Source: Echinarachnius parma
Lineage: Eukaryota; Echinodermata; Echinoidea; Clypeasteroida; Echinarachniidae
NCBI GenBank assembly: GCA_037951105.1
Contig: JBAMJV010004296.1
Coordinates: 124,001-188,000, forward strand
Direction: 5' to 3'
DNA length: 64,000 nucleotides
Shown: piece by piece, positions 1-64,000 of the stretch
Numbering within the stretch: the first letter of the stretch is position 1
Layout: each line of letters begins with the position of its first letter
The notes under the pieces: generated by a model
The model's input: the letters and a program-made list of their open reading frames with translations, nothing else
Told to the model about the DNA's origin: nothing
Databases searched by the model: none
Made by a program: the position numbers and the translations under genes

Positions 1-345
1 GCTCATCCATCACTGATTCTTGTACCAATAATTATATTATTTAACTGTTTTCAATGTATGATTTTGTAATGATTACTTCCATTTGTATCACTTGCCATGC
101 ACGAATGCCCCTGTCATGTTTTGTCATGTATGTGTCTTTTTTAGTTTTTAGTCTTGTTTGTATAAGTATATCTCGTAACTACTGTTCGGGAAACCATGCC
201 TCCACAATGCCACTTGGCCTTTTTTTTTTTGGTTCTCTATTTTCATTTTCTTGTATATTGCAACTTCGGCTTATTATTGTATATAGTTCTGTATTGTTTT
301 TTTTCGAAAATGGAAATTAATAAAAAAATTATTGAATTGAATTGA
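1..345 (+). mobile_element. LINE-like 3' tail
   Basis: The segment ends in CGAAAATGGAAATTAATAAA followed by reiterated TTGAA, the kind of simple tail left by some non-LTR elements. A comparable tail (AATAAAAACCGAATTTCAATT) ends the LINE fragment near 63365. No reverse-transcriptase coding is visible here, so family assignment is weak. Copy 2 repeats the part from 149 onward at 24736-24935. Confidence 0.4.
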
Positions 346-914
346 ATGTTGTATATTAAGTACTCAATCTAAAATGTATCATGCCAAAATAAATCCGCAG
401 TAATGTATGTGTACAACTTGAAATGTCTTAAATATGCATTTTTAGTCAACAGAACTAATATTATCGTAACTTGCGTAAATTGTATTTCCGTCGTTTCGTA
501 ACAGTAATATTAATACATCATTCGTGCATAGTATTATGAGATTAATATTGATATTTGATTGGTGCTTTTGATTATAACTAAGTATTGCAAACACGTTGTA
601 TGTTCAAAAGACTATGTTAAAAATGAATAAAGCAAAGCAAATCGGAATCAAATATGGCATATTCTTTGTGTACTTTATTTCAAAAGGCAGAGAGTAATAA
701 TGTGAGTGGTATAGCTAATTACAAGTCATTTGTAATCGGTAGAATAATTATACATTGTAGTGGCGTATACAGGGTCGCTCAAAGTCGGGACGGCGTACTT
801 GCAATAATAAAAACACATGATGACAAGGATCACTGCATAGGGCATCTTTTACAAAGAAAAGTGATACCAGGAAAAGTAATTTTGAACAGGTATTTTTTAT
901 TATATTTAGGATGG

Positions 915-1162
915 CTTAAGTGAGACCATGGCAGGTTCCCATTTTTGTTCAATTTTGACTAAGACAGTGCCTGATAAATCGCACTTACCACCCGTCATAA
1001 CATCGAACAACGTTTACGTGCGCCATTGTAAGTGTGCACTTAGCTGTGTGCTGGGAGAAGGGGCTCTGTTGTTTGATGCTTTGACTGGCAGGAATGTCGA
1101 TTTATCAGGCACTGACTTGGTAAAAATTGACAAAAATGGGAACCTGACATGGTCTCACTTAA
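915..1162. repeat. Foldback (hairpin) unit
   Basis: The stretch starts CTTAAGTGAGACCATGGCAG and ends with its near-perfect complement CATGGTCTCACTTAA. The arms pair further through the GGTTCCCATTTTTG and AGTGCCTGATAAATCG blocks, giving arms of about 75 bp around a 90-bp core. It sits at the centre of the mariner-like element and is also present in copy 2 at about 25942-26200. The short plus-strand ORF here is a by-product of the repeat. Confidence 0.75.
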
Positions 1163-2877
1163 AGGAGAAAATCAAAGAAAACCCCTACATATGACGATAT
1201 TCATATCTACAGAAAGCTTATAAGCCATATAATGAGCTTGACTGACATTCAAACAATATAACGCTTCCATAAAAGCGAAATTAGGGTGAAAACATCACCC
1301 TATTCCCAGGGACAAATTCGCTCAATCGATACACGAAACGGCCTTTAGCTGTGACGTAAGAACCGGGCTTGAAGCCCATGCGGCTGCCGCGGTTGTATGT
1401 AGATAAGCGTATAATATACCAGGCTGGAAAGACAAGCTTCAACTTATGTGCTATTTTTCCCTTACCAAGAATAAATTATAATACTACATTGTTTGTAATT
1501 TGCTTCTCATTTATATTTTCATCATGAAATTCCAACAAATGTATTGTTTGTGACAAAAAAAGTTGAAAAAGCCGGTGAAAAAAGAAGGGGAAACTATACG
1601 ACTGTGTCGTGCAGTAGGCCTGCACAGATTTGGGAGCAGGCGATTTTTTACCAACATGTAGTTTCACTTTGACATATATCAGACGGAGAATTTACCATTT
1701 CCATTATGGAAAGTTTGGAAACAAACAGTTAATAATCATTATGAATCAAATTAAATTTTAAAAAAACAAGAATAGTTATTACGTTAGTCGATCTATCATG
1801 GCTAGTTTCATGGTTTAGCTTGAATAGTCGAGTGAATTAGATTCGCGATCTCCTGTGTTGTTACGATTCATCCGCGATTTCTCTGAACATTGGCAGCCGC
1901 ATTACCTATACGGCTGATAGCGCTGGCGGATTTACATTTCCTGCGCGCGCATCAAAACAAACTAGTGCACGTGTTAGCTAGCTAGCTTGCTCCTCCACGG
2001 ATACTTCGAAGTCCATTAACAGGCTGTTTTGTTGAAATTCTTCATCCATGTTGAACTGTCAGATGTAATTCTAGAGCGAGATCGTGATCGTGTGGACTTT
2101 AGAAAGCTTCGAATATAGCGCATACGCTGGAACTAAGTTTAGTTCAATAACATACACAATATGCATAGTATACGGCCGGGTATACGATCGTGCGCTTGCA
2201 TGTATTTCTCGATGGACGAAACTTTTACGAAACGAAACAAAACCAAAACAAAACGGTGAGAAATACACTATTCTATGTAATTATACCAGTTATTGACATA
2301 TTGAAATGGATAAGAAATATTATATATTGTTATAACAAAGGCAATTCTAGCTCGGAACATGATTCTACTAGGTAATTTTGTTTTGAAACACAGCTATAAT
2401 AGATTTGTTTTTCATATCCGTGTACATATGAATAACAATTCGGCAAAATGGTGAGTTGTAAACAGTTATTTTACGGAGATTGACACTTTTTCAACGCCAA
2501 TAATGACATGAATATTGACATTAGGATATGTTTCAGGACATGGGAGGACAACTGTGTGTCGGATATTGATTATTCAGGCAATATTCAATCGTTTTGAGAG
2601 AGTAGAACTGCGTCCACTCTATGAACATTTGCGTGTAGATCGCCTTTCGAGCTAGAGCTGTCGGGAGCGCAAAGCCCGGCTCTTACGTCACGCACAGAGC
2701 CAATTTGCTGTGCCGATTTCATGGTAAAGGGGAGGGTCAATTCACTAAAATTTTATTTTCATAAAACATGAAACTGAACACTTTCATGACTTGTTAACTG
2801 CACAAATTGCTTTAATAACTCATTCTATCATAAAATAAACCATAATAACTTGATTCTATTCCCTTTGAATTTCTCCT
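1163..2877. mobile_element. TTAA-targeting TIR element (1.7 kb)
   Basis: Flanked by TTAA at 1159-1162 and 2878-2881. Termini are AGGAGAAAATCAAAG and CTTTGAATTTCTCCT. The copy-2 locus has a single uninterrupted CACTTAAGACGTCC, so insertion and target duplication are directly demonstrated. A second inverted pair lies inside (GTGACGTAAGAACCGGGCTT near 1350 against AAGCCCGGCTCTTACGTCAC near 2672). No transposase is recognisable. TTAA duplications are known for piggyBac and Kolobok transposons; I cannot choose between them. Confidence 0.88.
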
Positions 2878-3028
2878 TTAAGACGTCCTAAAAAAAACAC
2901 TACTCGACCAAAATTACTATTCTTGGTATAATTTTTCTTTGTAAAAGATGCCCTATCCCGTGAACGAAGTCATCATGTATCTGTATTATGGCAGGTACCC
3001 TGTTCCGTTTGTTGGGGGCCACCCTGTA

Positions 3029-4588
3029 TAGTCAGTTAAGTATGAGGCAGGCCCGTTTACTAGGGGCCACAACAATAACATCAATAAAACATAAACCACG
3101 CTGATTATCTTCATTATCTAGTGCATGTACAAAATATTCCTGTTTCTTATCAATAATGGTTATACACTCGATTCGCAATTGACTCTGGCTATGCACCCCG
3201 CTGTACTTTTAGGATGTAAAGTGCAAGATATATCGCACGTAATTGTTATTCATATACTGTATAGACACTGAATGGTGACAATTCTTAAAATGACGGATAT
3301 ATACACCTTCAGTCTGGTTCAGACAGGAATAAGAATTATGATTAATGTTATTTTACATAATAAAATGTGTATACGGTTTGAACATAGAGTATATGAAGCA
3401 AATTCAAATTGTTTGATATTTACATTTACAAAACACAATGATGGTCTGAATTCTCATAAGAGGGTGAATTGTATCCGTTAGCCATTATAAATGAATGGCT
3501 TAAATCAAAACGATAATTGTAAAACTCATTTCAGGCATGTGATACACGTCATAATGACAATAATAATTAACAGTTCTTCTACAGCGCATATCACACCAAG
3601 GTGTCAACAAGGTTATTGGAACAATAATACCTGAACAATTCAGATTCATTTCCCTAAAATTAGTACATTTATCTAAACAGTATAACAGCATATAGAATGT
3701 TTAAATTGACCTAAAATTACCTGATTTAATCAAAAGTTTCCCATCACTATGAGAATTCAGCCCAAACGAGATCATACACTGTGGTAAAAGGTGGAGTGAT
3801 ATGTGTTGAAGTCATTTATAAACAAAAGGTAAAACATAAACTAATGTATATACACTCAATTCCTTTTTATATATACATTATATTCAACGTTCACATTAAA
3901 CATCCAACAAAATGTACAGACAAAACAAATAATAATTATCAATGCAAATATTCAAGTACGTAGGCTATTATATACATACATTCATACAAAGATAACAAAA
4001 TTAGTTTATATTGCACATTATACAGAGAAAGAGTTGTAAACTGGATTTAATTCGTTAAATTTTAACTAGAGTTCAATTCTAAATTGATATTTTATTGCCA
4101 ATGTTAATTTCCAAACATGACATTGAACATTTACTTGAACATGTACTCTAATAATTTGTTATAACATAATGCTACAGCAATACTTAACTTGTTAAACTTA
4201 GGTATGTTTTTTGTTCTTCATTGTGTCAAATGCATTAAATAGAAGGTGCTAATTATAATCATCTCAAAAACATACACCGTACAAAACTGCATTAAAGGCA
4301 ATATCAAAGTATTTGCTTTATTGTGAATATTAAAAAGCCGTATCGTTAAGCATATGTGTTTTTTTTTATGAAAGCAATTCCATATAAGTTAACATCATAA
4401 TACTGATTATAACATAATCATGAAATAATTATATTACTAGTTGCAAAAGATAGATTAGTTATTGTAACAGTTAATCAACATTATTACAATTCTTAAAATT
4501 ATTCAATTTATCTAACTCTAATTTGAACACTGGCATGATCATACTTTTGGCATTTTACTTTCTTCCTTCCATTAATACTGTTTTCATA
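3029..4588. other. Duplicated non-coding stretch
   Basis: No gene, RNA or recognisable transposon is visible. Its value is as a nearly unmodified reference for duplication divergence, since copy 2 (26300-28650) matches almost base for base. It also contains the empty TTAA site at 4292-4295 corresponding to the 27589-28356 insertion. Confidence 0.6.
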
Positions 4589-4596
4589 TATTATCC

Positions 4597-5911
4597 GGCT
4601 TGGTACGAACAGTCACGTCACGTTCACGTTAACGTCACGTGAACGGTTCTGTACCTTTTGTGAAACAGGTCACCCAAATCTACGAAGTGTAGGGTAAAGT
4701 GACCCAACAATTTGTCGTTTTCCATGCCGGTAAAACTCGAAGTGTCGCGTTAACCAAATCGTGACGTGAGCGTTTAATCAAGATTTTTTAAATTGCAAAC
4801 GCTTGTTACTAAGACTAGACATACACGCACAAAGAGATTTAAAAATGTCGACGAAAATGCCGATACCCCCTTATCAAATCTTTTCAATCATTATGTTTAT
4901 AATATGTACGTGCATAATTCAGAGTAATCTGAGACGACGATAATATGCAGTTCTGTCATTTAGGGAATGTACAACCATACCACTTGCATTATTTGTCTTG
5001 TTATTGGAGTATTTCTAAAGACGTGTCGTGCGTGGATTTTGGCAAATGTTGATTTCCAGCTGAATTGCTACACGCAGCGGACAATTCAGTTCGCATACGC
5101 CTGAAGTTCCCGTGCTCGACGTCTGAGCGTACTGGCCCTTAACGGCGTTGTATGTGCATGCCTGTGAAAGTGAGTGAGTGAGTGAGTGAGTGAGTGAGTG
5201 AGTTGCAGTGATCAATGAGTTTAAAAGTAATAAAACAATGATTTGATTAATAGTGTTTATTTATGGTTATTGAATCGAGTCAATCTATAAATAAACAATC
5301 AATTAATCAGTCAATCATTATAATGAAACAATCACACCAACCAATCAATATTAAATAAATCAATTAATGTATTTGACATTCGAACTAGCTACTTGTAGGC
5401 AGTGGCGTACCCAGGATTTTTTCAAGGGTTGGGTGTAGGGGGGGATATTTCGTCAGACAAATTGAAGTAAGCGGGGGGAGTGTGCGTAGGGGGTGTCCGT
5501 AGAAAATGACCGCAGCCGAGGACGAGACCAGGACCGGTCACAAATTTCGAGGCCGAGACCAAGACATTTCTTGAATTATGTAAGGGGGTGGGGATGGGGG
5601 TAGGGGGTGTCCATCCCCCTGCCCCCAGGCCTGTGTACGCCTATAATTGGTATTTACAGTATCTATAGGTAGGACGGGTTCGTTCACGATTAAATTTACC
5701 GAGAATTAGTCTCTTCTCAACGACAATTTACATTAATTTGTTTTACGCAAGCGCCAATTTACGTGAGCTTTCATGAATTGCATATAGTATATCTACAAAC
5801 TGTTGGGTCACGTAACCCAACACTTCGTAGATTTGGGTGACCTGTTTCACAAAAGGTACAGAACCTTCACGTGACGTGACGTGAACGTGACGTGACTGTT
5901 CGTACCAAGCC
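4597..5911. mobile_element. TIR element with 8-bp target duplication
   Basis: Flanked by TATTATCC at 4589-4596 and again at 5912-5919; copy 2 has the single site TATTCTCC at 28653-28660. Termini are GGCTTGGTACGAACAGTCAC and the reverse complement, and the inverted similarity extends for about 110 bp through ACCCAAATCTACGAAGTGT. An 8-bp duplication is typical of hAT and P-like elements, but the ends do not start CAG, so the superfamily is open. Internal sequence (4843-5215) recurs at 32770-33110. A GTGA microsatellite lies at 5169-5202. Confidence 0.85.
5400..5644. mobile_element. hAT-like GGCGTACCCAGG repeat
   Basis: The left end CAGTGGCGTACCCAGG and right end CCTGTGTACGCCTAT are imperfect inverted termini of a family seen again at 19964-20697, 45134-46466 and in part at 40444-40633. 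The interior is G-rich with the family's CGAGACCAAGAC phrases. No coding capacity is seen. It is nested inside the 8-bp-duplication element. Confidence 0.6.
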
Positions 5912-5982
5912 TATTATCCTGCATCCTATTTGTAAATCGCCATCTGTTTCATTACTTGTACGCTTCTGCTTCATCTCCCACC

Positions 5983-6132
5983 TTTCTTCTTCTTCTTCTT
6001 CTTCTTCTTCTTCTTCTTCTTCTTCTTCTTCTTCTTCTTCTTCTTCTTCTTCTTCTTCTTCTTCTTCTTCTTCTTCTTCTTCTTCTTCTTCTTCTTCTTC
6101 TTCTTCTTCTTCTTCTTCTTCTTCTTCTTCTT

Positions 6133-6163
<31 letters not shown>

Positions 6164-6238
6164 TTCTTCTTCTTCTTCTTCTTCTTCTTCTTCCGATTCT
6201 TCTTCTTCTTCCGATTCTTCTTCATCTTCTTCACTTCT
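5983..6238 (+). repeat. (TTC)n microsatellite, copy 1
   Basis: About 250 bp of TTC repeats, pure for about 180 bp and then interrupted by TTCCGATTC variants. Long poly-Ser, poly-Leu and poly-Lys reading frames across it are artefacts. Confidence 0.97.
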
Positions 6239-6607
6239 TCAATTTCACCTCCCGTTTCTTCTTCTGTTATAACTTATTTTTTATTCTTTCTTCATTTATT
6301 CTTATTCGAATTATTCCCTCCTTGTCCCCTCCTCCTCATTCTCCTCCTATCCTTCTACTTCTCCTCCCTCTTCTTCTTTTTCAGCCTGTTCTTTTTATAA
6401 TTCTTACTGTTATTTTCTTACATCTTCTTCGTCTTCTTCTTATTTGAGTTTTCTTCTTTTACATTCAATTTAAAATATACAGTATCATACATGGGAACGA
6501 CAATATGGCCCAGGATAGCTAGAGATAGAGGAGAATGGAAATATCATAAGAAGTCCTGATAAATAGATAGATAGATAGATAGAATATTACACTGTGGACC
6601 TTGGCTA

Positions 6608-7822
6608 CACTCTCAAAAAAATGTTAACTAACTGGTTACAATTTTAACCAACAGTTGGTTTCCAGGTGAACCGACCAACTCTTGGTTAAAAGATTAACCA
6701 ACCCTAGTTGGTTACAAGTTTAACCAACTATTTATTAAAACTTTAACTAATTATTTGTTAAATATTTTTTAATCAACCTTAGTTGGTTACGATTATAACC
6801 AACTATTTATTAAAACTTTAGTTGGTTACAATTATAACCAGCTATTTATTAAAACTTAAACCAATTATTTGATGAATATTGTTAACCAACCCTGGTTGGT
6901 TAATAAAAGTAACCAACAGTTGCTTACATTTGCATCTATGTAAACAACTGTTGGTTAATTTTATTATCCAACCAACAATTGTTTGCAGGTAAGCCAAACA
7001 AAATTTACAAAACCATTCTATTGATCAATTTTAATAATACATTTGAAACCGTTAAAATTCCCACAATATTTTGAATATTGAGAAATGGTAGGGTGATTCC
7101 TATGTTGTGGAAGTGAAAGATCATTTTGCAAAAATACAATGGATACATATGGTTTAGCAATCCTACAACAGAAAGATACTGTACACTTAAGATTCCAATC
7201 AAAAACAGGAATACATTACGCCATTATATGATTGCCGATTCCCTGCCTGGTAATGATGTACCGTAATGCTGCTGCAGACTAGTCCCGACTCGTCCCGGGC
7301 TGGCAGCGCAGCGCGCTGCATGCATGCAGCAATCACTGGGAATTTGCCCGGGGCTGCATGGGGGAATTGGCGGTCACGTCACGGCGATTTTAACACATTT
7401 TTCAACATATTGTGGGAATGTTAACGGTTTCAAATGTACTATGTATTATTATTATTATTATAAAAATTAACCACTAGATTGGTATAGTAAATATTTGTTT
7501 GGCTTACCTGCAAACACTTTAATGAGGAATTCAAAACCCAACTGCTTGAGTTTTTCTGTTACACCTTCCACGATACTTAATTCTAGCCGAAATAATATTG
7601 CTGCGATCCCTTGTTTCTCATTGGCTAATTTCATGTCACATGTTCAAAACTTGTAACCAACTTCGAATGGCGGTAATTCCACATTATCTTTAACCAACGT
7701 ATGCGGAACGATCTTTAACAAACACCATTTTTAACCAACCATGTCACTTTAACTAACGATTGGTTATTTATTTTAACCAACCAGTTTTAATACATGAACA
7801 TTTTACCAGTGTTTTGAGAGTG
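6608..7822. mobile_element. TA-flanked TIR element with TTAACCAAC repeats, copy 1
   Basis: Flanked by TA. Ends read CACTCTCAAAAAAATGTTAAC and TTTTACCAGTGTTTTGAGAGTG, inverted relative to one another. The first ~350 bp are built from degenerate palindromic units combining TTGGTTA, TTAACCAAC and TATTTATTAAAAC, with spacings near 30-50 bp. A CpG-rich core (7290-7390) separates these from a right end containing the same motif. No ORF of interest is seen. Present at the orthologous place in copy 2, so it predates the duplication. Confidence 0.75.
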
Positions 7823-8038
7823 TAGACAAACACCATAACATGTATTATATATTGTCAATAAAGGACCCACGCACCAAATCTTTCCGAGTTATTCTCTTGA
7901 AATTTCGACAACTTACTTAAATATCATCACAAAGTTCAATCTCATGATAAATAGGTCAACTGCGGACAAAGAAAATGAATTACACCTGTCAATTTTGCTT
8001 GAAAACACCTGTCTGTTTTCTAGATATTTTATGTAAGA

Positions 8039-8266
8039 TTACATATACATGTAATAATGTCCGGCTTTCATCCGCACGTGTCTCATGTACGCTTCCACAC
8101 GCTGCTTAAACACTTGGAATAACGCGTTCGTGGCATGAGCAACCATTGCCATCTCCTCAATCTCCGTCAACACATTAACATAAATGGCCACTGCATCATC
8201 TCTCTTCACGCCCGTTCGGGAATTAATGAATAACCCAACAAACGACCAATCTGTCAACGTGGTCAA
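8039..8266 (-). CDS. Candidate coding exon, unknown gene (copy 1)
   Basis: A 75-codon minus-strand frame, preserved in the duplicate at 31155-31385. The two copies differ by four base substitutions, all synonymous (Ala GCC/GCT, Phe TTC/TTT, Arg CGA/CGG, Gly GGC/GGT), and by one inserted AAG/GAA-type codon that keeps frame (I-E-E-M against I-E-K-E-M). This is a purifying-selection pattern. The C-terminal half is amphipathic with basic residues (F-K-Q-R-V-E-A-Y-M-R-H-V-R). There is no ATG at the open end; a possible acceptor is GTTGACAG just inside it, so this is probably an internal exon. I do not recognise the family. It ends about 850 bp upstream of the gene A start, on the opposite strand. 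Confidence 0.45.
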   Translation of the reverse strand: MTTLTDWSFVGLFINSRTGVKRDDAVAIYVNVLTEIEEMAMVAHATNALFQVFKQRVEAYMRHVRMKAGHYYMYM

Positions 8267-8290
8267 TCATTAAATGGGTGCATGTTTTAA

Positions 8291-8825
8291 AGGGGTAGTT
8301 CAGTTTTGGTAGAGAGGGCGCTGCACAACACAATTCTTGGTGAGGTAATGAAAAACTGAGTGTCAAATTTGGAAGGATATGCAATTTTAATCGCAGAATA
8401 AACTTTATTTGGTCAAAATCGGTTCAGAAATGGCTGAAATATCAATAAATATATCTGATCGTAATAAATTTGGGCCCAAAATGTATTCGATGATTTTTGT
8501 TTTAAATAATAAAAATGCTTACACTTTTTTAACAATTTTCTAAAGGGGTTTTGTAATAGTTGTTGATGATCTCTCTATATATTCATTATTACAACAAAAC
8601 ATCACATGCATAATTTTGTATGAAAAATGGTTAAAACCAATGCCTTTTTAGAGAGCGCCCTTTTGTGTTTTAATGGCTCTCTTTTGATGATAACAGGCTT
8701 TTTACTTAGTCGTTTGTAATTTTGCATCCCTTTCGATCACGGCGGAGTTATAACTATTAGTTTGTAATGTTACTGTGCAGGTTTTGGTTACTTAAGTACA
8801 GCCTTATCAAAAGTGCACTATCCCT
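8291..8825. mobile_element. TTAA MITE family M, copy in duplicate 1
   Basis: Flanked by TTAA on both sides. Ends read AGGGGTAGTTCAGTTTTGGT and AGTGCACTATCCCT. The body carries the family landmarks GAGGGCGCTGCAC, AAAATCGGTTCAGAAATGGC, AACAAAACATCAC and GATAACAGGCTTTTTAC. Family copies recur at 17795-18318, 31410-31944, 48282-48828, 56485-57045 and 57321-60256. No coding capacity is seen. Confidence 0.85.
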
Positions 8826-9110
8826 TTAACATTGTCACATTACGACTCTTCTGCGTTCATTATGCTTATGACCGCCCGGCTGCCAACCCACGCCCCTTTC
8901 ATCCTTTGTGCAATATGTTTCACCTGTTCATCCTGACCTGATAACACATGCAACATTTTAAATTAGCACAGACAATATTATTACGAGAACTTCAAGATTG
9001 ATAGTGTTAACGATTATGTACATCAATTAAGCATTCACATAGGATTTTACTCCAAACAGTTGACTGTACTAATCAACCATATTTGATTTGGCTATACCTG
9101 AGCTATAAAG

Positions 9111-9522
9111 ATGAATAACTTTGATATTGAAAGATCGCGCATATTAGTATGCGTAGTTGTGCTTATGCTGTCTGACGTTCCTGGTGCCACAGGTCTATCT
9201 TGCACAGTTTCTAAGTCGCACTACAGTAGTGGATGGGAAGAGGTTGAATGTAAAGCAACAGAAAGTGAGATCAGCGGTGAGGGTGTAGAGGACTATACCA
9301 CTGTCTGCTTTCAAAATTCCAGAAAGGCAACTTTCAACGAACATGGCGACCTGAAGGTCTTCTGGAAGGAACCTAATGTAACCATCAATTGCTGTCTGAC
9401 AAAAGACATGAGCAATACATATACACATTCATGTAGAGACTTTGTTTACCCACCATCAGCTCCAGATGATGAGGCGTTTACAGACATTGGCTACACTAAT
9501 GATCAACCACTAACACATTTTG
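9111..9522 (+). CDS. Gene A exon 1: signal peptide and Cys-rich Ig-like ectodomain
   Basis: ATG at 9111 opens a frame with a short polar N-terminus and a hydrophobic signal core (residues 11-20, I-L-V-C-V-V-V-L-M-L), with likely cleavage after Gly-Ala-Thr-Gly. A roughly 90-residue Cys-rich domain follows: L-S-C, V-E-C, V-C-F-Q-N, V-F-W-K-E-P, N-C-C and finally S-C-R-D-F-V-Y-P, plus an N-V-T glycosylation sequon. The exon stops at the donor GTGAGT (9523), leaving one base. Phase then matches the exon at 16334. The same domain occurs in genes A', B and C. The pattern recalls an Ig-like fold with extra cysteines, but I cannot name a known family. Role in recognition or immunity is inference. Confidence 0.8.
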
Positions 9523-11102
9523 GTGAGTAGACGATGCTTTTAAGTTTAACTGTATCCGGTGTATTCAGAAAGGTGACTTTAAATTTCTCTTTTTGAATGT
9601 GTGAGAGTGAGAGTGTGTGCTTGTTGTGGTACTGTTTTGGCAACATAAGGTGTTATATTAAAAGAGCCTTTCATATATGTACATGTACAAATCTGAAATC
9701 TCTGGGAAGTTTGTATAACATACAACAGTTCATACCTTTTGGGTAAATCTATCCGAGTAATCTTCCTTTCTCGGGGAGTAAATGGGAAAGTTGATGTATG
9801 TGTGGTGTCGTATAATATGTGCAACCAGATCATTTTTTAATGAACGTAAACTCGTGGATGAAACGAAGGTCGAACTTTCATTCATAAAGCAAGGAGTATT
9901 CACATGTTAGATTAGAAATGTCTGATACAATATTTTATATAATAATTCTGATACTGTGTTTATTGCAGACGGTTTAGAAGTATGCTAAGCTCTGAACAGC
10001 AATTTAACCTAGGGCTTAACATTTCAAATACAATGCAATTTAAAAGAATAGCGTATTGGCGAAATTCACTACTTGTATGATTCATATTATGATTTAGGTA
10101 ACCATTTCTATACCAATATAATTATGTAATTTCAAACATGATCCTATATTTCAAATGTAAACTGAGACCATACCATTGAATATAACTCTACTCATGTTCA
10201 TATAAATGTATGAATGTATAGATGTAACTCTTATGTCTTAATGTATCCCTTTCTCGTTCTGCCTTTCTCCTTTTCCCTTTTATTCTCTTTCTCATCTTCT
10301 CTCCTTTTACCCTTTCCCCTTTCCCTGTTCTTCTTTGTTTCGGTATCTCGCTCGCCACTCTCTTGCCCTTTCTTAATTTTAATTTGTATAATGGTGTTTT
10401 ACGCTATGCTGTTTGATGTTTTAATGGTGCTGTTAAGAATTGATCAAAGAGACTATATCATTCGTTGATTGTCCAATTTAAGTGCACCTTTGAACAGACT
10501 AAACCTAAGATGAAAGTATTTTATCTCGTTAACTTCGCAATTCTTAGCGAATACATTGACCTTTCAAACGAAAACCCATTAACGAATAAATTAAAAATAA
10601 TTAATATAGTTTTGCGAACGCGAATTTTGGTGTTATTCAAGTTAAAGCCATATAACACTATAGTGAACATTATGGGAATATATTCTGTTGGCCCAACAAA
10701 TTGATCGACATGATTGAAATAGTTTAAGATAGGTACTTTAAAAAATGTTATATCACACGTCAATCAACTTACTTATTGGGTTTAGGTTGTGAAATATGAA
10801 CCATAACATCTAAACGTGGACAAATAAGGAAAATTCCAAGCACCCCCGATAAGGTTGAGCAGTGCATTAAGCGGCGCATAGATTGTTGGCCCGCGGGACT
10901 CTCCCGGCATCGAGTCTTGCTGATATCCGACGGCTAGCTGGTCTGCCACGAGCGGCAGGGCTTGCGTGTGATTTGCATGTAATGTGCGGATAAACATTTC
11001 AAAATATAACCGTCGGCAATATCGATCTGTATCTGCAGATGAAATTAAAAACGGTACGGAATATTCACAATGCGTAATTGTGTGCGTTGAGAGTCGTATA
11101 AG

Positions 11103-11136
<34 letters not shown>

Positions 11137-11177
11137 CGTCCGTCAAAAATGTTCGAAGCCGATACCCGGGCCACTTG
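9523..11177. other. Gene A intron 1, proximal part
   Basis: AT-rich intron sequence with a pyrimidine-rich stretch at 10245-10370 and no recognisable exon. From 11104 there is an uninterrupted G run of about 33 bases. Short frames across it show no domain features. Confidence 0.5.
11104..11137. repeat. Poly-G run
   Basis: About 33 consecutive G residues in gene A intron 1. Poly-Gly and poly-Pro frames here are artefacts. Run length may not be accurate in the assembly. Confidence 0.9.
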
Positions 11178-11181
11178 TTAA

Positions 11182-11546
11182 AGGGATTGTCTAAATCCTC
11201 AAAATCCAATTGGAATTCTCGCGGTTCCCTCATACCTTGTTGTATTCGTTTAAACAATAAAAGCATATGAAAGGTTTCGGTTTTTCAAATTTCCCTTTCG
11301 TTAAAAAAATATTTAAGATTGAAATGTTCAGATGTAAAATTATCCACTGGACCGTCAAAACCATGTACAAAATGAGCTAGTGAATATCACTTTGCATTTG
11401 TGCTCATTACTCGGCCATATAACTTCCATTTGACCTATTTTCACACATTACTTTCTGGACAGATCAGATCACACCAATACACATTTTATTATTTTATCTA
11501 ACCATGCATCACTTTTTGCACTTGTCAACACAGCTACTATATCCCT
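11182..11546. mobile_element. TTAA MITE family N
   Basis: Flanked by TTAA at 11178-11181 and 11547-11550. Ends AGGGATTGTCTAAATCC and GCTACTATATCCCT. A relative lies at 54797-55127, sharing TTTCAAATTTCC, ATCACACCAATACACATTTT and CTTTTTGCACTTGTCAACA. Non-coding. Confidence 0.75.
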
Positions 11547-11550
11547 TTAA

Positions 11551-12978
11551 CCCTAAGAAGGCCGGGGGGGCCATAATGCCCCCCTCCGCGATTGTTTTAT
11601 TGCTCCAAAACGCGGAAGGATGACGCGCCGCTGCTTGGTGACTTTTTTCTTTTAAAACAAAAAAATTGAAAATCGGACCTACCGTTACGAAGTCACGTGA
11701 CCTTTTATCTATGCATGTCAGCCAGAAAATCGCTCAATTTCGTGATTTGTGTACAAAATATCAGAAAATATCAGATTTCGTAAAAGGAGGTACATATCAT
11801 TGGTTATTTGGTCTTGTTTACATTTTATATCTTTGTTTTGGGGTTCAAAATATACTCCGCAAAAAAAGAAACTGGACACTTGTATGAGACCAAATATTTC
11901 GTATTCATTAACGATAAAATATATGATATTGTATATCAAATTAAAGATAAAATTACCCTCTTCAATATTCGCATAAAATCCAGATGAAATCATTCATGCA
12001 TGACTTGTCACGGTCAATTAACCACACCAAGGTCTGTTTTCAAAAATAGCAAAGATGGAACATTCACTCAACCATATAAATGTTGATAAGCATAATCTAA
12101 AACGCTATATTCATGAGATGGCATAATTTTGCATTACAAATGTGACATTATCTATCTTCATCTCAATAAAGAGTATGAATGAAGACAAATTGTGAACGTT
12201 ATAGCTGTTATTTTCATCCAAAAGTAACAAAATGGGGAATTCCATGGCAAAGCTTTATTAGTCAAAACCACAGTTTGTGCCCTTATTTCAGCATGAAAAT
12301 GGTATAAATTCTTCTCAAGAATTATACCGTAATCCAAAGATCTTCAAAACCTGAAGTCACCCTTGGTCAAACATTTGGGCAGTCTTTAACATGACATTTC
12401 TCTAGGTAACTATGGTTAAAATTGCAGAGGAAACATGAAATAGACAAGCTTCATGCCTGTAATACAGGCCAGTATGATAAAGCTTTCATAATCTGGCCCT
12501 GTTTCATTGACAAATTTATATTTCCAGAGTTTGTTCATAACAATAAAGTTGAATAATGTCATAATTTACTTGCCCCGCTCATCTTGTTTTAAGTGAAACG
12601 CTTACTATCATTTCAGTCGAATGGTGTGGTCCTCCATTGTTTTGCTATTTTTGAAAACAGACCTTGCTAATGTTAATTGACCATGGCATTTCATGCATGA
12701 ACGATTACACCTTTAAGTTATACCCTGCATGTAGAGAACTAAATTCCCTTTAATTTGATATATGATCATGTACACTTTATCGTACATTAATATGAAATAT
12801 TTCAACTTATACAAGTGTCCAGTTTCTTTTTTTGCGGAGTATAGTTGAATTATAGTTGGAAATAAAATAAACAACAAAAACAATAAAATACAGAAGTAAA
12901 AAAAAAAGCAAAGAAATACTGTACATGAGAAATTATAAAAACAATAGAAAACATAAGGAAGAACCTGGCTCTACCAAA
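11551..12978 (-). mobile_element. piggyBac-like TTAA element fragment, interrupted
   Basis: The end CCCTAAGAAGGCCGGGGGGG follows TTAA at 11547. The following ~300 bp match 28356 back towards 28020 in reverse orientation, including TCACGTGACCTTTTATC and GGTTATTTGGTCTTG. The match stops at 11853 and resumes at 12842, where a separate element is inserted. It runs on to ACCTGGCTCTACCAAA near 12978 without reaching the other terminus, so this is a 5'-truncated fragment. TTAA followed by CCCT is typical of piggyBac ends. Confidence 0.7.
11853..12842. mobile_element. TA-flanked TIR element (about 1 kb)
   Basis: It begins TACTCCGCAAAAAAAGAAAC and ends GTTTCTTTTTTTGCGGAGTA, a nearly perfect inverted pair of about 30 bp, flanked by TA as in Tc1/mariner elements. 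The interior has a second inverted pair (CTATTTTTGAAAACAGACC). It splits the piggyBac-like fragment and is therefore younger. No transposase is seen. Confidence 0.88.
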
Positions 12979-13840
12979 CTGTTTAATTTCGATATTGATT
13001 AAAGTCGCTGTAGGTTTACTTTTTGCACAAAGTAGTCGCTGTAGATTCTTAAAGTAAAAAGAAAAATATAAGATTTTTGGTACCATTTTTAATATGTGCT
13101 AAAATGACATTCGTATTGTTGATATTAAATTTAAAACTAAGCGGTCGCGCGTAATATTCATGCCCTTAAAATAGTATTGAAAATATGCATTTGTATATTA
13201 GATTTTGAAATTTGTATACGCATAGTACAGGGCAAGGGTACCCCATATTAATGGCATGCACATTTTGATATTAGATTTTGTATACGCACAGTACTAGCAG
13301 TCCACTCCATATTAATTATATTTGCACAATCTCGTGCGCGGCTGAGTATCCATTTTGCGTAAAAGGATTTGATATAAAATATGACTATGTTTGGTGAAAT
13401 ACATTGTACTTTGTCTGTTATATCCTATTATTATTGGAATATGCCAGTTTGTATATATTGTAATTATACAATACGCTCATAGAAAACGAACGCTCACCTC
13501 AAGTATTCAATTTATTAAATAGGAAGGTTAAAGTAAGAATTTCGATATTGACTAAAATCGCTGTAGGTTTACTTTTTGCATTTTGTCCGCTTAATTGTTT
13601 TAAAATGGTATTTGATATTTAGTAATTATTGTTGTTGCTGATGCTTAAGGATATGACTTCTTTATTCCGGATGCGCCTTTTGTTATTTAATTGAATTAGA
13701 AATACATGTATTTAATAATATTATCATATCATCATATTATGATGATTGAATTCATTTTATTCAGTAAATTGTTACATAATGTATTATATTGTATTACGTT
13801 TAAGCCCTGCATTGACAGTTATGCGTCATGTCCTGGGCTA
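12979..13840. other. Gene A intron 1, AT-rich part
   Basis: No exon or mobile end is recognised. Two short direct repeats occur (GATATTGA-TTAAAGTCGCTGTAGG near 12991 and a variant near 13543; TATACGCA-AGTAC near 13216 and 13284). These suggest local duplication. Confidence 0.4.
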
Positions 13841-14605
13841 TACCGGGCGTATCAAAAAAAAGCGTTACACTTTTGAAAAAATTGTCAACATTACATTTTT
13901 ATATATTTATGAGATTGTTTTCATGTCGATGGATGCCCCATGGTCTCATCTATCAAGTGCCACTAACAAAACAAATTTTCGTTCACGCTTGGGTGAACAC
14001 TGACAGTTTGTGTACAGAGTGTCAAAAATGGCTTGCGCCAAATTGAAAGAAGAGGGACAATTAAACCAGCAGACTGAATAAATACTCACATTCAAACAAA
14101 TTGCTCTTTGCCATAAATTTAAGAATATTTTATGATTGTGTAATAATTTTGTGGCAATTTTCTATCATAATTTAACTGATTTCATTGTTTTGTATGCATG
14201 GGTGAGAATCAATAATGGGTAATTACTTCAAGATCTTTTTTAAAGCACAGACACATCAAAACCACATGCCAGTCATTCATTCAAAAAGTACCAAATCAAT
14301 TAATCTTCAAATCATTCAACCGATTCATCAATCAATCAATGAGAAATCAACCAATCAATCCAATCAGCCCATCAATCTATCAACATGAATATTCGTTCAT
14401 GCATGCTTCTGGGTCATTTTTTGTATGTGTCACACTCAATGAAAGGATTTGCATCGTTAATGAGGACAGGCTGGACATTTTGTCATTAACGATGCAAATC
14501 TTTTTATTATCTATCAATCAATGACTTATTTATGCTAACCCATGCATAAAGCAATGAAATCATTTAAATTATGATAGAAAATTGCCACAAAATTATTACA
14601 CTATC

Positions 14606-14663
14606 CATAGGCGCCGGAAGTGGGGGGGGGGGGGGGGGGGGTGCAGGGGGGCGGCCGCCCCCC

Positions 14664-14694
<31 letters not shown>

Positions 14695-15928
14695 AAATCC
14701 AAAAAGTGTGGGGGCAAAACGAAATTTTGATTGCCACAACATTATTACACTAAGGGGACCAAAAAAAAAAATCCAAAAAGTGTGGGGGCAAAACGAAATT
14801 TTGCCCCCCAAAAAAGCCCCCCCCCCCCCTCCCCCTCCCTCCCAAATTTTTTTTTTTAAAGAGTGGGAAAGACACAATCAAATGGATGAGCTAACGTTCA
14901 AAAACTAGTTTATACATCCATTTTCAATGTTCGCTGCGCGCTTCGCGCGCGAACAGATTATCTCAGTTTGTTGTAACATCTGATGAGCATAGACATTTTT
15001 TTTTTTAACTCGGATTCTAAATTTCCTTCACAGGTATGGCATGAATTGCACCAAACTGCACCATTTCAAGTATATAAATGCAAAATCTTCCCCGTGGGAG
15101 GGGGATACCCCCTCCCAAACCCTCCCCCTCTGGCTCTGCCCAAGCACTCGGTCGCTTCGCTCCCTCGGGCTTCATTATTAGCTGTAGGCCCTGTTGTTTG
15201 ATCATACATGCGCCATATGGTTTATGTTGGAACTGTGTATGACACTAAATACAATATTTATGTGTGAGTTTGGGTGCATATTTATTAGTGCGTCAATTAT
15301 TTGTTTTATTCGTGAAAAATATATCAAATGATAACACGCTTTCCCAGATACAGTTAATCTTAAGCCCGAATTTCCTATCTAGGTATGCACCAGATTGCAC
15401 AATTTCAAGTCCATAAATGCAAAATCTTTCTTCCGTGGGAGGGGTATCCCCCTCCCAAACCCTCCCCCTCCTCAGGCGCTTCGCTCCCTCGGGACTCATT
15501 ATTGGCTGTGTGTTGTTGGATCATACATAATGTTGCATAATTATTGTTTATGATGTTATGTGTGTGTTTTGAGGTACATATTTATTAGTGTGTCAATTAT
15601 TTGTTTTCTACGTGAAAAACTATATTAAAACTTTCTGGTCGATCAAATCATATCACGCTTTCCAAAATCTAGGTATGCACCAGATTGCACAATTTAAAGT
15701 CCAAAAATGCAAAAGCTCCTTACCGTGGGAGGGGGGACACCCCCCCTCCCACACCCTCCCCCCGCTCAGTCGCTTCGCTCCCTCGCAATGTCTCACTCTC
15801 ACATCTGGCTCAAAGTTGGCAACCCAGAGTGTGGTTGGGAATGAGCCCCTACACACACAAATTGTGAGCCCCCTTGGGGTTTTGCCCCCCCCCCCCCCCC
15901 CAATCCAAAACTGCTTCCGGCGCGCCTG
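14606..15928. mobile_element. hAT-type element with poly-G/poly-C
   Basis: Flanked by the 8-bp duplication ACACTATC (14598-14605 and 15929-15936). Ends CATAGGCGCCGGAAG and CTTCCGGCGCGCCTG are inverted, and the right end read inward starts CAGG, as hAT ends do. The interior has a G18-plus run facing a C28 run (14622-14684) and three copies of a CTTCGCTCCCTCG repeat. No transposase. A solitary right end of the same family is at 36645-36660. Confidence 0.85.
15040..15800 (+). repeat. Three tandem copies of a GC-rich dispersed unit
   Basis: Units begin near 15045, 15381 and 15672. Each carries ATTGCAC(C/A)ATTT-AAGT, AAATGCAAAA, CGTGGGAGGGG, CCCCTCCCA and TCGCTTCGCTCCCTCG. Related single units lie near 36245, 45770 and 54490. 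The GGGAGGGG/CCCCTCCC pair is a short palindrome. No coding function is evident. Confidence 0.75.
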
Positions 15929-16333
15929 ACACTATCGTAAAAATAATATTAAATTCATGGCAAAGAGCAATTTGTTTGAATGGGAGTACTTATTCGGTCT
16001 GCTGGTTTAATTGTCCCTCTTCTTTCAAATTGACGCAAGCCATTTTTGACACTATGTACAAAAACAGTCAGTGTTCGCCCAAGCGTTTGTTAGTGGCACT
16101 TGATAGATGAGACCATTGGTCATCCATCGACATGAGAAAATCTTCTAAATATATACAAATTTAATTTTGAAAAAATGTTCAAAAGTGTAACGCTTTTTTT
16201 GATACGCTCTGTATGTAAGAGTCTGTTCACCTTTACCCTTGTTCCTTTGTTGAATTGACAATAAAGTGATATCAAATCATCATTCTTTGACTACTAACGT
16301 TGAAGTAAAATAAATATTTCATTTTCATCACAG

Positions 16334-16404
16334 ATGATGTTAATAGTGGTGGAACAACCATCTTTAAGACGGACATCATCGCTTTACTCACCGTTCTATA
16401 TTGT
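16334..16404 (+). CDS. Gene A exon 2: stalk and first half of TM helix
   Basis: Acceptor CATCACAG and donor GTAAGT bound 71 bases. Joined in phase to exon 1 it reads a Gly-rich stalk (D-D-V-N-S-G-G-T-T-I-F-K-T-D) and then I-I-A-L-L-T-V-L-Y-C, the first half of a membrane helix. It ends in phase 0, so the helix must be completed by another exon. Gene C has a 71-base counterpart at 61676 with the same G-G-T-x-I-F-K-T signature. Both length and phase agree, which strongly supports a real exon. Confidence 0.8.
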
Positions 16405-16435
16405 GTAAGTAACAATAATAAATACATGTTCATAT

Positions 16436-17542
16436 TGTTACGAATGTAGATACATGCATTTAATAGTCCCCATGTATATAGTTTGTTGCCTCTTTGTTCT
16501 TGTAATGTTTACCAACCAGCAACTTATCCACCCACTTAAACCGTGTGATTTAGTTCCCACTTAACCCTCACCTTACAATGCCATTCATATACCATCGCTT
16601 TTATGTGTTTCCCCGTTCACCCCTCTCAAGAGCGGTGATGCTTTTTGCCGTCATTAAATCTGCGTTACCCTGTCTTAATCTTAATCTTAAATCCCTGCAA
16701 TGTTTATAGGTGTATTTCTAAGAAGTATTGTTGACCTTCCAGGAAGTATGTCCATTGTAATGTCAAGTCGCTAGAGGTTGTTCTTTGATGCATTAAGTTC
16801 CCTCTTACATTGTCTTAGTCGGTGTCTTTATAGATGTCATTCTTTGTCCTAGCTCAGACTGGAAGTCAATGTCCAGGGTTATGTCAGTAATCTGGACTAG
16901 CCTATATAAGCTCGACCTCTCTCTCAGTCGAAGTCTAAGTCTGGAGAGTGATAATCATGGAGCTGGAGTTTGTGCAGTTGTTAGTTCATTCTTAGTCAGT
17001 TATTAAGTTACAGTACGAAGTTAGTCCTGTTAGAAGTTAGTAAGTTATAGTTAGTCATGTTCGTCATGGAATTGTACGAAGTTGTTTATGGAAGAATAAA
17101 CGAATAACCGAATAACTCTCGCCAACTCGTATCTGTATATGAAGAGCTTAATTCCAAAAGGGGCTATATCCACTTTCCATACAAAATGAGTTAACGATAT
17201 CAGCGCATTAATAAGCTACGTAGCTATCTAGAAATCTGAATTTTCGGACGAATTACGAGATCAAAATCAAAATATGGAAAGTTAAATTTTCATATTCCCA
17301 TAGGCACGTGTACAAAGTTGGACAAAGAAACCTGATTTTCTCAAAAATTGAAAAAGTGGATATAGCCCCTTTTGGAAATAAGCTCTTCATATCGAAGCTT
17401 GTGGAACGTGCTTTACAGAGTGATTGTGATTGTGATTGTGATTTAGAACTATATAACCTCGGCCATCCAGACATCCATCATTAATTATCATCATCTTCAT
17501 CCCATAACAATTTTGTCCGTCAAAAAGGCAGAAATCGTTACA
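16436..17542 (+). mobile_element. Solo LTR in gene A intron 2
   Basis: Starts TGTTACGAATG, ends ATCGTTACA, and is flanked by ATAT at 16432-16435 and 17543-17546. A promoter-like TATATAAG is at 16903 and AATAAA at 17095, as expected inside an LTR. The homologous intron of gene C (61747 onward) lacks it. No internal retroelement coding is nearby, so it is a solo LTR; family is undetermined. A small MITE is nested in it. Confidence 0.7.
17137..17392. mobile_element. MITE nested in the solo LTR
   Basis: A 256-bp inverted-repeat element. ATATGAAGAGCTTAATTCC at the left and GGAAATAAGCTCTTCATAT at the right continue through AAAAGGGGCTATATCCACTT. The arms are about 45 bp. Sequence resumes as LTR-like after it. 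Non-coding. Confidence 0.8.
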
Positions 17543-17794
17543 ATATTTTGCAGTGAAATACTACAATTTTAGCGCTCTTGTCCTATTCCTTTGGTATCCA
17601 TTTTGTGTAGGTATTATGTTTGGGTTGGCATCGATCCTTCATGCATGGGGATAACGAGGGCTCTGTTTGAAAGGCCACATCACGGTCCGAACATTCGCTA
17701 ATTGGCTAATTTATATGGCGCACAACTCCACTACCTATGTGTATGTTCGCACCGTGCGCAAAATGGCAAAAATTAACAAATCCGATCCATTTCA

Positions 17795-18318
17795 AGGAGT
17801 ACGTAGTTCAGTTTTGGTATAGAAGGCGCTGCACAACATAATTTGTTGGTGAGATAATAAACAAAATGAGTGTAAAATTTGAAATGGCATACAATTTTAA
17901 TGACAGAATAAACTTTATTTGATCAAAATCGGTTCAGAAACGGCTGAAATATCAAAATCCGATCAGAATAAATCTGGGGTCCAGATTTATTCGATAATTT
18001 TATTTTTTTTTAATTTAAATTGCGTACACTATTTCAAAAATGTTCAAAAGAGGTTTTGTAATAGTTGCTGATGATTTCTTTTTTTAATTATAATTTCAAC
18101 AAAACATCACCTGCATAATTTTGTATGAAAAACGGTTGAAACCAACGCTTTCTAGAGAGCGCCCTATTGTTAATTTGTTAATGATAACAGGCTTTTTACG
18201 TAGTCGTTTGTAATTTGTTATACCTTTCGAGCATGGTGGAGTTTATAACTATTAGTTTGTAATGTTATTATGCAGGTTTGGGTTACTAAGCTCAGCCTTG
18301 CCAAAACTGTACTACCCC
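17795..18318. mobile_element. TTAA MITE family M, gene A intron 2
   Basis: The left end is degraded (AGTTCAGTTTTGGTATAGAA) and the right end is ACTGTACTACCCCT before TTAA. It has the family body motifs, including AAAATCGGTTCAGAAACGGC and GATAACAGGC. Sequence just upstream (17560-17790) is homologous to the gene C intron at 61800-62050. Confidence 0.75.
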
Positions 18319-18562
18319 TTTAAAAGTAAAATTTAGTGGAGACTTAAAGTATGATTGCCCTACAATTGCTCATTCTTTATAATTGGTCTTATCATGGGTA
18401 CCACGAAATAATTTTCATAATTTACAGTTGCATGAATACAAATAAATATTTAGTGTGAATCATTCAAAAACGGGCTATATCGAAAAGCGGGGCTACAAAG
18501 ATGTTCAAATCTATTAATTTCCCACACTAACCGCTAACTATTTATACTATCCCATTCACTAG

Positions 18563-18653
18563 GTACTATTGCTTGAGAGGGTTATTCGCAAACTATGCAG
18601 TCCGTTGACAACAGCAGCTGAAAGTGATGCCACTGAACGCCATCAGAAGACAG
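18563..18653 (+). CDS. Gene A exon 3: rest of TM helix and cytoplasmic start
   Basis: Acceptor TTCACTAG, donor GTAGAT, 91 bases. The phase-0 start gives V-L-L-L-E-R-V-I-R-K-L-C and then a Ser/Thr/Glu-rich tail. The opening matches gene D exon 6 (V-L-L-L-E-M-V-I-Y-K) on the other strand, also after a phase-0 intron that splits the helix. An acidic residue within or at the inner edge of the helix is conserved. There is no ITAM or ITIM tyrosine motif. Confidence 0.78.
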
Positions 18654-19479
18654 GTAGATAACAAGTATTCTGTCGAAGAGAAAGCAATATTGAATTAAAT
18701 TGAATTACATCAGATTGAATTAAATAAAAAAGATATGGAATGGAATTAAAAGTGGAATGGAATGAAATTAAACTTAATAAAGTGATATGATATGCGGTGA
18801 AATATAATCAACTTAAACTGAATAAAACACTCAAATGTAATGTATTGGAATGAAATGTGATGGAATGAATTAACTTATAATTTAACAAAGTCTGACATCA
18901 TCAAATGAAATTTTGTATGATGAGAAAAACATGTTAATATAATAATTAGCGGAAACATTACGAGATTTTGTTTTTCCAGTTAAACAGAAATTCCGCTCAA
19001 AAAGATGCAACCTTCATTATACTTGTTTGCTCTATAGCTGACCTATTATCTAATTTGTCTTAATAATTATATAAATGACGTCGTGAGGTATATAATTAAA
19101 ATCATTTATAAAAGTACAAAACAAGGAGTGCGTAGCTGCTTACCTATGCTATTTGAAACAAACTGCATGTACTGATTTCCTCTGCCAAAAATAAAACAAT
19201 TGTAATTCGAATAACATGTACTTCTCTAGACTTCAAAAACAAACGTCATGAGGTAAAAAAAGAGTATTGTATAACGATTTCAATTACTTCCTTGGTACGA
19301 ATATCCTTATGTCAAACTATAATCAAAGTTGTTTCCGTTATTGAAACAGACGCGGTTGCCAAGGTTTTCGGCTATTTGACTCAACAAATTTAGTTTTGTT
19401 ATATGCGCAAACCTGACCGTTCGATAATGTAGGCCAATTACTACTTGTTATCATTGCATTGTGTTTTTGTTTTCTATAG
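18654..19479. other. Gene A intron 3
   Basis: Contains a run of degenerate TGGAAT/GAATTAAA-type repeats (18685-18870) and otherwise plain AT-rich sequence. No mobile ends or extra exons are recognised. Confidence 0.5.
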
Positions 19480-19534
19480 GGACTAGAAAGAGAACGGTCG
19501 GACAGCCTGTAGTGATCAAAACAACAGCAATCAG
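19480..19534 (+). CDS. Gene A exon 4: basic cytoplasmic tail
   Basis: Acceptor TTTTCTATAG and donor GTGAGT bound 55 bases that continue the frame of exon 3. They read G-T-R-K-R-T-V-G-Q-P-V-V-I-K-T-T-A-I, a basic tail with no known signalling motif, leaving two bases. A terminal exon is not certain. The acceptor at 21097 would give R-F-Y-G-A-L-D-H and a stop at 21144-21146, but that acceptor also opens the gene B segment. Confidence 0.6.
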
Positions 19535-19703
19535 GTGAGTCCAACACTTGGATATTACATAGTGATGGCCGTAATGAGTGCTTTTATGTTTTCTATTCCC
19601 ATGTAAATCCTACACAAATGCCTGATGTTTTTAGATGTTTGTAAATCATTAAATATCCATTATGTTTTAATTTTGATGTAAATTTGTTCGTGCATAAGCT
19701 ATA

Positions 19704-20987
19704 CAGAGCGTATACAAAAAATCGTTACACTTTTGACAATTTTGTCAAAATTACATTTCAAAATATTTAGAAGATTTTTTTCATGTCGAAAGATGCCCAA
19801 TACTGTAGTCTCATATATCAAGTGTCACTAACAAAACAGAGTGTCCAGAGTGTGAAAAATGACTTGCGCCAAATTGAAAGAAGAGGGAAAATTAAACCAG
19901 CAATCCAAATAAGTACTCCCATTAAAACAAATTGCTCTTAGCCAGAAAATTCCTAGACATAACCAGTGGCGTACCCCAGGATTTTGTAAAGAGGGGGGGG
20001 GGGGGGGGGGTTCTTCAGAAACAAATTCTGTCAGCGGGGATGGGGGGAGGCAGTCGTAGAAAATTGTCAAAGCCGAGACCTAGACCAGGTCTGGTCCACA
20101 ATTTTCGAGGCCGAGACCAAGACCCAGTTGTTAAGAATCCGGTGAGTGGGGGAGGGGAGGGGGGGGGGGGGGGAGGGGGGAGGGGTAGTCATAGAACATG
20201 TTCTTAGCCGAGACCGCGAATGTTCGACATTTTCGAGACAAAGGCCAGGTCTGGTCCACAATTTTCGAGACCGAGACCAGAATCCTGTAAGCAGGTGGAG
20301 GGGGGGGGGGGGGGGGGGGTGGGGAGTGGGAGGTAGTCGTAGCCATTTTCAAAATTTTCGAGACCAAGGCCAGGTCCGGTCCACAATTTTCGAGACCGAT
20401 ACCAAGAGACCAAGACCCAGTGGTTGAGAATCCTGTAAGCGGAAGGAGGGGGGGGGGGGTGAGTTAGTCATGGAAAATGTTCGTTATTTTTGAGGCCGAG
20501 ATCACAGTTCTTTGCACTTTTTGAGGTCGAGACCATCGAAAATGACGGTCGAGACCACTGACAATTGGTCTTCAAGAACAGTTGAAATTTCAAAGGGGCG
20601 GGGGTCAAACCAAAACAGTCATTTTTCGGCCAAGGGGGGGGGGGGGGGGGGTTGAACCCTTCTCCCCCCCCCCCCCCCCCCCCTGGGTACGCCTATGATC
20701 ATAACATAATGATCTTAAATTTATGCAAAAGAGCACATTGTATGGATGGGATTACTTATTCAGATTGGTGGTTTAATTTTCCCTCTTCTTTTAATTTGGC
20801 GCAAGTCATTTTTCAAACTCTGGACAAAATGGCAGTGCTCATCCAAGCGTGAAAAAAAATTGTTTTGTTAGTGGCACTTGATAGATGAGACTATTGGGCA
20901 TCTATCAACATGAACAAATCTTCTATACATTTTGAAATGTAATTGTGACAAATTTTTCAATAGTGTAACGTTTTTTTTAATGCTCTG
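19704..20987. mobile_element. Mariner-type element, second copy
   Basis: Flanked by TATA. Ends CAGAGCGTATACAAAAA and TTTTTAATGCTCTG, with arms of about 250 bp matching those of 13841-16213 (CTCATATATCAAGTGTCACT, AATTGAAAGAAGAGGGA). Its centre holds a hAT-like insertion (19964-20697). Confidence 0.8.
19964..20697. mobile_element. hAT-like GGCGTACCCAGG element with tandem units
   Basis: Ends CAGTGGCGTACCCCAGG and CCTGGGTACGCCTATG are inverted. Flanks GACATAAC and ATCATAAC agree at six of eight bases. The interior is about four degenerate units of roughly 125 bp, each with a G-rich run and phrases such as TTTTCGAGACCGAGACC and GGTCCACAATTTTCGAG. Non-coding; Gly- and Pro-rich frames are artefacts. 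Confidence 0.75.
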
Positions 20988-21097
20988 TATAAGCTAAACC
21001 TGGATTAAATCGCAATTTTAATCTTCTCGCCTCTTACAATAAATAGATTCTCGAGCAAATATATTGTTTTTTGTTTGTTTTATTGTGTCTTACATAG

Positions 21098-21735
21098 GTT
21101 TTACGGGGCCCTGGACCATTTTTTCTTACATATGTTAGACCACTGAATTTGACGCTGTTCACGTTTATCATCCTGTCTACGTTTCTGTTCACTGGTATCT
21201 CGTCGAGCCCGTGGCCCATAGGGACTAACTTTACTCGAACATTCACGCATGAGCTTACCTTGCAAGATGGGACTGAAACCAGGTCACGAGGGACGCGTTG
21301 ATGTACAACTTTCTTTAGACAAAAGAAACATAACGATTGCATTTTTTATCAGTAAGCTAGAGAAAACTGATGATGGTGACTATCTGGCAATTATAACAGA
21401 AGATAATCAAGACGACTTCCTTTTCAAGACATATTCCACTGATGTCACCGTATCATTTCCACCTGGAAAAGCTGAGTGTGAGTTTCAGGAACCCACGATT
21501 CTAGTTCAAAATTGGCTTACTATCCACTGTAATGCTACCGCTGGGAGTATTGACAACCAAGGACATCTAATCTGTCATCAAAACTCGAAGCAACTACCAC
21601 ACCTACAACCTGTATCGCATGTTGGTGACCAGTTATGTGCTGTATTCTGGGTGGATCCTGAATTGCAAGCTAGATGTTGTTCGACTAACAGTACCACCTC
21701 GATCGACCTGAACTCTTGTACTGATTTTGTGTACC
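21098..21735 (+). pseudogene. Gene B ectodomain: Ig-like segment plus Cys domain (broken)
   Basis: From 21249 the frame reads an Ig-like D-E-F strand region (G-R-V-D-V-Q-L-S-L, N-I-T-I-A, then E-K-T-D-D-G-D-Y) but without the usual F-strand Cys. After P-P-G-K-A-E-C-E-F comes the same Cys domain as gene A: I-H-C, L-I-C-H-Q-N, V-F-W-V-D-P, R-C-C, N-S-C-T-D-F-V-Y. Upstream, the strand with the core Trp (S-V-H-W-Y-L) and the stretch L-T-L-Q-D-G-T-E lie in two other frames separated by stops. That implies at least two frameshifts. After F-V-Y the frame runs into a pyrimidine microsatellite with no donor. I call it a decayed Ig-plus-Cys receptor; use of only the in-frame part is possible. Confidence 0.6.
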
Positions 21736-22045
21736 GGCTCTTTTCTTCTCTTCACTTCATTTTCCTTCTCTTTTCTTTACTCCTCTTCTCTTCTCTTCTC
21801 TTCTCTTCTCTTCTCTTCTCTACTCATCCTTTCTCTTCTCTTCAATTCCCTTCTCTTCTCTTCCCTGCACTTCTATTCACTTCTCTTCTCTTCACTTCTC
21901 TTCTCTTCCCTTAAATTCCCTTCTCTTCTCTTCTCTTCTCTTCTCTTCTCTTCTCTTCTCTTCTCTTCTCTTCTCTTCTCTTCTCTACTCTACTCTACTC
22001 TACTCTACTCTACTCTACTCTACTCTACTCTACTCTACTCTCATC
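21736..22045 (+). repeat. (TTCTC)n and (TACTC)n microsatellite
   Basis: Pyrimidine pentamer repeats begin directly after the F-V-Y codons of gene B. They are imperfect at first, then pure TTCTC, then TACTC for about 60 bases. Ser/Leu/Phe-rich frames through it are artefacts. Confidence 0.95.
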
Positions 22046-22420
22046 GCATCTCTTCTGTTTATTGTTTAGGAAGCCAACTCTTACTAGATGTCCCCAAATG
22101 TAACACCTCTTGTTATGGTTCTAGATCCTTTCAACATACTAGCCCCAACCTTTGGAATGAACTCCCCCTTGCTATTCGACAATCCACATTAAATCCTCAC
22201 TGAAAGCCCACCTCTTTCGCTCTGTGTAAAGTTAAGACAGTACCCAATGTATATTGTAATGTTTGTTTGTATGTTCTGTATAAGACGTAAGCATTTGTAA
22301 TTTAATTTGTTTAAAACTTTAATATTGAAGTGTAAATTATGCAGCATGTGCAAAGCGCGTAGAGAATATATTTGTATAGTATTACGCGGTATAGAAGCAA
22401 TGTCTAATTATTATTGATGA
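22046..22420 (+). mobile_element. LINE 3'-end fragment
   Basis: A frame at 22060-22203 reads S-P-N-L-W-N-E-L-P-L-A-I-R, the C-terminal phrase typical of CR1/L2-like reverse-transcriptase proteins. It is followed by a 3' UTR with CAAAGCGCGTAGAGA and ending near ATTATTATTGATGATGAT. Severely 5' truncated and inserted between the two pyrimidine microsatellites in gene B. Confidence 0.75.
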
Positions 22421-22481
22421 TGATACGTATATATAACACGTATCACCTATTGATTTTGTTCGAATTTTCATCACTTGTCTT

Positions 22482-22622
22482 CTCTTCAATTCCCTTCTCT
22501 TCTCTTCTCTTCTCTTCTCTTCTCTTCTCTTCTCTTCTCTTCTCTTCTCTTCTCTTCTCTTCTCTTCTCTTCTCTTCTCTTCTCTTCTCTTCTCTTCTCT
22601 TCTCTTCTCTTCTCTTCTCTTC
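22482..22622 (+). repeat. (TTCTC)n microsatellite
   Basis: About 140 bases of TTCTC ending TTCAG at 22622-22624. The pyrimidine run plus CAG has the form of a strong splice acceptor, opening a frame G-K-V-T-K-F-G-E-N, so the repeat could act as a polypyrimidine tract. That use is speculative. Confidence 0.95.
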
Positions 22623-22831
22623 AGGAAAGGTCACCAAATTTGGTGAAAATGAAATACAAACTGTGGAAGCGGTGTCTGGAAGTATGGTAGGGGGCTCAAT
22701 GAACCACCCCCTCCCCCCTTAGGCTTGATAGGGTTAACCCTGAAGAAGGTTGGAACTAACATCACCAATGACAATAACATCGTATAGAGTCAATCTTTCA
22801 CGAGCTGATTCATTCCTCTGATTTCCATCAG

Positions 22832-23065
22832 GTCTTTTGTGTGGCCCTCGGTTTCACTGCCATTCTGACATTCGTGAGGTTGAGGAGGTGGCGCGAAAAT
22901 CATCCAGAACCTGACCGGGAATCTCAAGGAGATGACGGAAGCCACAGTGACCAGGATCCTCATGAATTGGCGACGCTGACACCAGGGCATGAATGCGGCG
23001 GAGGTGGGGGAATCACCGCAAGCTTGACCAGGGCCCCTACAACTTTGTTGACAAGTGATGAATAG
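22832..23065 (+). CDS. Terminal exon: TM completion and cytoplasmic tail (gene B or alternative for A)
   Basis: The acceptor TTTCCATCAG opens a phase-0 frame of 78 codons ending TAG. It starts V-F-C-V-A-L-G-F-T-A-I-L-T-F, continuing a membrane helix, then R-L-R-R-W-R stop-transfer residues and a 55-residue acidic, Gly/Thr-rich tail without tyrosines. Phase and hydrophobic start fit the phase-0 donor of gene A exon 2. It may therefore be an alternative 3' exon for gene A as well as the original end of gene B. Which transcript uses it cannot be told from sequence. Confidence 0.6.
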   Translation, partial: VFCVALGFTAILTFVRLRRWRENHPEPDRESQGDDGSHSDQDPHELATLTPGHECGGGGGITASLTRAPTTLLTSDE

Positions 23066-23985
23066 AATCAATGTAATTCATATTTATTTATTTATTTATT
23101 TATTGAACATATTTATACAGGATAACATGGTCAGTATATATACACTGTTTTAAAACATTGTCCTGTGTATAAAAATACATGCATATACATGTTGACATAA
23201 AAAAAAACAGTATCACTCATCAATTTAACATCGCAAAAACCACAGCTGCTAGGGTATGACATATATTTAATTACAAAAATAAAAATACATTTATTTAAAA
23301 CTATCAAAAAATGGCCACAAACGCGTTCCAACGAATATACCCATATACATACATATGTTCCACAAAGCACGTCATCCAAAGCACGTCATCCAAAGCACAC
23401 CAGATCATGTAGTGCACTCACTAAAACAGACACTATACACGTACACACAGGGACACAATACAATCGTTCACATCAATGCATTCTATCACCACACAATCAA
23501 CAACTCCTGACACACCCACCACACACCCATCATACTCCCACAAGACAATCAGCCCATGCATGGGCACTGGAACGTTCAATACTGCCAATACAATAATTGA
23601 ATATTACCAAATATATCAAACTCCAAAAAAAGTCCACCTGAGCAGCTGTAGGTGTATTTGAATACCAAAATATAATAAAATATACATATAGCATGGTGCA
23701 CAACAGTTGAATGATTTGACCCGTTTGTGATTTATAATTGTTTAAATATTGCTTGATATTGATTATGTGCAGTTATTTAGCATTTCACATTCATGTAGTA
23801 CATTTTTTTTCACAATTTAACCATTTTTCTTGAAGTAAAGGAAAAATTCTAAAATGTTGCTTTTTTTTTCTTCAAATATGGTTATTATTGTCAAATTATT
23901 GATTTTTTTAAAGTATTGAAGCTAAAATGTGAATTCTTTGTTGTTCATGTACCGATTTGTGGAAAAATTGATTTCACTGCTTAAG
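23066..23985. other. Intergenic AT-rich stretch
   Basis: Starts with an (ATTT)n microsatellite (23079-23104). The rest has no gene-like frame. CAAAGCACGTCATC is locally repeated at 23365-23395. Nothing else recognised. Confidence 0.5.
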
Positions 23986-24735
23986 TTGTGTAATTCCGTT
24001 ACACACATTATTGGACATAGTTCCTAGGATTTTTCTTTCATTAAATTGATGCAATCCTTTTTAATTTCTTGCTACTAATATGAAGCTGAAAATAAACCGA
24101 AATAAAGCTGGATTTTAGCAATATTTTTTTCAAATTTCACTCTTATTTGGCCATATTTTCATTTATTTTACACATAACAAGTTCAAAAATTGCTTTACAG
24201 ATATGTCAAATTATGGTTTATATTCAAGTGCTAGATAGGCTTGATGTTTGCATTAGCATGTAAGAAAAGTTGAGTGCAAAATAATTGAATTTTCCTTGTA
24301 ACTTTCAGAGATGTAATTCCGTTACAAATTTGTGTAATTCCGTTACAGTGGTCTTTTTCAAAAAAGTGAATTTGTGAACTTATCATTGTGTTGTTTATGC
24401 ACGTACTTGTTCCAAAATGAAGTTGACATTATCAAGATAGAAAAAATACATAAAATCAGTTTCAAAGTGTCTTATAGTCAGAGAAACTCAACGCAAACTT
24501 GTAGCAAAAAAAAAATCCATTCTCCGGTAATTCCGTTACGGTCACACATATTGGTCTAGTGTGCAACAACACATGGAAGATATAAAACCATTTCCCTATC
24601 ATGTTGTAGCCTGGTTACCCGTGCAACTTATATAAGTATCAAAATTTACTTAAGTCATGAGAATATTGCGCAGGGAATGAAATAATGAGCAAAAAACGTC
24701 TCTGAATGTAATTCCGTTTTGGTGGAATTGCCCTG
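23986..24735 (-). mobile_element. Repeat with reiterated GTAACGGAATTAC motif
   Basis: Read on the minus strand it begins CAGGGCAATTCCACC at 24735. GTAACGGAATTAC or a close variant occurs near 24708, 24527, 24330, 24312 and 23990. A related terminus (TAGGGCAATTCCACGG) opens 63527-64000 on the plus strand with GTAACGGAAGGAC motifs. The far end was not found. It abuts the left edge of duplication copy 2. Confidence 0.6.
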
Positions 24736-25311
24736 TAGTCTTGTTTGTATATTATATCTCGTAACTACTGTTCGGGGAACCATGCCTCCACAAGGCCACT
24801 TGGCCTTTTTTTTGGGGGGGGGGGGGTTCCCTATTTTCATTTTCTTGTATATTGCAACTTCGGCTTATTATTGTATATAGTTCTGTATTGTTTTTTTCGA
24901 AAATGGAAATTAATACAAATTAATTGAATTTAATTGAATTTTGTATATTATAGTTCTTAATCTAAAATGTATCATGCCAAAAGAAATCCTCAGTAATGTA
25001 TGTGTACAACTTGAAATTTCTTAAATATGCATTTTCAGTCAACAGAAGAATAAAATATTATCGTAACTTGCGTAAATTATATCTCCGTCGTTTTGTAACA
25101 GTAATATTAATACATGATTCGTGCATAGTATTATGAAATTAATATTGATATTTGATTGGTGCTTTTGATTATAACTAAGAATTGCAAACACGTTGTATGT
25201 TCAAAAGACTATGTTAAATATAAATAAAGCAAAGCAAATCGCAATCAAATATGGCATATTCGTTGTATACTTTATTTCAAAAGGCAGTGAGTAATAATGT
25301 AAGTGGTATAG

Positions 25312-25756
25312 ATTCGGTGGATTCACAATACAGTGCGCCACCTATCGGTTGCAGCGGACAGGCCAATTTCCAACTTCGGGGTCGACATCACAGTACATGT
25401 GATGTGCATGTTGTGGCAAGATTGGTAGAGCGCGCGCTTTCCGATCATGAGATCCCGAGTTCGAACCCTGCCCCTGCTCCCTGGGGAGTTGAGAAAGTAT
25501 CCAATATCATTGTGTGGGTTTGAAATGTACCTGTTGACCATGGGTAATAATAATTAAATAATTATTTAAGCGCTTAGAGGCTCTTTGCAATTTGCGCTAT
25601 ATAAATGTCTATTATTATTATTATATTACAGCTTAGCACCACTGAGCTGTATACGGCCTTATATTTCGATGTCGACCATTTCCTATGAGGCATTGCGGAT
25701 TTCGGCCTGTCCGCTGCAACCGATAGATGGCGCACTGTATTGTGAATCCACCGAAT
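25312..25756. mobile_element. TIR element carrying a SINE, copy 2 only
   Basis: Inverted arms of 53 bp (25312-25364, 25704-25756), one mismatch, beginning ATTCGGTGGATTCACAATAC. The corresponding site in copy 1 (near 712) lacks it, so it inserted after the duplication. No clear target duplication is visible. The centre is occupied by a tRNA-derived SINE. Confidence 0.85.
25403..25625 (+). mobile_element. tRNA-derived SINE with LINE-like tail
   Basis: A pol III A-box-like TGGCAAGATTGGTAGAG (25414) and a B box AGTTCGAACCC (25458) lie in a tRNA-like head. The tail GCGCTTAGAGGCTCTTTGC...GCGCTATATAAATG ends in ATTATTATTATT. The tail resembles the 3' end of the LINE fragment at 22046-22420, consistent with LINE-mediated mobilisation. 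Not a functional tRNA gene: no proper acceptor or anticodon stem. Confidence 0.82.
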
Positions 25757-27588
25757 TGCATGACATTTGTAACCGGTAGAATGATTATACATTGTAGTAT
25801 CGTAAACAGGGTGGCCCAAAATCGGGACGGCGTACTTGCCATAATAAAAACACATGGTGACAAGGATCACGGCATAGGACATCTTTTACAAAGAAAAGTA
25901 TTACCAGGAAAAGTAATATTTTACAGGTTTTTTAATTATTTAGGATGGCTTAAGTGAGACCATGTCAGGTTCCCATTTTTGTTCAATTTGTATTGAGACA
26001 GTGCCTGATAAATCGCACTTACCACCCGTCATAACATCGAACAACAACGTTTACGTGCGCCATTGTAAGTGTACACTCAGCTGTGTGCCGGGAGAAGGGG
26101 CACAGTTGTTCGATGCTTTGACTGGCAGGAATATAGATTTATCAGGCACTGATTTGGTAAAAATTGACAAAAATGGGAACCTGACATGGTCTCACTTAAG
26201 ACGTCCTAAAAAAAAACAATTACTATTCTTAGTATAATTTTTCTTTGTAAAAGATGCCCTATCCCGTGAACGAAGTCATCATGTATCTGTATATTAATTT
26301 AAGTATGAGGCAGGCCCGTTTACTAGGGGCTTCTTCGAGACTAACATTAACATCAATAAAACATATAAACCATGCTGATTATCTTCAGTATATGGTGCAT
26401 GTACAGACTATTCCATTTCTTATCAATAATGGTTAGACATTCGCTTCGGAATTTACTCTGGCTATGCACCCCGCCGTACTTTAAGGATGGAAATTGCAAG
26501 ATATATCGCATATAATTGTCATTCATATACTTTATAGGCACTGAATGGTGACAATTCTTAAACTAACGGACATTATTATACACATTCAGTCTGGTTTAGA
26601 CAGGACTGAGAATTATGATTAATGTTATTTTACATAATGAAATGTGTATACGGTTTGAACATAGAGTACCTATATGAAGCAAATTCAAATTGTTTGGAAT
26701 TTACATTTACACAACACAATGATGGTCTGAATTCTCATAAGAGGGTTAATTGTATCCATTAGCCATTATAAATGAATGGCTTGAATCAAAACGATAATTG
26801 TAAAACTCATTTCAGGCATGTGATACACGTCATAATGACAATAATAATTCTACAGCGCATATCACACCAAGGTGTCAACAATATAGACTGATAGTTATTG
26901 GGACAATAATACCTGAACAATTCAGATTCATTTCCCAAAAATTAGTACATGTATCTAAACAGTATAACAGAATATAGAATGTTTAGATTGACCTAAAATT
27001 ACCTGATTTAATCAAAAGTTTCCCATAACTATGAGAATTCAGCCCGAACGAGATCATACACTGTGGTAAAAGGTGGAGTGATATGTGTTGAAGTCATTTA
27101 TAAACAAAGGGTAAAACATAAACTAATGTATATACACTCAATTCCTTTTTATATATACATTATATTCAACGTTCACATTAAACATCCAACAAAATGTACA
27201 GACAAAACAAATAATAATTATCAATGCAAATATTCAAGTACGTAGGCTATTATATAAATACATTCATACAAAGATAACAAAATTAAAAATAGACTAGTGT
27301 ATATTGCACATTATACAGAGAAAGAGTTGTAAACTGGATTTAATTCGTTAAATTTTAACTAGAGTTAAATTCTAAATTGATATTTTATTGCCAATGTTAA
27401 TTTCCAAACATGACATTGAACATTTACTTGAACATGTACTCTAATAATTTGTTATAACATAATGCTACAGCAATACTTAACTTGTTAAACTTAGGTATGT
27501 TTTTCGTTCTTCATTGTGTCAAATGCATTAAATAGAAGGTGCTAATTATAATTACCTCAAACACATACACCGTACAAAACTGCATTAA

Positions 27589-28356
27589 CCTTAAAAAGGC
27601 CGGGCTATTTGAGGTCTTCAGCAGGCCGGGGGGGGGGGGGGGGGGCATTATGCCCCCCCCCCCCCCCCCCTAAGATCTCGGCCGCCGTGAAAATTTGCAC
27701 GTATGGTGAGTGAAGTGTATAGAATACAATGGTAATTTTAATTTTTTTTTAAATTCATTAATTTGCATATTTATGGTAATTTATGCAAATAAGGTCATAA
27801 AATTCATATTTGTAACCATAAATCATATTCTTCATAATTAAACATTGGTTCTCACTACATGTATTCTTTAGAGCATTTTGGAATAATAATGCGACAACAA
27901 AATTTGGAAGAGCCAGGTTCTTCCTTATGTTTTCTATTGTTTTTATAATTTCTTATGTATTTCTTTGTTTTTTAAACTTATGTATTTTATTGTTTTTGTT
28001 GTTTATTTTATTTCTAACTATAATTCATCTATTTTGAACCCCAAAACAAACATATAAAATGTAAACAAGACCAAATAACCAATGATATACTTCCTTTTAC
28101 GAAAACTGATATTTCCATATGTTTTGTACACAAATCACGAAATTGAGCGATTTTCGGGCTGACATGCATAGATAAAAGGTCACGTGACTTTGTAACGGTA
28201 GGTCGGATTTTCAAATTGTTTGTTTTAAAATATGCGCAAGACCCAAAAGAAAAAAGCGCGTCATCTTACAGCGTTTTGGAGCAATAAAAAAAATTGCGGA
28301 GGGGGGAGGGGGGGGGGCATTATGCCCCCCCCCCCCCTCCCCCGGCCTTATTAGGG
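27589..28356 (+). mobile_element. piggyBac-like TTAA element with poly-G/poly-C hairpins
   Basis: Flanked by TTAA at 27585-27588 and 28357-28360; copy 1 has a single TTAA at 4292-4295. Ends CCTTAAAAAGGCCGGG and CCGGCCTTATTAGGG are inverted. Near each end a G run, CATTATG and a C run form a perfect hairpin. The short minus-strand frame inside is unlikely to be functional. Fragments of the same family are at 11551 and 60375. Confidence 0.9.
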
Positions 28357-28723
28357 TTAAAGGCAATATCAAAGTATTTGCTTTATTGTGAATATTAAAA
28401 ACCCATATCGTTAAGCATATGTGTTTTTTTTATGAAAGCAAGGCCATATAAGTTAACATCATAATACTGATTATAACATAATCATGAAATAATGATATTA
28501 CTAGTTACAAAAGATAGATTAGTTATTGTAACAGTTAATCAACATTATTACAATTCTTAAAATTATTCAATTTATCTAACCCTAATTTGAAGACTGGCAT
28601 GATCATACTTTTGGCATTTCACTTTCTTCCTTCCATTAATACTGTTTTCATATATTCTCCTGCATCCTATTTGTAAATCGCCATCGGTTTCATTACTTGT
28701 ACGCTTCTGCTTCATCTCCCACC

Positions 28724-28862
28724 TTTCTTCTTCTTCTTCTTCTTCTTCTTCTTCTTCTTCTTCTTCTTCTTCTTCTTCTTCTTCTTCTTCTTCTTCTTCT
28801 TCTTCTTCTTCTTCTTCCGATTCTTCTTCTTCTTCCGATTCTTCCGATTCTTCTTTACTTCT
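28724..28862 (+). repeat. (TTC)n microsatellite, copy 2
   Basis: Orthologous to the tract at 5983-6238 but about half as long, with the same TTCCGATTC interruptions at its 3' end. The two lengths record slippage since the segmental duplication. Confidence 0.97.
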
Positions 28863-29231
28863 TCAATTTCACCTCCCGTTTCTTCTTCTGTTATAAGTTA
28901 TTGTTATTCTTTCTTCATTTATTCTTATTCGTATTATTCCCTCCTTGTCTCCCTCCTTCTCATTCTCCTCCTATCCTTCTACTTCTCCTCCCTCTTCTTC
29001 TTTTTCAGCCTGTTCTTTTTATAATTTTTACTCTTATTTTCTTACATCTTCTTCGTCTTCTTCTTATTTGAGTCTTCTTCTTTTACATTCAACATAAAAT
29101 ATACAGTATCATACATGGGAACGACCATATGGCCCAGGATAGCTAGAGATAGAGGAGAATGGAAATATCATAAGAAGTCCTGATAAATAGATAGATAGAT
29201 AGATAGAATATTACACTGTGGACCTTGGCTA

Positions 29232-30938
29232 CACTCTACAAAAATTGTTAACTAACTGGTTACAATTTTAACCAACCCTAGTTGGTTACAAGTTTAACCA
29301 ACTATTTATTTAAACTTTAACTAATTATTTGTTAAATATTTTTTAATCAACCTTAGTTGGTTACGATTATAACCAACTATTTATTAAAACTTTAGTTGGT
29401 TACAATTATAACCAGCTATTTATTAAAACTTAAACCAATTATTTGATAAATATTGTTAACCAACCCTGGTTGGTTAATAAAAGTAACCAACAGTTGCTTA
29501 CATTTTCATCTATGTAAACAACTGTTGGTTAATGTTATTATCCAACCAACAATTGTTTGCAGGTAAGCCAAACAAAATTTACAATACCATTCTACTGATG
29601 AATTTTAATAATACATTTGAAACCGTTAAAATTGCCACAATATTTTGAATATTGAGAAATGGTAGGGTGATTCCTATGTTGTGGAAGTGAAAGATCATTT
29701 TGCAAAAATACAATGGATACATATGGTTTAGCAATCCTACAACAGAAAGATACTGTACACTTAAGATTCCAATCAAAAACAGGAATACATTACGCCATTA
29801 TATGATCGCCGATTCCCTGCCTGGTAATGATGTACCATAATACTGCTGCAGACTAGTCCCGACTCGCCCCGGGCTGCCAGCGCAGCGCGCTGCATGCATG
29901 CAGCAATCACTGGGAATTTGCCCGGGGCTGCATGGGGGAATTGGCGGTCACGTCACGGCGATTTTAACACATTTTTCAACATATTGTGGGAATGTTAAAG
30001 GGCAATGAAACCCTTGCAAAATGTTGCTTTCATAGTCTTGAAAAGATTAAGAAGAATAATCTCTGAAAGTTAGAGCATAATCGGGTAAGAAACAAGAAAA
30101 CTACGGCTCTTTGAAGATGTCCATTTATTCCTATGGGGAACTCAAATTGGCAACGCACTCTGATAAGTGTGTGGACAACTCCCCATAGGTTTTGTACACA
30201 AATGTTCCCATTTTTACAGTTTTCTTCATAGTCACATATTTCCATTCCTCCAACTCACGATATTTTATGTATAAAAGCATTCTACAAAACATATGTTGAA
30301 CTGGAGCGAAGGGTAAACATATATTTTGAGAAAATTGAAAAAAAAATGAAATTGTGTGTACAAAATGTATGGGGAGTTGTCCACAACTTTGTCAGAGTGC
30401 GTTGCCAATTTGAGTCACTCGAAGAAATACATGGCTCTTTTCAAAGAGCCATAGTTTTCTTATTTCTTGACCGATTGTGCTCAAATTTTCAGAGGTATTC
30501 ACTATACTTAGTGTCTTATAGTGCATACAACAATTTGTCTGGGTTTCATTGTCCTTTAACGGTTTCAAATGTACTATAAAAATTAACCACTAGATTGGTA
30601 TAGTAAATATTTGTTTGGCTTACCTGCAAACACTTTAATGAGGAATTCAAAACCAAACTGCTTGAGTCTTTCTGTTACAGCTTCCACGATACTTAATTCT
30701 AGCCGAAATAATATTGCTGCGATCCCTTGTTTCTCATTGGCTAATTTCATGTCACATGTTCAAAACTTTTAACCAACTTCGAATGGCGGTAATTCCACAT
30801 TATCTTTAACCAACGTATGCGGAACGATCTTTAACAAACACCATTTTTAACCAACCATGTCACTTTAACTAACGATTGGTTATTTATTTTAACCAACCAG
30901 TTTTGGTACATGAACATTTTACCAGTGTTTTGAGAGTG
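29232..30938. mobile_element. TA-flanked TIR element with TTAACCAAC repeats, copy 2
   Basis: Counterpart of 6608-7822, with the same CACTCTC ends and the same palindromic TTGGTTA/TTAACCAA units, one unit shorter at the left. It has been split by a younger TTAA insertion at 29999-30555. Confidence 0.75.
29999..30555. mobile_element. TTAA MITE, AGGGCAATGAAACCC ends
   Basis: Flanked by TTAA (29995-29998, 30556-30559); copy 1 has one TTAA in AATGTTAACGG near 7422. Ends AGGGCAATGAAACCC and GGGTTTCATTGTCCT are inverted with one mismatch. Long inverted arms continue inward (TTGGCAACGCACTCTGA against TCAGAGTGCGTTGCCAA), each containing GGGGAGTTGTCCAC. The frames in the arms mirror each other and are not genes. 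Confidence 0.9.
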
Positions 30939-31154
30939 TAAACAAACACCATAACATGTATTATATATTGTCAATAAAGGACCCACGCACCAAATCTTTC
31001 CGAGTTATTCTCTTGAAATTTCGACAACTTATTTAAATATCATCACAAAGTTCAATCTCATGATAAATAGGTCAACTGCGGACAAAGAAAATGAATTACA
31101 CCTGTCAATTTTGCTTGAAAACACCTGTCTGTTTTCTAGATATTTTATGTAAGA

Positions 31155-31385
31155 TTACATATACATGTAATAATGTCCAGCTTTCATCCGCACGTGTCTC
31201 ATGTACGCTTCCACACGCTGCTTAAACACTTGAAATAACGCGTTCGTGGCATGAGCAACCATTGCCATCTCCTTCTCAATCTCCGTCAACACATTAACAT
31301 AAATGGCCACTGCATCATCTCTCTTCACACCCGTCCGGGAATTAATGAATAACCCAACAAACGACCAATCTGTCAACGTGGTCAA
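31155..31385 (-). CDS. Candidate coding exon, unknown gene (copy 2)
   Basis: This is the 76-codon duplicate of 8039-8266. Apart from one extra Lys codon (I-E-K-E-M) the predicted protein is identical, although four bases differ. That makes it more likely to be coding than the many other short frames here. No partner exon or known domain could be identified on the minus strand nearby. Confidence 0.45.
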   Translation of the reverse strand: MTTLTDWSFVGLFINSRTGVKRDDAVAIYVNVLTEIEKEMAMVAHATNALFQVFKQRVEAYMRHVRMKAGHYYMYM

Positions 31386-31409
31386 TCATTAAATGGGTGC
31401 ATGTTTTAA

Positions 31410-31944
31410 AGGGGTAGTTCAGTTTTGGTAGAGAGGGCGCTGCACATCACAATTTTTGGTGAGGTAATGAAAAACTGAGTGTCAAATTTGGAAGGATATG
31501 AAATTTTAATCGCAGAATAAACTTTATTTGGTCAAAATCGGTTCAGAAATGGCTGAAATATCAATAAATATATCTGATCGTAATAAATTTGGGCCCAAAA
31601 TGTATTCGATGATTTTTTTTTTTTAATAATAAAAATGCTTACACTTTTTCAACAATTTTCTAAAGCGGTTTTGTAATAGTTGTTGATGATCTCTCTATTT
31701 ATTCATTATTTCAACAAAACATCACATGCATAATTTTGTATGAAAAATGGTTAAAACCAATGCCTTTTTAGAGAGCCCCTTTTGTGTTTTAATAGCTCTC
31801 TTTTGATGATAACAGGCTTTTTACTTAGTCGTTTGTAATTTTGCATCCCTTTCGATCACGGCGGAGTTATAACTATTAGTTTGTAATGTTACTGTGCAGG
31901 TTTTGGTTACTTAAGTACAGCCTTATCAAAAGTGCACTATCCCT
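31410..31944. mobile_element. TTAA MITE family M, copy in duplicate 2
   Basis: Counterpart of 8291-8825 with TTAA at both sides and the same ends. It differs by scattered substitutions and small indels and gives a local measure of neutral divergence close to the receptor exon. Confidence 0.85.
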
Positions 31945-32226
31945 TTAACATTGTCACATTACGACTCTTCTGCGTTCATTATGCTTATGACCGCCCGGCC
32001 AACCCACGCCCCTTTCATCCTTTGTGCAATATGTTTCACCTGTTCATCCTGAACTGATAACACATGCAACATTTTAAATTAGCACAGACAATATTATTAC
32101 GAGAACTTCAAGATTGATAGTGTTAACGATTATGTACATCAATTAAGCATTCACATAGGATTTTACTCCAAACAGTTGACTGTACTAATCAACCATATTT
32201 GATTTGGCTATACCTTAGCTATAAAG

Positions 32227-32610
32227 ATGAATAACTTTGATATTATAAGATCGCGTATATTAGCATGCGTAGTAGTGCTTATGCTGTATGATGTTCCTGG
32301 TGCCACAGGTCTTTCTTGCATAATTTCTGAGTCGCACTACAGTAGAGGACGGGAAGAGGTTGAATGTCAAGCAACAGAAAGTGACAGCAGCGGTGAGAGT
32401 TTAGAGGACTATACCACGGTCTGCTTTCAATATTGCAGAAAAGCAACTTTCTACGAACAGAACAGCTTAAAGGTATTTTGGAAGGAACCTAATGTACCAA
32501 TCAATTGCTGCCTGACAAAGGACAGGAACAATACAGATACAGATTCATGTAGAGACTTTGTTTACCCACCATCACCTTCAGATGATGAGGCGTTTACAGA
32601 CAATGAGTGA
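32227..32610 (+). pseudogene. Gene A': truncated paralogue of gene A exon 1
   Basis: A 127-codon frame with the same signal peptide and Cys domain as gene A, all domain cysteines included (plus one extra, Q-Y-C-R-K). The duplication ends at 32602 and the frame then hits TGA after D-N-E. Splice donor, stalk and membrane exons are absent, so it could at best encode a secreted domain. It differs from A at 26 of 125 residues, including loss of the N-V-T sequon (N-V-P) and W-to-R after the first Cys. Upstream ~270 bp are nearly identical to A, so promoter elements may be shared. Confidence 0.75.
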
Positions 32611-33520
32611 TTTCAAGTTCGGTGTTGGGCTGGTGTTAGCGTGGTGTAACTCCAAGACCTGCTTAAATCGAGCTAAAAATTGGCTGTTCGATTTGGGAGA
32701 ACCGATACCGATACTGCTATCGATATCTAAACACCGCCCTAACACCAGCGAAAAATAACAAAAAAGGTTAAAAATGCCGACGAAAATGCCGAAACCCCTT
32801 TGCAAATCATTTCAATCATTATGTTTATGATACTGCTGTTCATAATTTAGGGGAATCTGAGACGATAATATGCAGTTCTGTCATTTAGTAAATGTAAAAT
32901 CATACCATTTACATTATTTCTCTTGTTATTAGAATAATTCTAAAGACGTGTCACGAGCGTCATGCGCGAATTTTGACAAATGTTGATTTGCAGCTGAACA
33001 GTGCTATACGCAGCGGATCATTCAAACGCATTACGCCAGAAGTTGCGGCGTTCTTACTGCGCGTGGTCGTTGACGGCGTTGTATGTTCATGCATGTGAAA
33101 GTGAGTAAGTGATCAGAGACTGAGCTAATAAAATAATGATTTAATTAAATCATTTATAGTTATGGCAAACTAATCGGGCGAATATATCAATCAATCTTTT
33201 AGTTTTAATCTATCTAACAATCAATCAACCAATCAGGGAATAATGAGTGAGTGATCAGAGATACATGTAGTCTAAAGAGTAAGTTAGTCCTGAAATAATA
33301 AAAGTTCAATTTAAAACAATGATTGAATTTATAATTATGGTGAATGAATCGGGTCAATACTATATCAATCAATCATTTAATTTAACAATCAATTATTCCA
33401 ATCAGTCGATTAAATCATTTGACACCGGAGCTAGTTACTTGAAATTAAATTGTCAAGTTGGAATTGGAATGTATGTAGCTGGACTGGACTGGTTCTCATT
33501 ACCCTAACTCATTCATTGAA
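32603..33520. mobile_element. Transposon-derived stretch related to 4597-5911
   Basis: 32770-33110 matches the interior of the 8-bp-duplication element (ATGCCGACGAAAATGCCG, AATATGCAGTTCTGTCATTTAG, CTAAAGACGTGTC), diverged by about 15-20 %. Degenerate AATCAATC repeats follow. An inverted pair GCTGGTGTTAGCG / CACCAGCG frames 32630-32755. Termini were not resolved. Confidence 0.55.
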
Positions 33521-34450
33521 TCACTCTGTGGCAACACTATGATCACATGATATACACATAGTGGACTAGATGACACACTGTGGTAAATGTGTGTTAAGTT
33601 GTGGACACTGTGTTGGGCTATGTGAGTATTGTGTGGTAATCCATGGTGTATGAGACCCAACACTGTGAACACACTGTGTTACACAGATATTCATTGAATC
33701 ACACTGTGGCAACACTATGATCACATGATATACACATAGTGGACTAGATGACACACTGTGGTAAATATGTGTCTAGTTGTGGACACTCTGTTGGACTATG
33801 TGAGTATTGTGTGGTAATTCATGGTGTATGAGACCCAACACTGTGAACACACTGTGATAAAAAAGAAATTAATTGAATCACACTGTGGCAACACTATGAT
33901 CACATGATATACACATAGTGGACTAGATGACACACTGTGGTAAATATTTGTCTAGTTGTGGACACTCTGTTGGACTATGTGAGTATTGTGTGGTAATTCA
34001 TGGTGTATGAGACCCAACACTGTGAACACACTGTGATAAAAAAGAAATTCATTGAATCACACTGTGGCAACACTATGATCACATGATATACACATAGTGG
34101 ACTAGATGACACACTGTGGTAAATATGTGGTAAATATGTGTTAAGTTGTGGACTATGTGAGTATTGTGTGGTAATCCATGGTGTATGAGACCCAACACTG
34201 TGAATACACTGTGTAACACAGATATTCATTGAATCACACTGTGGCAACACTATGATCACATGATATACACATAGTGGACTAGATGACACACTGTCGTAAA
34301 TATGTGTTAAGTTGTGGACACTGTGTTGGACTATGTGATTATTGTGTGGTAAACCACATAGTATGCAACTTAACACTGTGATAACACCGTGAACACACCA
34401 TTTTTACAAACATTACACAGAATTGACTATGTGAACATAGTGTGGTAACC
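33521..34450. repeat. 178-bp tandem satellite, five units
   Basis: Units start at 33521, 33699, 33878, 34057 and 34234, with periods of 177-179 bp. Each carries TGGCAACACTATGATCACA, TACACATAGTGGACTAGATG, a TGTGGTAA box and GAGACCCAACACTGTG. Units are mostly above 90 % alike, and the last drifts into CACTGTGATAACACCGTG. CACWGTG and CACATAGTG half-palindromes occur on both strands. Minus-strand frames through it are not credible genes. Confidence 0.93.
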
Positions 34451-35357
34451 GTGTGGTAACACTATGATTGTTCCATTAGGGATATAGAGCCTTGACTAAA
34501 GGCTAATTTCAGGCGTGCTTCTTAGCACATCTAACATTTAAATAAGAACGATCAGAACATACAGTATGACGCATAATGAAGGCGGGGTCGGGGGGGGGGG
34601 GGGAGGGGTGATAATTTACTTCCATATTTCCCATTATTTCATCACTCCCCAACAGGTCGTTTCTTAATCTAAATTTTCCTTTATTTTGTATTTTTAAAAC
34701 TTATTTTAATTTTAGACTTTCTTTTCAGATAAACACTGCTATTCATTGTTCCCATTTTCACATTTTAACTGGTTACTGTAATGTATTGTTATTTAATTCA
34801 CTTGTTTCATGTTTTTTATTTTATTTCCATTTTTCACACGGTGCATACATGTACTTTATTTTCATCGAGCGAGCAGCCTTAAGCTGCGTTCCCATTAAAG
34901 CTAATATTCGCTGCGAAAATTCGCCGAGAAAAAGTGTTCTCACTAGAGCGAATATTCGCCGGGTCTATGCAAATTAGTACGTTGTCCTTGACAACCAAAA
35001 ATCAGGGCAAATCAATAATGATAATGTCAAGTGTCTGGCTTTATATTTTTCAGAAACGAGTATTAATTATATTTTTTAATCCCCTGTTACTTATTACAAC
35101 ATAATACCATTGAATTCTCTGATTTATGATATAGCTATGATTAAAACAGTATTAATGAAGGTTTGAGATACATTTTGTTTGAGATACATGAAAAATTGCC
35201 AATCAAATATTACTAATACCATTTACGTGATGTGTATTGTGACAATAATATTGAACATTATGATTACTTTTGACCATATACAGTAGCTGCAGTTCAGTTT
35301 GATTTTTACCATTGGATTTGGCATAAAAACGACGGTACAAACAATAGTTATTGCCCT
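34451..35357. other. Intergenic stretch
   Basis: Contains a short G run (34590-34601) and a possible old element around GCTAATATTCGCTGCGAAAA (34901). No gene-like frame. Confidence 0.4.
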
Positions 35358-35942
35358 CTTTTAATCACAATATATGTCTGGTCAGTTTCTCTATATGTTT
35401 AAATTAATTATCTAAAAGAGCTGTATCACTTCGGTGATCCCTCTCATATATCCCCAAGTTGATTTTTATCCTTCGGGTTCATGTCAGGTTTATAATAGCT
35501 TCTGACCACTCGGGCAATGAGAATTAGGGGTTTCAGGGACGAGCACTGTACTAGGGTTTTCTAAAGCTCAGTGGGAAGAGCACCGGTCTAGCAATCCGAA
35601 GGTCGGGGGGTTCGAGTTCGGTTGGAATCCCATTTTCTTTAACCTCTTGTAATAACATTATATTTCTGGTCAGTTTCTCTATATGTTTGAATTAATTATT
35701 TTTAAAAGCTGTATCACTTCGGTGATCCCAAGCATATATCCCCAGGTTGATTTGTATCATTCAGGTTTATGTCAGGTATATTATAACTTCTGACCACTCG
35801 GGCAATGAGAATTAAGGGGTTTCAGGGACGAGCATCGTACTAGGGCTTTCTATAGCGCAGTCGAAAGAGCACCGGTCTAGCAATCCGGAGGTCTCGGGTT
35901 CGAATCCAGGTTGGAATCCCATTTTCTTTACCCTATTTTAAT
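35358..35942 (+). mobile_element. Tandem dimer of a tRNA-derived SINE
   Basis: Two direct units of about 290 bp. Each has CTGGTCAGTTTCTCTATATG, CTGACCACTCGGGCAATGAG and then a tRNA-like head. In unit 2 the A box TAGCGCAGTCGA (35853) and B box GGTTCGAATCC (35897) are close to consensus, and an anticodon-type loop reads CCGG-TCTAGCAAT-CCGG (AGC, alanine-like). Unit 1 has decayed boxes (GGTTCGAGTTC at 35609). TTTT follows each head. Acceptor stem pairing is incomplete, so I call it a SINE, not tRNA. Confidence 0.75.
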
Positions 35943-36244
35943 CATTATTATGATTATCTTAACTAAATCCAAGATCAACTTACAGAACAATGTTCACTCT
36001 TTCAATTGTATACAAAATATATAAAGAGAGAAATTCGTTACGAATTTATAAAAATAGTCTTTTTCAATGTGATGATATAAAGGCCTGTCATGTGCAGCTT
36101 TACATAAGAATTTTCTTTCTTTTTTTGTGTTTTAAATAATTTTCCTTTGTAAATATGTACATTTATTGTTCTATGTACCCTGTAAAAAGGTTAATGAAAA
36201 AAAAATTACAGAACAACATCCCTGCTTTGCTGGTGTATGTTATT

Positions 36245-36660
36245 ATGCACCAGATTGCACCATTACAAGTATATAAATGCAAAATCTTCCCCGTGGGAGG
36301 AGGATACCCCCTCCCACCCCCCCCCCCCCCCCCCCCCTCTGGCTCTGCCCCAGCCCTAGGTCGCTTCGCTCCCTCGGGACTCATTTTTGGCTGTAAGCTA
36401 TGTTGTTGGATCATACATAATGTGGCATATGGTTTATGGTTGTATACACCAGATTGCACCATTTCAAGTCCCAAAATGCAAAAGCTCCCTAACGTCACTT
36501 CGCTCCCTCGGGCTTGGTCGCTTTAACCTCTGGCTCAACGTTGACAACCCTGTGAGTGTGGTAGGGCATGATCCCATAAACACATAAATCGTGAGCCCCC
36601 TTAGGGTTTTGCCCCCCCCCCCCCCCCCCCAATCCAATACTGATTCCGGCGCGCCTGCCT
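36245..36660 (+). repeat. GC-rich dispersed units with hAT right end
   Basis: Two ATTGCACCATT-AAGT...CTTCGCTCCCTCGGG units (36245, 36448) and a C run, then ATTCCGGCGCGCCTG at 36645-36659, the right end of the 14606-15928 element family. The left end was not found, so this is a truncated copy. Confidence 0.6.
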
Positions 36661-38125
36661 TGGGCTAGGCAAGTACAGTGTGGATACATGGTTCTTGACT
36701 TCTCGGTCTGAACCGCCACTAGCAGACCAGGGCCCCGCTGCAGACACAGACGCAACCGAATGCAGGTCACAGCCAATTTCAAGATCAGATCACGCGTAAA
36801 TGAGCAAATCTGATTGGTCTAAACACACATACACACTCTTCTGACCCACAACCATGAAGATAGATCTAACTCTATGCCCACAAAATAATAATGTTTACAT
36901 TTGCTACAATAGTTTTTAAAAACAGGTTAATGACATAAGCTAAAGACGTGTCTAGTACATAACTACACAATCTCAGAATTATTGCTTCAGACCAAAACAA
37001 ATAACATTACGAATTATTGCAGCATATCATGCTGTGTAATTGTGTTTTATATGTACTATTGTAAGGCAGTTTAGGTTTATTTTATCAGCAAGGCTTTATA
37101 CAATATAATTTCACCAAAGAAAACATCACATACAATATTATCTGTCTGCTTAGAATTCATAATTACACAGTAAGAAAACAATTCAGACGTTATCCGCGAA
37201 ATTCATCAAACTGACCCGACTTCAGCGTAAGTGGGGTATTTCCGTATTTTGCTAAGCGACTTGAGAATCTGCGTGTTTGACAGTCTATATCGTCCAAGTT
37301 CGCGATTATGTTGTGATCCTTTTCCAATTTGTATTGGCAACTTCATTCATCCATTTAGTAAATTTACTATAATTTGTGTTAATAGTTCTTCAGGTTTGTG
37401 TCGACTGGATGGTTTTATTGTGCATCATAATATGTTCATCATGTTTTGTTCGAAATCACTTTATCGACAACTTACATCTACATGAATGGAAAATGCTTAA
37501 ATATGATATATATATACAATATTTACAATATATTATGTCCAGGTCAAGGCATTTACACACACCTTCACAATAACTTGACATACAAGAGGGCAAAAGGACA
37601 ATGACACTATTGAACGAGCAGAGTTTGAGACTACTTAGCAATAATCAAGGATGTGCAAAATTAGACTGTTTTGCATTTTTTCAATGTGACTATAAAGCGC
37701 TTACAATTAACTTTAAAGGTGCACATGTAAAGTGTAAGATATTAGACACTTTACAGGCCTCCCTTTAACAATTAACAATTAACGAAAAATTTGTGATAAT
37801 TTCCCTCAAAATGGTTTAATTTTCCTTTAGAATAAAGTAGAATAAATGTGTTAATTTAGTTAAAAGCCACCTAACTCAATATAAATTCCATAATTATAGT
37901 TGCTCTAATTTCTTTTGTTTGAAAACCAAGTACTTAATATTCAAAATGACAAAAACGCTTTACAGAAATAAGTTATCAAACAAAGACAATATAGGGCTCA
38001 CCAGGTTTCTGTATGTAACGGATAAAGAATTCCTGCCTACAAAATAAGTTGTCATCTTAGAAAAAAAAAATCAGTTTTTACAACAACGCTGTCTTTCTCA
38101 GTCTCTCTGTCCTGAAATTCACTCT
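36661..38125. other. 3' flank of gene D
   Basis: No exon, RNA or transposon end is recognised. It lies downstream of the gene D stop on the minus strand and may include its 3' UTR; no convincing polyadenylation signal close to the stop was found. Confidence 0.4.
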
Positions 38126-38269
38126 TCAAACGATGTCTTCGTCAATATTCTCCTGGTCTCCCCCAGCTGCCATTGGAACATCTTCACCAGGAGTGTGCGT
38201 ATCGCTGTTGTGTGGAGGCCTCCGGAACGTCTTGTACATTTTGTAAATGACCATCTCAAGCAAAAGTAC
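38126..38269 (-). CDS. Gene D exon 6: TM end and cytoplasmic tail
   Basis: Acceptor GCTCATCAG opens a phase-0 frame of 47 codons plus TGA. It starts V-L-L-L-E-M-V-I-Y-K-M-Y-K-T-F-R-R, completing the helix with the same V-L-L-L-E motif as gene A exon 3, and ends in an acidic tail (E-N-I-D-E-D-I-V). Two Tyr lie near the membrane but not in ITAM or ITIM spacing. Confidence 0.75.
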   Translation of the reverse strand, partial: VLLLEMVIYKMYKTFRRPPHNSDTHTPGEDVPMAAGGDQENIDEDIV

Positions 38270-38951
38270 CTGATGAGCAAATAAATATTCAATAACGATA
38301 TTGCGAAAAGGGTCATTGTTTGTTAATGGTTGATAAAAAGATTATTTAAAAGAACTACATCATCTTACTCAAACCCAAATTAAATGTTGACGACTTACAC
38401 GTATTCATCGATATTTGTCTAACTAGTGTTGTTGTGTAATATAAACATAATATGATTTTTAGAAGATACCATTATCATCCTATTACAGCATTGTTAGGGT
38501 CTTGACAAATTTATAGTTACATCAATGTAACCATGTAAGCAGGTCACATTTTGAGGATACATTTTAATGTTGTTATGCAACGTCACGTTAGTCATAGCCT
38601 TTGCTGTTATTCGGTATGGTACATTTTCTTTCAGAAAAAAGGGTGGATACGATTGTCTTCCCGATAAGCATTACCTTATCCGTGTCTTTGGTATAATGAA
38701 GGCAAATTATGTTAATCTCCAATTCATCATTCAAATAATATCACTATGTTAGATTTTGATATAATGGTTGTAAATTTCAAAACTAACATCTGAAAAATTG
38801 CTGTAATCGAACGTTCATTTTCAGTTATACATATTGCCTTCCCCAGAACGTGATATCATAACAAATATAAACAAATACATTCGCGAAATTTACATTTTGA
38901 TTGAATTCTAAGAAATAAAGTGAACGTGGAAGGACAGGTTGTATAACTTAC

Positions 38952-39016
38952 AGCAAATGTTGTTATAACCACTGTTCCAATGATGATTCCGGTCAAGTTC
39001 TGGTGAGTAGATTTTA
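38952..39016 (-). CDS. Gene D exon 5: first part of TM helix
   Basis: 65 bases, acceptor CTTTCAG, donor GTAAGT. In phase it reads K-S-T-H-Q-N-L-T-G-I-I-I-G-T-V-V-I-T-T-F, then Ala: a sequon at the membrane surface followed by a hydrophobic helix cut by a phase-0 intron, as in gene A exon 2. Confidence 0.75.
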
Positions 39017-39126
39017 CTGAAAGGGAATATAGTTGATTTTTGTTGTAAGAACCGTATGTGGATTATGTATTATTCTATAATTATAATTATTATTATTATG
39101 ACTATTTTTTGGTTTATTATTTTCAG

Positions 39127-39231
39127 TAGAAGTAGAAGTAGTAGTAGTAGTAGAAGTAGTAGTAGTAGTAGTAGTAACAGCAGTAGTAGTAGTAGTACTA
39201 CTAGTAGTAGTAGCAATAGTAGTAGTAGTAA

Positions 39232-39293
<62 letters not shown>

Positions 39294-39294
39294 A

Positions 39295-39325
<31 letters not shown>

Positions 39326-39330
39326 TTCAT
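39127..39330 (+). repeat. (TAG)n microsatellite in gene D intron
   Basis: About 200 bases of AGTAGT repeats with occasional AAC/AAT units, between exons 4 and 5. Poly-Ser and poly-Leu frames are artefacts. Confidence 0.95.
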
Positions 39331-39550
39331 TAGTATTACTATTCTTAATATCAATTTCAGAAGTATTTTACTGAAATACAGACTTCAGTATATCAACCCT
39401 CGAAATTAAAGAATAATAAAATTTCCGGAATTACGAACTATCGGAAAATTTAAAACTCATATTTAGCAATTAACACCCATTAATCCACAATAAATATTCC
39501 GGATTTCTTTTTCGGTAAGCGCAAAACTTGGGAACCAGGTCCAAACTTAC

Positions 39551-39649
39551 CATAGGCATTGTTTCCGATGCTGTTGCCGATGGCCGATGGATCAGTTTGT
39601 AATTGATTTGTGGCTGTCGTAGTTATCTGAGTGTCCGGTTCTGCGTGTT
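39551..39649 (-). CDS. Gene D exon 4: stalk
   Basis: 99 bases between TTGCACAG and GTAAGT, in phase with exons 3 and 5 (phase 1 both sides). Reads H-A-E-P-D-T-Q-I-T-T-T-A-T-N-Q-L, a polar Thr-rich stalk ending N-N-A-Y-G. Symmetric phase means it could be skipped without shifting frame. Confidence 0.68.
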
Positions 39650-40443
39650 CTGTGCAATAAATCGAATTAGAATTTTAGTGGATGATACGGTTCTGGTCAA
39701 ACTAAATTTTATTATGATAAATAATTATATAATTGGTAGGTTAGCCTTTAAGAACCTCAACCACTTAACAAAATTATTGTATCAATATAGTACTTGAATA
39801 TGATAGTTGCATTAATATAGTAATTCAGTTTAGAGGCCAAAAACGTTATAACGTCACTTTGGTATATTTAGTTATTTAAAAAATGTGTATGATTAAAAAA
39901 AAGTTTTCTTAAATGATTTAATCATTGTTGGACCCAGTATTTATGCCCATCGGATATAGTTATACATTTGTTGCTGTGTCTGATCTGATTATGACCAAAT
40001 ACATGTTTTTGCTGTTATTGACATTATTCTTAGAGCGCCCTCTACTGAAGCCCAACGCTGGCACGTTGTCTAACTATTTCTGATAAGTGCATAGTTCCTG
40101 TCTCTCATATTGTTTGTTAAGGTATAAATAATCAATGTTTATTAAACCACTATTATTAGTTTGGACTGGAGGCTGGAGGCTGCCATGTTTTCCAACGTCA
40201 TCTGACTTTGCAGTAACAGCAGCGGTTACATAATCCCCTTTTGATAGTGCACGCTCAGATGCATTCCGAAAACGTTTTTTTTTTAAGTAAGAAAACATGC
40301 AGCCTTCAGTGGTGATTCAAAATAGTGGTTTAAATTATTTCCATTATAAGTGATACCCAGGAGGAGACAAAAAAAGACAGGGTTCTGCATTTATAAGTAA
40401 CAACACACGGAAATTCCAGCGTTTCATTCCCATGTAAGTATCC

Positions 40444-40633
40444 ATCAAACAAGGCAATGTGGCGCTAACGATTCTGAAAGCTGGTCTCGACCTCGAAAAT
40501 TGTTGAAGGATCCTGGTCTCGGCCTCGAAAATGTTGAAGGTTCCCAGTCAGGGCTTCGACAAATGTATACGGACCCCCCCCCCCCACCCCCCCCCCCCCC
40601 CCACCCCGAAACAGTCCTCGGTACGCTAGTGAA
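40444..40633. mobile_element. Fragment of the GGCGTACCCAGG family
   Basis: GGTCTCGACCTCGAAAATTG phrases, a C run broken by single A residues, and the end CGGTACGCTAGTG. Left terminus missing. Lies in a gene D intron. Confidence 0.6.
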
Positions 40634-42028
40634 TGAAACTAAAGAAGAATGAGTCATCAGCAATACCATTGTTATTAACATAACAAGGTTAATCACATTT
40701 GTATTATCTTGTGAATATACATGTATTTCTTATAATTGCAAAAGAAAAACCTAGGGTTAGTTAAAACATATCCATGCCTCCGAAACGTCCAATACAATGG
40801 TGGCGCCAATAAAATAATATGGATACAAATTATGACAATGAAGAATGGATAGGTCACGAGCAAGACCATTGTTATTCATGTTTCATGGTTGGTTGCATCT
40901 TTAAAAATATGCTCTTGAATATGATATCGATTCCCATGATCGCAAACCATAAACAAGACAGTAGTGGCGTCAAGGTACATCTTGCCCCCCCCCCCCCCCG
41001 CTCCTCGTTCTGTCTTGTTTGTTTTCCTTTACTTTGCTTAGTTTACCAGCTTTTGGGGCCGATTTGTTCACCTAGACTGTATGCCAACAAGTGACTCTCC
41101 ACTTTAATTTTCGAAAGTGGCATTTTCCATACATATCTTGTAAAGACCCAGAACAGGGATCAATATTATATTTCTTGTGTGGTGTGTGCATTGCCTTGAA
41201 ATACCTTCGGCGAGGTAGGCTTTGAATCATCAAAAAGTTATTGACATTTAACTCGTTTCCTGATCTTGAATTCGCAGAAAGAGGGGATTTTTACATCATT
41301 GGGATTCCCCATTGAAGCGTTTGCGGTACAAAGGATCCTAAATATAACTGGCGATCGAAGTTCTTTGGTAAGTTCTACATTAATTCATACATACCTATTC
41401 ATAACCCCAGGAGGCCCTGGATCGACACAAAAAAGTGTCAGACTGAAATACCCCTTTGGAATGTTCACGTCATTTGTAATAATGGAAGTTGGAATTCCCC
41501 ATTGAAGCTACTGCAGTAAAAAATATGTCTGAAATTCAAATAATATCTTTCTCTGAGAGTTTGAAAAACTACTTTGATTTCTTTGATTTCACTGCATATC
41601 CATCTTCACTCATTTACCATCGTACAATCCCGGTGGGCTCATTCGAGACCACTGACTGTGGCCATAGTTGCTATATAAAAGGTTATTCATGCCAGTAGGG
41701 ATTTTGTTTAGGCCGAGAAATTCCAAGAGCATTTCTGTGACAACAAAGCGATATTAAACAATTAGGGCTGTTTATAAAGGTTAAAGTGTATTGATAAAAC
41801 AACTGGATTTCATTGAATATGACGAAAATGTGGCTTTTTAAAAAGAGATCTCTTTGGAAGAACTAAACAAGGTGCCATTTTATCATGCTCATGCATTACC
41901 CTTGATGTTGTGTTTAACGGTAGGAATCTATAAAATCCTTACACCAGTAAGCGCCAAACCAAGCCTGCTTTCCAATAGCTCTTCAATATGTTACATACAT
42001 TTCGAACACAGTATTCCTAGGTACATAC
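40634..42028. other. Gene D intron sequence
   Basis: No exon with good splice sites and no transposon ends recognised. A C run lies at 40985-40999. A short direct repeat (GGGATTCCCCATTGAAGC near 41302 and GGAATTCCCCATTGAAGC near 41491) suggests local duplication. Confidence 0.45.
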
Positions 42029-42208
42029 CCGTCTTTCCTTCAGTAACCATAGTAACTGATGCTGCATGGGATGTGGAGGGTGCTGGTGATGTTGTGTATG
42101 ATGACGTTGTTGCCACTGGGGTTGTTGTGAAGGTACAATTATCTACCCTCTCATTCAGTACCTCGTCGTAGGATATTCCACAAACGGCGTTGTTCTTGTC
42201 GATGTACC
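42029..42208 (-). CDS. Gene D exon 3: Cys pair and Thr/Ser-rich stalk
   Basis: Acceptor CACTCTCAG and donor GTATGT. Reads Y-I-D-K-N-N-A-V-C-G-I-S-Y-D-E-V-L, then D-N-C-T-F (sequon) and a mucin-like Thr/Ser/Pro stalk. The frame needs one base from the previous exon, but exon 2 ends in phase 0. A second AG at 42195-42196 (CGACAAG) would start at 42194 in phase 0 with N-N-A-V-C-G and repair the join, giving a protein of about 297 residues. An unseen small exon is the alternative. Confidence 0.65.
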
Positions 42209-42536
42209 CTGAGAGTGATTAAACATGAATATGCATTTGTAATACCATTGTAGTAAGTATACAAACATAACAAATCAAACAATTTTTTGGAATAAAATAA
42301 AATTAAATTGGAACATGATTATGAAAACGATTGTGAAAATAAATTTGTTAATCATGAAGTAAATTATAATTTATATTCCATGTTTGTGTTTAATTTTACA
42401 AACATTCAAACCAAACTACAGAAACAAATGTTCAAAATATCTTTAAAAATCAGCGTTTGCGTACACCACTATACAAAGGGATTCTGAATAATCTAAAAGC
42501 AATTTAAAATACATTTGTACCTATTGCATCACCTGC

Positions 42537-42570
<34 letters not shown>

Positions 42571-43023
42571 TCACAAAGTTCCACTTTTTATCGGTCTTGG
42601 TCATCTAAACCAGTGGTCTGTGGCCTTACATTTTTGTGGTTTACATATATCCAAATTTTATGTATATCTCAGCTGTTTTTTTTTACATATTTGGTTTAAA
42701 CCAAACCCTCGTTGACTTTCAAATTGGCAAAATTTGGTTTGTTTGTGAAGGAAATGTTACTTTTTCTAAGGATATTAACTTAATCCGCGATATAGATGTT
42801 GAAATTTGACTTAAAAAGTCTTCGAAAATGGGGCAAAAGAGAGCCGTCTCGTTGACTGAAATTCGCTCAACGATCGGCCTGAAAATCGTGACGTCACCGG
42901 TTGAATGGGCCCGGCCGATCAGCTGATCAAGCAAAGCGACGCGCGTGCACATGTACTGCATGCGTTGTGTATATTGCTTTTTGAAAACGTACGATCGAGC
43001 TCGACAGTTTTATTTCGAGGAAA

Positions 43024-43149
43024 ATGGAGGAAAATACTCTCGAACTGAGTTTCGCAATGGATTTTTCCGAAGAAGATGAAGAAGAGGACAGGAATGATTC
43101 ATCAGACAGCGACAATGATAACGGGGATTTGGGAGACTTTTGGCGCTAG
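43024..43149 (+). CDS. Small acidic ORF
   Basis: A 41-codon frame with a good start context (GAAAATGG). It reads M-E-E-N-T-L-E-L-S-F-A-M-D-F-S-E-E-D and then a Glu/Asp/Ser-rich stretch, ending D-F-W-R. Acidic N-termini of this kind occur in some DNA-transposon transposases, and it sits beside two large hairpins, so it may be the 5' remnant of a transposase gene. No match is claimed. It lies inside a gene D intron on the opposite strand. Confidence 0.3.
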   Translation: MEENTLELSFAMDFSEEDEEEDRNDSSDSDNDNGDLGDFWR

Positions 43150-43162
43150 TTCACTATTGTAC

Positions 43163-43471
43163 CCGCACTCCGGTGTCGGCACGCTACGCTGCCCGTGACG
43201 CGCTCGTGAAGGGTACCATACGAAACAAATTAATGTAACGTACCCAAAACCAACTAAATCTTCGGCCATTGCTCAAATAATGGTCATGATTTCAAAGTAG
43301 TTACACAAAACAGGTAAAAAAAGATAACTACTTTGAAATCATGACCATTATTTGAGCAATTTTTGAAGATTTAGTTGATTTTGGGTACGTTACATTTGTG
43401 TTTCGTAGGGTACTGTTCACGAGCGCAGCACGGCCAGCTAGCGGGGTAGCGTGCCGACACCGGAGTGCGGG
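43163..43471. repeat. 309-bp imperfect palindrome
   Basis: The left arm starts CCCGCACTCCGGTGTCGGCA and the right arm ends with its complement TGCCGACACCGGAGTGCGGG. Arms of about 140 bp pair with small bulges through GTAACGTACCCAAAA and TAACTACTTTGAAATCATG. Loop near 43310-43325. Confidence 0.88.
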
Positions 43472-43558
43472 TTTCAATGCGCCCTTTCCCCCAGCATTTT
43501 TCCCGGCAAACTAGTGCATGGACATGGTGCAATTCGCTATACAATTGCCGCAGCCATA

Positions 43559-43714
43559 CGCCAGATCGACAAATCTATCACTTTCATGGCCTCTTCGACA
43601 TTATTATTGTTATTTTTCACTGTCGGCTTAGAATGCCGACAGAGAAAAATACAATAATAATGTCAAAGTCAAAGAGGCCATGAAAGTGATAGTTTTGTCG
43701 ATCTATCCATACGC
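43559..43714. repeat. Second palindrome, 156 bp
   Basis: GATCGACAAATCTATCACTT against AAGTGATAGTTTTGTCGATC, and CATGGCCTCTT against AAGAGGCCATG, closing on CTGTCGGC-TTAGAAT-GCCGACAG. It lies 90 bp from the larger palindrome. Confidence 0.85.
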
Positions 43715-44259
43715 CATGCACCTTTTCCCGACTTTGCGACTCGAATTCAACTTTGTCGATACTGGCGAACTCGCGATTTTCACCTCAAAACCATGCCTGA
43801 AATCTTCACTTCCTTCAGACATTTCCACCATTCTCCGATTTTGCAGATATCAGGTCGAATCTAACAAGAAAAATGACATTGACAAGGACGGCGTTCTATC
43901 GATTGAGCAGGGCAGCATAACTCGCGCGAGCTGGACTGGGGCCGGGGATCGTTGGGGGAGGCAAAGGGTACTATGGCACTACCGCTCTACCGTCCGCGGC
44001 CGCCGTACGCGGGGTGGTTTGGGCCTAGTCAACCTGTGACGTCATCAAATTTCTCTGCACCAAATCGCCGTCAAACGGCGAAAATCGGGGTTCAGAATAA
44101 GAGTTCAAATTTGCTTTTAATTGTTTTCTGGGCGGTGTTAGGGCTTCAAAATTAACCTTTTCATGCTCAGTATGTTCTCAGCTTTCAGAAGAGGTACAAT
44201 ATGCATATTATAGGATTTTCATTGAGTTTTCGGTTTAAATAAATTTGATTCTGTCATTA

Positions 44260-44354
44260 AAATTGTATGGTCTTCCAATTTTCACACTCGGTTTTTCGTT
44301 ACCCCAATCACAAACAAATTGAAGCGCTCTCTTTACCAAAACTGAACTATACCT
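44260..44354. mobile_element. Right end of TTAA MITE family M
   Basis: GAAGCGCTCTCTTTACCAAA then CTGAACTATACCT before TTAA (44355-44358), the family M terminus. No matching left end was found between 42.2 and 44.2 kb, though the palindromes at 43.2-43.7 kb could belong to a larger element of this family. Confidence 0.55.
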
Positions 44355-45133
44355 TTAAATTACCTTTCAGAAGCACGGATAAGAGGTGCAATAAACAGGG
44401 TTTGATAAGATACCAGACAGTCAATTACATTAAAAACATCGACAGGTCAACACATAGTAGGTCGTTGATAATGAAGTGTCTATCTTCAAATACCAATTAG
44501 CGTGATAACAATAATGGCACAATACACCATTATACTTCTTTAATCTGCTGTCCTACACTCACCTTGTCCTAATTGAAAATAGGTGGCATTTTCCCGAACA
44601 GAGAATTAGACTACTGAAGTCTCAAATGTATAACTGTATTTTCATTTACCTATCCCACATGCTTCTCATATTTGGTTTAATTGGAATGTTATACAATATC
44701 ATCCGACAGGTGACATGTTGTAGCGTTTCTTGCAACTTTACAAAAAAGGCGTTTATATGTAAAGTTATTAATATGTAATCCACATCAATATGGGATATTT
44801 CATCCTAAACAATTATGTATTTCACTGATGCATTCGTACATTGTATAATGTATGCGTTTTAGTCTTTACAATGATAGTCTTGATATAAACTGATATCGCA
44901 CATCGTTTGCAATAAGGAGTTGAATTACACGAGGTGAAGTTTCATTGGCGAAGCGTAGTCGGACTGATTGCTGATTGGGGGAATACCTTATGCATGTGTT
45001 TATTTATTCACGTGTCCCCCCCCCCCTCCTCCCTTCGCGCCACGCCACCAACATTCTCTCTTCGTCGCCTTCAAGTATTTAATCTAATATGGACAAAAGG
45101 CGCGTGTTAGAACTCTATTTTGATATGATTTTA

Positions 45134-46466
45134 ACAAAGGCGTACCCAGGGGTGTTCGGTGGGTTCAAATATCTACCCCTTTGACGAAAATATTACTATT
45201 TTGAAGTGTTCAAAGACCCCCCCCCCCAGGGGTGTCGATCCTGGGGGGCAGGGGGGGGGGGGCGGTAGCCCCCCCCCCCCCCTCCCCCCCAATGAAAATA
45301 TTGGGGGGGCGAACATATCATTTCGCCCCCCAATAATTCCGAAAATGAGGAAGAAAAAAATCGAGTGATATAATGCCAAAGAGGGGAAAGACACATTTAT
45401 CAATAATTAATCTTCAAAATAGCCGTTTTTTAGTTTGAAAAGGACTGTAAATCTCTTTTTTGCCGCGCGCTTCGCGCTCATACAGTTTCTCATATTGCAA
45501 GTTTCATTTGGGTTCCGGGAACTCACCTTTTAAAATGTGTTGGGCAGCGCAATTTCTCAAACGAAGTTTATTAAACCCTCATCTATAGATAGCACACCGT
45601 CACAGAAAATAAAATAACCTCGGTACATATGCGCTGAACGCAAATCAAATTGGAATATCATGTCCCCCCACATTTGAAAAAGGAGCAGATTGTCCCCCTC
45701 CTTTTGTCATTATGTATGTTTGGTTCCATACCTATATACTTCATATTACGTGAAATTTCTGTCTCAGGTGTGCACCAAATCGCACAATTTCACGCCCAAA
45801 ATACAAAAGCTCCCTACTGTGGGAGGGGGACACCCCCTCCCACACCCTCCCCCGCTCGGTCGCTTCGCTTCCTCGCAATGTCTCCCCTACACTTTTGAGA
45901 AATTGTTGACGCCCTTGCTTAGTTTCATGGGAGCCCAATGCCCTAGACTATATCGATGGCTCTATAGTATACATGATCACGTGGATCCATCTCATGCAAG
46001 GCTCAGTCTTTTCCTCGCTATGCCCTTTAAAAATACGTTATGAGTAGGTTCACTATTTTATACAATTTTAACACCCATGCTAGGAGCAAATGTCTGAAAT
46101 CTAAAAGCTTCCGGGGGCTCCGCCCCCTGGACCCCCATTATTGTCCCAAAATGTGGGTGCCCCCCAAAGTCAGGTCTTCGAGCCATCAAGACACTTTTAA
46201 TGAGCGCATAATAAAACTTCCGGGCATGCCAATGTGGGGCTTTTAGCTCTCTCAGTGGTCACTCTGGAAAATTTTTTCAAATTTCGCCCCCCCAATCTCA
46301 AAAACGGATCGACACCCCTGACCCCCCCCCCCCCCCCCTTCCCCCTTTAGGTTTTAGTCGGTCTCGGGTTCACTTAGTTTGTATTAGTCTCGGGTCCTAG
46401 GGTTAGGGTTAGGGTTTTGGGCGACGGAAAATGACACCCCCTTGAACAAAATCCTGAGTACGCTTA
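45134..46466. mobile_element. GGCGTACCCAGG-family element with nested GC-rich unit
   Basis: Ends AAAGGCGTACCCAGG and CCTGAGTACGCTTATAA. It contains CCCCCAGGGGTGTCGATCC opposed to GGATCGACACCCCTGACC (an inner pair spanning 45220-46330), G/C runs, and a CTTCGCTTCCTCG unit at 45770-45890. Non-coding. In gene D intron 2. Confidence 0.6.
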
Positions 46467-46943
46467 TAACTTTGTACACATATTGATACTTGAGAAATAA
46501 TCAACAGTAGTTAATTTAAGCGTTGATAGCTGTTTTTCAACAAATTTATCCCTGGCAGAGTTCAAGTAGAGGGGTGGTGTTTAAAAAAATGACACGTCTC
46601 ATTAGGCAATTTTAAGAATACATTATACCTGACAAACAATGTTTATAAGTTATTTGAGTATCGTTACTTCGGTTTAATGTACTTTAAATGGGCCTGCCAC
46701 TCGACCCTGGTCGTAAGACTTGCTTTAGCTTTATATATATATAACTATTATTTTGTTAAGCATCAGTTTCAGCGCGAGATATATTAATACTGTCTTTTTA
46801 AGTTTAATACATTACTTTCACTAAATAGCACTACGTTCTATTTATCAATGGGGTGTTGTTTACTTTACCAGCGGAGAACATAAATAGCATGAGCAATTAA
46901 ACCAAGACTAACACAAATTAATGTGCATTTCATTTTAACTTAC

Positions 46944-47293
46944 ATGCCCAAAGTATGTCGGTTGGATGTTGTTGCAGCTCGCCGTTGCAAGATCCTTCTT
47001 ACACAGGTAGTAAGACCCCACATCATCTGTATCCATGGCTGGTATCTCGATTGCGCAATACCACGACCCACGTGGTGCGCTAGGCGTTACGCCCGTCACA
47101 TACTCAACGCGATATTTGTAGCCCCCTCCAGGTCCGCAATAATCGTTATGTGGCGTGTGGCACAAGATAATGTCTTGAGAACATCTTGCCTCTTGGTTTT
47201 GTATTTTACTAAGATATACTTCGTAGTAGATGTATGCAGTTGTCCGTAGTTGAGCTGATACTGGGACAAATCCGTCAGGTGGTTTTTGAACGG
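46944..47293 (-). CDS. Gene D exon 2: Ig-like domain
   Basis: 350 bases between acceptor TTCTAG and donor GTAAGT. Reads V-Q-K-P-P-D-G-F-V-P-V, then cysteines in A-R-C-S-Q and I-L-C-H, and the diagnostic F-strand region G-S-W-Y-C-A-I-E-I-P-A-M-D-T-D-D-V-G-S-Y-Y-L (D-x-G-x-Y-x-C form, next residue Cys), then A-S-C-N-N. It is a single V-like Ig domain at the N-terminus of a membrane protein. It ends in phase 0, but the strongest downstream acceptor needs phase 1 (see exon 3). Function unknown; recognition of a partner or microbe is inference. Confidence 0.75.
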
Positions 47294-48156
47294 CTAGAAT
47301 GAACGAATTAGAGAGGTTTAGATTTAGAGGGGGCTGTTTGTGTTTATTTTAATTTGTTTTTCGTCAGGAGTACGCGTTGCATCGTGATGCAGATATGATT
47401 GATAAAACACATTGAAGAGACATTTCTGTTGGTTTATATATTTATTTCAAAAAGCTCAATCAAAAGTATAGAATGGAAAACAAATTGATGTGAGGTGGCA
47501 CAAACTAGCCTATCAATCTAACAAATTGCTGCAAAGGTTAGTTATTTTGGAAATGCGGCACTATCACTTGATAAAATGACCAACACGTTAGTTACGCAAT
47601 TTGTAATTTAGTAAAGGCAATGCAAAAGCAGCGTTATCAGATACTCAGTTCATAGTTGCCTGGAGAGAAAGTTTTAATATGTAAAACAACAAATTAATAA
47701 AAACAAAAATCAGACTTTACTGCATGTGTGTTACCCCATAGGTAGAGCATTATGGGAAGGGGGCAAGCCAGTTTGGTATGGTCTCTCGAGGATCCAAATT
47801 ATACCTGAACTTTGTCACATGATGATAAGGCCATTTAGAAGATAAAATATTATGAATTGATTAAATTGCTGCATCAGTTATCACGGAACCAAATCAACTC
47901 CGAACTAAATAGGTATTGGCGTGTTTATTTGTCTAACAAGATGATGTGTTAACAGATGTGATATGTCATTTTGGGTAAATGATATTTTCACAGGCGATGT
48001 TGGAGTTAAGCCTCAAGGTGATACCAAAATCAGCGTCTAAATTTCTTATATATTATATTAATTGGCTGAAGAATTTCTGCTCGCTGTTTTATATTGACTC
48101 GCAGTCTGTATAATTATCACATGTACAAGCCTAGTTAAAGACAACTGAATACTTAC

Positions 48157-48226
48157 TGTCTGCGCGGGAACATCTTGCGAAGATACAGATGCAAAAATAA
48201 ACATATAATTTGATATGTCCAGTCAT
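48157..48226 (-). CDS. Gene D exon 1: signal peptide
   Basis: On the minus strand ATG at 48226 begins M-T-G-H-I-K-L-Y-V-Y-F-C-I-C-I-F-A-R-C-S-R-A-D, a short signal peptide, ending at donor GTAAGT with one base left. The acceptor at 47293 starts with the two bases that complete a Thr codon, so the join is in phase. It is far shorter than most annotated frames, but phase agreement over a 0.9-kb intron makes it likely. Confidence 0.65.
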
Positions 48227-48281
48227 CAAATGAAACACTGTTCACAAAAGTGAATCAACCCATAATTATTGTCGTCATTAA

Positions 48282-48828
48282 AGGGATAGTTGAGTTCTGG
48301 TAAGGAGAGTACAGTTTTGGTGAAACTGCATTTTAGTAACCAAAACCTGCATCATTACATTACAAACTAATATTTATAACTAGAAAGGAACACAAAATTA
48401 CAAATGACGTAGTAAAAATCATGTCATCGTTCAAAAAGAGCCGTTACAACGTAAGAGGGCGCTATCTAAACACTCATCGGTTTCAACCATTTCGAATAAA
48501 ATATTGTGCATGTGATGCTTTGTTGAAATAGTGATTAGATAGAGAAAGAACCAACAACTATTTAAATACCTATTTTGTAACTTTTTGAAAAGAGGAAGCA
48601 TTTTTTTGAATTTTTAACGGCTGGTTCAAAATTCTCTAATAAACCTGGGTTTATTACAAATTGATATATTTATGGATATTTCAGCCGTCTCTGAACCGAT
48701 TTTGATCAAACAAAGATAATTTTATTATTTAAATATTATGCTCTTTCAAATTTTACACTCAGATTTTCATTACCTCACAAAAAGAATAAGTAGTCTAGCG
48801 CCCTCTCTACCAAAACTCAACTATCCCT
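48282..48828. mobile_element. TTAA MITE family M, best-preserved ends
   Basis: TTAA on both sides; ends AGGGATAGTTGAGTTCTGGT and CTACCAAAACTCAACTATCCCT. Reverse orientation relative to the 8291 copy. It lies 55 bp upstream of the gene D start codon and so may overlap its promoter or 5' UTR. Confidence 0.88.
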
Positions 48829-49429
48829 TTAATCCTTATTGTTTTGGCGCGAATATTAATTTAGTAGTTGAATGCACATGTAAGGCATGCGTCAGATTCC
48901 CGTAAATCAGCAGTAAGTTCACGTAACCGTTCAAATGTACTATTCAAGACGCCCAGTCTGTACTGAGCAATATGAAATAATACAACGACGAGCATTTATA
49001 GTGCAAGCAATAAAGTGTATACATTCAATAAGTCGATTGCATATAGACAGTGTACCTCGGAGATAACAAAGAGGAAAGTCCGTTCAACGCTAAAGATTAT
49101 ACGTTTCTTTGTAGTTTCGTTTTGCATTGATTTACGTCATCGATATAAAAATGTGTATATCGATGATTTACGTTGGTTGAAGACACTGGGTGTAGACAAG
49201 CCTTTAGTCAAGGCTCTATATGGCTTGGAGATTCTATATGCGATCGCGAGCTAGCTAGCTGTGACAGAGCTATACGACACGGGATCAGCGAGCGGGACTA
49301 ACTGGCTCGATGTGTTCTCTTCGCTCATGTAATTGTGCATATAGCGCGAGAGTCTTGACGAAAGACTAGGTGTAGACATACATCCAATTTCTAATATAGC
49401 TATGAGGCTAGAGGGTTAATGCTATTGTT
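48829..49429. other. Upstream region of gene D
   Basis: No transposon or exon is recognised. A short inverted pair (AGTCTTGACGAAAGACT, 49350) and an ACACTGGGTGTAGACAAGCC / ACTAGGTGTAGACATAC repeat are present. Confidence 0.35.
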
Positions 49430-51217
49430 ACATTGCTATTATTATTGCTATTATTATTACTCCATAGCGGGGAATCCCAACCAGCAATGCTTGCAAACAA
49501 TGTTCCTTGATTTGATTTTGAATTTAATTCCATATTTCACAAATAAATGTTGAACAAGTAATGATACAAAAAACAATACATTCATAAACGAAATACAATT
49601 AAATTAATAAATTGTAGACTAATATACAATAAAATATGACATAATCAACAATTTGTTTGTAATTAACATAACGTGAAATATGAGGGAACCAAAAAGAAGC
49701 AATGCTTGTAAAAACATTTGGTTCCCAGGGGTAATTGTGTCTAATCAATATTTAATCAAACAAAATGTAATGAAAGAAAACGAACAAAGAAAGACAACAA
49801 AAAAAGAATAAAAGAAAAAAGACGACAAGGTGCCATGCCAAACAAAATTATTTTTTTTATTATTTGTTTTTGTTTTTAGACCACTACAGAAAGAAATATT
49901 ACAAGGGTATTACAATCGATCCAACCGAATAAGAATACAACAATAGAAACTTACTTATGAAAGAACAACTAAACAGTAATTATTTCGAGTACTTAAGCAA
50001 TAACAATAATTTTAATTTACGTTTAAATACACGGGGAGAGGGGCTTGTAGTAATTTCGTTTGGAAGATCATTCCAGAATTTTGGACCAGAAAATAAAATA
50101 AAAATTTGGGCAAATAGTGTACGCGTTCGTGGCAAATGAAAGGAACCACTCTGCCGAGTGGGGTAAGTATGAACATAATTATTCTTTTTAAATATTATCA
50201 TAAAAGTTTCAGGGAGTTCTTTATTGGACAATTTATACATAAATATCCCAATATTATACAAATATAAGTCAGTTAGTTTTAATACTCTATTTGAATAAAA
50301 TAATTATGTTGTGTGGGCATAGAAACCTGTTTTATTAACAATTATAATGGCTCGCTTTTGTATTTTAACTAATTTATCAAGTAATAATAATGAACTATTG
50401 CCCCATGCTAAAATTCCATAATATATGTATGATAATATCAGTGTTCCAAAGAGGGTATGTAAAACGGTAGAAAGGAAAACAACTCCTTAACCTAAATAAA
50501 ATTCCAGTATTTCTAGAAATTAAATTATTTAAATAATTAATATGTGATTTCCAAGATAAATCACTATCAATATATAAGCCTAGGAACTTAATAGTATTCA
50601 CTTGTTGTAAATGAATATTGTTTATTAAAATATGTCCAGGGAGTGAATTTATCGTGTTACTAAAAACCATATATTGCGTTTTAAAAATATTTAATGACAA
50701 TTTATTTAAATAAATCAATTTCTGAACAAATTTCATTTCATTATTAACTATATTCAATAAGGCCTCTGGATCACGATGTGAATAAAAAAAGGTTAGAATC
50801 GTCCGCAAAAAGTATAAAAGATAGTATTTGAGAAGCATTTGGAAAGTCATTCATGTATATAATAAAAAGAAGAGGGCCAAGGAGTGACCCCTGGGGTACT
50901 CCACAAGAGACAAATCTGTGACTTGACTCATCTCCATTCACAACAACAAATTGTTTTCTATTTTCTAAATAACTACTGAACCAGTCCAACGTGTGCCCAC
51001 GTATTCCATAATGATTTAACCTATATAATAATATATTATGATCTATTGTGTCGAAGGCCTTGGATAGGTCCAAACATATTCCAACTGTATGTAATTGATC
51101 ATCAATAGCATTTGCAATCTTATTAATACATGAAAGCAACGCATGGGTTGTGGAGTGTTTTTCTCTAAAACCAAATTGTGAGCTGGATAAAATTTTACTA
51201 TCATTTAGTAAATGCAC
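49430..51217 (-). mobile_element. CR1/L2-like LINE, 5' truncated and frameshifted
   Basis: The minus strand from 51217 encodes reverse-transcriptase blocks: S-S-S-Q-F-G-F-R, D-L-S-K-A-F-D-T-I-D-H, G-V-P-Q-G-S-L-L-G-P, then the catalytic F-A-D-D. The frame shifts near 50800 and continues I-K-F-L-G-L-Y-I-D and W-K-S-H-I, then shifts again before S-G-P-K-F-W-N-D-L-P (50105-50060). The 3' UTR runs to TAATAATAATAG-type repeats at 49430-49465. It starts mid-domain, so the endonuclease is missing. Clade within the CR1/L2/jockey group is not certain. Confidence 0.85.
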
Positions 51218-51895
51218 TCTCAGAAAAGGGGCTTAATATTGCACCTTAAGAAGCGCACGAATGTTAATTGCTTAAAACTTGTAGCTCTATTTAAGGGGTA
51301 CATTTCCTCCCTTGGCTTAATGTGTAAATACGAACCTTGTAAACTTGCACATTAAGTGCGTCATAAGGGGGGAACTTTCAAACTATAGGGTTCAAAGTTG
51401 CACCCTTTGATATGGTGCTACTACTCACCTTAAACTTAGATGTAACTACAGGTGCAGTTACTTAAATGTTTCAAGATGCAGTTTTATAGGTGCGGTCAGT
51501 GTGGCAACGTTTGGCACCTTTAAATGTACACATATCTGCCTTTTGTATTACTTAGCTTGTATTTAAAAGGCTTCTCGTTTTACTTTTGTTATGGATAAAA
51601 ACAAGTCATAACTTAATTTGATTAAAAAACAATACAAACGTGCTGCTTATCACTTATTTTACCGCAATAACATGCACAACGTTAAACATCTAAAGGTGAA
51701 CATTTTTGCAACACTGTCAGCTCTTTCAAAGGCGTAATTTGAAACTTTTACGCACCACCATGTGGATCAGAGGTGCACCGTTATGGTTCACGGTTGCACC
51801 CTAAATATGCAACGATACAACTTTAACCTGACGGTGCAACTTTACACTCTACCTAAATGTACAACGTTGATCAATTACCGAATCGTTTTAGTGTG
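51215..51895. mobile_element. CACTCTCA-ended element with GGTGCAAC repeats
   Basis: Left end CACTCTCAGAAAAGGGG, right end reading inward CACACTAAAACGATT. The interior reiterates GTTGCACC / GGTGCAACTT and CTTAAGG-type half-sites on both strands. The termini resemble those of the 6608 element. It abuts the truncated LINE. Confidence 0.5.
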
Positions 51896-52237
51896 TACTG
51901 AACCGAAATTATATTTGGATAACAATAATAAAGCAAACTAATTGAAAACACCCGAAACTCACCAAAAAAAAAACATATGCTTTCATCACCTGCCATATTA
52001 AAGAATACATCATAATTCATCTTTTGATGTAATAAAAAAAAGGACAGAAACTGCTTTGAAACTGACTATTTGAGCCATAAAATGTTAGAGTCTTTTACCC
52101 CAGATTCAAGATATGCAAACGCAAGTACGCACGACTCGTGGGCTTGTCGACCAATACCCTGCCCGGTGTGCTAGCGGCGTGCATTTATGTTCAAACCGAT
52201 ATTTCTGCATTTAACGATACTAAGGTTCGGATTTTTA

Positions 52238-52645
52238 TATAGGTTTTCCCGCTCAATTTTGCGATTGTGTCATTCGAATTGATAAAAGGAGCAAACGAAT
52301 TCGCGCGATTTGCGATCGCCGTATCACAGCAGCATTCAAATTCGTAAATAGTCGTTCAAAATCACGTAGGAGCAAGTGAATTTGCACAAAGAGCATACCG
52401 TTTCATCAATGGTCACTCGAATTCGCAAAAGGGCAGTTGACAGTTGGCTGCACATTCGCGAATTCGAATGCCCATAAATGATCTTCTGTGACTATTCACG
52501 AAAGTTTATGCCTATGCATGAATTCGCTTGCACTTATTCGGAATTTGAAAAACCGATACCAACGATTACGCGGCAACGCGCGAATTCGAATGACCCTAAA
52601 TTAATTCGATTGAAGAAAGTGCAAAATTGAGCGGGAAAACCTATA
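52238..52645. mobile_element. MITE with GAATTCG-rich interior
   Basis: TATAGGTTTTCCCGCTCAAT at left, its complement ATTGAGCGGGAAAACCTATA at right, in TA context. The interior carries many ATTCG, GAATTCGCG and CGAATTC words spaced irregularly. Non-coding. Confidence 0.85.
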
Positions 52646-52863
52646 ATATTTCAACAATATCGATCAATACGTTTGACCAATGAAGATGATTTCGAAATTC
52701 CCCAAATACTGTTATATGGCTTTAAATTCAATTCAATTGTTAGTAGTGCAATATTCATTATTTATCGGTACATGCACATCATTAGGTGTCAAAGGTGCAA
52801 AAGACATGTGACGGCATGAAGATGACGACGAATACAATTTAACCCCAAACAGCAGTACACTTA

Positions 52864-53644
52864 AGGGCCGGTCATACTTACGGTAGTAGACGTAGTTGAA
52901 CGTAGTGGAGGCTAACGGAGTTGAACGCAGTTGATAGTAGTTGAAGGTAGTTGAACGTACCGGCATCCGTACCGTACCGTAGATGACCGTGATGCTAACT
53001 TGGTATTAACTCGACGGAGCCGTGATCCTCGATTTAATTTGTGAACATGTTCAAAAGAGCGGTACGTTAAAGGCATCCGTGATGCTTACGTACTAAACCG
53101 AAGTCTAACGTAGTCTAACGCAGTCTAACGTAGTTTCACGTACTTCTTGACGTACTCAAACGTACTCTAGCGTACTCTAACGTACTTTACCGTGACTAAA
53201 CTAGCATCAGCACTTTTGGTCCAGGCATGTTGCAGCAAAAGAACAAATGACAAATTTCACAGAACTGCTATGTTTGAGAAACAAGCGCACAGTGGCCGTA
53301 CTACGCCACCGGCTGGCTGTAATCTCCGTGTGGAGTTGCTATCTACCGTAGTTTGACGTTCTTTAGCGTAGTCCAGCGTAGTGGCTACCGCAGTCTACCG
53401 TACTGAAGCGTAGTTAGACGTACCACTCCGTACCCGTCCGTGCGCAAGCTGTACCCATATTAGCGTAGTCTAGCGTAGTTTATTGTACTTAAACGTACTT
53501 ATCCGTACCCTTCCGTGGCCTATGACCGTACCTTAACGTAGTTCCACGTAGTTTAACCTAGTTTAACGTACTTACACCACGTTTGACCCACATTAAATTA
53601 CCCTACGGATCACTACGTCCATTACCGTAAGTGTGACCGGCCCT
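52864..53644. mobile_element. Harbinger-type MITE with ACGTAGT repeats
   Basis: Flanked by TTA (52861-52863, 53645-53647). Ends AGGGCCGGTCATACTTACGG and the inverted CCGTAAGTGTGACCGGCCCT. A 3-bp TWA duplication with GGGCC-type ends is typical of PIF/Harbinger. The interior is dominated by roughly 10-bp degenerate units TCTAACGTAG / TTGAACGTAG, inverted across the middle (ACGTAC, CTACG). Confidence 0.82.
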
Positions 53645-54796
53645 TTATGCGCTTATTGTGAAACCCGCCAAATCGTTCAACAGGTCTGAGCACCCCATTT
53701 AACTTTGAACCAGGAAGGATGCAAATGCATATATCATTTAAATACGGTACGGACATGCGCCCTCAATGTCCCCGTATTCATCGGGGAGGTGCTAATCTGC
53801 ACTTTGCAACGTATAGAATTATGCCCCCTAAAGAACTGGCATACTGGGGGCCCTTGCCGCCCCCCCCCCCCCCCCCCAAACAAAACAAAACAAAAACAAA
53901 GACAAAATTTAATAAATAACTCAATATTTTTTTAAAACAATAATAATAATACTAATTAATAAATAAATAAATAAATGAATAAACAATAAATACAAAAATA
54001 AATAAATAAATGAGTAAATAAACATATAATGGCTTATTTTCAAAATCGATACCAGTTAAATTAAAAGAGAGTGTTTCTTGAAACATAAAAAGTCAGATTC
54101 TACTTCATGTCATGTCTATTTTCCTTTCTACGTACGCACAAGATTGCATGATTTGAAGTATAACATTGCAAAAGCTGCCTAATGCCGTGCATGGGCGAAC
54201 ACCCATGCGCCCATTGAACTTTAACTCCCATCACACCCTTCCGCTATCTATGCCCTCCACGGATCGGTTTTGTCCACATCTGGTATACCTTGTTCATGTC
54301 ATTGTATTATCAATACTGTGGCATTTGGTGCAATCTTTGAACTATTTGTCACTTTGCGAATATTATTTTGGAGTGCATGTTTAACAATAATCTTTTCCTC
54401 TTTAAACTAAAAAAACTAATGAAGTTGGTAGAATCGTAACGCACTTACCCAAATAGTACATGGTATACAATTCCGAATTTCCTTCCTACGCATGCACCAG
54501 ACTGCACATTTTAAAGTCTAAACATTAAAAAGCTCCATATCGTAAGAGGGGGAACACACCACCCCCCCCCCCCCCCCCTCCCACACCCTCCCCGCGTAGT
54601 CACTTTGCTCCTTCGGGCGTGGTCGTTTCGCACCCTCGCAAAGTCCCACAATCACCACCTGATCAAAGTTGGCAACTCAGCGGTGGTTCGGATTTGTGGA
54701 GCGCCCCCCCCCCCAAAAAAAATAATAATAATTAAATTTTAAAAAGGTTTACTCATTACCCCACTGCCCTTATTGTTCCATGGTTCGTAACCTTAA
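53645..54796. other. Intergenic stretch with GC-rich repeat fragments
   Basis: A C run (53861-53877) is followed by AAACAAAAC and (AATA)n. GC-rich dispersed fragments lie at 54135-54200 and 54490-54720, the second including a C run and CACTTTGCTCCTTCGGG. No gene. Confidence 0.5.
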
Positions 54797-55127
54797 AGGG
54801 ACTAAGTAACATTATCCAAATCCTCAAGACTTTCTTAAAACTCTATAACAATAAAAGCACGGGGCATGTTTCAGTTTTTCAAATTTCCATTTCGTTCCAA
54901 AGATATTATTGGAGTGTTCATATTTAAACTGTCTACGAGTACAATATAAGTGCAGCAATGAGTAAGTGAATGTCACTTTGCATTTTTGCTAATTTCCCCG
55001 CCAAAAAACATCAAATTAACGTACAATTTTCACACATTACTTTGTGGACATATTAGATCACACCAATACACATTTTATTAATCACTCATAACTTTTTGCA
55101 CTTGTCAACAAAGTTACTAAATCCCTT
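54797..55127. mobile_element. TTAA MITE family N, second copy
   Basis: TTAA before AGGGACTAAGTAACATTATCC; the right end TTACTAAATCCCT is followed by TTGA rather than TTAA. Shares the body motifs of 11182-11546. Confidence 0.7.
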
Positions 55128-55924
55128 TGAACCTTTAATTTTCAGTGTAAACGGTAAACTCTCCATATGATGAGAACAAAATTCCCAGATGGGAAATATT
55201 TGAGTTTTGTACTAAGATATCATACAAATAATTAATTTGGGGCTAGGCAGATATAAGGTTGATTGATCCGAGGCCATTCATTTAGTTGTGATACGAGTAG
55301 GAAGAGGGTGTGTTGCCACGCATTCAGACATTGTGTCAATAAAGACGCTCGCCTTGCCTCCCTCCCCCCAACCCCCCCCCCCCCCCCCCAAAAAAAAAAA
55401 TTAATAAATAAATAAAAAAATAAAATAAAATAAATACATAAAAATAAATACATTAATGAATTTAATTAATTAATTTTAAAATAAATAAATAAATACAAAT
55501 AAAAATAACAATATAACAATCAGTAAGCTGATGGTAAATAAGTAAATTTTTCCAATGTGTTTCAAAAGCTTGTCATTTAGAATCTTCTGTCGAGAACAAC
55601 CATAATCGAGAATGAAAGAGAGTTCCTGTCAATTATTAATTTGTCTTCGAATTTCGAAGACAAAAAAAAGCGTGATGTTGACACAGCTGCTTTACGAGAC
55701 CAGTGTGTGTGAATGTGTGGGGAGGGGGAGTCTAGTGGGCGATGGGGAAGCGCGCTAGTGCTGCAGCTGTGTATCTACTCCATTCGGTGTGCATTGTTCT
55801 TTTAGAACCTGAAGAAGTAAGAACGCCGCAATCACCTTCAGGCATCATATTCGAGTAGTATCCATAATTGCATTACATTTGCAGCCCCTGACGTTTACTG
55901 AAAGCTGAGAAAAGAAAATTCAGG
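55128..55924. other. Upstream region of gene C
   Basis: A C run, A run and (AAAT)n tract at 55373-55500. The 55760-55920 stretch may hold the 5' UTR. No promoter motif is convincing. Confidence 0.35.
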
Positions 55925-56384
55925 ATGAACGTCGTAAGTCAATACGTTTTACGTTTAGGATTTACCCTTCTGTCGGTCTGCATGTTGGTAGTGCTTCAAT
56001 GCGACGCATCAGAAACATTATCGTGTCGCATTGGTAATTCCTATTACAGTGATGAATGGAAATACTGTACGTGTAATGCCATTCTTGATGGGAATGCAGA
56101 AGACTTCCATATCGTCTGCTTCCAAAATGGTACAAAAGCGACATTCCAATATACAGATAACGGTGATGGGTCACTGAATAGGCCTGGAAGTGATAATGCG
56201 ACTCGGGTTAATATACTATTTTGGATGGATCCAAGTAAGACAATAAACTGTTGCAAAACAAACGATATATTTGGTGTTCAAGCATCCTTGTGCAATTAAT
56301 TTGTCCATCCAATAACTAAAGCTTCCAACACATCTATTGCGAACGCTCAAGACACTGATGATCATTCTGGAATGCGACACATTG
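55925..56384 (+). pseudogene. Gene C exon 1: Cys domain with an in-frame stop
   Basis: ATG at 55925, then a signal peptide (L-R-L-G-F-T-L-L-S-V-C-M-L-V-V-L). The Cys domain is homologous to gene A: L-S-C, C-T-C, I-V-C-F-Q-N, I-L-F-W-M-D-P and N-C-C. Where A has C-R-D-F-V-Y-P, gene C has C-N-stop-F-V-H-P, with TAA at 56297-56299. The frame stays open after the stop to donor GTAAGT (56385), leaving one base, in phase with the exon at 61676. A single nonsense change therefore explains it; a short secreted form of 124 residues, readthrough or a sequencing error are alternatives. Sequons N-G-T and N-A-T are present. Confidence 0.7.
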
Positions 56385-56484
56385 GTAAGTCGATGCCTGG
56401 TTGTAGAATGTATTGATTTTTGTGTGTATCGATTAGTATATTTGTGTGTGTGTGTATGTGCGTACTTCGGTACTAGGCGTTTAA

Positions 56485-57045
56485 AAGGATAGTTAAGTTT
56501 TGGTATAGAGGGCGCTACACAAAATAATTTTTTGTGAGATAATGAAAAACTGAGTGTCAAATTCGAAAAAGCATACAATTATAATGACAGAATAAACTTT
56601 ATTTGATCAAAATCGGTTCAGAAATGGCTAAATATCCATAAACATAACCATTTGTAATAATTGGGGGGCTCCACAAGTATTCGATAATTTTCAACCAGCC
56701 GTTACATTTTTTTTAAATGCTTCCTCTGTTAAAAAATTCATAAAAGAGGTTTTTAAATAGTTCTCTATTATTTATCTATCCAATCACTTTTTCAACGAAA
56801 CATCACATGCACAAAATTTCATTTAAAATGGTTGAAACCGATGAGTGTTTAGAAAGCTCCCTCTTAATATTTAACGGCTCTGTTTTAATGATAACAGGCT
56901 TTTTACTTAGTCATTTCTAATTTTGTATTCCTTTCTAGCATGGCGGAGTTATAAATTTTAGTTTGTAATGTGATGGTGCAGGTTTTGGTTACTAACATTC
57001 AGTTTGACCAAAAAGTACTCTCTTTACCAAAACTCAACTATTCCT
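56485..57045. mobile_element. TTAA MITE family M, gene C intron
   Basis: TTAA at 56481-56484 and 57046-57049. Ends AAGGATAGTTAAGTTTTGGT and TTACCAAAACTCAACTATTCCT. Typical body motifs. A degenerate relative follows at 57060-57316. Confidence 0.8.
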
Positions 57046-57539
57046 TTAAAGGGTTTTAAATATCTAAATGGATAGTACAGTTTGGGTCGCACAAAATATT
57101 AGTGAGAACAATGTAAATATTATAATGTGCTTTAATGATTGAATAAATGTGAGTCCGATATCTATTCTAATAGGATACTATTACTGATATTTCAGCTCTT
57201 TCTCGACCGATTTTGGTCAAAAAAAGTTGTTTTAATCTTCATAATGACATGTTCTTCCAAGTTTAACTCAAAGTTTGTCGTAACCTCACAAATTATCTAT
57301 TTCTCATTGCGCCCTCTTAAAGGGAAAGTTGAAGTATAGAGGGCGCTGCACGAAATAATTCGTTGGGGAGGTAATCCAAAACTGATTTTCAATTTTGAAA
57401 GAGCATACAATTTTAATGACAGAATAAACTTTATTTGATCAAAGTCCTTAATGTGGGGCCCCACAATAATTCAACAATTTTGAACCAGCCGTTTAAAAAG
57501 ATGGTTTATAAAACATCACATGTACAATTTTGGTATTAA

Positions 57540-57697
57540 AGGGCATCCAGCGTGGGGATGCTACACAGCGGGTCGCCATTTTGAACTGGGCCAGTTTGCG
57601 CGCACCGCATGACACTGAGCTAACGTGCATCACGCACCGTGCGCAACGTGTACTTAAGATGGCGCCGCGCATCTGATTCGACGAATCTGAACTACCT
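57540..57697. mobile_element. Small TTAA insertion
   Basis: 158 bp between TTAA at 57536-57539 and 57698-57701, beginning AGGGCATCCAGCG and ending GAATCTGAACTACCT. The flanks rejoin as TGGTATTAAAAATGGTT, matching the other family M copies. Contains CACCGTGCGCAA, also found in introns of A (17750) and C (62000). Confidence 0.65.
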
Positions 57698-57825
57698 TTA
57701 AAAATGGTTACAACCAATGAGTTTTTATAAAGCGCCCACTAGAATTTTAACGGCTCATTTTGAATGATAACAGGATTTTTAGTAGTCGTTTGTAATTTTG
57801 TAAACCTTTCGACACGGAGTAATAA

Positions 57826-60171
57826 GGAGAGGGTCAACATCGAAAAAGTGGCTTCCTCAAGGACTTAGGTTGCCAGATCTCCAGAAAGTATTTTTGATGA
57901 GACAAATTAACTCAGAGGTCTACCTCAACAAATTTGTTGCGAACACCTCCAAATCCAAGATGGCGAACAAAAAAGCAGCCGTTTTGTATTGCTATAGATA
58001 ATTGGCGAGATTTCTCAAACGACACCGCATATCAACATTATTTTGCAGTCATATTAAAGGCAATAAAAGTTCCTATAATCTGATACCAAACACAATGGGT
58101 TTTAGGATATGTAACACGGTCAATTTTATCCCCAAACTCAAATTTCATGCCTTTTCCCCAAAAAATATGAAATTACTCATTTACATAATTCGGCATATAT
58201 CAATAATTGCATAGGGAGTTGAATTAATACTTTTCAGAAAACTGTCCAGTTATATCAGCAATACTCTGTGAAAATGTCAAGTGTTTACCATATCTGAACA
58301 GTTATAATAAAAAGTTAATTGACAAATACAGCAAATTTGTACGATTTCGAACACTATACAGGGTGCCCCAATAAATGTAATTCTTGTTGGCGGACTTTAT
58401 TCAAGAAATGCTCCTAAATAATGACATGTTGTTTATACCCTTTTTTAACAAAACCTTCAGTTTTCTTCTTTTATTTCATGAATATGCCGCCATCGGTTTG
58501 CAATACGCGAAAATAGTGTATCGGTAATTTCACTGCAATAATAAATCCATCATGCAAAGTGCACTATTTAGTGCAATATTCGAATGGGAGGCGCTCGTCC
58601 TTTACAATTGGATCGACCATATCTGGATAATTATGTTTTTAACATGATTATTATTCGGAACACCACAGTAAGCTAGACTTTTTCAGGGTTCGAAGAAAAC
58701 TTTGAATAGGCTATTTGTTTATCGTAGAGTAACTTTTTGTACCACCGTGTACATTTGTAACCATAGTAACAACAACAATAAAAAATACAATAAATCATAT
58801 ATCTGGCTACTACAAGCCGATTTATGCACACACATTTTCGCATGAACATGGAGGTAAACAAATCACATGTCAAATAACACCATTTACCTGCTTTTTTTAA
58901 GTTTCTAAAATAAATATTTGTTGATTTTGGTATATTTTGGTCCATAATCGGCTGTTGTTACCATGGTTACACGAGTACAGTGTGCACAAAAAATAAACAT
59001 TCGGCTTGCTGAGGCTTTTCGGTGTTGAACATATTTGTTTAGCAATTGAGTTTGTTTTGTTTTAATACTGAGTCAGACAATTTGTATAGACCTTTATGGT
59101 ATCCAGGTACATGTACATAATAAGATATGAAGAGCATGAAGGGTGCGTACCTTGCAATCAAGATGGTCTTCGAATCTAGATACACTCTGCACATATTACA
59201 GTATGTACCGCATATTGTGTACTTCAGTGAGACACTTATTCAAGATAATGAACATGATCTTGACAATGTTTTAAACACATCATGGACACCCAGTATGATT
59301 CGAATTCGCAATATGCATGGCATGCGCGTCAGTATGCAGCTGACGGGAATGCTCCATGTGGAGTGGAATAGGTTCATTTTTAGCGCTTGATTTGTAATAA
59401 ATGCAGTTAAACAAATACAAGACAGACACGACATCTACCCGGAATACATACTGATGGTGGAATATTCATCATATTACAAGAAATGTTTTTTTGTTTTTAT
59501 TTGTTTATAACTGACTGGAATTGAAGGTGTCCCGCAATCATGTTGTATACAAATCCTATAATTAAGATTACACATTTTTGAGACACCCTGTACAGCATGA
59601 GAAATCATTCAAAACTACCCGTTTTGTCGATATCAAATGCTGACTTCCAAGAACTATAACTTTTTGTTCAGGTACGGTACACACTTGAACTATTTAGAGA
59701 GTATTGTTGATATAATTGGACAGTTTTCTGAAAAGTATTAATTCAACTGCTAATACAATTATTGATTTATTCGTAATTATGTAAATTAATAATTTCTTAT
59801 TTTAAGGGGGGAAAAGCCTACAATTTGGATTTGGGGCTAAAAATAACCGTGTTACATATCCTGAACCCCACGGTGTTTGGTATCAGATTATAGGAAATGT
59901 TATTGTCTTTAATTTGACTGCAGAATTGTTAATATAATGTTAATATGAGGTGTCGTTATGAGGGAAATCTCGACAATTATCTATAGCAATACAAAACGGC
60001 TGCTTTTTTGGACGCCATCTTGGATTTGGAGGTGTTCGCAACAATTTTGTTGAGGTAGACCTCTGAATTATGTTGTCTCATTAAAAATACTTGCAATTAA
60101 AATCGGTTTAAACTTGTTGTGGAGATCTGGCAACCTAAAGTCGCTTTTTTCGACTTTGACCCTCCTCTTAT
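57826..60171. mobile_element. Long-TIR element with about 430-bp arms
   Basis: The left arm (GGAGAGGGTCAACATCG, TTGCCAGATCTCC, TCCAAATCCAAGATGGCG) and the right arm (its complement, ending GACTTTGACCCTCCTC) are inverted over about 430 bp at roughly 90 % identity. The centre is the mariner-like element at 58357-59592. No transposase. Confidence 0.8.
58357..59592. mobile_element. Mariner-like element, 1.2 kb
   Basis: Starts TACAGGGTGCCCCAATAAAT and ends ACATTTTTGAGACACCCTGTA, flanked by TA: standard Tc1/mariner-type termini and length. The longest frames (58673-58945 minus, 59127-59390 plus) show no DDE/D transposase motif, so it is degenerate or non-autonomous. Confidence 0.8.
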
Positions 60172-60374
60172 AATAACTGTTAGTTTGTAATGTAATGGGG
60201 CAGGTTTTGGTTACTTAAATTCAGTTTGACCCAAAAAGCCAAACTCAACTATCCCTTTAACAAAAACCTAAACTATCGCGTTTAAGGGCATTTCAGTTAA
60301 TTGCATACTATATTATCTTAAATCGATGGCATGGTTTAAGATGTTGTCACATATAGCAGTTCATAACTTCTGTG

Positions 60375-61060
60375 TTAGCCCTAAAAAGGCCGGGCTATTT
60401 GAGGTCTTCAGCAGGCCGGGGGGGCATTATGGCCCCCCCCCCCCCCTAAGATCTCGGCCGCGGAGCGGCCGATCGCCGTGAAAATGTGCACGCATGATGA
60501 GTGAAGTGTATAGAATATAATGGTAATTTGCATATTTATGGTAATTTATGCAAATAAGGTCATAAAATGCATATTTTTACCAATAAATCATATATTCTTC
60601 ATAATTAAACATTGGTTTTCACTACATATATTCTTTAGAGCATTTGGAATAATAATGCGACAAACATTTTTTGTAGAGCCAGGTTCTTCCTTATGTTTTC
60701 TATTGTTTGTTATAATTTATTATGTATTTCTTAGTTTTTGTTTAACTTATGTATTTTATTTCTTACTATAATTCATCTATTTTGAACCCCAAAACAAACA
60801 TATAAAATGTAAACAAGACCAAATAACCAATGATATACTTCCTTTTACGAAAACTGATATTTCCATATGTTTTGTACACAAATCACGAAATTGAGCGATT
60901 TTCGGGCTGACATGCATAGACAAAAGGTCACGTGACTTCGCAACGGTAGGTCCGATTTTCACATTTTTTGTTTTTAAAATATGCGCAAGACCCCTCAAAA
61001 AAAGTCACCGAGCAGCGGCGCGTCATCTTACAGCGTTTTGGAGCAATACAAAAATTGCAA
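60375..61060 (+). mobile_element. piggyBac-like TTAA element, right-truncated
   Basis: CCCTAAAAAGGCCGGGC after TTAG, then the G-run, CATTATG, C-run hairpin and GATCTCGGCCG as in 27589-28356. It runs through GGTTATTTGGTCTTG (reverse) and TCACGTGACTTC to GGAGCAATACAAAAATTGC, without the second terminus. Confidence 0.78.
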
Positions 61061-61675
61061 GGCGAACAAAATTGAAAATGTTCGATGTTGCCGGTTTTCA
61101 AACTGGTGCTTGTTTCGACACCAGTCTAGAGATCAGTAGGGTGTTTCGCTAAACACGAAAATCGACTTTAGCATTGATTTGTAGTGATTAAAATGATGCT
61201 TAAACCGATTTTAGTGTTAAGTGAAAAACCCTCATATTCTTCTATTCTTCGTCTTGATATTTGCCTTCTTGGTCTTGATATCGAAGCTTTTGTTCTATTG
61301 TTCGCTTATATCGTGTGACTATAATATTACTTTGCATGTATCATTTCTTTATCTCATTTCAAGTTACTTAATTCATGAATACACTTGATCTTAATAAGAC
61401 GGGCATTTGGTATTATGTAGGGGTTTAATTTGTATTCCATGTTAATCAACACATCTAAGTATACAACGTATAGATGAAATCTGTTTTCTTTTAGTTGAGA
61501 AAAGGTAACAATATTAAAATACTACATTTAGACCTGACTCATATTGAAGTCAACTCAAATTAAACTGAAACCTTATCACCTATGACCAATTTAACATGTC
61601 TAAGAAGAATGTAATCTTCTTATTCTTTTAACTTCAATCGTTGGAGTAAAGTCAATTGTTTCCATTTCATCGCAG
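61061..61675. other. Gene C intron 1, distal part
   Basis: No transposon end or exon recognised. The last 60 bases, with a pyrimidine-rich stretch before CATCGCAG, resemble the sequence before gene A exon 2. Confidence 0.45.
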
Positions 61676-61746
61676 GTGATGCCAATGGTGGTGGAACAGC
61701 AATCTTCAAGACAGAACTCCTCGCTGTACTGACCGCTATATGTCCT
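61676..61746 (+). CDS. Gene C exon 2: stalk and first half of TM helix
   Basis: 71 bases between CATCGCAG and GTAAGT, the same length and phases as gene A exon 2. Reads G-D-A-N-G-G-G-T-A-I-F-K-T-E-L-L-A-V-L-T-A-I-C-P. The conserved G-G-T-x-I-F-K-T-(D/E) signature shows the membrane exon remains intact although exon 1 has a stop. No V-L-L-L-E exon was found downstream within the window, so the 3' end probably lies beyond 64000. Confidence 0.75.
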
Positions 61747-62239
61747 GTAAGTAGCAATACTAATGGATGCATGTTCATGTAGTTATTGCATTTAGATGCA
61801 ATTTTAGCGCTTTTATCCTAAGCTTTTGTTATCCATTTGTGTGTGTGTATTATGATAGGTAAAACTTGGTCACGCAATGGGATGTTTATAGAGGGCTCTT
61901 GTTTGAAGGCCACATCGCGGTCCGTGAATCGTTGATTTGCTAGATATCATGTTTATAGAGCTCACTACTCCCTTCCTACACATGTGTATTTTTCCCACCG
62001 TGCGCAAAATAGCACCACGTGTTTGATTAACGAATCCGATCCATGTGAAAGTAATTGACAACACGAATAAGTATTATTTCCCTTCAATGCTTGTATCATT
62101 CTGCAGTTATATCACTGGTTCTCATGGTGCCTACACAATAATTTACATGAAGTACAGTTAATGTGTTTTCTTTTATTTAAGTATTATGATTGATGTTTAG
62201 TGTGAATTATGCAATATAAATATATAAACACTATAATAT
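61747..62239. other. Gene C intron 2, homologous to gene A intron 2
   Basis: GCAATTTTAGCGCTTTTATCC, GAGGGCTCTTGTTTGAAGGCC and CACCGTGCGCAAAATAGCA match gene A intron 2 at 17565-17790 in order. The homology shows A and C arose by duplication of a block including introns, before the solo LTR entered A. Confidence 0.6.
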
Positions 62240-63365
62240 GGACTCTGTGTAAAGTTTGGAAAGTCCCTGTGTTCTGAACAGCATCGTGACATTTTACCCC
62301 CGACTCGCCGTGAACTTGTACCAGGTCGAGTACTCAGAAACGCAGATGACCTGCACATACCACGACTAATAACTACTAGATACAAACAGTCACCAGTTCC
62401 CAGTCTAGTCAAACTTTTGAACCAATAAACTTAGTAGGTCATTTTAGACGATGTTGTATGTTTATCGTGTGCGCTCACCTTTTAAAATAAGTAAACATGC
62501 AATAATATTTGTAGATCCTATAACATTCTTTTTATAAAAATCACTCTGAATACTACAATTTATATGACTTTGCAATTATATGATAATTATTCTACATAAA
62601 TGAAATCTCCTTTTTTACTTTAATTTGTTTTAACTTTTTATAGTTGCAATACAGTTTATTATTTCTGTCATTCTTTTTGATTGATAATTAAATTTTTGGG
62701 GCCATTTATACTGGCCTGCACAACTAAACATATTTCTTTAAGTCCTTGATTTTTGTTTGCTTGTATGCAAATATTAATTATTACTCTCATTCTTTTAATA
62801 GGTTATATGTTGATTTTTACACTATAGCCTACACAACTCAACAAAAATTGCTGTTGTATGCCTTCAAATTTGCATTCAATCATATTTCATATTTGTACAT
62901 GTTTAATTTGTTATTCGTAAATAGTATCCATTATAGCTTTTATTAGTCTCTCAAATTTTTAATTTATTCTTACATAATAATTATAGAACGTTATACAATA
63001 TTTATGCAATTTGTTTGAATAAATATTCTTTGTTTTTAGAGCCACTTTTATTATATTGGTATTATATTAGTATTTTAAACAAACTGAAACATGATAATGT
63101 ATTGAATTAACTTATTTTAATTGAAAGTGAAATAGTTTATTATAATTTATTGCATTACATTTGTATACCACTCCTTGTGTAATGTTTTCGTATTTGAAAA
63201 ATGTATTTACCTTGGTAGTATTTTTAACTGTGTTAATTGTGCTTTGTCGCATATATATTGTATTTGTATTCGAACTGTATTCTTCTGTAACATAACAATT
63301 TTAATCTTTGGATTTTTGTTATGATTCTTATTTGCAATAAAAACCGAATTTCAATTCAATTCAAA
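62240..63365 (+). mobile_element. LINE 3'-end fragment
   Basis: Frame 62259-62424 reads E-Q-H-R-D-I-L-P-P-T-R-R-E-L-V-P-G-R, then L-H-I-P-R-L, T-R-Y-K-Q-S-P-V-P, and a stop. It looks like the C-terminal end of a LINE polyprotein. An AT-rich 3' UTR runs to AATAAAAACCGAATTTCAATT and a short TTCAA repeat. It probably lies in gene C intron 2. Confidence 0.55.
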
Positions 63366-63526
63366 AATATGCAAATACATTGTAACTATTTATGATGCTT
63401 TAAAAAGGCCTTTCTCATTTGTTAGATACTCAAATCATTTAATTGTTTCGGTTATTTCCATAAATTTGTATAAGACATACACAAATGACAAAATTAGCAC
63501 AATCAAAATTTACATGTACAATAGGG

Positions 63527-64000
63527 CAATTCCACGGTAACGGAAGGACATTCAGACGCAATTTCTGAAATGAAATCAAATAATTCCAGGATCCTGCTTA
63601 TGATTCATCATTGTAAATTACATTTCTGAGACTCTTGGTGGGACACCTTTGATTTCCTATTTTTTTATTTAGTTTTGTTACATTACGTTTATTAGATATG
63701 GACACTAATGAGGCCGGTAACGGAAGGACGGCAAAACGGACATGGATTTTCAAGTTCTTTAGTTATGATCCACTCTCTGTGAAGTTAAGAGGACTATTAT
63801 GTTACATTGGCTCATAGTCCATTCCCTAATGTTCAAAGAGTATTACAACACTTATTTGAACAAAATATGTCTATTGGTATATTAATTACAAGAAGTGAAT
63901 TGCTTCACTGTTCGGTAACGGAAGGACAGTAACGGAATGACAGAGTTTTTGATTCATTCAAAATATACTTTAGGGCTCTCAAAAGACTGAAAATATCACC
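63527..64000 (+). mobile_element. Repeat with GTAACGGAAGGAC motifs, cut by window end
   Basis: TAGGGCAATTCCACGGTAAC at the left edge corresponds to the terminus at 24735 on the other strand. GGTAACGGAAGGAC occurs near 63536, 63716 and 63914, with AGTAACGGAATGAC at 63928. Continues beyond 64000. Confidence 0.6.

Follow-up and report, generated by a model that had tools for sequence, protein, structure and literature searches.

Results

Two copies of a first exon in the window

The window, the whole stretch of 64,000 nucleotides analysed here, carries two related copies of the first exon of a predicted receptor-like gene, which we call A and B, together with a more distant third copy and a damaged second exon (Table 1). 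The original prediction had placed the A exon at 9111..9486. We ruled out 9486 as the exon end, as A has a donor-like site (G/GTGAGT) at 9523; positions 9486 and 32602 mark the point within the exon at which homology between A and B stops, and the two copies have no common 3′ flank. No donor-like site for exon 1 of B was found in the stretch read. The third copy encodes a protein about one-third identical to that of A. The damaged exon 2 runs at its 3′ end into a CTTTT-rich simple repeat, and no other exon 2 was found in the window. A tblastx search for exons downstream of A was unproductive, much of the result being repeats, as was mapping of the region downstream of B with one long query, which was dominated by a repeat.

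The window also contains other elements. Further copies of the dispersed repeat in the shared 5′ flank lie at 17803-18323, 31406-31942, 48278-48832 and 56480-57049, and one repeat copy ends where homology to four of the genomic relatives described below (L012, L013, L014 and L026) begins. An element of about 1.3 kb at 42696-44000 contains an internal inverted repeat and recurs, at 95-98% identity, in at least 30 other places in the genome, and the minus strand of 50771-51232 holds a reverse-transcriptase fragment (RVT_1, E = 7.9e-25). An open frame on the minus strand of 46938-47348, whose motif appears Ig-like on inspection by eye, had no meaningful Pfam match. A search of a plasmid collection gave no match.

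Table 1. Features of the window and their positions
Feature	Position	Strand	Observation
5′ flank of A	7456..9110	+	Near-identical to B 30572-32226, 25/1651 mismatches
Dispersed repeat of about 530 bp in the shared 5′ flank	8287..8823	+	Other copies in the window, on both strands
Putative recombination junction in A	9073..9129		5′ side B/L012-type, 3′ side L010/L009-type; triplet scan and change point 9129
Exon 1 of A, predicted signal peptide and cysteine-containing domain	9111..9522	+	Open frame to donor-like site at 9523
Damaged exon 2 of the same family	21270..21734	+	Preceding exon-2 piece in another frame
5′ flank of B	30572..32226	+	Counterpart of A flank 7456-9110
B/L011 divergence island	31943..32542		21 substitutions and a 14-bp gap; L011 on contig C10939
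Exon 1 remnant of B	32227..32602	+	Homology to A stops at 32602, before a donor
Third, more distant exon-1 copy	55925..56384	+	In-frame TAA at 56297, donor-like GTAAGT at 56385

A and B belong to a large receptor-like family

We searched the host assembly (1.2 Gb in 14790 contigs) with exon 1 of A and found at least 28 genomic matches, six of them on the window's own contig. Twenty genomic stretches were fetched and 22 copies of exon 1 were read, namely A, B and one per stretch. Twelve are open with a donor-like site, eight are broken or frame-shifted, and two (B and L015) are open and have no donor-like site. One broken copy, L009, is located close to a contig end, on a contig rich in indels, and its frame breaks may be assembly errors. 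The donor-like sites form two classes, one around offset 361 and the other around 400-418. Exon 2 has at least 151 matches in the genome, and a stop-free match lies 1-7 kb downstream of L010, L012, L014 and L017. Two copies on contig C9938, L017 and L018, are near-identical, with no silent and one replacement change in the exon; the exon-2 match near L017 is stop-free and that near L018 has two stops.

These results suggest that A and B are members of a large receptor-like family, partly arranged in tandem. Exon 1 is predicted to encode a signal peptide and a cysteine-containing domain, and exon 2 a V-like Ig domain plus another domain of the exon-1 type. A Pfam search with exon 1 gave no match. 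Its structural model (pLDDT 56) had weak matches to nanobody-like Ig folds (best E = 0.028), and exon 2 of L010 matched Ig_3, V-set and I-set at E values of 0.02-0.05, below the curated cut-offs. The modelled exon-1 domain thus weakly resembles Ig-like sandwiches.

With no donor in B and damage to the one exon 2 found in the window, it may be that neither A nor B makes a receptor. Both are probably decaying; several other copies, among them L010, L012, L014 and L017, look intact in the exons seen. Neither A nor B is a good example of a working, diversifying receptor, though A need not be dead.

Divergence between A and B rises abruptly in exon 1

We aligned 7456-9486 globally with 30572-32602, taking exon 1 as 9111-9486 in A and 32227-32602 in B. 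There were 67 mismatches at 2027 sites: in exon 1, 42 of 376 bases and 26 of 125 residues differed, exactly as predicted, and in the 5′ flank 25 of 1651 bases (Fisher p = 4.9e-16). The inequality of exon and flank persisted in this alignment. The initial 18 coding bases are identical and the earliest exon mismatch lies at 9129, which is also the best single change point (two-unit support 9090-9129; none of 2000 shuffles was as strong) and agrees with the jump that the original prediction had placed there. Over the 270 bp upstream of the ATG we found two substitutions at 267 aligned sites, as had been predicted, and an indel of three bases, not four.

Silent sites take part in the jump. Codons 1-100 differ by 13 synonymous changes (roughly 12 had been estimated) and 24 non-synonymous ones, giving pS 0.209, pN 0.101 and, after correction, a dN/dS of 0.44; exon differences at codon positions 1, 2 and 3 number 17:10:15. 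Silent divergence in the exon is far higher than in the near flank (2/258), which bears out the earlier claim of a raised silent rate. Farther upstream, in blocks spanning 149-7424 (compared with 24736-29998), A/B divergence is 2.2-8.6%, against 0.7% adjoining the exon. One crossover does not explain this rise away from the exon. We also considered whether flank identity generally rises towards the exon and rejected this, as it does so in A-B and not in A-L015.

A joins a B-type 5′ flank to an exon 1 of another class

We found that the exon and the flank of A have different nearest relatives. Over 100 codons, exon 1 of A differs from L010 by 0.5 synonymous and 7.5 non-synonymous changes, whereas in the flank at 9012-9110 A differs from L010 at 7 of 99 sites and from B and L012 at 1 of 99 each. 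Upstream of 9012, both L009 and L010 have sequence different from that of A. The exon of A is therefore almost identical at silent sites to two copies with another 5′ flank while its own flank is B-type, and A is, as judged from these alignments, a recombinant. Triplet scans of A located the break. With L012 set against L010, the counts were 103:5 on the left and 6:23 on the right (0/5000 shuffles); with B against L010, the break fell at 9084-9100, with 97:0 on the left and 28:35 on the right (2/5000 shuffles).

On its 3′ side A follows L009 as far as 12984, with 50 mismatches in 4057 columns by blastn; a global alignment of the same comparison gave 138 mismatches in 3945, so that the distance depends on the alignment, L009 being indel-rich. 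Because A matches the copy on contig C9336 from 9012 to 12984 and B only on the 5′ side, what the comparison shows is one junction, at which a B-type 5′ region meets an L009-type gene, and not a swapped cassette. It had been proposed that the exon was replaced through a diverged paralogue. Recombination is upheld by conflicting trees, by other recombinant copies (see below) and by the exon-side relatives of A, L009 and L010, among the paralogues; the word replacement does not fit A, which has one junction.

Exon and flank trees conflict across the family

An exon tree (9129-9410) was built from 20 of the 22 copies, with L027 and L028 left out, and a flank tree (9012-9110) from 16, with L021, L022, L023, L025, L027 and L028 left out. 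The flank tree groups A, B, L011, L012 and L015 at 98/98 and L017, L018 and L024 at 100/100, and the exon data reject both groups (AU p = 0.003 and 0.014). Conversely, the exon tree joins A, L009 and L010 with weak support (55/23), and the flank rejects that group (p = 0.0005). Together, the triplet scans and AU tests indicated that different parts of single copies have different nearest relatives, beyond chance.

Three further copies are clean recombinants in or beside exon 1. L024 combines an L017-type 5′ region with an L020-type body, with a break about 70-120 nt inside the exon (312:4 on the left, 3:98 on the right). L025 has an L021-type 5′ part and exon, followed near the exon end by an A-type intron (310:41, 8:204), and in L012 the break falls some 65-79 nt into the exon (101:9, 15:39); 0/5000 shuffles matched any of the three. 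L015 was rejected as a recombinant (824/5000 shuffles, not significant).

The rise of silent divergence was surveyed in 190 pairs drawn from all copies read except L023 and L028 (20 of 22), pairs that are not independent of each other. Flank divergence was below 6% in 21 pairs; 14 of them combined at least four silent changes with an exon silent divergence at least threefold that of the flank, and 7 did not. Longer profiles of six pairs gave a raised exon in B-L011, L017-L024 and L009-L010 and no rise in A-L009, L016-L019 and L021-L022. We do not rely on the L009-L010 island (25/340 against 29/1879), given the indels of L009.

A bounded tract between B and its counterpart

B and L011 are near-identical over 29301-36902, with 74 substitutions. 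L011 lies on contig C10939, which is probably the other haplotype. There are no substitutions between 30691 and 31943 and none between 32542 and 32919, where one 16-bp gap occurs. The densest 490-bp window holds 20 substitutions, a density that 0/2000 shuffles reached, and over 29301-36400 the exon differs at 15 of 362 sites compared with 43 of 6351 in the rest (p = 2.5e-7). The tract is bounded on both sides only in this comparison, not in A-B, and a two-sided island of about 0.6 kb is what a conversion tract would leave. At 33511-34400 lies a tandem array of units of about 178 bp, in which a gap of roughly two units separates B from L011.

The genome search yielded no donor for the B exon other than L011; with L011 and A set aside, the best full-length match reached 89%. 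We also compared base sharing, using nine of the 22 paralogues. At 32 of the 42 A/B differences the base of B is already present in these nine (expected 0.20 per site, 0.41 at variable sites), and at the other 10 it is absent from them.

Alternative explanations

The original prediction held that positive selection alone would not raise silent divergence, which is fair; it did not weigh selection acting together with conversion that homogenises the flanks, which also yields a peak of divergence (PMC3924837). Conversion would then keep A and B alike in their flanks, selection for different ectodomains would hold the exon apart, and linked silent sites would escape conversion as well, with no exon transfer. 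This model predicts silent changes within the peak, as that report describes for human opsin exon 5, and both the minimum of A-B flank divergence beside the exon (0.7%, higher far off) and the bounded B-L011 island fit it. On selection for difference, the values obtained are the A-B dN/dS of 0.44 and, as raw counts, the 7.5 non-synonymous against 0.5 synonymous changes of A-L010. However, it leaves unexplained why the exon and following intron of A match the L009/L010 types of another flank class; no A-B flank block, the most diverged of them being at 8.6%, reaches the exon pS of 0.209, and the A-L015 flank has no gradient. Selection on both proteins is also doubtful, since B has no donor and damage affects the exon 2 located after A. 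We therefore regard this explanation as rather unlikely for A and B, and it may apply to part of the family.

Alternatively, A could be a false chimera, assembled from reads of different copies or haplotypes joined at the shared block. The parents share only about 450-500 bp at the breaks, where mis-joins are possible, and the assembly is in 14790 contigs with many indels in L009. Against this, two other contigs, C10939 and C4548, and other parts of C4294 hold similar recombinants, the B-type flank occurs with the B-type exon on two contigs (C4294 and C10939), and the window is without any N; we judge an artefact very unlikely. Hypermutation targeted to exon 1, raising silent and replacement changes alike, would suit the raised silent divergence of many pairs and the 10 bases private to B among the paralogues compared, but we rejected it as scarcely credible on the conflict between exon and flank trees (AU tests), the 32 pre-existing bases and the three of six profiled pairs in which the exon is not raised.

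Discussion

We consider it probable that the copies of this family recombined with one another at the edges of exon 1, and that the junctions arose by ectopic recombination or conversion. Around the break, the parents share one unbroken stretch of homology: 454 bp in A (parents B and L010), 445 alignment columns in L024 and 504 in L025. In two of these cases, separate parental matches of lesser length lie farther away. Exon 1 plus about 100 bp upstream is the contiguous block still homologous between subgroups, and unequal crossing-over and gene conversion between copies would resolve inside it. In A, a B-type 5′ region is joined to an L009/L010-type exon 1 at 9073-9129, and the copy continues as L009 into the intron. 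Because the breaks lie in parental homology, ordinary ectopic homologous recombination, reciprocal or not, suffices to account for the break sites and would make such joins without special machinery. Several observations run against recombination as the best explanation: no donor for the B exon was found beyond L011, the A, L009 and L010 group is weak, L015 is not significant, flank divergence is non-uniform, and three of the six profiled pairs have no raised exon.

The suggestion that this is a cassette-exchange system diversifying the receptor family found no support, given breaks in shared homology, a truncated B and a damaged exon 2 in the window. A dedicated system would be expected to exchange a defined unit with fixed borders; the break positions seen here vary between recombinants and appear to fall within homology shared by the parents. 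It is a speculative and, in our view, improbable extension that recurrent recombination diversifies the membrane-distal domain, so that the exon body is exchanged and the promoter region is kept along with much of the signal peptide, that this is still segregating between haplotypes (B and its C10939 counterpart), and that truncated copies like B serve intact genes as an exon reservoir.

The relatives and break intervals described here show how a large receptor-like family reshuffles its first domain, and they can serve to test whether ectodomain diversity can arise through ordinary ectopic recombination. They also carry a warning: a diverged exon within a near-identical duplication proves, by itself, neither selection nor a dedicated system.

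Comparison with known systems

In exon 5 of the human red and green opsins, a diverged exon lies inside flanks kept alike by gene conversion (Teshima and Innan; PMC3924837). Exon 1 resembles that peak in diverging amid flanks that stay alike, and differs from it in that the A exon is recombinant by its other flank class, the function of A and B is doubtful, and there are many copies, not two. The GOT1 paralogues of the copepod Tigriopus likewise have islands of divergence under conversion, with new haplotypes formed by conversion and one paralogue decaying (PMC3728101); those data concern an enzyme gene in several populations, and ours a receptor-like family in one genome.

The sea urchin Sp185/333 (SpTransformer) genes form a tandem immune family with segmental duplications and suspected conversion (PMC3091723). 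There the genes and their near flanks are conserved and bounded by microsatellites, whereas here the near flanks are alike and the exon differs; it is a looser parallel, likened by description and without sequence comparison. The polymorphic transmembrane clusters of Biomphalaria (GRC, PTC) are reportedly also invertebrate clusters of diverse membrane-type genes and are again likened by description, no transmembrane exon having been established here. In a large family whose exon 1 has no Pfam match, the process described here adds one more case to a kind of gene-family shuffling that is already known.
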